A stretch of 64,000 bases of DNA, taken from NCBI RefSeq assembly GCF_937616625.2, contig NC_065573.1, forward strand, positions 13,097,001-13,161,000. Direction: 5' to 3'. Position numbers and translations under genes: made by a program. This DNA comes from Mercurialis annua (Eukaryota; Streptophyta; Magnoliopsida; Malpighiales; Euphorbiaceae). The notes beneath the pieces were generated by a model. That model was given only the letters and a program-made list of their open reading frames with translations. It ran no database searches and was not told the origin of the DNA. Shown here piece after piece: positions 1 through 64,000 of the stretch. How positions within the stretch are numbered: position 1 is the stretch's first letter; each line of letters opens with the position of its first letter.

Positions 1-384
1 ACTCTGATATGAAACTATTGTTTTGTATATATAGTACCAAGGCTTTTTGCCAGTTGTTTATAAAGTAAAATTGGATTTATATTAAAGTTATATTTTTGTT
101 CAAAATATTATGTTAACTAGTTCTATACTGTTGGCATTGTATTCGGACTTGGCTATTTCATTATATGGAATATAAACGTACGCCCTGATTTCTAGAGATA
201 CAATCTCAGTGTTTTGATTACATTTTTCGATAAAGGTTTTCAAGTACTTATGAAAAAGCAGTTGAGACCTTTTTATATTTTCAAAAATGCGAAAGAATTG
301 TGGAGGTTTCTGGGCTTACTACAGATTTCAGAACTGTCATTCTCATGCTGGTCTCGACTTATGGAATTGGGTCGTGATAGCTAA
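1..384 (+). repeat. Decayed 3' end of a gypsy-type LTR
   Basis: The stretch at about 290-384 is a diverged version of the last 90 bp shared by all LTRs in this window: a GCGAAA..TT start, then a GGCTT.CTAC..GTTTC segment, then GGTCTCG, and an end at TTGGGTCGTGATA where intact copies read GGGTCGTGACA. The 5' part of this LTR lies outside the window or is too decayed to recognise. No open reading frame of interest is present. Confidence 0.7.
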
Positions 385-704
385 TTTTCCATTTTGTCCC
401 TAACTCAATCACACACTTTAACCAAATTCTTAATTATTGTTCGTAACAATTACAGAAACTAATTCATAATTTCATACAATTTTACCAAAAAATCCAATAA
501 AATATAAAATGAATAAAAATATAAACTTTATTCGCACGATATTTATATTTTATTATATATAATTCTTTAAAGATATATTAGATCCCGCTCAGTCTCATCT
601 AATTATTTAAACTTCGTCCAAATTTTATGAAATTTTTACGACAACTTCTTAAAATTATTTTGCGAATATTCATATTAAAAATATTCGCTCGGGACTTATA
701 AATT
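385..704. other. AT-rich spacer, no feature seen
   Basis: About 320 bp of AT-rich sequence between two LTRs. I see no coding potential and no repeat structure beyond simple A/T runs. Confidence 0.6.
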
Positions 705-1047
705 TGTAATACCCCAAAATATTTTAAGATAATTACGTCGTGCCACGTGTCGAGATTTTCGATAGATTAAATTAAGAAGAATTTAATTTAATTATATCGG
801 GAATTTAGAATAGATTTTAATAAGTCAATTAGCGGGATTTGTGGATTTGACTTGGAAAATTAATATAAAATAAATTATAAATCCCGTAACGATAATTATT
901 TCGCCAAAGTCCGCAAAATAATATATATTATTAGTGGTAAAAGTTTCGAGTCGATCGAAGACCGTTTAAAATTTGGACGCGAATAGGTTATGGACTAAAT
1001 TGAAACTTTTGAAAAGTTTCAAGGATCAAAGTGAAAATTAGCCAGAT

Positions 1048-1060
1048 TATATATATAAAA
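1048..1060 (+). promoter_or_regulatory. Predicted LTR TATA box
   Basis: A TATATATATAAAA run lies about 340 bp into the solo LTR. Other LTRs carry a TATA-like element at the equivalent place (22205, 29276, 32664, 54029), followed by about 150-190 nt and then a splice-donor-like GT. Transcription from here is inferred. Confidence 0.6.
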
Positions 1061-1416
1061 CTTAGAGATGAAGGATTGCCAGAAGCTTCATCAATCCTTC
1101 TTTCTCTTTCGTTCTCTCTCGCCGTTTACGTACGGTTCGTCGCGCGGTTTCTGTTTCTCGTCCGTTTCCGACGTTCTATAACTCAAAACGATCGTATTTC
1201 AGTGGCGTATCACGGTAAGTTTGACGTTTTCTCGTTTAAACGGATATATTTTGAGTTATATCGATTCAAAGTTTTAGACCACGAAATGATTTTATCGTTT
1301 TATCGATTATAGGATCGTATTTGGGTGTTTTGAAGTTAGAAATAGCGTTTTGGATACGTTTTGAGCGTTTTGGCGCGTTGGAGCTCGTCGGAATCGACTC
1401 CCGGGCAAAGGCCCGT

Positions 1417-1545
1417 GGCTGTGCGTCGCACAGCCGAACTGTGCGAACGCACAGCTGGACTGTGCGAACGCACAGTCACGCACTGTGCGAACGCATAGTC
1501 TGCCAGGACTGTGCGAACGCACAGTCCCCTGTGCAATCGCACAGG
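1417..1545 (+). repeat. Array of GC-rich palindromes (CTGTGCGaaCGCACAG type)
   Basis: Six units occur in about 130 bp, each a near-perfect inverted repeat with 7-9 bp arms around a 1-4 nt centre. The first is GGCTGTGCG-t-CGCACAGCC, followed by copies of CTGTGCG-aa-CGCACAG and a last one with a longer centre. The array stands out from the AT-rich LTR around it. It occupies the position used by unrelated palindrome arrays in the other LTRs. Confidence 0.9.
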
Positions 1546-2188
1546 CAGACACGCGCACGCACAGTGTTTTCGCCAATCGACCTAGATTTTCGAGAAAATT
1601 ATATACGCATATATCGAGATTCGTAATGGATTAACATTCGATTAATTATTGTTTAATTAGAGGCGTTAACCTAATGAGGTTAAAAGAGGATTGAGTTAAA
1701 AGTGATTTACGATCCGTAAACGAGTTAGATACCGTTTATCGGAGTATACGTGAGAAGCACGGCGGTTAATAAAAAGTTCAGTGTGTCGAGTCTAGAGTCA
1801 ATCTTAGAATAGGGTTCTGACTCAAGTCAAATGTTTTAAAATTTGTTTTAGATCCGGCGAGACAAGAAGCAGCTGGACCAGTAGTTCGGGAAGCTTGACG
1901 TTCTTAAGCCCCGACGTATTTTTGGATAGGCGTTTTCAGTGAGTTTATATGATTTACTTTTAAAGTATTTATTTAAGCAATTATTTTATATTGCTTTATA
2001 TTTAAACTGCATGCTTTATATGCGAAACTTTTATATGAATTGCGCATATGCTTGATTTGAAACCAGTATCGATCCGATGGAACGTGCTACCTATTGAGCG
2101 GCAATAGGACTGTGTGATCACCAGTTTTGATTTGATACAGCTATGAGCTGACTATGATTATGAAATTTGAGATTTGAGGTATAGTTTG

Positions 2189-2267
2189 ATACGAGTGAGC
2201 AATCGGCTACGGTGTAGCCGGAGTCCCCGTATCTAGTGGGTTGGACCCACCAGTGAGTTGGACTCAC
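2189..2267 (+). other. Conserved hairpin module in the solo LTR
   Basis: An outer pair GATACG/CGTATC encloses hairpin CGGCTAC-ggt-GTAGCCG (2204-2220). Two TGG-loop hairpins follow: GTGGGT-TGG-ACCCAC (2236-2250) and GTGAGT-TGG-ACTCAC (2253-2267). The same series occurs in the other LTRs with compensatory base changes in the stems. This suggests a selected nucleic-acid structure, but its role is unknown. Confidence 0.75.
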
Positions 2268-2843
2268 AATTTGATATTAATGATTGGGTTGCTTGATTGA
2301 TATTTAGTATGTTTGAGGATTAAGGTTTCAGTCGGATCTCGTACTTGGCTGCATACGGTTGAATATCGTTTTATGTTTTATTTGAATACTTATTAGTAAA
2401 TGTATGAACTCACTCAGTATATCCCAATATACTGACCCCTCACAGATTTCCTTTCAGGATAAAGACGATTTGAAGCGACGGACTTCTATCCTACTTCCAG
2501 AAGTCTGTATTTTTGAGTATGTAAAGAAACAGTACTTTACTCTTAGAGCTGCAGTAGATAAGTATTTTGCAAGTCAGCTTGTAATGTATAGTTTTCTGTA
2601 AATATAACTTTAATGTTTTAAAGTTTTAAATGTTTTACGCTAGATGCGTTTTAATATTTGAGACTGCCAGATGATATGTATACCTGGCATGCGTGCTTCT
2701 GCATGACACATGTTTATGTATGTCACGTATGACGTTGATGTTTCGCGAAAAATTATTTTACGTTTTTAGGCTTGCTACGGGTTTCGGAGCAACCACTCCC
2801 ATTCCCTAGCGCCGGTCTCGGCCCATGAGATTGGGTCGTGACA

Positions 2844-3888
2844 AAATTATTTTATTTTAATTTTCTAATCTTTTCTTAATTCCGGTCAACCCACTTTAAT
2901 GATTAAAAAATTTCAAACTTAACTTTTATCCCTCCATATCTAAAATAGGTCCTTTACAAATATTCTTCTTAATATTCGAACCTTAAAAAATTATTTTTTA
3001 TATTTTTAATTATTCAAATTAGACTTCATGGCATATGCTATTTATTTAAAATTGTGGGTTATTACATATGTACTAAAAACAAAGTATAAATGCATTTATC
3101 AAGGGCTTGCATATCTACTCACCAAAATAGATTCCAACACGCACATTATTGATTCACTGTTTTGCCTAATTTGCAACGGTACTTTTATTTCCTTTTTTTT
3201 GCACCTATACTACATACTTATAGATTCTAAGCAAATATTAAATTTACATGTACTCGTTATAACACTTTCCTTATGCACCCAATGCCTATTTTACTAACTT
3301 TGAGATTCAATTCGACATGAAAAATGCATGAACATCAATAATACATCAATTCTGCCTTTTTAGGCACTGCATATCTACACTAAATATTATTCAGAGTTTA
3401 ATTTAAACATAATTTGAGTAAAGCCTTTAGTAGAGTTTTATCCTTATGAGTGTAAAATCAATATTAAAAAGAATTTCATCATTTCAATATATGTGCAAAG
3501 AATTATACAAATTTTAGTGAGATGCGTTCATACTAACATCACAGATAAAGCTATAAGATATCATAAAATCTTACAATTTTAAAACGACCGACCCGGATTA
3601 AACTCAAAGAAAAAGGATTATAGTAGACTTATGCATGAGATCTTAAGGTTGAAAATTAGAATTGCATATATACAAGATTTACAAACTATAATTAATAAAC
3701 AATCTAATTTTATGAAATTACTTACCAATTTCTCCTCAATCTCTTCTTACACCTTAAAAACACGAAGAATATTATGTTTAGAGCTTTTAGTTGAGGTCTT
3801 TAGGAAATTACTTTCCTTTCCCTTCTATTATATATAAGCATATTAAGAAGTAAATCACCAAATTAAGATATGTTTTAAATTTAGGTTT
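2844..3888. other. AT-rich spacer, no gene seen
   Basis: About 1 kb of AT-rich DNA. Small open frames such as 3028-3297 have no motif, no homology that I recognise and AT-driven composition. I see no element ends. Confidence 0.5.
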
Positions 3889-3904
3889 GACGTCTAATCA
3901 AATT

Positions 3905-4046
3905 TGCCAATGTGGGCCTAATTTGGATGGCTAAGGTATCTCTAAGTGCAGGTTGTAGGTTTGAATCACACTTCTGTAACTAACAACTAACAATTAACAA
4001 TTGAAACTTTAAAGAGCCGATTATCATCTTACAAAAAGAAAAAAAA
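3905..4046 (+). mobile_element. tRNA-derived SINE
   Basis: A 142-bp body with a box A-like TGGCTAAGGTA (3928-3938) and a box B-like GGTTTGAATCA (3958-3968), starting 30 bp apart as in RNA polymerase III promoters of tRNA-derived SINEs. It ends in an A-rich tail (about 4031-4046). It is flanked by a long direct repeat: GACGTCTAATCAAATT (3889-3904) and GACATCGAATCAAATT (4047-4062), 14 of 16 identical, as expected for L1-type target-primed insertion. The two mismatches and the imperfect boxes suggest an old copy. I cannot assign a named family. Confidence 0.75.
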
Positions 4047-4315
4047 GACATCGAATCAAATTCTAAGGGAATTTTTGACAGTTCATACTAGTTTGATATA
4101 CATTGATTCTTAAGTCTTTTGTTTCGTCCATTCCAATTGATTCAATTTATAACGTATTCTTAGTAATGCGAAGGTACTGTTATGACACAACACTGATGCC
4201 TGACTCACTGACCCAGGACTAGACTCAGGCTCTGACGTGTTTCTAACGCATGCGTATATGTCATCATTTGACAGGTAGCATAAGTAATGTATGGGTCTGA
4301 TGTGTAATTTATAAA

Positions 4316-5549
4316 GGAAAAAAGTTTGTTCATGCCCTTAATGTTTACCCTAAAGTCCGGATTGGCCTTTACGTTTCATTTTGGCTGAAATGAACCCCTA
4401 ACGTTTTAAAATTGGCCTGTTTAAGCCCTCAATCTTGACGGGGTTAACTTTTTTATATTTTCCGTCCTCTCTTTCCTACATGGATGATGATATGGATGAC
4501 AAGGCTAGTACACCTAAGCACACATTTATTTATGCCCTTATTGTTTAACACAAGGCCCGGATTAGCCCTTAAATTAAGAATTAATTATAATTATTTTCAC
4601 AATAAAAATTGAAGGGCTTTTTTAAAAAAATTTCTCTCTGTAACTCCTACGAGTTCATCGTAGCAAAAATTGGTACGAAATCGTAATTAAAACTTAATTA
4701 ATCTCTATAATTATAATTTACTTAAATTTTAATTAATCAAAAAAAAAATTATTATTGTCCTATTACCACCACTCTCACACTCGTCCACCGCCACCCGCAC
4801 TCCGGCCTACACTAAACGACCACGGAATGAACACCGTTCATCCACAGAGGATGAACGGTGTGTGTGGATGAACAACCACTGTTCATCCCCAAGAGGATGA
4901 ACAGATAATGTTCATCTTCAAAGAGGATGAACTCCGACGTCTCCGGGGATGAATCCAGATCTAGGATATCCTCTTTGAAGATGAACTGGGTTCATCCTCT
5001 TGTCCATCATCCTCTTCCAGAATGAACAATTGCTGTTCATCCTCTTTGGATGAACAGAGACTGACTGTTCATCCAAAGAGGATGATGTCGATTAAATTAA
5101 ATTTAATTGTTTTTTTATTAGCATTGTCATTCTTACTAAAATTGATTTTTTTATTAATTAGAATTTTAATTAAGTTATAATTATTTATGATATTGCATAT
5201 CAATTTTTGTTTCGATGAAATTGTCGTAGCTACAAAGTGTAATTTTTTAAAATTAATTCTTCAATTTTTGTTGAAAAAAACAATTTAAATTATTGTTTAA
5301 TTTAAGGGTATATTTGAATCTTAGGGTAAACGTTAGGGATATAAACAAACTCGTGATTAGGTGTACCAGCCATGTCATCATCCACAGAGGAAAGAGAGGA
5401 CGGAAAATTTGAAAAAGTAAACACCGTTAAAATTGAGGGTTTAAATAGGCCGGTTTTGAAACGTTAGAGGTTCATTTCGGCCAAAATGAAACGTAAGGGC
5501 CAATCCGGGCCTTAGGGTAAACATCAGGGGCATAAACAAACCTTTTCCC
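4316..5549. mobile_element. Non-autonomous MULE-like element with long TIRs
   Basis: Both ends carry a long imperfect inverted repeat: GG-A-rich, then AGTTTGTTCATGCCC on the left, with the reverse complement of GGGCATAAACAAACC on the right. The repeat continues inward for several hundred bases through GTTTACCCTAA, a CGTTTCATTTTGGC segment and a CCGTCCTCTCTTTCC segment. The flanks are 9-bp direct repeats matching at 7 positions (4307-4315, 5550-5558), the duplication length of Mutator-like elements. No transposase is present. The core (about 4826-5088) holds a separate GGATGAACA repeat cluster. Confidence 0.75.
4826..5088. repeat. Cluster of GGATGAACA / TGTTCATCC repeats in both orientations
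   Basis: The motif AGAGGATGAACA and its reverse complement TGTTCATCCTCTT recur about a dozen times in 260 bp, in both orientations and with variable spacing, so adjacent units can fold into hairpins. It sits in the middle of the TIR element at 4316-5549 and is more GC-rich than the arms. Confidence 0.85.
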
Positions 5550-6190
5550 TTCTATAAAATAGAGAATGCTTTAGATATTTTTATGATTTTCCCTTTAATT
5601 TGTGAAAATTAAGCTTGAATTTTGATAGGACCTGAAGGAACGGGTCTGAGTAAAATTTCCATAGATTTGAATTCTGTACAAATTAAGAGTGATCAATAAA
5701 GTGATGAGGTGCATGAATAAAATTCTACCGAAAAGTTATAATCTATTTGTGAAATTCTACTGGTTTTTCTTAAATTTTAGAAGCTTGTCAGTTTCTTTCA
5801 TGACATTTTATTTCCATTTAACTAAAACTCTGTTCCAACAGAGAAAATTCTCAGCTGGTTAACAGACATCCGAGGGAAAACAAGATTAAAAAAAAAAACA
5901 GTACACTACACTTTTCAGACAGTGATAGCAATTTTCCAATTTAATAACTGATATGAAATCTGAAGGGATTTGAAAAGAATTAAAAAGTAGTAACCTGAAG
6001 TAAGATTGGAAAGCGGAAATCAATAGCTTAAACACAAGATGGTAAAAAATGAAATGCATCTTATGAAATCTTCATTTGCAAAATTTATTATCAATACTCA
6101 TCCCTTCATGTTAGCCCATTATTCTTGCACTCATTGCTATCGACATACAATGGTTAGGCTGCAGGGAGCTAAATAAATCAATGAAATAAA
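5550..6190. other. 3' flank of the galacturonokinase gene
   Basis: No coding sequence is seen. The minus-strand 3' UTR of GALAK must occupy the upper part of this interval. Confidence 0.5.
6084..6089 (-). terminator. Candidate polyadenylation signal AATAAA for GALAK
   Basis: On the minus strand an AATAAA lies about 100 nt downstream of the GALAK stop codon, a typical distance for a plant near-upstream element. Plant poly(A) signals are loose, so this is only a candidate. Confidence 0.35.
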
Positions 6191-9100
6191 TCAGATTAAA
6201 CGGGCAGAATCACCTGCTTCACATATCGTTACTATCGACTCTGGATTTATTTGACTAGCCAGTTCAGGCTGTGCCTTGAGATACTCTTCCCTGACGAAAG
6301 CAGCGGCCTCTCCTGCAAAACTAGAATCTACAAATGCAACACAACATCCTCTGAATCCGGCACCACTAAACCGTGCCCCGAAAATGCCTGGAGCCCTCAA
6401 AAGGATCTCATACAGTTGAATCAAAGGCTCACAACCTGAACAACCATATAATGCAGATACCAAAAAATCAGTCAGATGTCAATGCCAATTAAGAATTAAA
6501 AAGCCAAAAAATGCTTAAACTTTGAACCAATAGATAGATGGCCAGGTGTTCAAGCAAAATCCTACAAGTTGAAGATAATTGAATTTGGGAAATTAAATGA
6601 GTTGCTTGATCTAGAGATTCATTCCGTAACAGAGAAAGGAAGAAATACTTGTGTATTATTGACAATCATACACCTGCTGTTGATATACATGTTTGAGTGT
6701 ATACTAGGAAGGAAAGGTTTGAATCTACACTAGAAAAATAAAGTCAAAGAGATTCCCTATAATCAAGCTAATCAATTAAGCTTATTTCATAATATTTTTG
6801 CAATCGTAATACTCCTCAAGCTGGAGCATAGGTATCAATCATGGCAAGCTTGTTACAAAGACAATTGACCCAAATTTCATTTCAGGCCTTTGTAAAAATA
6901 TCTCCTAATTGATGTCCAGTTTCACATATCCTATGAAAAAATAATTCTTATTGTATCTTCTCACAAACAAAGTAACAATCAATTTTCAATTCAATTCATT
7001 TTAATTCATTCATGAAACACGTGACTAGATCCAATATGTGGAGCAACCTGATTATCAAGCCATAATTTTTCTGGTTATGGAGTTGTAAGACCCACTTATG
7101 TCGAGTTGATATATCCACAGTATTTCACTAACAGACTGCGCCGTAAATCTGTATTTTAGTTCCGCGCTTGAACGAGAGACAATATTATGCTTCTTATTTT
7201 TCCATAACACCAAGTTCCCTCCCACGAAGACACAATCACCTGCAGTGGTTCTCATATCTACCTTAGATCTTGCTCACTCTGCATCAAAGAATCACTCAAT
7301 ATATGAGTAATGCTCAAAATTTTGATACAAGATACAACGCCTAGGAGCCCCTTTAAGTAACACAATATGTATTCTAATGTTTGGAGCAGATACGAATTGA
7401 CTCACAACACTGACAGAATATGCAAAATATGCACGAGTTACAATAACATAATTCCGCTTTCTAACCAATTTTCTATACTTCTCATAATCTTCAAACGATG
7501 AACCATCTTTTGCAAGATACAAATTCGGAATCATAGAAGTGCTATATGGTTTATCCCTCGATTTTTCCATATCCTTCAACAAATCAAGCACATGTTTCCT
7601 TTGAGATAGGAATATTATTTGCTTACTCCTTGTTACGTCAAGGCCTAAGAAATATTTTAACCTTTCTAAATCCTTGGTTTGGAGTGTTAGTGAAGGAAGG
7701 ACTTCAAAATATACAATTCCTTCACTGTCGCAATGTCATCCACATAGACTACTAAAAGAATGACGCCGACTTTAAATCGCTTATAGAATACATGATGATC
7801 AAACTTACTTTTTCACATACCATATCTTTCAACCACTTGGTGAAACAAAGATTTTCCTTGAGCCGAAACACCGTTTGATCCTCTTCCTTTGGTACTATCT
7901 CTATACTGTAAACGTCCAGATTTAAATTTAGTGCGCCTACTGACAAGAGCACCACTAATTTGAACAGATGAAATTGATCAAACATATAGAGCATTTTCTA
8001 TGTGGAGAATCCTATGATAAGGATCCTGCAAAGATGGATCTCTGGGCTCGAGAAACTATGAAATTTAGCAGTTTCAAATTCATGGGGGGAGACCGGCTAA
8101 AAAACTCATAATAACCATCTTCTCTTTTTGAGCTTATTGAACATTGACATCAGAGCTAAAAGCATATTAAGTTCTTCATAAATTTCGCATAACACCAAAT
8201 AAATCTGCAACATGTACTATTTTATACATATAATGGAACTAGGGAACATAAGGCAACAATTAAAAGCAAAAATTTTGAGTTCGTACCGCATTCATAATTT
8301 TGAATAGAACTTAAACCAGAAGCTGAAATGAGCCTCCCAAATTCTTCTATGTTGCCGGTAGCCCAAGCTTCAAGTCCTGAAAAAAAAAAGTATATCAAAA
8401 AAGCTGATATCCCAACATAAATTGGTGACAAATGTGATGAAATAAAGCACATGTTTTCCATAAATTTTATCAACGGAAGTTAAGAGAGCGACCTTTGATA
8501 ACCCGCATATTCTCTGAGAAAAAGTGTTCTGCTCTTTTGGCTAGAATAGGATCCAACTTGCACTACAGATGCATAGAAAGACAGGACAGAGAATTATTGA
8601 CAACATAAAATATAAGTACATAACTTGGTTCTTAGATTTTCATGAAAAGAAAAACTAACAATGTAAAACAAGACGGACGCAGCAAAACAAACAAATATCG
8701 TTTTAAATTAAAAACAAAATTTGAAAATAAATCAACACAGAAGACATTGAGCTATTGACGATATAACTTGTTTGTCATTTTCATCTAGATACATGGTTGC
8801 CATGATATATCTTCTCGCACTTGAATGGCAGCCGAAGAGAGACTAGGGTTGTTTAAGCATTTACCCAATTTACGAAATTACAATACTATAGAATGTCAAT
8901 AGAATATTTGGATAATGGCCTTATTTTCTCTTTCAATATCGAAAACTTCTTTGCTCTTTCAATTTACTCAAGTCAACAAATTCAAGGATTATGGCCTAGC
9001 TAGGTTGAATAGAGTTGAGCAACAAAAATAACTTTGAACTTTGACTAGTTGCAGGCGGATGCTTCTTGTGTAAATAAATGTAGGTTCATAATGTACTCTA

Positions 9101-12100
9101 CAAAGCCACATGGTCTTAAATTTCCATAATTGTTTTTCCCATTTCATTCTCCAAGTAATTGCTACTAAATTGTTTAGGCTTCATACAAACTTTCTTGTTG
9201 TTGGTGTAAGCCATCAGACATATGAATTGAAGTTATATAAAACTTCTCTATTACTTTACGAAAAACAGAAGCCAATAAGATGAAAACCAAAAAAATCATT
9301 TTGTGTTTTGTATTGAATTGCCTTAGACATGCATCTATCTGCTAGCATAATATACTGATACCGCAAAAAGCACAAATCAACATGTATTAAAAGTTTTAGT
9401 TTCAGAAGATAACATTAAGAGACGTTATTTAATTACCTTGTACATTTGATATGCCTCTTGTTCAACTGTTTGAATACAGACAGGGAAAAAAGACAAAACA
9501 AAAATTTATGATGGAAGTAGAGGAACAAAGATTATGAGGAGAAGCAAAATTCAGATATTTACCGTTGCAAAGAACAGGCTCCACATTGTCATTTCCGGAA
9601 GCTCTATGTATCAAATGTTTGGAAAAAAAAATTAAGTGTTCATTAGAAGTTGCATATTCTAATTGAAATTCAATTCTACAATTATGTAAATAGGAGAGTA
9701 AAAGAAAAGGAAAACAAAAAGTTTAGAAGTTACTCAAAAGATTAGAATACTTTACTAAGAAAAAGAATGGGTTAGTTCTGCTTTAGGTTGTAGGGCTATT
9801 TAACAAGTGCATTTAATAAGAAACAATTAAAATTTGTGATGATTGTAACCAGTACAGAGCTAGAATGTAAACAAGATGTGACTGAATCATATCATTCATT
9901 TTCAGAGGCATTTATAAACAGAATGATATTTATGGCATTAAGTAAAAATAGGATTAAGATCCTCTCAAGTTCTGATGAACATGAGAGGTCATGTTCACTT
10001 AATCTAGTGAGTCTTGCAGACATAACCTAAAATAAGCTTAGGGTACTGATAATAAACAACAAATGTGAGGTCATGTTGCATGTTCTGATTTTGAAGAAAC
10101 AAACTAGGTAGCCAGGACTAGTGAAAATAAGTTAACTCCTAATCCTTATCCTTTAATATAATAAGAAATTAAAAAGAGAAAGAAACATCAGAACCTTTAA
10201 CACTTTGATTATGTACAAGAGATGGAACAAACAATTTCAGTATTCTACATCTAATTTTATACAATTCCACACAAGCAGGGTAAGAGAAATATCAACCATG
10301 TCCAACTCGTAGCCTAGGAGAGGAAACAATGGAATATGTCATAACGATTTCACCTAAGTGCTCTCCTAATTTGGAATGCACATTTATTTGGAATGCACAT
10401 TTAAGAATTTTTTTCACTTATGATAACTCCATCTTCATAAATGCCTAATCACAGTATTTCAATCTGTTTAGTTTTTAATGACATACAAGAATTAGCTTTA
10501 GTTTGTTAATGCTGGCAATCATTAACTATAGAAAGTATCCTCTTGGCAAATGCAAATAAATCTCATATTTTAGAAAGAGACCTCACTAACGACATCCCTC
10601 ATTCTAAGTGCCCATAGTATTCTGCCTTCAGCACCTAACCTTTCCATAATGTCCTGTTCTTTTACTTGCCCATGTGACAATACTACCTTGAATAAAGGTG
10701 CAAGTTGCAACAGTTGAGCAACCAGAATTTTAGTACTTCACTTGATTCATGCATCAATAGAATCAAGAAACTCCAGATCTACAGAAACCCCATCTAAATA
10801 ATGAACCAGATTTTCACTTTAAAAGCGTAAAATTAACAGTTGATATTCATTATCTATATTTTTAGGCAAATCTCTGACTTTTGCTTCAATATTGCCATAC
10901 CATAGGTTCTCTTTAGTTCTAGAACTAATAATCGTTCAAATAGAGTTACGACATGAATATTTCAATATTTAAAGAAAAAACAAACATCCCAAGCATGTAC
11001 TTTTTGTAGATACAGAAATGAAGAACTCAAGAAAGTACTGACAAGTTTTTCTCTTGTTAAGGAAAGATAATCGTACTTAAGTAGAATTCTTGCAGCTTCT
11101 TGGCACTCTGCAACACGACGATTGTATCCAGGGTTGTTGGTCAAAGCATCCCTGAGGCCCGAGAATGCAACTAATATTTTGTATGGTTTCAACGACTTTG
11201 ACGGAAGTATAAGCTTGTGTTGTTTAGTCTACAAATACCAAATTAGGCCAGTGAGACAGCATAAATTATGAATGATAAATAAGTAACGCAAACTTTCCAT
11301 AAAATAATTAGAGGAATGTAAAATAATAAGTTAATAGATATATCCAAACATAGAGTAAAAGGCCAAACTCAAAACTAAAGTATCACATAAGTAAATACAA
11401 TTTGAATTAACGCTACACGACCAGCATAACATGCATATATTTGAGAATCTAAGATTTTTTTTACTGTAAAAAAGGATACTAATGATACCTTGCAGTTCAT
11501 GCATGTTAGGCAACCATGGCTTGAAAGCAGTATGGCTGATTGATCAAGTATGCCATTTCGCAGGCCAAAATATTCATTTTCAATAATCCTGCATTTTCAG
11601 ATGCTTATTTTAGCAATTTCATAGGGCATAAAGAGATAAAATATACAAATAACAAATTTTAACTGAGCACCTATTAGAATAATTTAGTTAGTGACATTCT
11701 TAACAAAGGATCACATGCTTGACATTGTTCAGTCAAAATGTTATGCAGATGAGGACATCCAAAACTCATTATTAGACTTCCAAGAAAATTGCACATACAA
11801 CTACAAACATGAAACAAGAACTGTTTTATAATTTGTAATTTCTAAACGCAAGTTATAATGAGATATTCATCGATTTTGTCAGGATAAGTATGTCAGTTCT
11901 CACTTTTCGATGAGTATCTGAGTTTTATCAACTTTGGCATTACATAGAATCATTGATTGCATCACGGCCAACCAGTAACCTCTCCATCCTTGATAATGAT
12001 ACCTTTAACAGTCCCTCACCCCAGCAGCCCCTTTCTCAGTATACCAGTCAAATTATACCGCCTCTTCTATAGAGATGACCACTACCTCTCAGCACAATCA

Positions 12101-15100
12101 CCAATTAACAGCACAAGTTGTTCACCACAAAGACATTTCCCTCAAAACTTAACAAGTCGCCAGACTAAATAACAATATTGCACAGCAAAGCTAACCATCA
12201 ATCTAAAAGCAAAAGGAAACTAAGATGTCTCCTCTCGTTACAGTTATACTAGTCTATTGTCTTGTGAAATCAAACCCACGAATCAAAAAATCAATTAAAT
12301 TTTTGAGAGTACATCTCAAACTGTTATTTGTTTTTGTCTGGTGGTATGTATTCTTTATCAGTTTCGAGTGGTAATAAATTGGTAGAATTTTGTGAGAAGA
12401 AATTTGAAAAGGAAACAAAACAAAATTAATGTGACTAAAATTATTAAGAAAATGCTAAGAAGGCAGTTGATTTCAAAACCGAAGCATATAGGCCCACTTT
12501 ACCTTATGCATTTAATTAATCAAATGGTGGTTGCCAATGATTGAACTTTAGAACTTTGGATCAAGAGGCTCTCATACCATATCAAATAACCAATCTACCC
12601 AAAAGCTCAAACAGTTAAGAGATGCTCCAACAATATTATAATCTCTAACAAAAAATAGAAAAAAAAAAGAGACCAGGGAAATGTCAAACAAAGGTTTGGA
12701 CAAAGACGGAATATACACAAAAATTTGATCCTCACAGTGTCCAAAATATAGAGTATTAAAGAGATTAAATAAGAAAGCAACTCTAAAGAAATATAATGCT
12801 CTTTAATTACTAATCAAGCTTTGATCTTTAGTATTTCAAATTCTTCATTAGAGAATTTATCTAGATTACTGCAAGAAAAAAGAGGATATCGGCATTATGG
12901 GAATTTTAAGAGTTCAAAATCCAACTAATTTTTTCTTTACACTGGATCCATGATAAGAGAATAAAATAGAAGTATTATCAGGAAAAATAAACGAATTCGA
13001 ACATCCTACCGGTCATATTCAATATTTACAGTTGGAGGAAAAGTTAAGTTATTTGCATTTTCCAAAGCCAACAGATAAGCAATTCCAACCTGCCATATGT
13101 AACTATATGAATTAGTATCAAGTTTAAAACTATGGATAAGGAAAGAAAACAAAAAAAGACAAAGCCCTAAATTGTTCCGGTAACATAATTTTATCAAGAA
13201 AGTTGTTAATATCCCATATAAGGGTAGACAGAGGGCATAATTGTAGACAGTTTACGTTTAGGATCTTAGAAGTGGAAAAGGAGAAAAGAAAACGATTAGC
13301 CTCTAACACATTACTAGCATAGTTCTCTGACCGAGTTCCTCAAACAAGAGGCCACTTAAACAACCTCCTCTGCTTGTTGCAGGCCAATGCATAATAAGGT
13401 TTACCAACTGGGATTCAATAATGTGAAATCATATGATCAAAACTCTAATTTTACAAAACATAATGGAAGATATTACACTGAGGCACTGATTCCATATCCT
13501 TCCTGCATGCATGCAACTCCATTAGATAAACTGCCACCATTAGGAAGCCAATTAATAGCTGACATCTAATGAGCAATTCAAACACAGTGTAATCTTAACT
13601 TATTTTCAACAGGTATCATTAACACCCCCACCAAATAGTCTCATTGCCTAAAGTAAAAGAACACAATAATTATCTTTTCATTACTCAATGAAGAAACCAT
13701 ACTCCCTAAAAACAAATATTCTATATCAAAGTTGTTCACAATGTAACAAGTATGCCTCTCTTCTCATCCAGCACTGTAGTTAGACGCATTTAAAACATTA
13801 AGTTTTGTATCTATAATAATCACCACACAACCGCAGTTAATGCCACGCCCAAATAAAGGATATCGTAAGCAGTTCATTTACCTTCACTTTCGTGAATAAA
13901 ATGATTCACTTATTTCCCTTCTTTCCAAAGGAAAACAAAAACAAAAATTATCAACTGTAGTAGAGATTTTTTTTCATATTAAATCATCAATTTTGAAGAC
14001 ATTTCCAACTCCCAAGCAAATGTAGTGCATTGGAATGTTCATCTTTCTTGCAAACATTTTCCAAAGAGGTTCTTCCCTCATTCCAATTCTCTTTTCTCAG
14101 TCTTCACCAAAATAATTGAAATGGAGAGGGACAATAGTAAAATAGAAGCAAGCTTTTTGGTGAGAAACCAACTCACCCTGATTTGAAATGAAATAAAAAT
14201 GGAATAGGAATTGGCTAAGTGATGAATAATTCCGCACCAATTACCAAATAAAATAAAATAAAAAGAAAAAGTAATGAACCTTCCATACAAGTTATAGAAA
14301 ATATTCTTCCACTGCAATCCTTTTATGATACACAAGGTAATTAACAACTTATTAACACTACTAGATGCTCTTTTCTATGGTTAGGATTTATGAAATTTGT
14401 ACAAACAGTATCTTTTCCACAATAAATATGCACAACTATTTCTCTTGAACTGTCCTTTGAAAAAAAACACTTATATCTCCCTTATAACCAGAAAATTTAA
14501 ACTAATTCCAAGTTGACGAAGTCATTAAATTTCACCATTCACTTCCCACATCATTATGTTTCAAAGACACTAGTCCTCTATTAGCCCGACTAAAAGTAGA
14601 ATAGAAAGATAGCATATTCACAATTTAAGAAAAAAAAAGCACTTTTAAAGAGTAAAGGCCTCATTTCTTGACAAATATTTCCTATTCCACCTTACGATCC
14701 TATTCTCTAAATTTATTTTAATAACAAGGTCTTACCAACTCCATCTTATTTTTTATTTTGGGTTGGAAATTGAAATAGCAATTGAACGGAACTTACGACA
14801 TAAATTTTGAGCATATTTATAGATTCAACACATCTTTTCTTGACAAATATTTCCTTTTCCAACTTGCAGTCCTATGTTCTCAATTTGTTTGATTTATAAG
14901 GTCTCACTACCTCCATCTCAATATTTTTTTTGGATTGGAAATTCAGTTACCAACTGAACCAAACTTGCAATGGAAAATTTTGACAAGAGCTTGACCATAT
15001 ACTCCTTCAAAAAAGCTACATCATCATTAATCCAATGCACCATACACCTGAATAAATCCGACTTTGAACAAGTTACATTAAAGAGTGAGAATGTCTTTAA

Positions 15101-16520
15101 AATATGAAAACTCGCAAAATACGCAGACCGTTCTCTCTCTCCACTTTCATGGTAGCATGATTCTATATATTCAATTGAATAAAATTCAATAGGAAAGTCA
15201 TTGAGGGTTTAGCTCAAACTTTCCTGCTCCTTCTTGGGTATCCAGGACAGGGTCAAATAGTGGATGGTGCCTTCCCCATCCATGGCATGCTCAAAGCACT
15301 TTCAGCAGGTGAAAAAAAAGACCACTTAAAAGATTAAATGTAGAATTCTAGATGAAGGTTATGAGGAGTTAGGCTTGTAATTGATCACATGAACTTGGCT
15401 GGAAAATGACATTTCAAAAAATACTTCATTTAAAGAAAATTGTATATGTCCAAATGCATCATTGACATCTTTTTCTAGCAATCTAATTTCTTATAGTAAT
15501 GTAATAGTAAAAGGCAAGAAATGACGAGCAAACTTACAGCAGCGGAAGAACTGAGGCCAGAGCTGTCAAAACCTTCAGATCCACTGATAAATCCTGTGAT
15601 GCCCTATAATGATAATAGTTGAAATTATTTCCTGATTTAAATATGCAGGATTCGCCAAAGGAAATCTATCTAAAGCTGTCGTAAATATCTAGTTTTATCA
15701 AAGATAATATAGCCACAGCAGTATTATCTTAAATGCAGCATTTCAGGAAAAACAAATGCACATGTAATGTATGGAAGAAATTGTCAGATCACGTTATGAT
15801 ACGACAACTTAATGTTTCTAATTTTTAAGATATGAATTTGATTATATGCATAAATGGTTTCAAATGTGCATAAATTTAGACACAGCATTGGTGCATTCAA
15901 TATAGACTTGGTCACAAATTTATTTCAACTTATCACAACTGAACTCGGGTTAATTAATTTGAAAAGCCTAGTGAGCATAAGAATGAAGTAAACCTGTGTA
16001 ATAGTGTGTCCCCTACTCTGTAATGCATAGAGAGCTCCTCTGGCAAAATGTCCCCAGTTAGAGTCTTCTTTTTTGATAATTGGTTTGGGGAATTGAAGTT
16101 GGTCAACACTGCAAAATAGATGGAATAATGTGAATTGGAAATCACAAAGATGAAACAGATGAAGATAAGAGCTGAAGAATACCTGAAGCTAATGGTTCCA
16201 CTAAATTGTGCGGAGCCTAATGTGACCTGCACCAAGATTTGCAGGGAGCTAATAAGTAAAGAGATGATGAAGATAGAAGAATTAAGTTGGATGTTTACCT
16301 GGGAATCAGGTGAAGGAACAAAGGCCAAGAGAATTCCTTTGTTGATGGTCATGGCGGAAACAATTCCACCCTGATGATCAATGTGAGCGCCGAGGGGACA
16401 AATCCTATAAGGAGACACCACCACTCGGACTTCCTCGCACCTCCTCCCCGACATTGAACTCGCTATTTCTCTCATTTTATTTACCTCATCTTCACTCGGC
16501 CAACTCGCCCTTCTCTCCAT
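6191..16520 (-). CDS. GALAK: Galacturonokinase, 12 exons, 417 aa
   Basis: This GHMP-family sugar kinase phosphorylates D-galacturonate at C-1 with ATP. The product feeds UDP-galacturonate synthesis in cytosolic salvage of pectin-derived sugar. Exons, in transcription order: 16520-16299, 16226-16183, 16108-15994, 15603-15538, 13089-13010, 11588-11489, 11228-11077, 9603-9563, 9465-9437, 8562-8493, 8376-8287, 6435-6191. All introns are GT-AG and every junction keeps frame (1254 nt including TGA). Visible motifs: substrate-binding SPYRICPLGAHIDHQGG (36-52), ATP-loop SSGLSSSAA (141-149), GILDQS with the probable catalytic Asp191, and C-terminal GARFSGAGFRGCC (356-368). The length is close to the roughly 424 aa of the Arabidopsis protein (At3g10700), to which every exon aligns from memory. 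The start is the first ATG before the conserved core. No disabling change is seen. Introns of 1.4-2.4 kb hold repeat debris. Confidence 0.97.
6610..7990 (-). pseudogene. Decayed Ty1/copia fragment (RT-RNase H-3' end) in GALAK intron 11
   Basis: On the minus strand, read from high to low coordinate, it shows copia reverse transcriptase debris (KSKFDHHVFYKRF, then VVYVDDI near 7730-7750). Next come LKYFLGLDV and SQRKHVLDLLKD (about 7580-7660), the RNase H stretch GDCVFVGGNLVLWKNKK..RSSAE (about 7145-7240), and the typical copia C-terminus NKLAMIDTYAPA-stop-GGVL (about 6810-6850). About 6610-6790 resembles 3' LTR sequence. Many stops and frameshifts are present. Gag, protease and integrase are absent. 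It has the same orientation as the host gene and lies wholly within intron 11 (6436-8286), so the host reading frame is not affected. Confidence 0.85.
10590..10925 (-). pseudogene. Unidentified protein-coding relic in GALAK intron 7
   Basis: On the minus strand a 50-codon open stretch (about 10725 to 10575) reads as ordinary protein, including LLQLAPLFKVVLSHG and ERLGAEGRILWALRMRD. Just upstream, after stops or frame changes, are ENLVHYLDGVSVDLEFLDS and ENLWYGNIEAKVRDLPKN. The amino-acid balance is unlike the AT-rich intron around it, which suggests a processed or transposed gene fragment. I do not recognise the family. It could also be a chance open frame. Confidence 0.35.
14660..14985. repeat. 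Diverged tandem duplication in GALAK intron 4
   Basis: Two copies about 171 bp apart share CTTGACAAATATTTCC, CCTAT.CTC.AATTT, AAGGTCT.AC, CTCCATCT and GGTTGGAAATT-type blocks (first at about 14667, second at about 14838). No coding content is seen. Confidence 0.65.
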
Positions 16521-16556
16521 TCTCCAAATCTCTCAGCTTTTGGATGCCTTTTGTTA

Positions 16557-16570
16557 TGATTTATAAATAA
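16557..16570 (-). promoter_or_regulatory. Candidate GALAK TATA element
   Basis: On the minus strand TTATTTATAAATC lies about 40-50 bp upstream of the GALAK ATG. If used, the 5' UTR would be very short, so the true start could be elsewhere. Confidence 0.3.
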
Positions 16571-16648
16571 GACAAGACAGGTTAAAATGTCACATTTCCA
16601 CCTTCCATCAGTGTGAATTACTCGATAATTAAGTTCCGCTCAATCTTT

Positions 16649-16710
16649 TACTCCTTCCGTCCTAGTTAACTTTTTCACATATATTAAAAAACATTAACTA
16701 TTATAAAAAT
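16649..16710. mobile_element. Fragment of a Stowaway-like MITE
   Basis: TACTCCTTCCGTCCTAG followed by TTTTTCACATATTAAAAAACA and ATTAACTATTA matches the left end of the MITE at 53179. Only about 60 bp remain before the sequence changes to that of the truncated retroelement, so the right part is missing. Confidence 0.6.
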
Positions 16711-16740
16711 GCATTACTATATACATAAATACATATATTA

Positions 16741-18469
16741 GGCTTAATACATCTGTGTGTCCCTGCATTTTTCTCATTTTGTGCATAAGGTCTCCGCACT
16801 GAAATACCCCATCATTAAATCCCCGCACTTTAACTTCCCTCATCCTGAGATCCCTCTGTTAACCTTCTGTTAGCGCGTGTAGCACACACGCCGTTAATGA
16901 GACTAAAATTCATTTTTGTAGTTTGATATATACAAATAAGGACTATGCACTTTAATTTTAGGTCCCTGCATTTTTAATTTATACAAATAAGATCCCTGCA
17001 CTTTGATTTTATAGAAACGAAGTCCCTATAATTATTTTCATAAAATAAAAAAATAAAAATTTATTTTTATTTTATTTATTAGATTATATTAACGATCACT
17101 TTATAAAAATAAATATGATTTAGATATTAGAGTATATATCGTAAATGAGATCCTTACTCGAAATATATTCAAAATTAATTTTAAATATTTTTGAAGGCAA
17201 CTTAGTAATAAAAAATTAAAATTCCATTCAGACTTTGGTCTAATATGTCTCCTTTAAAAAATGAAGTAGCCAGATTTATCTTTTAAGTTTATATAACACA
17301 CTCAAATTCGAAATTGACATATATGAAGATCGACGTATGTTTACACCTGTAAGTGCAATGTTGTTATATTATTTTAAAAAATAAAAAAACATTGGTATAG
17401 AATATTGTTTTAATATTTTAATAAAAAATATTAAAATTAGTTTTATTTATGTAATTCATATTTACTTTTAAAAAATAAAAAGTCTAGTTCACTTTTTTTT
17501 TAACATGATAAAAAAATTAATTAATTTTATTTTTTATTTAAAGATAAATAATAATAATTTAAAATTTTAATAAAATTATATTAACGATCATTTTATCAAA
17601 ATAAATATGATTTAAATATAAGAGTGCGTTTCGTGAATGAGGTCCTTACTCAACATATATTCAAAATTAGTTTAAAAAAAATTATTAAGAAATTAGAAAT
17701 TCATTCAGACTTCCGCTTGATGTGTCTCCTCTATAAATGGAAGTAGACAGCTCGAACTTGTAAGCTTATATAACATACTCAACTTCGAAGTTGACATATA
17801 TCAAGATGAATGTCTGTTTACACCTCTAAGTGCAATGTTGTTATATTATTTAAAAAATATAAATTTATCGGGATAGAATATGATTTTAATTATTTAATAA
17901 TAAAGATTAAAATTAGTTTTATTTCTCTAAGTTAATGTTTAATTTTTAAAATAAAAATTAAATTCACTTTTATTTTTCAACATAATGAAACAAATTAATA
18001 AATTATATTTTTTTATTTATAGATGAATAACAATAAATTAAACATTTAGTAAGAATAATTTAAATATTCAATAAAATAATAGTTAAAAGATAGAAATTTT
18101 GACATTATTATTATTTAATTATGTTAAATTCATACCCATTAAAAAATATAAGTTTTAATATTTTATACTTAATTTTAGTTTTATTAAACTAAAAATTAAT
18201 GTATATTTATACACAATCTCTACATTTAAAAGTGCAGGGACGTAACATTAAAAAACTAAAAGTGCAGGACGTAACATTAAAAAACTAAAAGTGTAGGGAT
18301 CTAAAGTTAAAAAAATTGAAAGTGCGTTAACGGCGTCAACACTCGCCTTAACAGAGGGACCTCGGGATTATGGAAGTTAAAGTGCAGGGATTTAATGATG
18401 GAATTATTTAGTACAGGGACCTTATGTGCAAAAAGAAAAAAGTGCAGGGACACGCAAATGTATTAAGCC
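16741..18469. mobile_element. Non-autonomous MULE-like element, 1.73 kb
   Basis: Terminal inverted repeats start GGCTTAATACAT on the left and end ATGTATTAAGCC on the right. They extend inward through the GTCCCTGCA, TGTGCATAAGG and CCCGCACTTTAACTTCC blocks. Flanking 9-bp repeats CATATATTA (16732-16740) and TATATATTA (18470-18478) match at 8 of 9 positions, the Mutator-type duplication length. No transposase is encoded. The core contains a roughly 490-bp tandem duplication. It interrupts the 5' remnant of the retroelement at 18470-21748. Confidence 0.85.
17083..18050. repeat. Two roughly 490-bp tandem copies inside the MULE-like element
   Basis: Copy 1 starts at ATTATATTAACGATCACT (about 17084) and copy 2 at ATTATATTAACGATCATT (about 17576). 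They share long blocks such as AAATAAATATGATTTA, ATATATTCAAAATTA, TTGACATATAT and AAGTGCAATGTTGTTATAT, with many substitutions between them. The duplication is old and non-coding. Confidence 0.85.
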
Positions 18470-21400
18470 TATATATTAATATGACATGCATCATATGCAT
18501 TATATTTAGACGAAGAGGTGAGATGTGGCAACTCTTTGAGGATGAGAGACATCATTACCCTAGTGCACAATTTCGCTAAAATTTAAATGGAATTTTAAAA
18601 TGAGTCGTTTTATTTGAAAGAGTTTTTCAAGAAGTTTTGTTTCTTTTATGTAAGTATACCTAGACCAGAACTCTGTGATGGAAGGGAAGTGCTCGCGAGC
18701 AAGCTGCGATCAAGGACACGAGAAGATCGAATATGTATAATTGCGAGAACATATGAGTTATACTTCTAGGATATGAACTTAGCCTTAATTAAACAGGCTA
18801 GTAGACGATTAGAATAATAAATATGTTCGGATAATAATTCATATCCGATTAATAATGAGTTAGAACATGAATGTTATGTTTTGATACTTTTAATGCTTGA
18901 TTAAGTTCATTCCGCTCACAAGACTTAAGTTACAATACGTAATCAAGAAAATCTAGGGGACATTGATTTTCTTGAATCCGGTCAACATAGATGCTTATAG
19001 CTACGATAGTAATATGCGTATAACATATACCACGCGAGTATATGTTTTGATAATTTGCTAAGTCTATAATGAGTTAGAACACTCATAAGACTAGCAATAA
19101 GAGACGTAATCATAGAAGGTCGAAAGGAAGGAGATGTTCCTAAAGTCCAACGTACGTGGACATCGATTAGTCATGACGATTTGGAAGTGTTATATTTTAA
19201 GGAATTTATCAGTATTCCTTTATATAATCGCTATATCATGAACAAAGAAATACGTGAATGCGCGCTGTTGCACAGCAAGTATGTGAGGCGCGATAAGAAG
19301 ATCAAGGTAACAAAAGTGAATGCAACCCAGTCCAGTTGACCAGTAAAGGCCAGAAACGAGATGAAAGTCAATGGGAATCTGGCAAGATAAGGTGGGAATA
19401 TACAGGCATCAGAAGTGCAGCAGTAATCCAACGTCGCTATGAATCAGTTAGCCGTTAAAGCAACTGATATAAGGAATTGTATGTCAATAATTGGATGATG
19501 GATACAAAGACAGTATTAATGTAAAGAAAGGAATGCATATGGAGGTTTGATAATGGTATACATAACTTAAGACTAAAGGAGTTTGACGGATCAAGCGATA
19601 TGCTAGATCCTCTAAGAGAAGTAAAGTAAGATGTTCGTATACATCGAACGAATGAAGGACAAATAGTATTGTTGATTAAGATGTGATGAAAGGTTTAAAT
19701 CCATGATTAGTTTGACAAGCAATTAGAGTAGTGATAGATCAGATAGTATGAATTAAGTTTGTGACCCGACTTGGGGAATTCTTTCTACCATTAGTTCCGG
19801 TTAAAGATAATCGGGAAAGATTAAGATACTTAGATCAGAGGATATGACGAAAATGAATAATTGAATTATACAATAAGAAAGATCGAGAGTTAAATAACAA
19901 GAACTGCAATCGGTGGATTAAGAGTTGAAACTTCCACCTCAAGGTATCGATTATGAAATAGAATAATAGGCTGTGAAAGGTACAAAAGCAATGAATGCTT
20001 GTGAAGTGCTAAACCGTAAATTTCAAGTTAGATCAAATAAAGAGTAAAGTGTATAATGTGATCGATATAGGAGATTGATTATGATCCTTAAAGGATTAAG
20101 ATGTGTTAGACACGATTAAACTTGTTTGATATATTCCCAGAAGAAGATTCTCAGGAAGAGGACGTCAGGAAAGAAGAGTTATCGGACGAGTCTGATGTCG
20201 AGGAGTACCAGAGCGAGCATTTTTGGTTCAGTGTACGAAAGTATCGCAATCCGGGAAAGGATGCAGAGATAGCCAATGGTCAGGAATAAATGGCCTTGAA
20301 TCAGGTTGGGAAGCAAATGTGCTCCTTTTCATGAAAAATGCTATCAATGGGACTGTATTCCACTGACTTTCTGCATATAGTCAAGGGAGTGCCAGAGGTA
20401 CATGACATATTTGATAAGATATAAAGATTCAAATGTAGATTATGGATAATAAGAGATCAGTTAAAGTAATCAGTGTTAAGATAGTATGAACAACCTGCGT
20501 ATGACGCAAGGAATTCGTTAAGAATGATCGAGGAAAAGAAAAAGAGAAAAATCACGTGGAGAATTGACAAGGAGATTAGAGAAATAGAACTCTATATAGT
20601 CGCAGACATATAGAAACAAAGAAGGATAAAGAGGACATAGACATAGAATGTGATTTACTGACAGTTAAAATGTCAGTAAGAGTACAATAGAACGGTATGT
20701 AAGAAACCGAGAGCGCATTATGTCGATAATTCAGGCAAAAGAAGCTGCGACCCATTAGTTAGTCGGTGATCGACGTTAGAGTGCTGAGACAAGAAATATC
20801 AGGAATACGAGATACAATAGAAATGATACCAGCATATGATCGGCTTTACAGATAGCCATGATGATAAGACGATACGTATACAATTGGGAACACACCACAT
20901 CAGGAAATTTGGACGAAGAAGACCACAACTCTCTATTAATGATTGATGTTGTGGATATTAAAAGCAAGTAATACATGATGTATAAGATACGCTGAAGAGG
21001 AAAGTAAAGAATGCAAGGGAAGATAATTAAGAAACCCGATACTAGCGTGAATAAAGAATGCAAGAAGAACAACATAGGATCATAGTATTTAGACTATGAA
21101 TCCTATTGGTTAACTAAGGACAAGAAGTCAAAGGAAAATGTCAAAGAAGTACATCTACGATATGAACAAAAGTAGGAATAACAAGCGGAATAGCAAGATC
21201 GTGGATAGTAATAAGAAGTAAGCTTAACGCTATATGATAATAAAGGAAAATGATTTGAAAGCTAAGAGTCATCTAAGATTGAGAATTGGAAGGAGGAAAT
21301 AGATAAAAAAGAGTTAGATTATGACATTAAATGCTAAAAGCATCTTCGAAGGTTAAAAGACGAATAATGTCAAAAAGATGACAGAGGAAAAGAAAGAGGA

Positions 21401-21748
21401 TGATGAATGAAAAGAATAAGCTTGAAGCAAATAACAACGTCATCAGAATATCCTAACATAAGTATATAATTAGAAGAGGATTAAGATCCTCATTTAAGGT
21501 TTATAAGCAAAGAAAGTTTACCTAGGTATTAGTCACGCGTTGTCTTATTAAAATAAGAAGTCAACGACCAATATGAAAATCCTATCTGATTGAAAACCAG
21601 ATTGATGAAACAGATTGATATAAAGTAAGAAGGAACAAGAAGTTTCGAGAATAGTGCATTACGCTAAAGGAAAGGAAGTAGGTAAATAAATATACGAGAT
21701 ATATTGACGCAAGAAGAAAAGTAAATAAGCTTTACAAGGAAAGTAAGT
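18470..21748 (+). mobile_element. Internal region of an old, 5'-truncated gypsy-type element (left part)
   Basis: This aligns block by block with the internal region of the element at 53414-63143. Examples are GTGGCAACTCTTTG near 18524 and 56777, CCTAGACCAGAACTCTGTGA near 18659 and 56918, and GATCGAGGAAA near 20528 and 58198. It continues after the nested element at 31346-32048 into the 3' LTR at 32049-34528. The 5' LTR is missing; recognisable internal sequence starts near 16710, left of the MULE insertion. No intact pol is seen, only a short gag-like relic at about 20134-20400. Confidence 0.85.
20134..20400 (+). pseudogene. Gag-like relic in the outer element
   Basis: The translation begins FPEEDSQEED and includes EELSDESDVEEYQSEHFW and, after a stop, LYSTDFLHI. 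It is co-linear with the gag-like relic at 24683-25525. It retains a Trp codon (TGG) where that copy has TAG, which shows the direction of that mutation. Stops break it, and the C-terminal half found in the other copy is not recognisable. Confidence 0.65.
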
Positions 21749-22204
21749 TGTAATACCCAAAATGTTTAATTGTTTAATTGGACCATGTGTCCAGTTTTGA
21801 GACGCTAGAGTGGCGATATCAGAAGATTTTCGGATAAGATTTAGATAAATAAGTTTTAAGTAGGTCGGTTTTGGGAGGATAATAATGATGTATTTAATAT
21901 TATCTCCTAGCTAGAAAGTTGGAATTGGAATGAAAAGGGAAAATGTAAAGAAAAGTCCCAAAATGAAGTTCAGGGACTAAAGTGGTAATTTAGCCACTAC
22001 GTCTCAAAATGGAAATTTATAAGTTTTGACGGAAAAATATTAATAGTGGAATTCGTATTGTTTATTGGATATAAATAATACGTATGAAAATTGGTTAAAA
22101 GATTAATCAATTTAGTTATAGACCAAATTGAACAAAAGAAAAGTTCAAAAGATAATTTGTAACAAAGAAAGAAAACAAGGATCAAATAATCCTTTTAACC
22201 TTGA

Positions 22205-22213
22205 TATATAAAG
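22205..22213 (+). promoter_or_regulatory. Predicted LTR TATA box
   Basis: TATATAAAG lies 456 bp into the LTR. An identical site occurs in the 3' LTR at 29276-29284. Confidence 0.65.
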
Positions 22214-22614
22214 GTTTGGATATGAAAGAAATAAGATCAGAGAAAGGAGAAGAGAATCCAGAAGCTTCGCACTTTCATCGATCGATACCGTCGTTCGCTA
22301 GCCGTTTCGCCGTTCGGCGTCCGTTTCGAACGATTTTCGCGTCGATCTCTTCGGAATTCAAGCCTCTATCTCTCCCAAGCATCAAAACAAGGTTAGTTAC
22401 ACGTTTCTACCATGAAAAATGAAGATTTAGTGGCTGTTTTACCGTTTCTATCGTGATTATATTGGATTCGCCGTTTGGAGCGTTTTGTGTTGATTTCGAA
22501 GTGATAAAAGTGTTATTAATGTGTCTAAATGATCTAGGTATGTTTTGGAATGAATTTGGAGTGATTTGGGGCTTCGAAAATGGTCTAGGAGCCTCAAAAT
22601 CGTCGTCCCCGAAG

Positions 22615-22779
22615 GGTGCACGACGTGCTGAAATTCAGCACGTCGTGCTGGTGCGCGACGTGCACCACAAGGGTGCACGACGTGCACCACAGGGGTGCAC
22701 GACGTGCACCAGTGAAGGGCACGTCGTGCCCTTCATGAAAAATGAAGGGCACGATGTGCCAAGCTGGCACGACGTGCCC
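22615..22779 (+). repeat. GTGCAC-type palindrome array in the 5' LTR
   Basis: Units such as GGTGCACG-a-CGTGCACC, AGCACG-t-CGTGCT and GGGCACG-t-CGTGCCC repeat across 165 bp. The overlapping short open frames here are by-products of the repeat. The identical array in the 3' LTR lies at 29686-29850. Confidence 0.9.
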
Positions 22780-24278
22780 CACTTCGACGCCGACCTCCAT
22801 GGGACTTCCGGGAGTGAAAATGAGCCTCCGATAGCTTGATTTGAGTGTGAAACCCAGTTAAGTGTCTGAAAATGGATGTAAAACATTATAGAAATGAATG
22901 TTAATGTGATAAGTAAGAATTCAGTTAAGAAAGTTATATAATTTCCGAGTACAAGGAATAGTACTCGATAAGTCGTAAGTACGACTAAGGATCATCGAGT
23001 TTTCAAGCAATCTAGAAGAGGAATCCAATCAACTTAAACTTAGAACTTAAAAGCATTATACGTATAGGAATACGAGATTCACGTCTAATCATTAAACATT
23101 AATTATTTATCAGACGTGTCAGAGCAGAGAGGTCAGTAGACGTGGGATAGCAAGGGCATATCATTTCATCGACCATATTTGTGATTGGATTGCGGTCACT
23201 GTGAGTTGCACTTTACTTTCGTGTATTATATATTAAAGTTATTTTATATAGATATATATACTGTTTACACGCATCGCATTATATATATAATTGTTTGAAA
23301 TGTTATATGTTTTATTAGTTTCTATATACGAGAACTAGTATGCGATCCGAAGAAACTAGCTACCTATTGGGTGTCAATAGGCTGTGTGATCACCAGTATC
23401 GAGTCAGTCTAGTATGTTTGCATTGAGAAATGACTTGACACAGCTGGGAGCTGTTGATGAATATGATATTTACGATTGGGTTATGATTTCGATACGCAGA
23501 GTGAACTCGGCTACGGTGTAGCCTGGAAGTCCCCGTATCGAGTGGCTGGGCCACCAGCGAGTTGGACTCGCAATTGATATTTACGATTGGGTTGAATGAT
23601 ATATGATTATTCGAGAGATGTGTCGCATGCTAGGATATTAGTTTCACACGGATCGAATACATGTTTATATGTTTTATATTATTGTTTTCTTGAGATGCGA
23701 TGCTATGTTTTTAAATTAATGCCGTTAGTAAAATGCAACCTCACTCAGTATTTTCCCAAATACTGACCCCTCACCTTTGATGCTTTCAGGTACTTAGTAT
23801 GTGGACCTAGCTAGAGGCCAATTTTGAAGTCCAGAAGTAAGTTGTATTTGTTTAGTATCTGACTTCTGTGAATGCTGCAGTAGTGGTCCCGCGTTGACAG
23901 AGTCGTAGCCTAGACAGCAGTACACATTGAGTGTACATATTACTTGCTTTCCAGTTTATATGTTTTTGTAGGCTACGTGTTTTATATGTTGTGCACGGCA
24001 CTAGGTGCCAGTAATATGTTGGATACACTAACTGATGTATATAGTACCGCGAGGCCAGTTCGTACGAGGTACGGTAACTAGAGCCCGCGAGGATAACAGA
24101 ACAGTTAGTGTAAATGTTTGTGTATACATGTTATGTATACTTGCTTCTGTTGCTTTATGTTATTTGTTTATTATTTGCGAAAAATTAATAGTGATTTAAG
24201 GCTTGCTACGGGTTCCGGAGCTACCACTCCCGTTCCCTAGCGCCGGTTGCGGCTCAATATTTTGGGTCGTGACAATGT

Positions 24279-24290
24279 TGGTATCAGAGC
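24279..24290 (+). other. Primer binding site (initiator tRNA-Met)
   Basis: TGGTATCAGAGC starts 5 bp after the 5' LTR. It is complementary to the 3' end of plant initiator Met-tRNA, the usual primer for minus-strand synthesis in plant LTR retrotransposons. Confidence 0.9.
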
Positions 24291-24682
24291 AGTTGGTCCA
24301 GTTACCACTGCTAGTTTGTTTTGGATGTCTGTCTGAATTGTGAAACTCTGTCAGTAAGTAAACCTAGGAACTACTGCAGCAAGAAAGTCAAACCTTAGTT
24401 GTTTGCATTTGATTGATATGTGCATTATTAGTAAGTTCCATAGCGCGCGCGAACGCAGATAGTTAAGCGAATAAAGTGATTAGTGTTTACAAATGCGAAT
24501 TGCTAAGGCAATTAAGTGTGTATTGCTCGAGCAAGGGATATTAGGTGATTCCATATTTATGAATTATGTATAGACTGATTGAAAGTTTAATGTTTGTGAT
24601 GCCTTATGAGATGATACTGAAGTTAAGCAAGGAAAAAGAGGGCTTAGATGGTCGTTGGCGTTTGAAACTGTTTCTTTTTAGT

Positions 24683-25525
24683 ATGTCTGGGCAGAACGGA
24701 GCTTAGTCACATGCTGCAGATGAATGGGAGGAAGCGCCTCCTATCTGTCAGAATGGTTACATGTCAGTATCTGGGATTGGCAGTTCTTCTAGAGTTAGGG
24801 GTAGAACCCACCCATCACAGATATAGTACAGTAAAGAAAGTGAGGAGAATCCTGAGGAGGATCCAGAGGAGGACTTTGAAGAAGAAGAGTTATCAGATGA
24901 GTCAGACGTCGAGAAGTATCGGAGTGAACATTTCTAGTCCAATGTGCGGAGATACTACAATTTGCGAGAGGATACAGAGATAGCTAAAGGTCAGGGGCAT
25001 GTGATTCTGAATCAAGTTAGGAGGCAAATGCGCTCCTTTTCTAGAGGAATACTACCAGTGGGACTATATTCCTCTGACTTTCTGCACATAGATGAAAGAG
25101 TTCCAGACCTTAATGAAGATAATAGGACAATTAACCGTAGATACGTTAGGGGTTTGGGACTCGAGTTTGATGAGCTATATGAGTATGTTCACGAGCACTT
25201 TGGGACGCTCACTATGATGGCCCGTAAGATCGAGGCTGACCACGAGTGGGATGGCAATCTTGTTCGACCCTACTTTTTCAGACGTGCGTTCTATCCATAT
25301 TATACTAGTCGATCCTCTGGTATTAGGACTAACCCCCACTTCGTGCATAGAGGCGGAGGCAACTCCAGTAGAAGAGTTAAGGGTCGACACACTGGTATAG
25401 TTATTAGGGAACCTAGCGTTCCACATCAGGCACCCCCAGGTATAAATGATCAATATGCTTTGAGTATTTGTGTTTATATGTTGCATTGTTGTGTATATGT
25501 TTACTGCATGCATGATAGAGCATAA
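24683..25525 (+). pseudogene. Gag-like frame with three in-frame TAG codons
   Basis: A single frame runs from an ATG (MSGQNG...) for 280 codons and is interrupted only by TAG at 24704, 24824 and 24935. The last 193 codons (from 24944) are fully open. An acidic stretch (EEDPEEDFEEEELSDESDVE) is followed by a segment resembling the C-terminal half of Ty3/gypsy Gag: a YSSDFLHIDERVPDLNED..RYVRGL block, then LTMMARKIEAD. No CCHC knuckle is seen, and the tail after about residue 255 looks non-coding. The outer copy at 20134-20400 reads TGG where 24935 is TAG, which fits methylation-driven G-to-A decay. It is probably a decayed gag. Readthrough or a conserved short protein is less likely. Confidence 0.65.
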
Positions 25526-28500
25526 CGAGTAGAATGTACCTATAGGATAATACCTCAGATAGGTAGGGCCTATAGGAAGCGATATTGACAAACATGTGCT
25601 TAAGAAATTAATATATAAACATAATTTACAAAAACAATAATATAATAAACGATAAATAATACATTTATCGCGAACGTAATTCCTGTGTTACGTTCTAGAA
25701 GTCGTGAAAGAAAAGATGGAATACTGGAAAGGAAATTTGATATGAAAGAACTGATACCTACACTCATAAGTGATGTGTACCAATACCTATACTTACACAT
25801 GGTATGATACAAGTATAGTAAAGAGGTGACAATAGTAATTACGGCTATAAGAAGTTTCAGAATGAACTGGGTTATTGGAAATATGGAGAAAGAATTGATG
25901 TGATAGGAGAATAGTCAGGAAAATGACAGAAGGTGACAGCAATACAAAAATTTAAAATATACTCAATAAGTATAAAGAAAGACGTTGATAGTCGCAGAGT
26001 GTACAATCTGGAGTAAACTTATATTTTATGGAAAGTATGAAGAATTTTTAAGATTTTTCAAGTTACAATTGTGCTCAGACATCGCATGTGACATTGCATA
26101 ATTATGATAGGAATGCATAAAAGAATGATTTTCAAAATTTTAGATCATGCACCATATCTTTACAATGATAAAGAAAAATGCGATTTTGAGCAACTCTTTG
26201 GTGATGAGAGGTGTCATCACTCTGAGCTGCAATTGTACTAATGATTTCAAACGATTTATAAAAAGTGATTTAAAAGAGCTGGCCAGCCAAAGAATGTTTT
26301 GAAATCTTTTGTTAGTAAGTGAACTCAGATGTGAAACTCTGCGACGGATAATAAAATGTTCTTAGTAGATAAGAATAAAATTTAAAAGCAAATCCCAATA
26401 ACAGAATAAAGCCCTGTTAATGATAATTGCAATATTGTTAAGGGAGCTACAGTGAAATGTGAACGAGGAGTTATTGCCGGAGAGCGAACGCAGTCAAGAT
26501 GCAATGCGCTGGCAATATTTAAGGATATAGTAATTATCCTTATGATAAAATAAAGGATGAAATAACGGAGAGTCATGTTAGACGAAAGAAACGTACGAGT
26601 ACGCAAGGATGAAGAATGTAACGATTGTTTTTATGTTGGGATAGATAGCGTGACGATCGAAAATTATATTAGAAAAGAAAAATTGGAAGTGTGAGGGACG
26701 AAAAGACGATAATATGAATGAGGAATATTGAGAGATATTTTAAGGATACGTAACCTTATGGATGTCAGTATTAGAAAGTACAGAAGTAGAAAAGAAATAA
26801 GGAATACAGACGATGAAGAAGATAATCCAATAAGACGTGAAAGTTTGAAATTAGATAGATCAAAAGATAAGTGATGCTAATTGACTGATATTAAGTGAAG
26901 TCACTAATATCAGCATTAAGAGCTATAGATTGTGTTAACTGAAAGGAGAAAAGTTAAGTTGTAAAATTCTAGTATAAGGAGAAAGGCACACGTATAGGCA
27001 TACGTGTCAGTAAATGTAAGAATTGTGGATAATATGAAAGAAAGTATAATGAAGAAACTCATATACCCTCAAGATTTAGTAAGATAAATAGAAAAGTGGA
27101 AAGTTCTAGAGATATATCAGAAGGATTATCAGAATAGCACAGCAGTAGCAGAGCTATTATAAATGAAGGAAGGACGTGATGAATACAGTAAGTAAAGGAT
27201 AAGATGATACTTCATTGCTATTGAACAGATAGGAATGAATTACATCTAAAAAGCCATGGTATTATAAAGACGAAGTCAGTTCTAGTACAAAGGAATCAAG
27301 TTGTTTAAAAGACAAATAGAACCATGTTATAAGTATTAATGAGGCATAAAGTATATTGAACAACAGAAATTGAAATTTACTCCCAATTGTTTTGGAAGTT
27401 ACGAAGTTAAGTACAATCTAAATGTTAAGGAGAATCGGAAAACCCTTCAAGAAGGAGGTGAGAGACAGAATAAGGATAAGCTAAGGAACGATTACGATCA
27501 GTGAAACTAAAGTCGTGAAGCTAATTGAGAATAAGAAACAGAAGTGTAAGATAAAAGAGAAGTTGATTATACAGAAAGAAGGAATGACGATAAAGGAAGT
27601 AAATAAGTTATTAAGGATCTAATGAATCAGTTAAAGATTAAAGATAAAGTTAAGCGAAGATTAGTCAGAAAAAGGGATTCTTAAGAAAGTTAAATAATAA
27701 GAAACGTATAAGGTCAACATGAATAAGGAATTATGACATAAAGGAAAGACAGTTTTGACTGATAAGTCAATATGAGACTTGAGATGATCTTCAAAGATCA
27801 TATAAAGAAAGATAAAGGAAATAATAATACAGATAGTATTGGTTAACGAAGGTAGCTGTACAAGTTACATGATTCAGGTTAATGTGAAGTGGAGCATTTA
27901 TAGTAATGGTGAACGGATGAAGGATCATGACTAACAAAATGTCACGAGATTCACAATAGCTTAAAAGAACAAAGGGACAGAAAAACTAAAGATAGTAAAA
28001 GAAGCGTCAGAAATTAACTATGTTAAGAAACAACAAATGTGATAGACAAGGTACAAATGGAAACAAATTGATTGAATAAGACACGAAGTATCAGATAAGG
28101 AAAGATGAAAGTATGAAATAAAAATAATGATCTGAGAAAGGAACATTATAGTAACAGAGAACGGTTCTTGATTAGCCCAGTGAGGTAAAGCTCCCCATAA
28201 CTCGAAGAAGAATGGAAAGGGAAATTAAAGACAATAGAAGATGTATCAGACTCATCTTCGCTAAGAAATAGCGATAATGATAAATAAAGTGCAGTTCGAG
28301 GGGAACTAATCGACAAAGAAACTAAATGGCGATTAGTCAAAGAAAGAAGTAGGAATGAAAGATAATCGCCTAGGAAAGAAGCATGGCGAAAGGGGTGCCA
28401 GCAAATATTAAAACCGCTGATTTGTCGTTACAAGTACGAATAAAGTTAGTACGTCATTAAGGATGTGGGTAACACGTCATTGACTATTTATTCATAAGAG

Positions 28501-28783
28501 AGGTACGTAACTACCCAATAGCTGCTAAGAATGGAATAATGGAATGAGAGAATATTAAACAACGTTTAGTGACGACCAGCAAGGGAAATCCCGACAAGGT
28601 GGTGATGACCCAAGGATTACAATATCAAAGAAATGACAAAGGTCATACTAAAAGCAATGGATTGAGCGAAAACAACAATGAAAAGATTCTCAATTATGCA
28701 ACAACAAGAAACTACGACGGACGAGTAATAATGGACGTCAAGAAAGATATAAGAACAATTATAAGGTCTCAACTAATATTATG
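25526..28783 (+). other. Non-coding interior of the nested element
   Basis: About 3.3 kb rich in purines on the plus strand, with no open frame of note. Parts (for example AGCAACTCTTTGGTGATGAG near 26189) align with the interiors of the elements at 18470 and 56143, so this is inherited element sequence and not captured host DNA. Confidence 0.7.
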
Positions 28784-28819
28784 AAAATTCGAGGACGAAT
28801 TTTTATAAGGGGGGAAGGA
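28784..28819 (+). promoter_or_regulatory. Polypurine tract with upstream hairpin
   Basis: Hairpin AAAATTCG-agga-CGAATTTT (28784-28803) is followed by the polypurine tract AAGGGGGGAAGGA (28807-28819), which directly abuts the 3' LTR. The tract would prime plus-strand DNA. The same hairpin and tract occur at 32013-32048 and 60359-60394. Confidence 0.85.
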
Positions 28820-31345
28820 TGTAATACCCAAAATGTTTAATTGTTTAATTGGACCATGTGTCCAGTTTTGAGACGCTAGAGTGGCGATATCAGAAGATTT
28901 TCGGATAAGATTTAGATAAATAAGTTTTAAGTAGGTCGGTTTTGGGAGGATAATAATGATGTATTTAATATTATCTCCTAGCTAGAAAGTTGGAATTGGA
29001 ATGAAAAGGGAAAATGTAAAGAAAAGTCCCAAAATGAAGTTCAGGGACTAAAGTGGTAATTTAGCCACTACGTCTCAAAATGGAAATTTATAAGTTTTGA
29101 CGGAAAAATATTAATAGTGGAATTCGTATTGTTTATTGGATATAAATAATACGTATGAAAATTGGTTAAAAGATTAATCAATTTAGTTATAGACCAAATT
29201 GAACAAAAGAAAAGTTCAAAAGATAATTTGTAACAAAGAAAGAAAACAAGGATCAAATAATCCTTTTAACCTTGATATATAAAGGTTTGGATATGAAAGA
29301 AATAAGATCAGAGAAAGGAGAAGAGAATCCAGAAGCTTCGCACTTTCATCGATCGATACCGTCGTTCGCTAGCCGTTTCGCCGTTCGGCGTCCGTTTCGA
29401 ACGATTTTCGCGTCGATCTCTTCGGAATTCAAGCCTCTATCTCTCCCAAGCATCAAAACAAGGTTAGTTACACGTTTCTACCATGAAAAATGAAGATTTA
29501 GTGGCTGTTTTACCGTTTCTATCGTGATTATATTGGATTCGCCGTTTGGAGCGTTTTGTGTTGATTTCGAAGTGATAAAAGTGTTATTAATGTGTCTAAA
29601 TGATCTAGGTATGTTTTGGAATGAATTTGGAGTGATTTGGGGCTTCGAAAATGGTCTAGGAGCCTCAAAATCGTCGTCCCCGAAGGGTGCACGACGTGCT
29701 GAAATTCAGCACGTCGTGCTGGTGCGCGACGTGCACCACAAGGGTGCACGACGTGCACCACAGGGGTGCACGACGTGCACCAGTGAAGGGCACGTCGTGC
29801 CCTTCATGAAAAATGAAGGGCACGATGTGCCAAGCTGGCACGACGTGCCCCACTTCGACGCCGACCTCCGTGGGACTTCCGGGAGTGAAAATGAGCCTCC
29901 GATAGCTTGATTTGAGTGTGAAACCCAGTTAAGTGTCTGAAAATGGATGTAAAACATTATAGAAATGAATGTTAATGTGATAAGTAAGAATTCAGTTAAG
30001 AAAGTTATATAATTTCCGAGTACAAGGAATAGTACTCGATAAGTCGTAAGTACGACTAAGGATCATCGAGTTTTCAAGCAATCTAGAAGAGGAATCCAAT
30101 CAACTTAAACTTAGAACTTAAAAGCATTATACGTATAGGAATACGAGATTCACGTCTAATCATTAAACATTAATTATTTATCAGACGTGTCAGAGCAGAG
30201 AGGTCAGTAGACGTGGGATAGCAAGGGCATATCATTTCATCGACCATATTTGTGATTGGATTGCGGTCACTGTGAGTTGCACTTTACTTTCGTGTATTAT
30301 ATATTAAAGTTATTTTATATAGATATATATACTGTTTACACGCATCGCATTATATATATAATTGTTTGAAATGTTATATGTTTTATTAGTTTCTATATAC
30401 GAGAACTAGTATGCGATCCGAAGAAACTAGCTACCTATTGGGTGTCAATAGGCTGTGTGATCACCAGTATCGAGTCAGTCTAGTATGTTTGCATTGAGAA
30501 ATGACTTGACACAGCTGGGAGCTGTTGATGAATATGATATTTACGATTGGGTTATGATTTCGATACGCAGAGTGAACTCGGCTACGGTGTAGCCTGGAAG
30601 TCCCCGTATCGAGTGGCTGGGCCACCAGCGAGTTGGACTCGCAATTGATATTTACGATTGGGTTGAATGATATATGATTATTCGAGAGATGTGTCGCATG
30701 CTAGGATATTAGTTTCACACGGATCGAATACATGTTTATATGTTTTATATTATTGTTTTCTTGAGATGCGATGCTATGTTTTTAAATTAATACCGTTAGT
30801 AAAATGCAACCTCACTCAGTATTTTCCCAAATACTGACCCCTCACCTTTGATGCTTTCAGGTACTTAGTATGTGGACCTAGCTAGAGGCCAATTTTGAAG
30901 TCCAGAAGTCAGTTGTATTTGTTTAGTATCTGACTTCTGTGAATGCTGCAGTAGTGGTCCCGCGTTGACAGAGTCGTAGCCTAGACAGCAGTACACATTG
31001 AGTGTACATATTACTTGCTGTCCAGTTTATATGTTTTTGTAGGCTACGTGTTTTATATGTTGTGCACGGCACTAGGTGCCAGTAATATGTTGGATACACT
31101 AACTGATGTATATAGTACCGCGAGGCCAGTTCGTACGAGGTACGGTAACTAGAGCCCGCGAGGATAACAGAACAGTTAGTGTAAATGTTTGTGTATACAT
31201 GTTATGTATACTTGCTTCTGTTGCTTTATGTTATTTGTTTATTATTTGCGAAAAATTAATAGTGATTTAAGGCTTGCTACGGGTTCCGGAGCTACCACTC
31301 CCGTTCCCTAGCGCCGGTTGCGGCTCAATATTTTGGGTCGTGACA
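28820..31345 (+). repeat. 3' LTR of the 21.7-31.3 kb element
   Basis: Same length (2526 bp) as the 5' LTR and nearly identical to it, with the same internal landmarks shifted by 7071 bp. It is followed directly by the target duplication TAAGT. Confidence 0.95.
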
Positions 31346-32048
31346 TAAGTGAAGACCTCATAAGGATACGTCTTGAGGATTCACCTCATAGATAACCATG
31401 ATTAATGATGATAGCGAAAGAATCTTCATACGAGAAGTGAAGCAACGAGAAAAGAGTAGATAACAAATAGTGGGATAAATTTCTAGCACTACTATAAATA
31501 ACAATCAGACAACGGCAACAGCCATACAAGAGAGACTACGTAAGTAGTGAAGCACGAGTTGTTTGAGTGTCCACATCACTCAACAAGAAATGATGATAAG
31601 ATTAGACGATGTCAGAGAATAAGATCAAGTCGTGACAACGACCAAATATAGAAGATTAATGGATTATCTAAACAAAGAAGCTAGTGACAAAGATTATCAT
31701 CTTTAATGATAAGATATCATTAAGACGAGCTATCATTGAACATCAGTAAAAAGCTGAAAGTTCAATTACGATTATAAGAGTTTATAGTAATGAATGACAG
31801 ACAAAAGACAAACACATGGATTGTGTTGTAGAATAAAAAGAAGAGATCAAAGGTAAGACTGTCAATGATAACTGACGTCAAAGTACAAGAAGTACATAAA
31901 TTGAAATGACGATTCCTTACGCTAACCAGTGTCGTAAGATAAACATGGTACTCCTATTATGAGGGAAATTCAAAATGTTAAGGGAATTAGGATAAGTCAA
32001 GAAAGGAATATGAAAATTCGAGGACGAATTTTTGTAAGGAGGGAAGAA
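31346..32048 (+). mobile_element. Internal region of the old outer element (right part)
   Basis: This resumes the outer element after the nested insertion. GTGAAGACCTCATAAGG continues as at 59596, and the GATAACCATGAT.A block and the GTGTCCACATCACTCAAC block match the 53-63 kb element. It ends with the AAAATTCG/CGAATTTT hairpin (32013-32032) and polypurine tract AAGGAGGGAAGAA (32036-32048). Confidence 0.88.
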
Positions 32049-34528
32049 TGTAATACCCCAAAATATTTAAGTTTTTAATTGGACCACGTGTCCAGTGTTA
32101 AGTCGCCAGAGTGGCGATATCGGAAAGATTTCTGAGAAATTAAGATAAATATTAAATTTTAGCAGGACGGATTCGAAAGGATTATTGCGAGAGATTTAAC
32201 ATGATATTTCAGTTCTAAAGTTGGAATTGGAATTAGAAAAGAAAAATGTTAAGAAAATCGCAAAATAAAGTATAGGGACTAAAATGGTAATTTAGCCATA
32301 TAAATTCCGAAGTGAAAATTATTTCGCCAAGGTCCGCGAAATGTGTTATAGTATATGTGGTAAAAGTTTCGGGTCAATCGGAGACCTTTTAAAATTTGGA
32401 CGCGGATGCGTTTTGGGCTAAATTGCAACTTTTGAGAAGTTTAAGGGCTAAAGTGTAAATCAGCCAATTAAGCTTCGAGAATAGTAATTTGAAGATTAAT
32501 GATGGAAAATAAAAATATTGGGTTAGTATTATTTATTGGATATAAATAATACGTAAGTATTCGAGTCAGGATAATTTAACCGTTTGGTTAAATTAGAAAG
32601 TTTAAAAGAGAAATGGTTTGAGTTAAAGAAATGAGGGATCAGAATAACCTTTTTACCAATATGTATATAAGAATTGAGAAGAGAAATGAAGAGTCCAGAA
32701 GAAGAAGAAAGCATCATATGAAGGAAATGACGATCATCGTCGATCCGTCGTCGTTTCGGCGTTTCTCGTCCAAATCAAGCGTTCTTTATATCGATTTGTT
32801 TAGAATTCTATTCTCTATCTACCACGAGCATCAAATCGAGGTAATTTGATGGTTTTTAATATTGAAATGATTGGGTTAGGGTTATTTCGTTTAAACGAAT
32901 TAAACGAATCATAATCGCGTTTCTATAGTCGTTTTTGGTAAGAATTGAATTGAATTATGTGTTATAACGAAGTGGAAGCATGCCGGGAATGACGAGGAGC
33001 GACGAAGCGCCCGTAGAATGGATTTTACGGGAGCTGAGTGCGGTGTGCGAACGCACACCTGTGTGTGCGGACGCACACCTGCTGATATGCGAACGCACAC
33101 TGGGGCCGTGCGTCTGCACGGGACCCTTCGTGCGCTCGCACAGCCAGCTACCGCGCCTATTTGGACATCTTACCCCGTTTCGACCTAGATTTCCGACTTT
33201 AAGTACGTCGGACATTAAAAGTGAATCACGGACCCCGAAAACAAGAAATTTGGATATCGAACATAACGAGTTCGATTAAGGTTTCGGGATATAAAGAACC
33301 TACGTTTAAGAATCAATGAATAAGAGATATAACGAATATCTCGATTAAGTATTAGAATACGACTAAAGTTAAGAATCGTATTTGAACTATGATTATATTA
33401 ACCTAAGTTATTAACTTAGGGTTTTGATATTACGCCTACGTTTATGGATTAAACGTACAGGAAACTCGACTAAGTAACTAACGTATCGACGAGTTATCAA
33501 GCTGATGAGCTGGAGTAGCTAAGAGATCGAACAATGCGCGAAGCCTACGTGTGCGGGTGATGATAATGCAGTTTTGGATAGCGGTCACTGTGAGTGGCAA
33601 ATTTACTTTTGTGTATTATTATGAAAGTTATTTTTATACCTTATTAGTATTATTACCCGTATATCGCATTTGTATGAACTGTTTATATGAGATGGTAGGT
33701 TTGATGAATTTGATTATATGAATATTGTGTATTCGTTGTTTTGAAGATGAATGTCTAGTGTGCAGTCCGAAGAGATCAACTACCTATTGGGTGTCAATAG
33801 GCTGCGTGATCATTAGTGAGTCAGTCTAGAGTGCCTGACTTTGTAATTAGAATTTAATATATATTTATGCATGATATAATATGAATTCGATACGAGTGAG
33901 CACTCGGCTACGATGTAGTCTGGAGTCCCCGTATCTAGTGGGCTGGGCCCACCAGTGAGTTGGACTCACACTTTGATTTCGATACAAGTGAGCACTCGGC
34001 TACAGTGTAGCCTGGAGTCCCCGTATCTAGTGAGTTGGACTCGCATTTTGAAATTTAGAATGTTTATGATTTGCCTATATCATGAATTTATAAATGTATT
34101 AAGCGTATGACGCTATACTTTGATAATACCATTAGTAACTTGCAAACTCACTCAGTATTTTCCCAAATACTGACCCCTTACTCTGATATTTGCAGGTAGA
34201 CAAAGTCAGATCAGACAAACCATCTCCACTGTGCCAGAAGTCATTGGACTTGCACAAGTATGAGTTCCTACAGCTGCAGTAGTCAGTAGGTGTCAGTCTA
34301 AGATTAGTGAATTGATTTCAAATAGTTATTTTTGAATGTAAACTCTCATATAATATTTCAACATTTATAAGTATATTATTTAAAAGAGTTTTTCTGAAAA
34401 TGTTTTATGTATAATATTATACTTTTAAATGCAAAAAATTATTAGTGGTTTTAGGCTTGCTACGGGTTTCAGAGCTACCACTCTCATTCCCTAGCGCCGG
34501 TCTCGGCTCAATAATTTGGGTCGTGACA
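32049..34528 (+). repeat. 3' LTR of the old outer element
   Basis: A 2480-bp LTR with TGTAATACCCC...GGGTCGTGACA ends. It has a TATA box TATATAAG (32664-32671), donor-like GAG|GTAATT (intron would start at 32841), a GTGCGaaCGCAC-type palindrome array (33041-33143), two successive hairpin modules (about 33889-34053) and an acceptor TTTGCAG|G ending at 34195. The matching 5' LTR is absent, so no target duplication can be assigned. Confidence 0.92.
33041..33143 (+). repeat. GTGCGAACGCAC palindrome array in the outer LTR
   Basis: Four or five units of the form GTGTGCG-aa-CGCACAC or GTGTGCG-ga-CGCACAC, then GTGCG-tct-GCAC, occur in about 100 bp. It sits at the same LTR position as the other arrays. 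Confidence 0.85.
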
Positions 34529-36949
34529 GCTCCAATTAATCAAGAATATGCTGTTGCACTTCAATCCATAGATGGATTCAATAGTTGGATTGCTACAAAA
34601 CGAGCAACAGTTGGATTGCTACAAAATGAGCCAAGATCTCATAACGGTACTTCTGAGAACCCAATTTCAATTATATCACGTATTTGTTGTCTTTTATATG
34701 CATGTTATTCAATTTCAAATTGATTTATGATGCATGATTAGTGATTTCTCACGTGTTTGTCATAAACTGCCATATTTGCTGTAACTTCCATGATTGTCAT
34801 GATTTTTATATTAGATATATATTTTAGTAAAAAAAACATGTTTTAGGATGTTTTATTCATTTTTACACATATATTTCGAAAATATTGAATTCCATAATCT
34901 TAATCGCATTGTGGGCGAAGCGACTGTTCGGGGGCTCGCCCGCCTAGAGTTATGGCTTACTTCGCGATCTGGAAAGATTTGAAAACAATGTGGAGTCGCC
35001 ACCTAATTCAGCTAGGATATGCCCTTTCTACCGACTGTATATCGCTTATGGGTGAGATTATCGTGCATTAAACCAAAAGACCGGATTCGATGGATATTAC
35101 CGAAACTCTCGTACTTGGCTTATTGATCATATTATTGTTTACAGGACACATCTGGTTATCTCATCTCAACAAGCATGCAGTTCACCAGATATAATGCTGG
35201 AAATGTAAACACGTTTGAAAGAAGTAAACAGCTTAGACGCGCATACGACTCGATATGGACTGGCATGTGAGACAAGTATCATGTACTCCTAAGCATTCAG
35301 CTAATCCTAATTGTTTCTATCATGTATTAGATAGTGGTGAGTATTTAGCATTTTGCATGCACAAAGCCTAAAATGTATGTGTAAGTGAGATTGATTTTAT
35401 TAAGTCATCTTGAATGCCTATACAACCACTAATTACATTTTCATAACAGTCCTACGTTTTTTAAGTGATTTGCTGGATTTGATTGGATTTAACTAAGTTA
35501 AAGTGATTAGGTTCATTAGCATGTTAATATTGGACCTGGACATGCTTTGGAAAGCGATAAAAATATATACATACACATATGCAGGGAATATACATACAAG
35601 GTTAAAGATACTTTTAAACCTTGTAGACTCGGAGTGCCTAGCACTCCTTTGTCGTCTAACAGTCGATGTGGTCAGAATATAGTTTTTGTTGGAATATAAA
35701 AGTTCTTTGTCTTATCTATACAATTCCACTGGTTGGGACCGAGGTTGATTCCGAATTCAAACAATCCCGAAATCACGTCTAGAAGTTATTAGTTTTGTCG
35801 GGCTTCGACTTTAAGGCCCAGTTGGCTTGGCAAATTACAAGTTTGGACTTCTAGGCCCAAAATAAACTTATATTAACCCATTACATATTATAAAGAGATC
35901 CTACAACTAATTACAAGTCTGTGAGATCAAACGTGGCTCAGTTTTGATTCAAACAAACCCGGAAACATAAAAACAGTGTAAAAACTACATAATAAAGATC
36001 TGGAAGCGAATGGCGAGGAAGAACAACAGCGCAACCGTAAGGTGATGGAACCATTGTAGAGTGGCGGCGGTGCCATGTCATAGTGGCGTCGGCGCCACTG
36101 TGATTTGGCCGAAGGGGTTCTTCGTTTTGACTCTATTTCATGCAAAAACGCTCGAAAAACAGTCAAAAGGCAAGGGGAAACGTACTAGAACATAGTGAAA
36201 TTGAAACATAATGTCTAAAATCAAATTAAACACCCTAAGTACATGTTTCTAAGCTTAATTCATGACAATCACTGCAAAACAACTAAGAACACACAAGTTT
36301 GTTCGTTTGCCGAGTGGAGGTATTCTGGTCAGTCCGCTTAGGAGGAGATCTGATACGGTCTTTTGTTATGTCCACTAGGGAAATATTGGTTGTCCTGCTC
36401 TGCCGATGATGAAATTCGTGTTGGGTTTTCTAGGTTCATATAGCAGCGGAATTTCAACGAATTTATCAAAAACCCAAAATAAGATCCACGTAATTCGAAA
36501 AGACAGACAAGTTGTATAAATAAAACTTACTCGAATGTCGAATTAAAACATCAATGTAGAAAGCAAGGAGATGGTTTACTTTGTTGATACCTTTCCTCAG
36601 ATCAGAAACGCCTACAAAAAATGTGTTCTTTACAAGTATTCATACAAACAAACCTTTACCGAAACAGGTGCTTATGTGCTAGAACTATTGTTTACAAACC
36701 AATTACGAATTTGTGAATAATATTTAGTGATAATGTTTTATGTTAATTTCGAAAAACACATACATAAAACCTTAGCCTTAAGAGTGTATTTTTTTTAAAA
36801 ATAACACATGTAGGGTTTACTCAAAAAATGTATTTTGCAATCAAATTCAAACATTATATTTTTTATAACTATTTTGAATTTATGTATATCAAAAACTTCT
36901 TTTTAATAATTACACACATGTATGAATTAATTAGTAATGTTATCTTTAG
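34529..36949. other. Unassigned DNA, possible Tat/Ogre-like remnant
   Basis: There is no convincing gene in this 2.4 kb. A 26-bp near-tandem duplication (TTGGATTGCTACAAAA) lies at about 34575-34628. The GGAGTCGCCACCTAATTCAG motif near 34992 and the GGGGGCTCGCCCGCC stretch near 34933 recall sequences common in plant Tat/Ogre-type retrotransposons, but no protein domain is present to confirm it. The small frame at 35927-36166 shows no motif. Confidence 0.3.
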
Positions 36950-37700
36950 AGAAAACAACAAAATCACCACAAAAGGCTTTCCATTTACATACTTTACCCC
37001 AAATTTAAAATTGTTTATAACTTTTTTTAACCATTCTCACCCTCTTCTTTGTTTAAATATCAATAATTAAATAATATTTAAATATTTATTAAAACAATCG
37101 AAAGTCAATTAAACACTTCGAAATCTAATTAAATACTTTGAAATCCAATTAAACAAATCGAAATTCAATTATACCAATCGAAATTCAATTTAGATCTAAT
37201 TAAATCAACTAAAAATAAAATTAAAATATTCATAAATCACTGCATATTCTCCCCCCCCCCAAAATTTAATTAATATCTTTTATTTTTATTCTAAAAAAAA
37301 ATTACATCCGAGAAGACGAACGGGACGAACCCATTCGTCTTCTCAAATGCAAAAAGAAAATATTAATTAAATTTAGTAATATATTCGGGAGAAAAATTGA
37401 CAGTAATTTAGGAAAATTTATTTTAATTTTTGTTGATTTAATTAAATTTAATTTTAATTTCAAATGATTTAATTGAATTTCGATTTGTTTAATTGAATTT
37501 TGAAGAGTTTAATCAGGTTTTGAATTGTTTAGTTGAGTTTCGATTGTTTTAATTAATATTTTAAATATTATTTAACTATTGATATTTAAATGAAGAAGAA
37601 TGTGAAAATAGTTAAAAAAAATTATAAATATAAAATTGGTAAGTATTTTAAACATTAAGCATATTTTTAAATTTTTTTGCTATATGCCACAAAAAAACTA
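36950..37700. repeat. Large imperfect inverted repeat with a perfect hinge hairpin
   Basis: Two arms of roughly 330 bp face each other. The left arm holds repeated AATTAAACA..TCGAAAT blocks (37090-37200), and the right arm is its inverse (GATTTAATTGAATTTCG, 37440-37560), extending outward through TTTAAATATCAAT. The centre is GAGAAGACGAA (37310-37320) and TTCGTCTTCTC (37334-37344), perfect 11-bp complements around a 13-nt loop. It is probably a foldback/MITE-like element. I could not define terminal duplications. Confidence 0.7.
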
Positions 37701-37859
37701 ATGGAGTCCGCGTTTGGTATGATGTGAACTATTTTGGACAATTTCAAGACCAAAGTGAGCCACTTTCGATCTTAGGGTCTTATTTCTTCTTTTAATTTGA
37801 TCTTAGATGCTAAAGTGAGCTTTCTGCCATAATATTAGATTGGTTTTTAAGCATTTTTA

Positions 37860-38266
37860 AACATTTTCTTTGGATCAAAACACCGTTGATCATAAATCTG
37901 GTCAATTCCATTTTATGATTCCAGTAACCATTATAACCAATAAAAATTGGTATGATGAGTTGTCCATATATTTTACATCAAAATAAATTTTACTACAATT
38001 TTTATTATTTATTTCTAATCAAAACTCGCAATAATAACAATTTATATTAAACCTTTATCTCTTATCTTAATATATATTTTTTTCTCTTGTTCATCTAAGA
38101 TTATTCTATTTTGATAAAAAAATTATTAATTTTTAATTTGCTTTTCCGATCTTTTCCTGCTATTGCAATTGCGATACATAATCAATCTTCTATGCAGTTC
38201 AAATTTCTTATTTTAGTTTCGAAATTCAGTTGGATTCGATTTTTCATTTTGTGTTTCTTTAATTTA
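37860..38266. repeat. Dispersed repeat, paralogous to 48400-48490 and 50090-50390
   Basis: TTTATGATTCCAGTAACCAT (37914) recurs at 48410. TTATTTATTTCTAATCAAAA (about 38010) and GCTATTGCAATTGCGAT (about 38160) recur at about 50125 and 50280. It is broken at 38267 by a gypsy LTR. The nature of the family is unknown. Confidence 0.65.
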
Positions 38267-41235
38267 TGTAATACCCCGTATTATTTATAGTGTCTATTTT
38301 TTCGAGCGAGCCCCATTTTAGTTAATTAGGATTTCGGAAATAGTTAATAAATTCACGAGATGAATTTATAAGTGTGAAAATATGTTTTGGAATGTGTTTT
38401 GCTTTAATTTTGACTTTTGGCAATTTTACGTGTTAAAAGTAATTTTTATGATTTTACGCTAAAATAAATATGAATTATTTTTAAAGGCCCGAAAATAATA
38501 AATTCAGTCCATATGTAATATTTAAGAGTATTTGAGAAGAGTTATTTGAGAATGTTGTCTATTTTACCTCTAGAGTTCGATTTATTTACAAGAATGTCAT
38601 AATGGCAAATTTGTAAATAAATGAACAATGAAACAAATATCTAGATATTTTATGTTGCCTTCTTCTTCACTTTGGCAAAGCAAATTCCTTCCTCCATTTT
38701 TGTGGGTGCCGAATTCTCCTAAAACCAAACACAACTCAATATCTTTCATTTTCTTATAAAATTTCCTTAACGAAAATTGACGAGAAACTTCCGTAGATTG
38801 TTATCCTAAACTTTAATCAACGATCAAGGTGATTTTCAAAACTTAAATTTTAGTAATTATATTTTGTTTTTATTAAGTTATAAATACTTGTATTTAGTTG
38901 TTAAAATGATAGTTTGATAATAATAATTTGGTTTTGTAAATTATTTTGTTATTGCTCGGTTTTGATCAATTTTTAAATATGGGTAAATGATTAAATTAAA
39001 TTTCTGTGCTGATGTTAAAAATGAATTTAATATATATGTTGAAGGTTGATTTTTATAGATTAATTAATGTTGATAAAAAACCGTGGTGTTATTTATAATT
39101 GATGGGTTTTGGTTTTTAAACGTTTTAAAATCGTAAATAGTAAAAAATGTGAAAATGGTTTATTTTAAATTTCTGGAAATAATTTTATTCATGTATAATT
39201 TATATGTTTGATTGATGATGAACAAGTGTTTAATTGTGAATTTTTGATGGTTTATTAACCGGGTTCGGTTTTGATGACTTTATTAGTTTAAAATTGTTAA
39301 AATTATGGAAAATAATTTATTTTCAAAAATAGGGATGCTGTTTTTACAAAGTAAAAATTAAAAATATTTTTAAACTTAATTTTGATGATTTTTGGTATTT
39401 AAAATGCTTAGAGAGGATTTTTAAGCGTTTTAAGCGTTTTGATGTTTTCCAGCCAAAACCACCGGAATCCGGTAACCGGAATAGGAGCAGAGGGGACAGA
39501 GCAAGGGAGCTCATTCTCATGCTCATTCGGCATTTGTTACTACCGAAGTTGCTCCGGCAGTAAACGAAGGGGGCCCGAACCCCTGGTGCTAAAATATTTG
39601 ACGGAAAAATATTTTTAAATTTTAAAAGTGTAGAGTATCTATTTGGATTTTCTAAAAGTATATTTTTAGAAAATAGTGTAGATTTTAAAAGTGTTAGAAT
39701 TATAATTCTATATTTATTTATTAAGTTAAATAAACTAACGTGGATAGGGGTTATCGTATTGAAATACGATGATTCGGAAAGTGACAGTTGGAATCAAATT
39801 TGGATATTTGATTGAGTCGGTCTAGAATTTATCCTGTAATTTAGAGGTTAAAACATTTATTAATGTTTAATTTCTAAATTAGATCCAGCGAGTTTGGTCG
39901 CGAGTGCCAGTGTATAGAGGCTTTGAAATTTCAACGGGCGAAATTTTAAATTTTGAATAAGCGAGTACTGTGAGTGTATTTACAACTTATCCTGCTAAAT
40001 ATTAATATTAAAAAAATTATTTGTGAACTGCTTTACATAATTCACAAATGTCTTGTTTATTTGGAATTTAAATCGCATGAACTGTTATACTAGTTTTGAA
40101 ACCGATGTAGATTCATTGAAACATGCTTACTATTGGGCGTCAATAGTACTGTGTGATTACCGGTATTGCATTTAGAAATTTTTGCACGTGTTGTGTGAAT
40201 CCGGACGACGGTCTGAAAGTCTGCGGCGACGGCCTTGACATATGGGCACAGAAAGAGGCAACGGAATACATACGACCAAAGGCTAGTAAAGAGACACTGT
40301 CGAAACCTGAGAGGTTAAACCTTTTTCAAAAAATGAATTGGACAATATTTATGTACAGTCGAAATATGTTGTATGGTAAGAAGAGTATGGGACTTTCATA
40401 TACATAAAAATCGGATTTGCCTTGCAAAAGCACAAAAAGAAAAAAATAAATATGGCCAAAAAATATATATATAAAAGGTTAACTCGAATAAGGTTGAATA
40501 AGGTGGATTATATATGTTTCCTATTTTGAAAGCATATATAGGAACATGAATCATGGTTTAGGATTTCATATGAATCGATAATCTGGGTGTATTACTTTCA
40601 CATTAATGTTTATTAGTACATGTTGTACACATTCACTCGGTTTTTATAACTAACCCCGTTGAATTTATAAATTTTTATAGGCTAGTAGTATGAGATGTGG
40701 ATTTCCAATTTCTTGTTCCGAAAATCTCTGACTGAATAAAGTATGATGACCTTTTTCTCCTAATATCTAGAGTTGCAGTAGCTATAGTATCGTATGGTGA
40801 CGCCTTAGTAGTCGTTGGACTCATTTATACATTATATTTAATTTTAACGCTAAAACGCTAATATATATAATATGTGTATGATGTCCGAAAGTCCGAGCGA
40901 CTGTACAAGAATAAATGTGACGAACGTGTCTGCATAATGAAATGCAGTTATAACCATAATGAGATGGTGTATGCATAATGAAATATATTATAAACCCTAA
41001 CAAAGTGGGTATGAAACTTGAATACATTAGTTAAAGAGAAAATTAATTGTAAAGTTTCGTTATGACTTTTATCGGAATGTTTTAAACAGATATTTTAAAT
41101 GTTTGAAAATTTGTTTTGTCTTCCGCAAAAAATTTAAGGTGATTTTTAGAGTGTTTTTAAGGTTTGCTACGGGTTTCGGAGCAACCACTCTCATTCCCTA
41201 GCGCTGGTCTTGATGCCGAGAATCGAGTCGTGACA
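38267..41235 (+). repeat. 5' LTR of the decayed gag-pol gypsy element
   Basis: A 2969-bp LTR with TGTAATACCCC...GTCGTGACA ends. It shares only part of the hairpin set (for example CTATTG-ggcgt-CAATAG near 40129-40145) and the 90-bp 3' end (from about 41160) with the other LTRs. A GC-richer, non-palindromic block occupies about 39470-39590, where the others carry palindrome arrays. Confidence 0.85.
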
Positions 41236-41239
41236 AAGG

Positions 41240-41251
41240 TGGTATCAGAGC
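41240..41251 (+). other. Primer binding site (initiator tRNA-Met)
   Basis: TGGTATCAGAGC lies 5 bp after the 5' LTR end, identical to the sites at 24279 and 56147. Confidence 0.9.
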
Positions 41252-41535
41252 AATGGTCGAAAAGTGGGCCGTTGTTAAGTTTGATATCAAAGTGATGGTT
41301 TATAATGCCAAACCATTACTAATATGTAAAAGAGTACCTAGGAATTGATACGAGTCTACTGCAACACATAGGATTCCAGTCATGTCATTTGTTAAGTCAT
41401 CATTTGTTTTCAAATATTCTCAGCTTTACACTAGGAATGAGTCTCTATGTTTGCTTATATTGCGTGATTATGGTGATTAGTTTTCGGTAGTATGCGATTA
41501 GAATGTTAGATATGATTCTTATTAGACAATGAGCT

Positions 41536-43687
41536 TTGATGAGGATGGTTGATCAACACGAGAAAAACATGCAAGACGGAAACGCTCATGATGAGGCGTC
41601 CGTTCATGACGATGCGATGCCTGCTGCGGGTCGTGGACGGGGACGAGGTCGTGGTAGAGGCCGAGGGCCAAACTTCAACATTCCTGGCTTTGATTTTGAA
41701 CAATTTTTAGCTGGAGTCGCAACTATGCAACGAATCAAGCGGAGGTGCAAAATATGCACAAAGACCAGTTGAATTATCAACAGCAACGAGTTGGTGCAAA
41801 CGTTGATCGTGATCTCGTTATGGCTTACATAAGGCTTAAGCCCATGAAGTTTGATGGAACGAATGATGCGTTAGATTTCTTAGAGGAGGTGAAAATGAAC
41901 ACTAGACGTCTTCAGGCTGATGAAAGACAGTCGACTTTGCTAGTGGATATGTCAGTGAAAGGAGCTGCGAAAGATTGGTTCCAAAGGCATATTCAACCAA
42001 GTATGGGATAGATGACTTGGAATGAATTTGTCACTCGATTTAAGGATTTCTTTCTACCATTTTCAGTAACGGAGAATTATCGAGAGAAGTTTTTGAATTT
42101 GAATAAGGAAGGGAAGACAATGAGAGAATATGTGACGGAGTTCACAAGGCTAAGTCGTTTCACACCTGATCTGATGTTGGACCCAGTCAGGGTTAATTCA
42201 AGGTTTAATAAGAGGCTAGGACCTGCATTTATTGGACTACTATATGATGCTAGGAGGGATTTGGTTCAGATCATTGATAGTGCACGCCAGATGGATACTA
42301 CTTTGATCAAATTTGGGAAGATAACTGTTTCTGGTGAGCAAGTAACTGTGAGAGAGGGAACTGCAAGTTCTAATACAAATAGGTTCATTGGACCATATCG
42401 TAAGGGAATTAAGAAAAATAGGAAAGATAAGATGTTCAGTGCTTCTGGATCAACTTCTAATGGACGGAGTTCAGGAGGAACGGTACCACTATGTCATACT
42501 TGTGGCAGAAGGCATTTTGGAGTGTGCTATATGACGACAAGTGGATGTTTCACGTATGGACAACATGGTCATTTTACTAAAGAATGTCCTGTGTCTGGAC
42601 CACAAGGTTCAACCGCCAGTGTTGTTCAACCAGTGTTTTAACAACCAAGACCTGTGTATCCTGCAGTGTCTGGCAGGCACAGAATCAGAATCTGTTTAAT
42701 GGTCAACATGGAAGAGGATATGGATTTGGTAACCGTGGTGGAGGAAGGGCCATAAGAAGACGAGGATCTGGAGCGACTACTCAGGCTAGCAGAGGGCAGG
42801 CTGGAGTTTTTGCGATCAATCCTCAGGAAGCTAATGCGTCGAATGCGGTAGTGTAAGGTATATTTTCAATATCTTCGCATGATGCATCAATTTTGTTTGG
42901 TCCCGGTGCTATGCATTCATTTGTATCGTCGAGTTTTGCATCAAAATTAGGAATTCAACCTGTGTTTTTGCAAAATCCATTGTCAATAACTACACCGGTA
43001 GGCGACAACATAGACGTTACTATAGTTTATCCGTTGTGTCCTGTATTAATCGGAGGGCGAGAATTTCTTGCGGATCTGCTATTGCTCGATGTCTTGGAGT
43101 TTGACGTCATACTAGGAATGGATTGGCTGTCGCGACATTATGTGAATGTGGATTGTCGAGAGAAGATAGTGACGTTCCATACACCTGGAACCGAACTTAT
43201 CTCAATTCGGGGGAAGAAGTTAGAAACCCCAAAGAGTTTAGTCTCGACTTTGAAAGCGAAGAAGATGACGAGTAAAGGACGTTGAGGATTTTTAGCTCTG
43301 ATATGAGATATTCAGAAGGAAGTTGGTAGTGTGAATGATGTACCAGTAGTGTCGGAGTATTCTTATGTTTTTCCAGAGGAGCTACCTGGATTACCACCAG
43401 ATCGAGAGATTGAATTTTGTATTGATCTAGTTCCTGGTACAAGTCCAATATCGATACCCCCGTATCGGATGGCACCAGCAGAACTGAAGGAGTTGAAAGA
43501 TCAATTAGAAAAATTAGTTGATCGTGGATTTATTCGACCAAGTGTATCACTGTGGGGTGCACCAGTGTTGTTCGTAAAGAAGAAATATGGATCTATGAGA
43601 CTCTGTATAGACTACAGACAACTCAATAAGGTTACAATCAAGAATAAGTATCCATTACCCAGAATTGATGATTTATTCGATCAATTG
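41536..43687 (+). pseudogene. Gag-protease-RT (N-terminal part) of a gypsy polyprotein, disabled
   Basis: Segments in order: an RGRGRGRGRG-rich N-terminus (41536-41745); a Gag domain (MKFDGTNDALDFLEEVK, then MTWNEFVTRFKDFFLP, 41745-42300); and a nucleocapsid knuckle near 42545-42585 reading CFTYGQHGHFTKEC, whose second Cys of the usual CX2C is Tyr. Next is an aspartic protease at 42890-43180 with LFGPGAMHSF, where the active-site Asp is Gly, and then FDVILGMDWL. The RT start (43331-43687) includes [39 protein letters not shown] and [14 protein letters not shown]. Frameshifts near 41745 and 42590, and stops at 42009, 42854 and near 43283, disable it. Confidence 0.92.
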
Positions 43688-46210
43688 TGTCACGACCCAA
43701 AACTATTGAGCCGCAACCGGCGCTAGGGAACGGGAGTGGTAGCTCCGGAACCCGTAGCAAGCCTAAAATCACAATTAAGTTTTCGCAAATATAATATAAA
43801 CAAATAACAACAAACAACGGAAGAAAATATACATATATATAACATATAACCAAATATGTACACTAACTGTTTCAAAACCTCGCGGGCTCTAGTTACCGTA
43901 CCCTGTACGAACTGGCCTCGCGGTACTATATACATTAGTTAGTGTTTCAAACATCTCACCGGCATCTGGGGCCGTGGATTATATACAATGTACGTAGCCT
44001 ATCAAAAAGCATATAAACAAAGACAGGAGATGATATATACAATCAAAATAAACTGCTGACTAGGCTACTATTCTGTTGACACAGGACCACTACTGCAGCA
44101 TTCACAGAAGTCATAAACTATCATATACAAATGACTTCTGCACTCCAAAATTAGCTTCTAGCTAGGTCCACAAGCTAAGCACCTGAAAGACATCAAAGGT
44201 GAGGGGTCAGTATTTGGGGAAATACTGAGTGAGTTGACATTTACTAACAGTATTAATATAATAACATAGCATCGCATGTCGAGAAAATATTAATATAAAA
44301 GATATAAACGTGTATTTGATCCGTGTGAAACTAATATCCTAGCATGCGACACATCTCTCGAATAATCATATATCATTCAACCCAATCGTAAATATCAATT
44401 GCGAGTCCAACTCGCTGGTGGCCCAGCCACTAGATACGGGGACTTCCAGGCTACACCGTAGCCGAGTTCACTCTCGTATCGAAATCATATACCCAATCGT
44501 AAATTTCATATTCATCAACAGCTCCCAGCTGTGTCAAGTCATTTCTCAATGCAAACATACTAGACTGACTCGATACTGGTGATCACACAGCCTATTGACA
44601 CCCAATAGGTAGCTAGTTTCTTCGGATCGCATACTAGTTCTCGCATATAGAAATTAAGTAAACATATAACATCCAATCAATTGTATATAATGCGATGCGT
44701 GAAAACAATATATATATTTTCATAAAATAATTTTAATTTATATAATACATGAAAGTAAAAGTACAACTCACAGTGACCGCAATCCAAGAAATGATATGAT
44801 CGATCTGATAATACGCTCTCGCTAGTCCGCCTCTATTGACTTCACTACTTGCTGACACGTCTGATAAATCGTTAATAGTTAGACGTGATTCTCGCATTCT
44901 TATACGTATAATACTTTTAAGTTTTATGATTTAGTTTCGTTTTACACTTATTTACGTATTCGATATCTCTAGTCGTATAGACGACTTAGTGAATACTATT
45001 TCTCATAATTGAGAATCGCTTAACGTCCTTGACGTTTTCCATTATTATTATTTATTTAAAACGTCGAGCTAATCTCGAGATTAATGATTCTCAAAGTTCG
45101 AAATCCGTCCTTTAGAGTCAAATTACTCAAAACGTCGAATGCCTAGATCAATTTCGGTTTGCATACGTGTGGAGGCGAGTTGGGGTGCACGGGTGTGCGT
45201 TTTGGTGGGTGCACGATCGTGCAACTGAGTACACGTTCGTGCACCTCAGGGGTACACGTTCGTGTACTTATTGTACACGTTCGTGCACCATGAAAGGTGC
45301 ACGTTCGTGTACTTCAGTACACGATCGTGTACCTTGCTAGGTGCACGTTCGTGTACTTCCAGTACACGTTCGTGCACCCGTGGTGCACGGTCGTGCACTA
45401 CGTGCACAGCCCCGGAAATCAGATTTCCCGGGGTTTCGCCACAACCCCGACGTGCTAAGCATAACCACGCTCAATACCCATATCACGGTTTCTTCAAAAA
45501 CGCTATACAAATCTCGCAAACGTCAAATTCAACCCAAAATCACAATCTCATTAAAACAGCCTATAAACTTGCTTTTAGTACCAAAAATCCGAAGATTTAC
45601 CTTGAAATAAAGCTCAAGATCAGTAGAGGATTGAATTCCGGAGAGATGGCCGCGAAAATCGCTTGAATCGGACGTCGAATGGCGAAACGACGGAAATCGG
45701 CGATAGCTTTTGTTTCCTCTCGATCCTTCTCTGATCTTCATTTCATATTTCCTTAATTATATATGATTTGGCTAAAAGCTCATTTGGGCCCTTGTTCTTT
45801 TTGTTTCTTATCATTTATCCTTTAAACTTTTCAATCATACGATTCAGTCCATAGCTAAATCGTTAATCTCTTTTATTACGACTTATACGTATTATTTATA
45901 TCCTATAAATAATACAAAGCCCGATAATAACACTTTCCCGTCAAAATCCAATATTTCTATTTTCGACATAAAGTGGCTAAATTACCACTTTGGTCCCTAT
46001 ACCTTATTTTAGGCTTTTCTCGCCATTCTCTCATTTAATTCCAATTCTAACTTTAGAATTAAAATATAATATAAGTTTTCTCCGTAATGACCTTTTCTAA
46101 AACGACCTACTAAAACTTATTTATCGGAAAACTTTCCAATATTGCCACTTCTGCGACTCAAAACTGGACACGTGGTCCAATTAGCTAATTAATTATTTTG
46201 GGGTATTACA
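43688..46210 (-). mobile_element. Solo LTR inserted in the gypsy RT, minus orientation
   Basis: On the plus strand it begins TGTCACGACCC and ends GGGTATTACA, the reverse of the family termini. The perfect duplication AATTG flanks it (43683-43687, 46211-46215). At 2523 bp it is close to the 21.7-kb LTR in its 3' half, sharing the hairpin set at about 44395-44640. It carries its own palindrome array at 45180-45410. The 134-aa frame at 45262-45666 is a by-product of that array. Confidence 0.95.
45180..45410 (-). repeat. GTGCACGTTCGTGCAC / GTACACGATCGTGTAC palindrome array
   Basis: Roughly ten palindromic units with arms GGTGCACG or AGTACACG around a TT, AT or GT-type centre fill about 230 bp. 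It sits in the minus-strand solo LTR at the same position as the arrays of the other LTRs. Confidence 0.88.
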
Positions 46211-46545
46211 AATTGCAAGGAGCGAGGTATTTTTTTAAGATTGATCTGAGCTAGGTCTGGTTATCATTAGTTGAAGATCAGAAATGATGATATTCCAAAG
46301 ACCGCATTCAGAACAAGATACGGTCATTATGAATTCCTGGCGATGTCATTTGGATTGACAAATGCACCAGCGACTTTCATAGCTTTAATGAACCGGGTAT
46401 GCAAACCGTTTCTGGATCAATTCGTGATAGTGTTCATAGATGACATCTTCATTTGTTTGCGCACGGAAGAGGAGCATGTGCAATAATTAAGGATTGTGTT
46501 ACAAATTTTGAGAGATCATCAACTTTATGGTACGTAGTTTTGTCA
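46211..46545 (+). pseudogene. Gypsy RT, central part after the solo LTR
   Basis: Starting with LQGARYFFKIDLS, it continues [35 protein letters not shown] and [11 protein letters not shown], which contains the catalytic Asp pair, then [17 protein letters not shown]. Several frame changes are present. Element sequence ends near 46545 without RNase H or integrase. Confidence 0.9.
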
Positions 46546-47039
46546 AAATCCCATTGATTATTAAAGCAGTTATTTGCATTTTTAAACAAATTAATTTAGT
46601 TGGATCATAAATTAATTTCAATAAAAGATGGGATAATTACCTAAATAGAGAAAATATTAGCATTCATTAACTTTAAAATCTCAACTTGATTTTCTTATCC
46701 TACCGTGTCAGATATTTATTTTTTTTACTCTCCAATTTATTTTTATACTCCATTTATACTTTAAAATTTCTTCTTCAAAAAAACAATAATAATAAATAAC
46801 TAACAATTCAGCAATTCAATTATTTTCAGCTCATAATAATTCAACGAACTGATTTCTCTAATTCTATTATTACATTTTAAAAATTTATTGTGAGTTTCAA
46901 ATTTAGTTTCTGATTCGCTCGAATTTTCAATTCGTAATCAAATCGCTTCAAATTTCACTTCGAATTCAAATACAACGATCATAACTTTCTCCAAAAACAA
47001 AGAAAACTCGAATTATTAATTTATTTGTTCTCATTAAAA
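46546..47039. other. AT-rich spacer, no feature seen
   Basis: No open frame, element end or repeat recognised beyond A/T-rich low complexity. Confidence 0.45.
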
Positions 47040-47570
47040 ATCTATTAAAACCGGTTTCAAATGTAGTTTCAGTTTCAAACAAATTCTAAAACACAGTTTT
47101 GTTATCATTTAAAAATAGTTTATAGAATGGTTTCAAACAGTTTGCAAGCGTTTTAAAAAATTTCATAAAACATCTCAAACAGTTTACAAAGGTTCAAACA
47201 GTTTACAAGCGTTTGAAATAGTTTTTAGAAAAACAGCTTCAACAGTTTACAAGCGTTTCAAACAATTTCATAAAACACAATTTGCAACCTTATCAAAATA
47301 CGGTTTCAAACAGTTCAAAAAAAAAAATCAAACAACTTACAAAAAAATCAAAAATATTTCACCAAAGTTTCAAACATTTTACAGAGGTTTCAACCAGTTT
47401 CAAACGGATTTTAAAAACAGTTTCAAACATTTCATAAAAAGGTTAAATTAGTTATAAAAACAGTTTAAATAGTTTACAAAGTTTTCAACAGTTTATAAAG
47501 GTCAAACAAATAATTTAAAATGATTTCTAAAAACAGTTTCAAACGGTTTACAATAGTTCAAACATATGAA
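47040..47570. repeat. Degenerate GTTTCAAACAGTTTACAA minisatellite
   Basis: The phrase GTTTCAAACAGTTTACAAGC and shortened forms (CAAACAGTTTACAAAG, AGTTTCAAACATTTCATAAA) recur about 20 times in 530 bp with irregular spacing. No coding frame is preserved. Confidence 0.8.
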
Positions 47571-47824
47571 GAAAATTATTAATAAAACTTAATACATAAA
47601 AATAGAAATAGAAATAAGAAGAAGAAGATCCTGAATAAGAGGATATAATGGTGGCGATGTGATCTTCCGTTACTTCAAATTTTCTGAGATGAAAACGATT
47701 GATTTTTTCATCGTTGATTTTTTATTTGTTTCAGATCTTTGATTGTTTGTGTTATAAATTGAATATTATTAAATAAATTATTGAAAACTTAATTAAAATT
47801 TGCTAAGGAATTTTATGGAAAAAA

Positions 47825-47852
47825 AGAAGAAGAAGAAGAAGAAGAAGAAGAA
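47825..47852. repeat. (GAA)n microsatellite
   Basis: Nine consecutive GAA/AAG triplets. Confidence 0.9.
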
Positions 47853-48059
47853 TACTACAATTGCTAATCGAGAGTACAACTAAAAACAATAGAAAAATAG
47901 AATAAAAAAGTAAATTTTTTAAAGTGAGATATTGAGAACAAATAAGTTTTAAAAGAGTGTTTTTTTGTGCAAATTCCTCATAAAAGATAGCCACTTCTTT
48001 CTAAAAAAAACAAATTAGTGTAGTTGAATAATAAATTAACTTCAATAAAAGATAGCCAC

Positions 48060-48355
48060 CGAATATTAAAATTAAAAGATGTATGAAACATTTTAAGAAA
48101 ACTCATAAAATTATTAAAAAATAATTCTTAATTTTAAAAATACATTTTACACCTAAAAATTTCATCTATATATAAATAAATGTTCACTTTCTCCAATTTT
48201 TCCTATAAAAAAGTACATCACGATATAATAAAAATACATTATCCATACATTTCTATTATGGATCCTACAAAGTAAAAACATGAAACATAAAAAAATAAAA
48301 TTGTAATTTTTCCAAATTTAAAATGGCATAATAAAATGCAGGAGTGAACAATAGT
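48060..48355. repeat. Diverged duplicate of 50525-50745
   Basis: Shared blocks include AATTAAAAGATGTATGAAAC, TTTCATCTATATATAA, AAAAAAGTACAT..CGATATAA and CTATTATGGATCCTACAAAG, in the same order and orientation about 2.45 kb apart. The unit also includes the 38-kb/50-kb repeat and looks like an old duplication of non-coding DNA. Confidence 0.8.
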
Positions 48356-48659
48356 CCATTTGGCGACTGAATCACCCTTTTCTAAGAAACAATTCGTAAA
48401 TTTCATTTTATGATTCCAGTAACCATTATAATGAATACAAATATGTATGATGAGTTGTCCATATTTTCTACATCAAAATAAATTTAGGATTATTTTCCAA
48501 TTATCTGTTTTAGCAAAGTATTTATATCATTGTGGCACATTTTTTCCTTATTCCTACATTACCTAATAACCTAACTTATTTACCAAAAATACCCATTATA
48601 TAAAAAAGTCTTATCTCATTTTAGGTTAAACGTTTATATAGCCACTTTTTTTTCTCTCT

Positions 48660-48895
48660 TCTCTTTCAAAGTTCTCTCTTCTTTTTTTCTTCTTTTTCGT
48701 TTGATTTTCAGTTTTTGTCCTTCGGTTATTTTTTCGTTCGTATTTTCCGTTCGTTTTTCTGTTCGCACTTCCGTTCGTCTACTTTCAATGAATTTTTCGT
48801 CGTTTCCAGCCGTTTTTCCGTTCGTCTTTTCCGTACGCGCTAGTTTGTTCGTCTCTTCCGTTCACGCTATGGATTTTTCAACTCGTTTTTAGATT
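48660..48895. repeat. Pyrimidine-rich tract with TTCCGTTCGT repeats
   Basis: CGTTCGT-type repeats separated by T/C runs occur about ten times. The 63-codon frame here (repeating F-S-V-R) is a translation of the repeat and is not called a gene. Confidence 0.65.
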
Positions 48896-49043
48896 TGTGT
48901 AAATTTTTAAGTTTTTTGTAATTATTTAAATATATTGTAAATAAATTATTGTAGATTTATAATTTTTTGATTATAAAATTAGTCTATTATTCATATAATT
49001 ATTTATTTTGTTTTTCTCTTATTCATAGATTTGTTTATTAATG

Positions 49044-49427
49044 GGCTTAATTACTTAAAAACCACCCACCTTGAACTTTTTTTTCGTTTATACCCTGACT
49101 TAGGAAAAAATTCATTTATACCCTGACGTATGTGTTTATATTTTACCTCTATCCCGAGGCACTAAATTAACCTCTTTTTATTTAAAAAAAAGTTTAAAAT
49201 AGTCCTTCATTTAGAGAAAAATTCATTTCTAATTAAACTCTAATTAGCCTAGGTTAAAAATGAAGAACTATTTTAAACTTTTTTCTTAATAAAAAGAGGT
49301 TAATTTAGTGCCTCGGGGTAGAGGTGAAACATAAATACATACGTCAGGGTATAAATGAATATTTTTTCTATATCAGGGTATAAACGAAAAACAAGTTCAA
49401 TGTGAGTGGTTTTTAAGTAATTAAGCC
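49044..49427. mobile_element. MULE-type MITE, 384 bp
   Basis: Inverted termini GGCTTAATTACTTAAAAACC and its complement at the right end extend about 170 bp inward (CCTGAC.TA, CCTCTA.CCCGAGGCAC). Flanking 9-bp repeats TTATTAATG (49035-49043) and TTATTAATA (49428-49436) match at 8 of 9. No coding capacity. Confidence 0.88.
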
Positions 49428-49479
49428 TTATTAATACTTATTTTGTAAAGAACAAATTGATTTATGGTGCATTTGTAGT

Positions 49480-49880
49480 AATTCTATAATATATTTATCT
49501 TTTAGTGTATTTTTAGTGTATTTCTGCCGTTTTTTAGTATATTTATGGTGCATTTACAATGTTTATGGTGTACTTGCAGTGTTTATGGTGTATTTACAGT
49601 GTTTATGGTGTATTTACAGTGTTTCATGATGTAGACCACAAAAAACACTACAAAATGCCATAAAATACACTAAAAATATACTACTTATACTCTAAAAATA
49701 CACTACTTATACACTATACATACACTAATCTTACACTATAAAAACACCATAAAAAAACTATATATATACACTGTTGTTACACCATAAAAAAAATCAGAAA
49801 AAAATCTATAAAAAATAAAAATTAACACTATAAATATACTAGTCTTACACTATAAAAACACTATATATACACTACATAAA
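49480..49880. repeat. GTTTATGGTGTATTTACAGT minisatellite and its inverted counterpart
   Basis: The left half (to about 49625) repeats a 20-bp unit GTTTATGGTGTATTTACAGT. The right half (from about 49640) repeats the complementary words (ACACTA, TAAAATACAC, ACCATAAA). The two halves can pair as one imperfect inverted repeat. Confidence 0.75.
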
Positions 49881-50089
49881 AAAAAATCCAGAAAAAATCT
49901 ATAAAAAAAATATTAAAAACTGTCAGCCGGTTCGGTCGATCGAGCCGAAAAAACCGAAAACCAAAACTGAAAACCAAAAAAAGTATTTGTAAAATTAAAA
50001 AAAAAAATTCGTAAATGAAAAAAATCAAAAGAAAAATCAAAACTTGCAATGTAAAGTTGTAAATAAAATACCTAAACATGTATTTTAGA

Positions 50090-50390
50090 AAATTACCACA
50101 ATAAATTTCGCTATAATTCTTATTATTTATTTCTAATCAAAACTCGCAATAAATTGTATTATATTAAATATTTATCTCTCACCTTAATATTTCTATTTTG
50201 TTTTTGTTCATCCAAGATTTTTCTATTTTGATGAAATTTCTTATTGATTTTTAAATTGCTTTTCAGATCTATTTCTGCTATTGCAATTGCGATTCATAAT
50301 CAATCTTCTATGCAATTTAAATTTTTCATTTCAGTTTCGAAATTCAGTTGAATTTAATTTCTCATTTTGTGTTTTTTAATTCAATTATAT
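50090..50390. repeat. Dispersed repeat, paralogous to 37980-38266
   Basis: TTATTTATTTCTAATCAAAA, TTGTTCATC.AAGATT, GCTATTGCAATTGCGAT and TAATCAATCTTCTATGCA are shared in order with the copy that the gypsy element interrupts at 38267. Confidence 0.75.
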
Positions 50391-50524
50391 GAATGAGTTT
50401 TAATGTCATTATCTTTTCGCCGTTAAACTATTTTTATAAATATTTTGATAAAGTAGAACAGCAAATTATATTAGAAAACTTGGTAGATATTTTTATATTT
50501 ATTAACTACGTAGTTTGTCAAGTA

Positions 50525-50745
50525 TTAAAATTAAAAGATGTATGAAACAATTCAAGGAAACTCATAAAACTATTAAAAATACTTCTTTATTTGAAAAATA
50601 CATTTTTAACCCAAAAATTTCATCTATATATAACGAAATGTTCATTTTTTCCGCTTTTTTTCCTACAAAAAAGTACATTGCGATATAATAAAAATACATT
50701 ATCCATACATCTCTATTATGGATCCTACAAAGTAAAAACATGAAA
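50525..50745. repeat. Diverged duplicate of 48060-48355
   Basis: Same order and orientation of blocks as the left copy, with about 15-20% difference judged by eye. Confidence 0.8.
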
Positions 50746-50989
50746 TGCAAAAAAAAAAAAAATTAAAAACTATATTTAAAAAAATGACTGATTTTAGTTC
50801 ATTTTGTAGCTTTTCCAAATTTAAAAGAGAAAATAACAAAAATATTCAAAAAGAGGAAGAAAATAACAAAAATGCTAAATTTGCTGAAAAATTACATGAG
50901 CACCTAAAAAGGGTAAAAGTTTACATTCAATATCTTCTCAATGAGGATGCAACACATGGCACACGCAAAACAAATAAAAAAAAAGTCAA

Positions 50990-51056
50990 AAACGCGTGAG
51001 AATGGGTCAAAAACGCGTCAGAAACGCGTCTGACACGCGCGTCAGTCACGCGTCAG
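50990..51056. repeat. AACGCGTC short repeats
   Basis: ACGCGTGAG, AACGCGTCAG, AACGCGTCTG, CACGCGCGTC and CACGCGTCAG lie within 65 bp, a local CpG-rich island in AT-rich DNA. Confidence 0.75.
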
Positions 51057-51795
51057 ATATTAAAAACTATTCAAACATGTATCATTTATGTATCTATTAT
51101 GTATCGGATATGTATCAAGAACATATCCGACTATTATTTTTTCATATTTTTAAAATAAAAATAAATAAATAAAAATATTATTAATATGTATTATTTATGT
51201 GTCTTTAAGGTGTATGTATAATATATTTTGATTTAAAAAATATATGTATCACGTGCTTTAATTAAAATTTACGCATCAAATAATAATATCAATAACTTTT
51301 TGATATGTTACTATCTACTATAAATTGAAGCATAAAAATAATAAATTATGATTTTTTGACTCAACTTTTATCAATATAAACATCATACATGTGATATACA
51401 AAAAAAAAAACTAATAACAATATTATCTCATTCATCAAATTTATCGCCATTAATAAAAATACTACATATATTATTTATATGTATTATTTATGTGTCTCAA
51501 AATTATATTATTAATAAGTAGTATTTATGTATCACAAAAACTATTTAGACGGACATAATTTACTTCACGACTCTTTTCATTTACTAGCTCTAATAAATTA
51601 CAACCACTACTATCCACGATGTATCAGAGATCTATCGATAATTTATCAGCGAATTGGTGTTCAATCTATAAAATTTTAGAAACAACTCGGATACATTTTG
51701 TGTTCATCTTAAAGACGATTTAGATACATTCTCTTAAAATAATACGGTATACTAAACTTCTTGCTAATTTTTTTGTTGAAATCATAAATTAGAAA
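51057..51795. repeat. TGTATC-rich repeat, copy A
   Basis: Dense TGTATC, GATATGTATC and TGTATTATTTATG words. The part at 51620-51775 (CCACGATGTATCAGAGAT, ACATTTTGT, GATACATT) is co-linear with 53075-53178. TATACTAAACTTCT (about 51750) is the uninterrupted counterpart of the MITE insertion site at 53178/63175. Confidence 0.75.
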
Positions 51796-51804
51796 TAAAA
51801 ATAA

Positions 51805-52114
51805 GGGTTAATGTCAAAAAGAATCACGAACTTTACAAGTTTTCTCATTTTAATCACGCAGTTTAAATTTTTTCATTTTCATGCACGAACTACCACTTTT
51901 TCTCAAATTCATGCACGGCGCTGAGGTGGCACTCATTCATTGGTTTAAAATGACCTCCACCTCAGCGAATTACACCAATGGAGCCGTGACACCTCAGCAC
52001 CGTGCATGAATTTGAGAAAAAAATGGTAGTTCATGTATTAAAATGAGAAAATTTAAAATGCGTGATTAAAATGAGAAAACATGTAAAGTTGGTGAATTTT
52101 TATGACATTAACCC
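51805..52114. mobile_element. MULE-type MITE, 310 bp, perfect 9-bp duplication
   Basis: Inverted termini GGGTTAATGTCA and TGACATTAACCC extend inward through the CACGAACTTTAC, TCTCATTTTAATCACGC and ATGCACG blocks. Both sides carry the identical 9-bp repeat TAAAAATAA (51796-51804, 52115-52123), diagnostic of Mutator-type insertion. No coding capacity. Confidence 0.93.
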
Positions 52115-52123
52115 TAAAAATAA

Positions 52124-52447
52124 ACATATAAGAGAAATTAACAAATAATAATTTTAATACTACATCTCAAAATACACACATAATACATATATTAGAATAA
52201 AGAATATACGTCTAAATTATTTCTGGTATGTATAAAAGATGTATCGAATATGTATAGTATTTGTATTTGAGTTATATATTTAACGCATTGGATATATAAC
52301 TTACGGGTAGTTGAAATGTATTTATAACATATAATAAAAAATATGTCGCATGCTCCATAAATTGTATAAATTATTTATCAGTGATACGTATTAAGGATAA
52401 GTTTATCATGTTTAAATTGTATATGAAAGATGGATCTAAAAAATACA

Positions 52448-52510
<63 letters not shown>

Positions 52511-53178
52511 ATATGTATATGTAAATATTCTTTGAGGTATTTCTGATATGAATAGATGATATATCCGAGATGTATCGAAAATGTGAAATGTACCGAAAAT
52601 GTATTTCGAAGGCATTGAGCTACCACCATTGAAGAGAAGACGTATATCAAGGATATATTTATCATGTATTAATTATATATTAAAAATTTATTTATAAATG
52701 CATTTAAGAAACATGTCAAACACGTTTGATGGATTAATATATATTCAAAAATAAATGTATTTGAGCTGTTTCTAACATGTATCTGATATGTATAGAATAT
52801 GTATCTGATATGTATTAAAAATGTATCTCAAAGTTAGTCACATACTATTAATGAAACTTATTGGAAAAATATATCTCAGATATATCTATACAACACATTT
52901 GATACATATTCTTATAGTTATTTATCATAACAATATAAAAAATGATTTATTCACTTTCAACAAATGGATTGAATGACGAGGTTGATGAGGTTTGGTTGTA
53001 ACGAACTTTCACAGTTCTTCTAGCTATCAATACCTGAAAGTTCTAATCGCTTCCTCTACATCTTTATCCCACGATGTATCAGAGATATATCAATAATGTA
53101 TTAGAGACAACTGAAATACATTTTGTATATATCTCAGAGATAACTCAGATACATTTTCTAAAAAAATAAAACAATATA
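52124..53178. repeat. TGTATC-rich repeat, copy B
   Basis: The same word family as copy A. GTATTTGAGCTGTTTC, TATCTGATATGTAT and TGTATCTC.AAGTTAG at 52760-52845 recur at 63245-63330, beyond the 53-63 kb element. It includes an (AT)n(CA)n microsatellite. Confidence 0.7.
52452..52510. repeat. (AT)n(CA)n microsatellite
   Basis: About 22 AT dinucleotides followed by seven CA dinucleotides. Confidence 0.95.
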
Positions 53179-53413
53179 CTCCATCGTCCCGTTTGAGAAG
53201 ACACATATCCCTTTTTCACACATATTAAGAAGACAATAACTATTATTGGTTTTTCTTGTTTTACTCTTATTAATTATAGCCTTTTAGTTTGTGTGTAAAG
53301 TAATAATCATTAATTATAGAAAGAGAATAGGGGTATAAAAGACAAGTTCTTATAAAATGGCACAAAAATCACGATATAGCCTTCTTATATGGGACATAAA
53401 AAATGGAGATATG
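53179..53413. mobile_element. Stowaway-like MITE, left part, split by a retrotransposon
   Basis: It starts CTCCATCGTCCCGTTTGAGA after a TA and continues through TCACACATATTAAGAAGACA. The remainder lies at 63149-63174 and ends in CGGGACAGAGGGAG before TA. The ends are inverted repeats of the CTCCCTCCGTCCC type known from Tc1/mariner-related MITEs. Total length without the insertion is about 261 bp. The retrotransposon at 53414-63143 inserted into it with duplication ATATG. Confidence 0.85.
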
Positions 53414-56142
53414 TGTAATACCCCAAAATATTAAATTATTTAATTGGACCACGTGTCCAGTGTTAAGTCGCCAGAGTGGCGATATCAGAAAGATTTCCGA
53501 GAGATTAGGATAAATATTAAATTTTAGCAGGACGGACTCGAAAGGATTATTGCGAAAGATTTAATATTATATTTCAGTCCTAAAGTTGGAATTGGAATTG
53601 GAAAAGAAAAATGTCAAGAAAGTCGCCAAATAAAGTACAGGGACTAAAATAGTAATTTAACCATATAAGATCCGAAGGGATATTATTTCGCCAAAGCCCG
53701 CGAAATATTTTATAGTATATGTGGAAAAAGTTTCGGGTCAATCGGAGACCTTTTAAAATTTGGACGCGGATGCGTTTGGGCTAAATTGTAACTTTTGAAA
53801 AGTTTCAAGGGCTAAAGTGCAAATTAGCCAATCAAGCCAGAAAATAGCGATTAAAAGATTATTAATGAAAAATAATAATTTTGAGTTAGTATTATTTATT
53901 TTGAGATAAATAATACGTAAGTAATTGAGTTAGAAGGATAATTTAACCTTTAGGTTAAATTAGAAAGTTTAAAAGAGAAATGGTTTAAGTTAAAGAAATG
54001 AAGGATTAAAGTGATAACTTTTCCAAAATATATATATACATTCCTTATGAGTAAGGAAAGGAACAGGGATCAGAAGGATCCAGAGAGGTGAGAGCGAGAG
54101 AAAAGAAAATGTTCGGTTCGTCGCCGCTTCGCCGTTTCTCGTCCGTTTCCGACGTTCTATAGCTCGAATTGATCGTATTTCAATGGCAAATCACGGTAAG
54201 CTTGTCGTTTTACCGTTTAGACGGATATATTTTAAGTTATATCGATTCAAAGTTTTAGGCCACGAAACGATTATATCGTTTTAATCGATATTAGAATTGG
54301 ATTATAGTGTTTTGAGCTTAGATTAAGCGTTTCGGATGTGTTTGGAGCGTTTTTACGCTAGTAGCACGTCGGAATGGCCGAGGACGAATCCTACGCGGGC
54401 GCGTAAATAAGTTACGCGGGCGCGTAACTAAGTTACGCGGGCGCGTAACTAAGTTACGCGGGCGCGTAACTATGTTACGCGGGCGCGTAACTATGTTACG
54501 CGGGCGCGTAACAATGTTACGCGGGCGCGCAAGTACTTTGCGCGGGCGCGCAACCATATTGCGCGGGCGCGCATTAAGGCTATGCGGGCGCACAACTTAT
54601 TCGAAGCACCTAAAAGTTATTTCTGCCCCGCTATGACCTCGTTTTCCGACTTTAAGAGTGTCGGACATTGAAAAGGAAACATAAGCCCCAAAAACGAGAA
54701 ATTTGAATATCGAACACGACGTATTCGATTAGGGTTTCGAGATATAAGAAACCTATGATTAGAAAACGATGGATAAGAGATATAATAAGTATCTCGACTA
54801 AGTATTAGAACACGATCAAAGTTAAAAGACATATATAGAATAGGATTGTGTTAACCTAAGTTTATAACTTAGGGTTTTGATACTAAGTCAACGTTTATGG
54901 ATTAAACGTATAGGTAACTCGATTAAGTAACTGACGTACCGACAAACTATCAAGCCAGTTAGCGGGAATGGATACGTGATTGGACAACGCATGGAGCTTA
55001 CGCATGCGGGATTATAATAATGCAGTTTTGGATAGCGGTCACTGTGAGTTGCACTTTACTTTCGTGTATTATATATTAAAGTTATTTTATATAGATATAT
55101 ATACTGTTTATACGCATCGCATTACATATAATTGATTGAAATGTTATATGTTTACTTAATTACTATATCCGAGAACTAGTATGCGATCCGAAGAAACTAG
55201 CTACCTATTGGGTGTCAATAGGCTGTGTGATCACCAGTATTGAGTCAGTCTAGTATGATTGCATTGAGAAATGACTTGACACAGCTGGGAGCTGTTGATG
55301 AATATGAAATTTATGATTGGGTTATGATTTAGATACGCAGAGTGAACTCGGCTACGGTGTAGCCTGGAAGTCCCCGTATCTAGTGGCTGGGCCACCAGCG
55401 AGTTGGAATCGCAATTGATATTTATGATTGGGTTGAACGATATATGATTATTCGATAGATGTGTCGCATGCTAGGATATTAGTTTCGTACGGATCAAATA
55501 CCTGTTATATGTTTTATATTATTGTTTTCTTGAGATGCGATGTTATATTTTTATATTAATACCGTTAGTAACTTGCAAGCTCACTCAGTATTTCCCAAAA
55601 TACTGACCCCCTCACAGTGTTTATTTCAGGTGATCGGAGTCGGATCAGACAGACCATCTCCTTTGTGTCGGCAGCCTTTTGGCTTACACAAAGTACGAGT
55701 TTGTATAGAGCTGCAGTAGTCAGTAGGTGTCAGTATAAGGTTTATGATTCAATTTCAAACGGTATTTGAAAAGTAAACTCTGATATAAATTTTATAAATG
55801 AGTTGTTTAGAAAGATGGCGTTTATCCGTTTGAATTTGATACCAATTGCCGTGAGTGGAATTGGTGATGTTTGTGATCAGAAACAGGGCGGTGCTGGATA
55901 TGAGATATCGCTCGGTAAGACCCTGGTTTCTAAGAATTGTTTCGCGAATGTTTTCAGAAAAGGAATACGATATTTTAATAATTGAATTATATTATTTAAA
56001 GAAGATTTCTGATAATGTATTATATATAATAATATGTTTTATTCACGAAAAATTTTCAGTGGTTTTAGGCTTGCTATGGGTTCCGGAGCTACCACTCCCG
56101 TTCCCTAGCGCCGGTCGCGGCTCAATAATTTGGGTCGTGACA
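53414..56142 (+). repeat. 5' LTR of the 53.4-63.1 kb element
   Basis: TGTAATACCCC...GGGTCGTGACA. It contains TATATATATA (54029-54038), donor-like ACG|GTAAGC (intron would start at 54196), the GCGGGCGCG array (54392-54593), the hairpin set (about 55195-55420), CTGAC...TTTCAG|G ending at 55629, and an extra roughly 165-bp block (about 55813-55975) absent from the outer LTR. Its 5' part resembles the outer LTR (32049-34528), whereas about 55036-55600 resembles the 21.7-kb LTR. Confidence 0.94.
54392..54593 (+). repeat. GTTACGCGggCGCGTAAC array, 10 units (5' LTR)
   Basis: Units of 21 bp, each a palindrome with arms GTTACGCG and CGCGTAAC around GG. The last few drift to TTGCGCGGGCGCGCAA. The reverse-strand frame repeating R-P-R-N is a by-product. 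Confidence 0.93.
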
Positions 56143-56146
56143 ATTG

Positions 56147-56158
56147 TGGTATCAGAGC
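56147..56158 (+). other. Primer binding site (initiator tRNA-Met)
   Basis: TGGTATCAGAGC starts 5 bp after the 5' LTR. Confidence 0.9.
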
Positions 56159-59100
56159 AGTTGGTCCAGTTACCTCTGCTAATATGTGTTTTGTCAGTTA
56201 AGTGACCTAGGATCTACTGCAGCATTAGAGTTGAGTTCTGTCTGATCCAAGTAGTTTGCATTGTTGTTTTGCGATAAGTATCATTGATTGGTTGTGAAGT
56301 GCTTGTTTGTTTGTTGCGACACACGTATATGAGATACACGCGCGTATTTCGTTTTCGATAAGATATGCATACGTGATATGCATATCTAGATGGAACCTCG
56401 AGGAGATGAAATTCTACGATGAGGCAGTTCATGTTTTGGTACATTTAGGCTAGATACTGTCGAGAGGATCGATTGAAACGCCAGGAGGCGGATAACGAAG
56501 AAGTATAAAGCTACAGAGGTGAGAGAACTTGCCGGATACAGAGTTTAAAGGTCTAGAGAGCTTACAAAACTCAAATTTTATAACTTTTTAAAGTTATTTT
56601 GTTTAAACGATTTTGAAAGCATAATTGTGCCTAGACCCGTGATAGTCATTGATAAGTGCCACGACATTGATAGAAGTGCATCACTACATACATTGCTAAT
56701 GAAAAGAACAATAAACGAATACATGCATTAATAGTACATGCATCATATGCATTATGCTCAGACGAAAAGGTGAGTTGTGGCAACTCTTTGGGGATGAGAG
56801 ACGTCATCACCCTAGTGCACAATTTTGCTAAGATTTAAATGTAATTTTGATTTAAATTTTGAAACGAGACGCTTTATTTGAAAGAGTTTTCAAAGAGTTT
56901 TGTTTTTATGTAAGTATACCTAGACCAGAACTCTGTGACGGAAGTGAAATGCTCGCGAGCAGGCTGCGATTAAGGCCATGAGGCAAATGAATACGTATAA
57001 TTGCGAGAATATAGAAGTTATGCTTCTAGGATATGAACTTAGCCATGAGTTAACGAGCTATTATATAGCTAAAAATCGCAGATGTATTGGAAAGTGACGC
57101 GTACCAGATTAGTGGTAAGCTAGAAAGTAAGTATCTCTTTGACAGGACGTCAAAGATATTAAACTACGATATAAGGGAAGAAGTATATAAGAAGAATGAA
57201 GTTTATATACGAGAAGCGAATGGTAAGATGTATGTGAGTAGCAAAATGTAACTAATCGAACGATGAACTGGGATGTTCCTATCTTTAAACAAAGTGATTA
57301 GAGCATCATGTTACCACACCGTAGAAGTAAGAAAGAGGATAGTCGAGCATAGAAATCGACTCACAGTTTACACCTTGAAGATAGAAGATTGCCCTTATGA
57401 AAGGATAATGTGAATATTGCGTAATATTAGAAAGTTGTCAGGTTTAATAAGATCGTGACAACTCTTTATTGAACTGTTGGATCAAGTTGTCACTGGAACA
57501 CAAAGTCCCTAAGACGGTGACCTAAGTGTTAACTATTACGATCGGCAAACCGAGAACGTGAAGTAGATTTCAGAAGAATATCGATAATGGATATATGTCG
57601 ATAAAGTGACGAGCCAAGTAGACGAGTGACAAGAATATGAAGTACGGAGCATGGAATTGGATCAATTAAGTATAGCTAACATCAAGTCCGCATAGAATGT
57701 AGTGATTTGAGAAGCATGATAAGAAAGATCAAGAGGTAAACGACAAGAATTGCAATAAGTGAATTAGGAGTTGGACTTCCACCACAAAGTTACGATTATA
57801 AAGTGGATGAAAAGATTAGGACAAGTATAAGTGTGAATGATGTGCGCGAAACACGGGATCTTAAGTTTTAAGTTCAACTAATAAGGAGTAGAGTGCATGG
57901 TACGATTGATATGAAAGATTAATAGTAATCCCTGAATGGTTAGGATGCAATATATAGCATCGAACGTATTTGATACATAGATGAATCTTCGTGCATCGAG
58001 GTAAGTGAAAGGATGTGAAGAAGAGACTCAATAACAAACTTGAGCTACATATATTGGATCAGTCGAAATATGACATGAGAGATGAAAGTAAGATACCTAT
58101 GAGAAGGTATAGGAACTCGAACAATGAAGTTAGTTACGAAAATCGATATAGAGAAAAAAAATTTGCTTGCATACGTTGCAAGAAACTTGATAAGAGTGAT
58201 CGAGGAAAGGAAAAGAGAAAGTCACACGGAAAATTAACGAGAGGATCCACTAGATTGGAATCTATGTAGTCACGGACACATAACAATGAAAAGAAATAAA
58301 GAGGACAGAGACATAGGATTGGATCCACTGACAGTTAAGTTGTCAGTAAAAGTACGATAAGACGCAGGTAATCAAGAACGTACCATGTCGAGGAATTCAG
58401 ACGAAATAGGCTACGATCACCACTCATGCTCGAGGTTGTGAATGTTAAAAGAAGAAGTATATGATGTACAGGATGCAATGAAGAAGAATGCAAGAAATGT
58501 AACAAAAGATGATCGAGACACATGATAAGAGCGTGAATACAGAACACAAGAAAGGTACCATAGGGCTATATCATTACGACTATTAATCCTATTGGTTGAT
58601 TAGAAACAAGAAGTCAAGGAAAAGATATGAAGGAATATACCTACGTTATAGGTAGAAGAGTGAAGTAACAAGTGTAAATAACAAGACTATAGATAATAAG
58701 GAATAAACCTCACACCACGCTATGGAAAAGAGATATAGTTTGGAAATTAAGAGTCAAACTAAGATACGATATTAGAAAATAAGAATGGAATAGAATAGTG
58801 AATCGTGAAGATGAATGCTAAAAGCATCCTTAAGAGTCGTAAGACGATCAGCGTTAAGAAGACGACGAAAGAAAGAAGAACTTAGGTAAAATGAAATGAA
58901 AAAGTAAATAAGAAGTTAAGGATAAATATAACCTAAGGGCTAATACTAAGGTCAACATTTAAGTTTCAAAAGATGGACTACCATGAGGCGGATAATGACA
59001 TACTCACTAAAAGAAGGAAGGATCAACTAATTAAAAGATTAGTGAGAGATATACGCGATAAATGAAGAGGATAACAGTGACGACACTATTCAAGGCAATA

Positions 59101-60358
59101 CTCGACAACAAAAAGTTGAAAGGATCAAGGATCCTTATTAGAAAAGAGTAAACAAGGTACATTGAATAAGTCGTAAGTAAAACTTCAATGTAGCAACAAT
59201 GGTTGCTCCCCTAGTACGGAGATTGTATACGTAACAGCTGTGCCTGAACCAAGAAGGTTCACAAAGAGATTAAACATCTCTTTCCTACAGGACATCAAGC
59301 ATTGATGCACATGCAACTGTGGTGTAAAGAGACATAATGTAAGAGGAACAATCTTTAAAAGATAATAGCAAGGATCGTAAGAGGAAGTACATGACATGAT
59401 AACAAAGACAGTTATCCAAGGTTATAAAGAATGAAAAATAAGACGGATTGATGAAAAGAAAGAAAAGACTAGAAGTTTTAAGAATAGTACGTCATGCTTA
59501 AGAAAAGGAAATAGACCAATGGATATACAAACGAGTATAGAGGTATACGAGATATTAAGACGCAAGAAGAAGATTAAATAAGCCCTACAAGAAAAGTGAA
59601 GACCTCATAAGGATACGTCCTGAGGACTTACCTCATGGATAACCATGATAAGTGACGTTAGCGAAAGAATCTTCCTACGAGAAATGAAGTAATGAGACAA
59701 AAGAGGATAACAGATAGTGGAATAAGCTTTTAGCACGACAACAAATAATAATCAGATGACAGCAACAGAGACTACGTAAGTAGTGAAGCACGAGTTGTTT
59801 GAGTGTCCACATCACTCAACAAGGAACGATGATAGGATTAAATATGTTGGACAAAAAGAAAAGGATCGAGAACGAAAATGCATGTGGGTACGACTAACAT
59901 CGTTATAGAAAGAAGACTTGGAGATCAAGATCAAGTCGTAACCACGATCAAACAAAGCAAAAGAATCTAAGAGTACGAACTAATGGATCATCTACATCAT
60001 TCGATTACGAGTGAGTAATCTTAAGAGTGGAGATTATCGTTACTAGTAATCAGACATTACTAGAACAAACTAGTATTGAGTATCAGTATTAAACTGAAAA
60101 TTTAATTACAAAGATAAAAGCTCATAGTATTGAATGTCAAATAAAGGACAAACACAACGATTGTGTTGAAAAATTAAGAGAAGCAATCAAAGGTAAGAAG
60201 TTATAGTACATAAGAAAATGGCTAAAACACTATGAACGACGGAGACGATATGAAAGGTCGTCAATGACGATTAACATTAATCTACAAGGAGTACAGAAAT
60301 GGAGTGATGAATGAAGTTCAAAAAGTTAAGGGTTTAAGTTAAGTCAAGGAGTTATATG
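56159..60358 (+). other. Non-coding interior of the 53-63 kb element
   Basis: About 4.2 kb, purine-rich on the plus strand and stop-dense in all frames. It is co-linear with the old element at 18470-21748 plus 31346-32048, so non-coding sequence has been kept between an old and a young copy. The longest frames (58015-58269, 84 codons) lack motifs. Confidence 0.8.
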
Positions 60359-60394
60359 AAAATTCGAGGACGAATTTTTATAAGGGGGGAAGAA
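60359..60394 (+). promoter_or_regulatory. Polypurine tract with upstream hairpin
   Basis: Hairpin AAAATTCG-agga-CGAATTTT (60359-60378), then AAGGGGGGAAGAA (60382-60394), directly before the 3' LTR. Confidence 0.87.
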
Positions 60395-63143
60395 TGTAAT
60401 ACCCCAAAATATTAAATTATTTAATTGGACCACGTGTCCAGTGTTAAGTCGCCAGAGTGGCGATATCAGAAAGATTTCCGAGAGATTAGGATAAATATTA
60501 AATTTTAGCAGGACGGACTCGAAAGGATTATTGCGAAAGATTTAATATTATATTTCAGTCCTAAAGTTGGAATTGGAATTGGAAAAGAAAAATGTCAAGA
60601 AAGTCGCCAAATAAAGTACAGGGACTAAAATGGTAATTTAACCATATAAGATCCGAAGGGATATTATTTCGCCAAAGCCCGCGAAATATTTTATAGTATA
60701 TGTGGAAAAAGTTTCGGGTCAATCGGAGACCTTTTAAAATTTGGACGCGGATGCGTTTGGGCTAAATTGTAACTTTTGAAAAGTTTCAAGGGCTAAAGTG
60801 CAAATTAGCCAATCAAGCCAGAAAATAGCGATTAAAAGATTATTAATGAAAAATAATAATTTTGAGTTAGTATTATTTATTTTGAGATAAATAATACGTA
60901 AGTAATTGAGTTAGAAGGATAATTTAACCTTTAGGTTAAATTAGAAAGTTTAAAAGAGAAATGGTTTAAGTTAAAGAAATGAAGGATTAAAGTGATAACT
61001 TTTCCAAAATATATATATACATTCCTTATGAGTAAGGAAAGGAACAGGGATCAGAAGGATCCAGAGAGGTGAGAGCGAGAGAAAAGAAAATGTTCGGTTC
61101 GTCGCCGCTTCGCCGTTTCTCGTCCGTTTCCGACGTTCTATAGCTCGAATTGATCGTATTTCAATGGCAAATCACGGTAAGCTTGTCGTTTTACCGTTTA
61201 GACGGATATATTTTAAGTTATATCGATTCAAAGTTTTAGGCCACGAAACGATTATATCGTTTTAATCGATATTAGAATTGGATTATAGTGTTTTGAGCTT
61301 AGATTAAGCGTTTCGGATGTGTTTGGAGCGTTTTTACGCTAGTAGCACGTCGGAATGGCCGAGGACGAATCCTACGCGGGCGCGTAAATAAGTTACGCGG
61401 GCGCGTAACTAAGTTACGCGGGCGCGTAACTAAGTTACGCGGGCGCGTAACTATGTTACGCGGGCGCGTAACTATGTTACGCGGGCGCGTAACTATGTTA
61501 CGCGGGCGCGCAAGTACTTTGCGCGGGCGCGCAAGTACTTTGCGCGGGCGCGCAACCATATTGCGCGGGCGCGCATTAAGGCTATGCGGGCGCACAACTT
61601 ATTCGAAGCACCTAAAAGTTATTTCTGCCCCGCTATGACCTCGTTTTCCGACTTTAAGAGTGTCGGACATTGAAAAGGAAACATAAGCCCCAAAAACGAG
61701 AAATTTGAATATCGAACATGACGTATTCGATTAGGGTTTCGAGATATAAGAAACCTATGATTAGAAAACGATGGATAAGAGATATAATAAGTATCTCGAC
61801 TAAGTATTAGAACACGATCAAAGTTAAAAGACATATATAGAATAGGATTGTGTTAACCTAAGTTTATAACTTAGGGTTTTGATACTAAGTCAACGTTTAT
61901 GGATTAAACGTATAGGTAACTCGATTAAGTAACTGACGTACCGACAAACTATCAAGCCAGTTAGCGGGAATGGATACGTGATTGGACAACGCATGGAGCT
62001 TACGCATGCGGGATTATAATAATGCAGTTTTGGATAGCGGTCACTGTGAGTTGCACTTTACTTTCGTGTATTATATATTAAAGTTATTTATATAGATATA
62101 TATACTGTTTATACGCATCGCATTACATATAATTGATTGAAATGTTATATGTTTACTTAATTACTATATCCGAGAACTAGTATGCGATCCGAAGAAACTA
62201 GCTACCTATTGGGTGTCAATAGGCTGTGTGATCACCAGTATTGAGTCAGTCTAGTATGATTGCATTGAGAAATGACTTGACACAGCTGGGAGCTGTTGAT
62301 GAATATGAAATTTATGATTGGGTTATGATTTAGATACGCAGAGTGAACTCGGCTACGGTGTAGCCTGGAAGTCCCCGTATCTAGTGGCTGGGCCACCAGC
62401 GAGTTGGACTCGCAATTGATATTTATGATTGGGTTGAACGATATATGATTATTCGATAGATGTGTCGCATGCTAGGATATTAGTTTCGTACGGATCAAAT
62501 ACCTGTTATATGTTTTATATTATTGTTTTCTTGAGATGCGATGTTATATTTTTATATTAATACCGTTAGTAACTTGCAAGCTCACTCAGTATTTCCCAAA
62601 ATACTGACCCCCTCACAGTGTTTATTTCAGGTGATCGGAGTCGGATCAGACAGACCATCTCCTTTGTGTCGGCAGCCTTTTGGCTTACACAAAGTACGAG
62701 TTTGTATAGAGCTGCAGTAGTCAGTAGGTGTCAGTATAAGGTTTATGATTCAATTTCAAACGGTATTTGAAAAGTAAACTCTGATATAAATTTTATAAAT
62801 GAGTTGTTTAGAAAGATGGCGTTTATCCGTTTGAATTTGATACCAATTGCCGTGAGTGGAATTGGTGATGTTTGTGATCAGAAACAGGGCGGTGCTGGAT
62901 ATGAGATATCGCTCGGTAAGACCCTGGTTTCTAAGAATTGTTTCGCGAATGTTTTCAGAAAAGGAATACGATATTTTAATAATTGAATTATATTATTTAA
63001 AGAAGATTTCTGATAATGTATTATATATAATAATATGTTTTATTCACGAAAAATTTTCAGTGGTTTTAGGCTTGCTATGGGTTCCGGAGCTACCACTCCC
63101 GTTCCCTAGCGCCGGTCGCGGCTCAATAATTTGGGTCGTGACA
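60395..63143 (+). repeat. 3' LTR of the 53.4-63.1 kb element
   Basis: Nearly identical to the 5' LTR. Its palindrome array (61373-61594) has 11 units, one more GCAAGTACTTT-type unit than the 5' copy. The array frames at 61299-61638 are not genes. Confidence 0.95.
61373..61594 (+). repeat. GTTACGCGggCGCGTAAC array, 11 units (3' LTR)
   Basis: As in the 5' LTR, with one additional unit and one substituted base. It shows that the array changes length within one element. Confidence 0.93.
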
Positions 63144-63148
63144 ATATG

Positions 63149-63174
63149 TCCCTTCTTAAACGGGACAGAGGGAG
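63149..63174. mobile_element. Stowaway-like MITE, right end
   Basis: TCCCTTCTTAAACGGGACAG then AGGGAG, followed by TA. It is the inverted counterpart of 53179-53204 and completes the MITE split by the retrotransposon. Confidence 0.85.
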
Positions 63175-64000
63175 TACTAAACTTCTCATTAAAGACATTA
63201 TGTAATATATTTAATGAATTAATATATATATATATATATTTAAAAATAATATATTTGAGCTGTTTCAGACATGTATTTGAGATGTATAATATATGTATCC
63301 GATATGTATCAAACATGTATCTCGAAGTTAGCAAATAATAATATACTAATCCATATCACATAATGCATAAAAAAATAACACATCTCTTAAATAATATAAA
63401 TAGATTATACATCTCAAATACATAAATAATACGTCACTTTTTCATTTATAGTGTTATTACATTTTCTAAAGAAATGTACTGTCATTCTTTAAAAAAACAA
63501 ATAAATTGAATTAAATAAATTAAATTATCCTCTAATAAAAATATGCCACATGCTCTGTAAGGTGTATAAAATAATTTTCTTGTGTCTGTAACCTTAAAAA
63601 AAAGAAATTCTTGCAAAATAAAGTACCACTTCTTGCCATGTTATTTGACAAACATGAATCCCGCGCGCATGTGAAAGAAAAGAATAGAGTTCAGTAGCAT
63701 TGAATAACATCAAAGTGCAAAAGAATATAAAATTGAAAAAAAAAACAGAAAATGAATTGTTTCTTTAACTAAATTTCAATGAATTTCAATTTTATAATAA
63801 TAATTAATCTTTTTTACATAAGCATAGCAGACATTCTGAAAGAAAAAGACTATTTGTAATTATCTCAACAAATAATGCAATAATAGAAGTCATTATGCTT
63901 TTGAGCAATCAAAGCAGCAAGAAAAACTGAACTTTATTAATTATAAAAAAGAAAAACAACGCTCCTGAAATTGATCTCAAAGGCAACACATTTCCCACCA
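63175..64000. other. Continuation of TGTATC-rich repeat, then AT-rich DNA
   Basis: TACTAAACTTCTCATTAAAG continues copy B beyond the MITE, and 63245-63330 repeats 52760-52845. From about 63350 to the window end I see only AT-rich sequence without a supportable gene. Confidence 0.6.

Follow-up and report, generated by a model that had tools for sequence, protein, structure and literature searches.

Judged from its sequence, the hairpin block at 23355-23770 of the window (the whole stretch of 64,000 nucleotides analysed) looks like a spliceosomal leader intron inside an LTR. The reading that we prefer, at a probability of about 0.4, is that the leader intron of a chromovirus-like LTR carries a module of RNA hairpins, that one of these (H8), which covers the candidate branch site, slows splicing and that the part of the transcript left unspliced serves as genomic RNA. 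The splice signals around the block, which are absent from the initial annotation, change the most likely identity of what had been described there as a structured RNA or DNA element, with splicing control as one of several conceivable functions. A fair statement of the structural evidence is that the block appears to hold conserved stems with some compensated changes, in few lineages; selected RNA structure is supported, not proven.

The LTR family and its hairpin set

Six LTR versions of one broad family (E1-E6) were located in the window by blastn with E2a and by sequence inspection, as follows.

705-2843, E1, solo LTR with TSD aaatt
21749-24274 and 28820-31345, plus strand, LTR pair E2a and E2b, 4 substitutions between them (blastn, pair comparison)
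32049-34528, E3 LTR
38267-41235, plus strand, E6, a sixth, divergent LTR absent from the list in the initial annotation; its element bears gag/protease
42012-43285, gag and protease pieces of E6, PF03732 (gag) and PF08284 (protease)
43688-46210, minus strand, E4, solo LTR with TSD caatt
53414-56142 and 60395-63143, LTR pair E5a and E5b with TSD atatg

The 5' LTR of E2, E2a, has the termini TGTAATACCC...GTCGTGACA and is followed by TGGTATCAGAGC, which we take to be PBS-like; named from its LTR-end motifs, the family is presumably chromovirus-like, of the Tekay/Del type. Gag and protease after the LTR were found in E6 only (PF03732, PF08284), a pair of domains that we take to be typical of Ty3/gypsy, and a short distance downstream of these pieces, at 43688, follows the insertion of the solo LTR E4. 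Between the E2 LTRs lie two ORFs of at least 120 aa, one on the element strand (193 aa, without a Pfam match) and one on the opposite strand (138 aa); there is no ORF of at least 120 aa between the E5 LTRs. On this ORF scan, which covers intact frames only, E2 and E5 look like non-autonomous elements. A search for gag homologues gave 75 candidates, 0 of them at E<=0.001. The initial annotation had spoken of LTRs and their partners; E2 and E5 are paired, E1 and E4 are solo LTRs with a TSD, and blastn of the window with E2a as sole query found no partner LTR for E3. Elsewhere in the window, an ORF at 15954-16520 (minus strand) carries a galactokinase signature (PF10509) and is probably a piece of a host gene.

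The hairpins are given here in E2a, with the E6 counterpart of H0.

23363-23381, plus strand, H0, CCTATTG-GGTGT-CAATAGG, which is CTATTG/CAATAG with an outer pair
40128-40148, H0 in E6, TACTATTG-GGCGT-CAATAGTA, one pair altered on both sides
23440-23454, plus strand, H4, ACAGCT-GGG-AGCTGT (CAGCT/AGCTG with an outer pair), 5 bp in E1, absent in E3 and E6
23491-23539, plus strand, H1, outer GATACG/CGTATC around GGCTAC-GGT-GTAGCC (23509-23523) and a short GAG-TGAA-CTC stem
23542-23554, plus strand, H2, GTGGC-TGG-GCCAC; GTGGGT-TGG-ACCCAC in E1, GTGGGC-TGG-GCCCAC in E3
23557-23571, plus strand, H3, GCGAGT-TGG-ACTCGC; GTGAGT-TGG-ACTCAC in E1 and E3
23745-23766, plus strand, H8, TCAGTATTT-TCCC-AAATACTGA, candidate branch site in the 3' arm (UACUGA; branch A 23766)

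Every element of the series named in the initial annotation was found at 23355-23770, in E2a, and all three stem changes that it quoted (H2, H3, H8) are present in the sequence, as is the constancy of the TGG loops, both of which are unchanged across E1-E5. The order of the series is the same in E1, E2a/E2b, E4 and E5a/E5b; it does not hold for E3, which is without CAGCT/AGCTG and has the H1-H3 module twice, the second copy with just one TGG hairpin. Nor does conservation extend to all complete LTRs, since E6 fully keeps CTATTG/CAATAG only and is without H1-H4. A further stem, AGTCAG/CTGACT, which was not counted in the series, occurs in E3, with AGTCA/TGACT at the same place in E2, E4 and E5 and nothing comparable in E1. 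By eye, a GATATTTACGATTGGGTT-like repeat flanks the module on both sides in E2 and E4, possibly the scar of a duplication like the tandem one of H1-H3 in E3.

Candidate splice signals and the branch-site hairpin

The candidate leader of E2a, and the introns with the hairpin set in the other LTRs, are as follows (^ marks a splice site).

22392-23113, plus strand, candidate intron 1, donor AAG^GTTAGT (donor score rank 1 of 162 in E2a), acceptor TTTATCAG^AC
23114-23200, plus strand, candidate exon 2; 87, 87, 88, 89, 89 and 87 nt in E1, E2a, E3, E4, E5b and E6
23201-23789, plus strand, candidate intron 2 with the hairpin set, donor ACT^GTGAGT, acceptor CTTTCAG^GT
1939-2457, plus strand, intron 2 with the hairpin set, E1
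33590-34195, plus strand, intron 2 with the hairpin set, E3, H1-H3 module at 33886-33974 and again at 33978-34049
44183-44771, minus strand, intron 2 with the hairpin set, E4
55044-55629, plus strand, intron 2, E5a, H3 broken by one base compared with its partner E5b
62046-62630, plus strand, intron 2, E5b

The sequence signals of a U2-type intron (GT donor, branch site, AG acceptor and their distance) are present in 6/6 LTRs, i.e. in three to four lineages, as a donor GTGAGT, an ACTRAC motif and a YAG^G acceptor 22-27 nt past the branch A. The donor context is ACT^GTGAGT, or TCA^GTGAGT in E1, with the intron 2 donors of E1 and E6 placed by hand. On a home-made score that includes a branch term, the intron 2 acceptor ranks first in 6/6 LTRs among 105-126 AG sites; when that term is left out its ranks are 3, 3, 1, 1, 1, 1 (T score) or 2, 1, 1, 1, 1, 4 (pyrimidine score), ties being counted as equal. 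These splice scores were devised after sequence inspection, the donor score being built on a frequency table. On the donor score the site adjoining the hairpin block is middling (rank 10-22 of 124-162); the upstream donor (e.g. CACG^GTAAGT), which lies ~160-190 nt past a TATA-like box in E1-E5, ranks 1, 1, 1, 1, 2 and 4 of 124-162, fourth in E6, which is without an assigned box. Intron 2 is richer in T than exon 2 in 6/6 LTRs (0.33-0.37 vs 0.24-0.30).

For candidate intron 1, E1, E2a and E4 have a good acceptor and E6 a moderate one, but those of E3 and E5b are poor (rank 29 and 51; 59-89 on a second scoring). The start of exon 2 in E3 and E5 was first set at another AG (129-130 nt) and then shifted to match the branch-site pattern (88-89 nt), so that the similar exon lengths are not independent. 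Given the poor intron 1 acceptors of E3 and E5b, one long intron, with the upstream donor and the acceptor beside H8 as its ends, would be at least as likely as two; in either case the hairpin set would be intronic. With exon 1 taken to start 30 nt past the TATA-like box (in E6, arbitrarily, 140 nt before the donor), exons 1-2 contain no ATG in E1, E2a, E4 and, with its arbitrary start, E6; there are 6 ATGs each in E3 and E5b, and 5-20 per LTR in exon 3. Because ATGs remain in exon 3, and in exons 1-2 of E3 and E5b, the clearing of upstream ATGs is an insufficient reason for splicing.

H8 is a 9-bp stem in E1, E2a, E3, E4 and E5b in which the entire branch-site sequence is paired, its 3' arm being the candidate U2-binding sequence UACUGA with the likely branch A. 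Its form is UCAGUAUUU-loop-AAAUACUGA in E2, E3, E4 and E5, with a loop of UCCC, CCCC or CCCA, and UCAGUAUAU-CCCA-AUAUACUGA in E1. When the upstream sequence is shuffled, the branch arm finds a 9-bp partner with a probability of 0.0001-0.00025. The predicted pairing probability of H8 is 0.94-0.96 (mean) in 150-nt folds of five LTRs, and 0.92-0.96 in whole-intron folds of 5/5 (E1, E2a, E3, E4, E5b). In E6 the branch site is CTAAC and H8 is reduced to 4 bp (-0.7 kcal/mol).

According to the preferred reading, transcription would start in the LTR and run through the hairpin block, where H8 and the U2 snRNP would compete for the branch site, such that removal of the intron is slowed. Transcripts that retain the intron would provide full genomic RNA (a spliced one would pass on an incomplete R/U5 to the next copy), and the spliced fraction would be available for expression; H0-H4, present in unspliced RNA only, may favour retention of the intron or serve as a mark on the RNA. 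No spliced copy was seen. E2 and E5 look non-autonomous but retain the splice signals, which implies that splicing cannot serve their own Gag alone.

Conservation and pairing of the stems

Between the donor GTGAGT and the acceptor, the introns of E1, E2a, E3, E4 and E5b each contain 6 perfect hairpins with a stem of 6 bp or more and a loop of 3-10, against a shuffle mean of 0.9-1.3; a count of 6 was reached by 2/300 shuffles for E1, 3/300 for E5b and 0/300 for each of E2a, E3 and E4. Five of the six hairpins per intron belong to the named series, the sixth being A+T-rich in E1, E2a, E4 and E5b and AGTCAG/CTGACT in E3. The E6 intron has 1 such hairpin vs a shuffle mean of 2.3, and 270/300 shuffles reach the E6 count. 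Aside from H8, the 150-nt folds give 0.95-1.00 for the inner H1 stem, 0.13-0.67 for H3 and 0.79-0.97 for H0, but 0.12 for H0 in E5b; in whole-intron folds of E3, H1 has 0.18-0.28 and H3 0.10. For the most part the block does not stand out in folding energy, with z from +1.0 to -2.4 for 120-nt windows in E2a (40 shuffles each) and lower values in single windows of E3 (-3.6) and E4 (-3.1).

Since intron 2 of E5 is near-identical to that of E2a and other parts of these LTRs are not, we treat E2, E4 and E5 as one version, such that the five LTRs represent three independent versions of the block; with E6 the independent lineages number three to four. In six ordered comparisons of E1, E2a and E3, stem bases are 80-91% identical vs 57-66% for the rest of the intron; hence the stems decay more slowly than the flanking LTR sequence, a comparison that the initial annotation had proposed. 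When stems from one sequence are located in another by plain alignment, 3-5/6 are intact vs 0.15-0.29 expected, and broken or gapped pairs are fewer than expected (P 0.0000 to 0.025; the same six comparisons). Against E6, H0 alone is better kept than the rest of the intron (0.80 vs 0.46, E6 to E2a), the other stems having 0.50-0.51 vs 0.46-0.47. From E1 to E6 1/6 stems is kept (P 0.02); from E2a to E6 none is, yet broken pairs are below expectation (P 0.02); and from E6 to E2a the only stem is not kept over its full 8 bp (0/1). In the intron alignment of all six LTRs, conservation over 15 columns is highest at H0 and its flank, the 5' arm of H8 and the branch site.

Between E1 and the E2 group, the 8 altered bases among 45 stem pairs make up 4 both-sided changes, one of them a symmetric deletion, with 0 pairs broken, and 0/200000 random placements were as good. 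E1 vs E3 and the E2 group vs E3 each show 2 both-sided changes, 1 one-sided and 0 broken in 40 pairs (about 0.0007); of the 7 pairs of H0, one is altered on both sides in E6 (0.06). The paired changes are T-A vs A-T in H8, T-A vs C-G in H2 and H3, and a symmetrical shortening of H2 by 1 bp. The stem list for this count was drawn up and trimmed after sequence inspection, and '0 broken' refers to the trimmed stems only: excluded were H3 of E5a, where one base breaks a stem that is intact in E5b; the second copy of the module in E3, whose outer H1 stem has one A-C mismatch; the short GAG/CTC stem within H1, which is disrupted in E1; a weak CTG/CAG pairing after H0; and the outermost H4 and H1 pairs that hold in one lineage only.

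The claim that stems change on both sides together thus stands for the counted changes, which are mostly paired. It does not stand as a general rule: both-sided changes are in no excess over a neutral simulation (2-4 vs 1.9-3.0; E1, E2a, E3), H3 is broken in E5a, and many pairs are invariant (GATACG, most of GGCTAC and, within E1-E5, CTATTG) and hence uninformative on covariation. The covariation term of RNAalifold is slightly unfavourable, at +0.19 and +0.39 kcal/mol, with both-sided changes in 2/29 and 1/9 pairs and H2 misaligned in alignment A3. Selected structure, which the initial annotation had suggested, is favoured by the conservation of the stems and by the non-random pairing of their changes; the RNAalifold term, the mostly ordinary folding energy and the number of lineages (3-4) do not favour it. 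Two G-U wobble pairs in the E3 copies, set against the one A-C mismatch in the second copy, would be expected if the stems act as sense RNA, and not if they are palindromes in DNA.

Searching with a covariance model of the module recovered its 8 source copies and two weak reverse-strand echoes (E3, E 0.007; E1, E 0.19), with no match to E6. Rfam families, including the hammerhead, gave 0 matches across the window at curated score, and 23190-23800 gave one chance match (E 5.6). Scanning viral and genome contigs with a part-module pattern gave 0 matches in each, the records of the window's own genome possibly lying outside the scan.

Alternative readings, related systems and exchange of the intron

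The same location is compatible with an export or packaging role, and template switching can account for part of the symmetry of the stems. A group II intron and a tRNA-like element were also considered and not adopted. The most serious of the alternatives, though a doubtful one, is that the intron hairpins are a packaging or dimerisation signal or a nuclear-export element, which would be effective since unspliced RNA alone carries them. The hairpins do sit in the candidate intron, and neither TGG loop changes in E1-E5; however, the gag-bearing E6, the obvious source of particles, is without H1-H4. The parallels would be retroviral psi, which sits downstream of the major donor, and the export elements of simple retroviruses; the block, however, lies inside the repeated LTR, where a typical psi does not. 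Retention of the set in E2 and E5, which are without a long gag/pol ORF and would be mobilised in trans, speaks for this reading; Gag-less BARE2 is reportedly packaged in BARE1 particles, which fits conserved packaging signals (PMC3735527, in part).

That the symmetry is a mutational by-product, with template switching in reverse transcription copying one arm onto the other without selection, we consider distinctly unlikely. Quasi-palindrome correction by template switching makes stems perfect and their changes paired; both arms of H2 are shortened at once, palindrome arrays of differing letters occur in the same LTRs, and E5 demonstrates that segments are exchanged. Nevertheless, the stems hold their position across lineages that are 61-69% identical (aligned intron), with 3-5/6 intact vs 0.15-0.29 expected, and the G-U states (G-U in H1 of E3; U-G in its duplicate module, a step between T-A and C-G of H3) would not be left by one-step copying. 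Conservation of primary sequence only, with splice signals and enhancer words that are self-complementary by chance, is very unlikely: most stem pairs are invariant, the 5' arm of H8 (TCACTC-GT) is kept in E6 despite its weak pairing, and the both-sided changes do not exceed those of the neutral simulation, but matching changes would rarely arise by chance (0/200000 for E1 vs the E2 group and ~0.0007 for both E3 contrasts, for stems picked after inspection). The least probable of these readings makes the short inverted repeats protein-binding sites, such as GGNCCCAC-like TCP sites, or cruciform-prone DNA. The stems are short and mostly perfect, and H2 of E1 and E3 includes GGACCCAC / GGGCCCAC; H2 of E2, E4 and E5 (GTGGCTGGGCCAC), however, loses the motif and retains the stem, and wobble pairs are present in the sense strand.

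The preferred reading, of a leader intron slowed by H8, has partial parallels in known systems. In avian retroviruses the NRS is likewise an RNA element thought to restrain splicing and so to spare full-length RNA; it is a decoy donor in gag, ~300 nt past the 5' splice site (PMC9143442, in part). By eye, the H1-H3 arms of E1 resemble donors (GTGAGC, GTGGGT, GTGAGT), but in E2, E4 and E5 the donor look is lost (GTGGCT, GCGAGT) with pairing kept and, unlike in the NRS, a hairpin covers the branch site itself. The constitutive transport elements (MPMV CTE, IAP RTE and MusD MTE) are similarly structured cis RNAs that act on unspliced genomic RNA with no Rev-like protein, although no Rfam family was matched in the window. 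The CTE binds NXF1/NXT1 and the RTE recruits RBM15 (PMC9143442 and PMC12786077, in part); plants are said to use TREX, not TAP/NXF1, and the same 2025 review regards it as unclear whether plant elements possess CAR-like export motifs (PMC12786077, in part). Export of Cer1 (PMC10309623, in part) is among the precedents. Ogre, BARE1 and EVADE also separate RNA pools by partial splicing, but with introns placed inside coding domains or between them (PMC6317226, PMC3735527 and PMC12786077, each in part), whereas the candidate introns here are in the LTR. Retrozymes (PMC4918200) reportedly place structured RNA, in the form of hammerhead ribozymes, in the LTRs of non-autonomous plant elements, in contrast with the window, where no Rfam family reached its cut-off. 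The portions of PMC12786077, PMC6317226, PMC3735527 and PMC9143442 that were available do not describe an arrangement of hairpins in an LTR intron, and the titles and abstract openings covered, most subscription papers being outside this scope, name no intron inside a plant LTR.

Little is known of how plant LTR retrotransposons retain, export and package RNA that has not been spliced, and with a hairpin as short and well defined as H8 on the candidate branch site the balance of splicing can be put to a direct test. If the preferred reading is right, LTR introns would matter for the annotation of plant LTRs and, probably, for the effects of LTR insertions on the splicing of neighbouring genes. 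It is conceivable, but unlikely, that a branch site locked by a hairpin, together with other hairpins tagging the unspliced RNA, corresponds in plants to a retroviral splicing attenuator combined with an export or packaging element, and that this unit is retained in non-autonomous members and handed on as a whole from one LTR subfamily to another.

Intron 2 of E5b (62046-62630) is 93% identical to that of E2a (23201-23789) and 91% to that of E4, whereas the U3, exons 1-3 and intron 1 of E5 are 44-69% identical to those of E2a and E4, and the last 100 nt 89-90%. At diagnostic sites E5b mostly resembles E3 up to the donor and mostly E2 across almost the whole of intron 2; starting ~60 nt ahead of the acceptor, in a part with few such sites, it returns to the E3 type. 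The 5' junction falls within an identical stretch, GCGGTCACTGTGAGT, in the donor stretch. Intron 2 of E5 was exchanged almost as one unit, which counts in favour of the leader-intron reading; the simplest cause would be template switching between co-packaged RNAs at splice-site identity.

Intron 1 carries tandem arrays of near-perfect palindromes with a period of 20-22 nt (also 44 in E4 and 63 in E5), located as follows.

22618-22770, E2a
~1402-1545, E1
~33042-33141, E3
~45208-45407, minus strand, E4
54391-54595, E5a
61373-61599, E5b

No array of this type was seen in E6. The letters of the arrays differ much between LTRs and share a CG-n-CG centre. In E1, E2a, E3 and E4 no other part of the LTR has a folding z as low as that of the array (to -10.8); in E5b the z of the array goes down to -5.8 and that of a window elsewhere to -6.7. 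The array period matches two turns of DNA.
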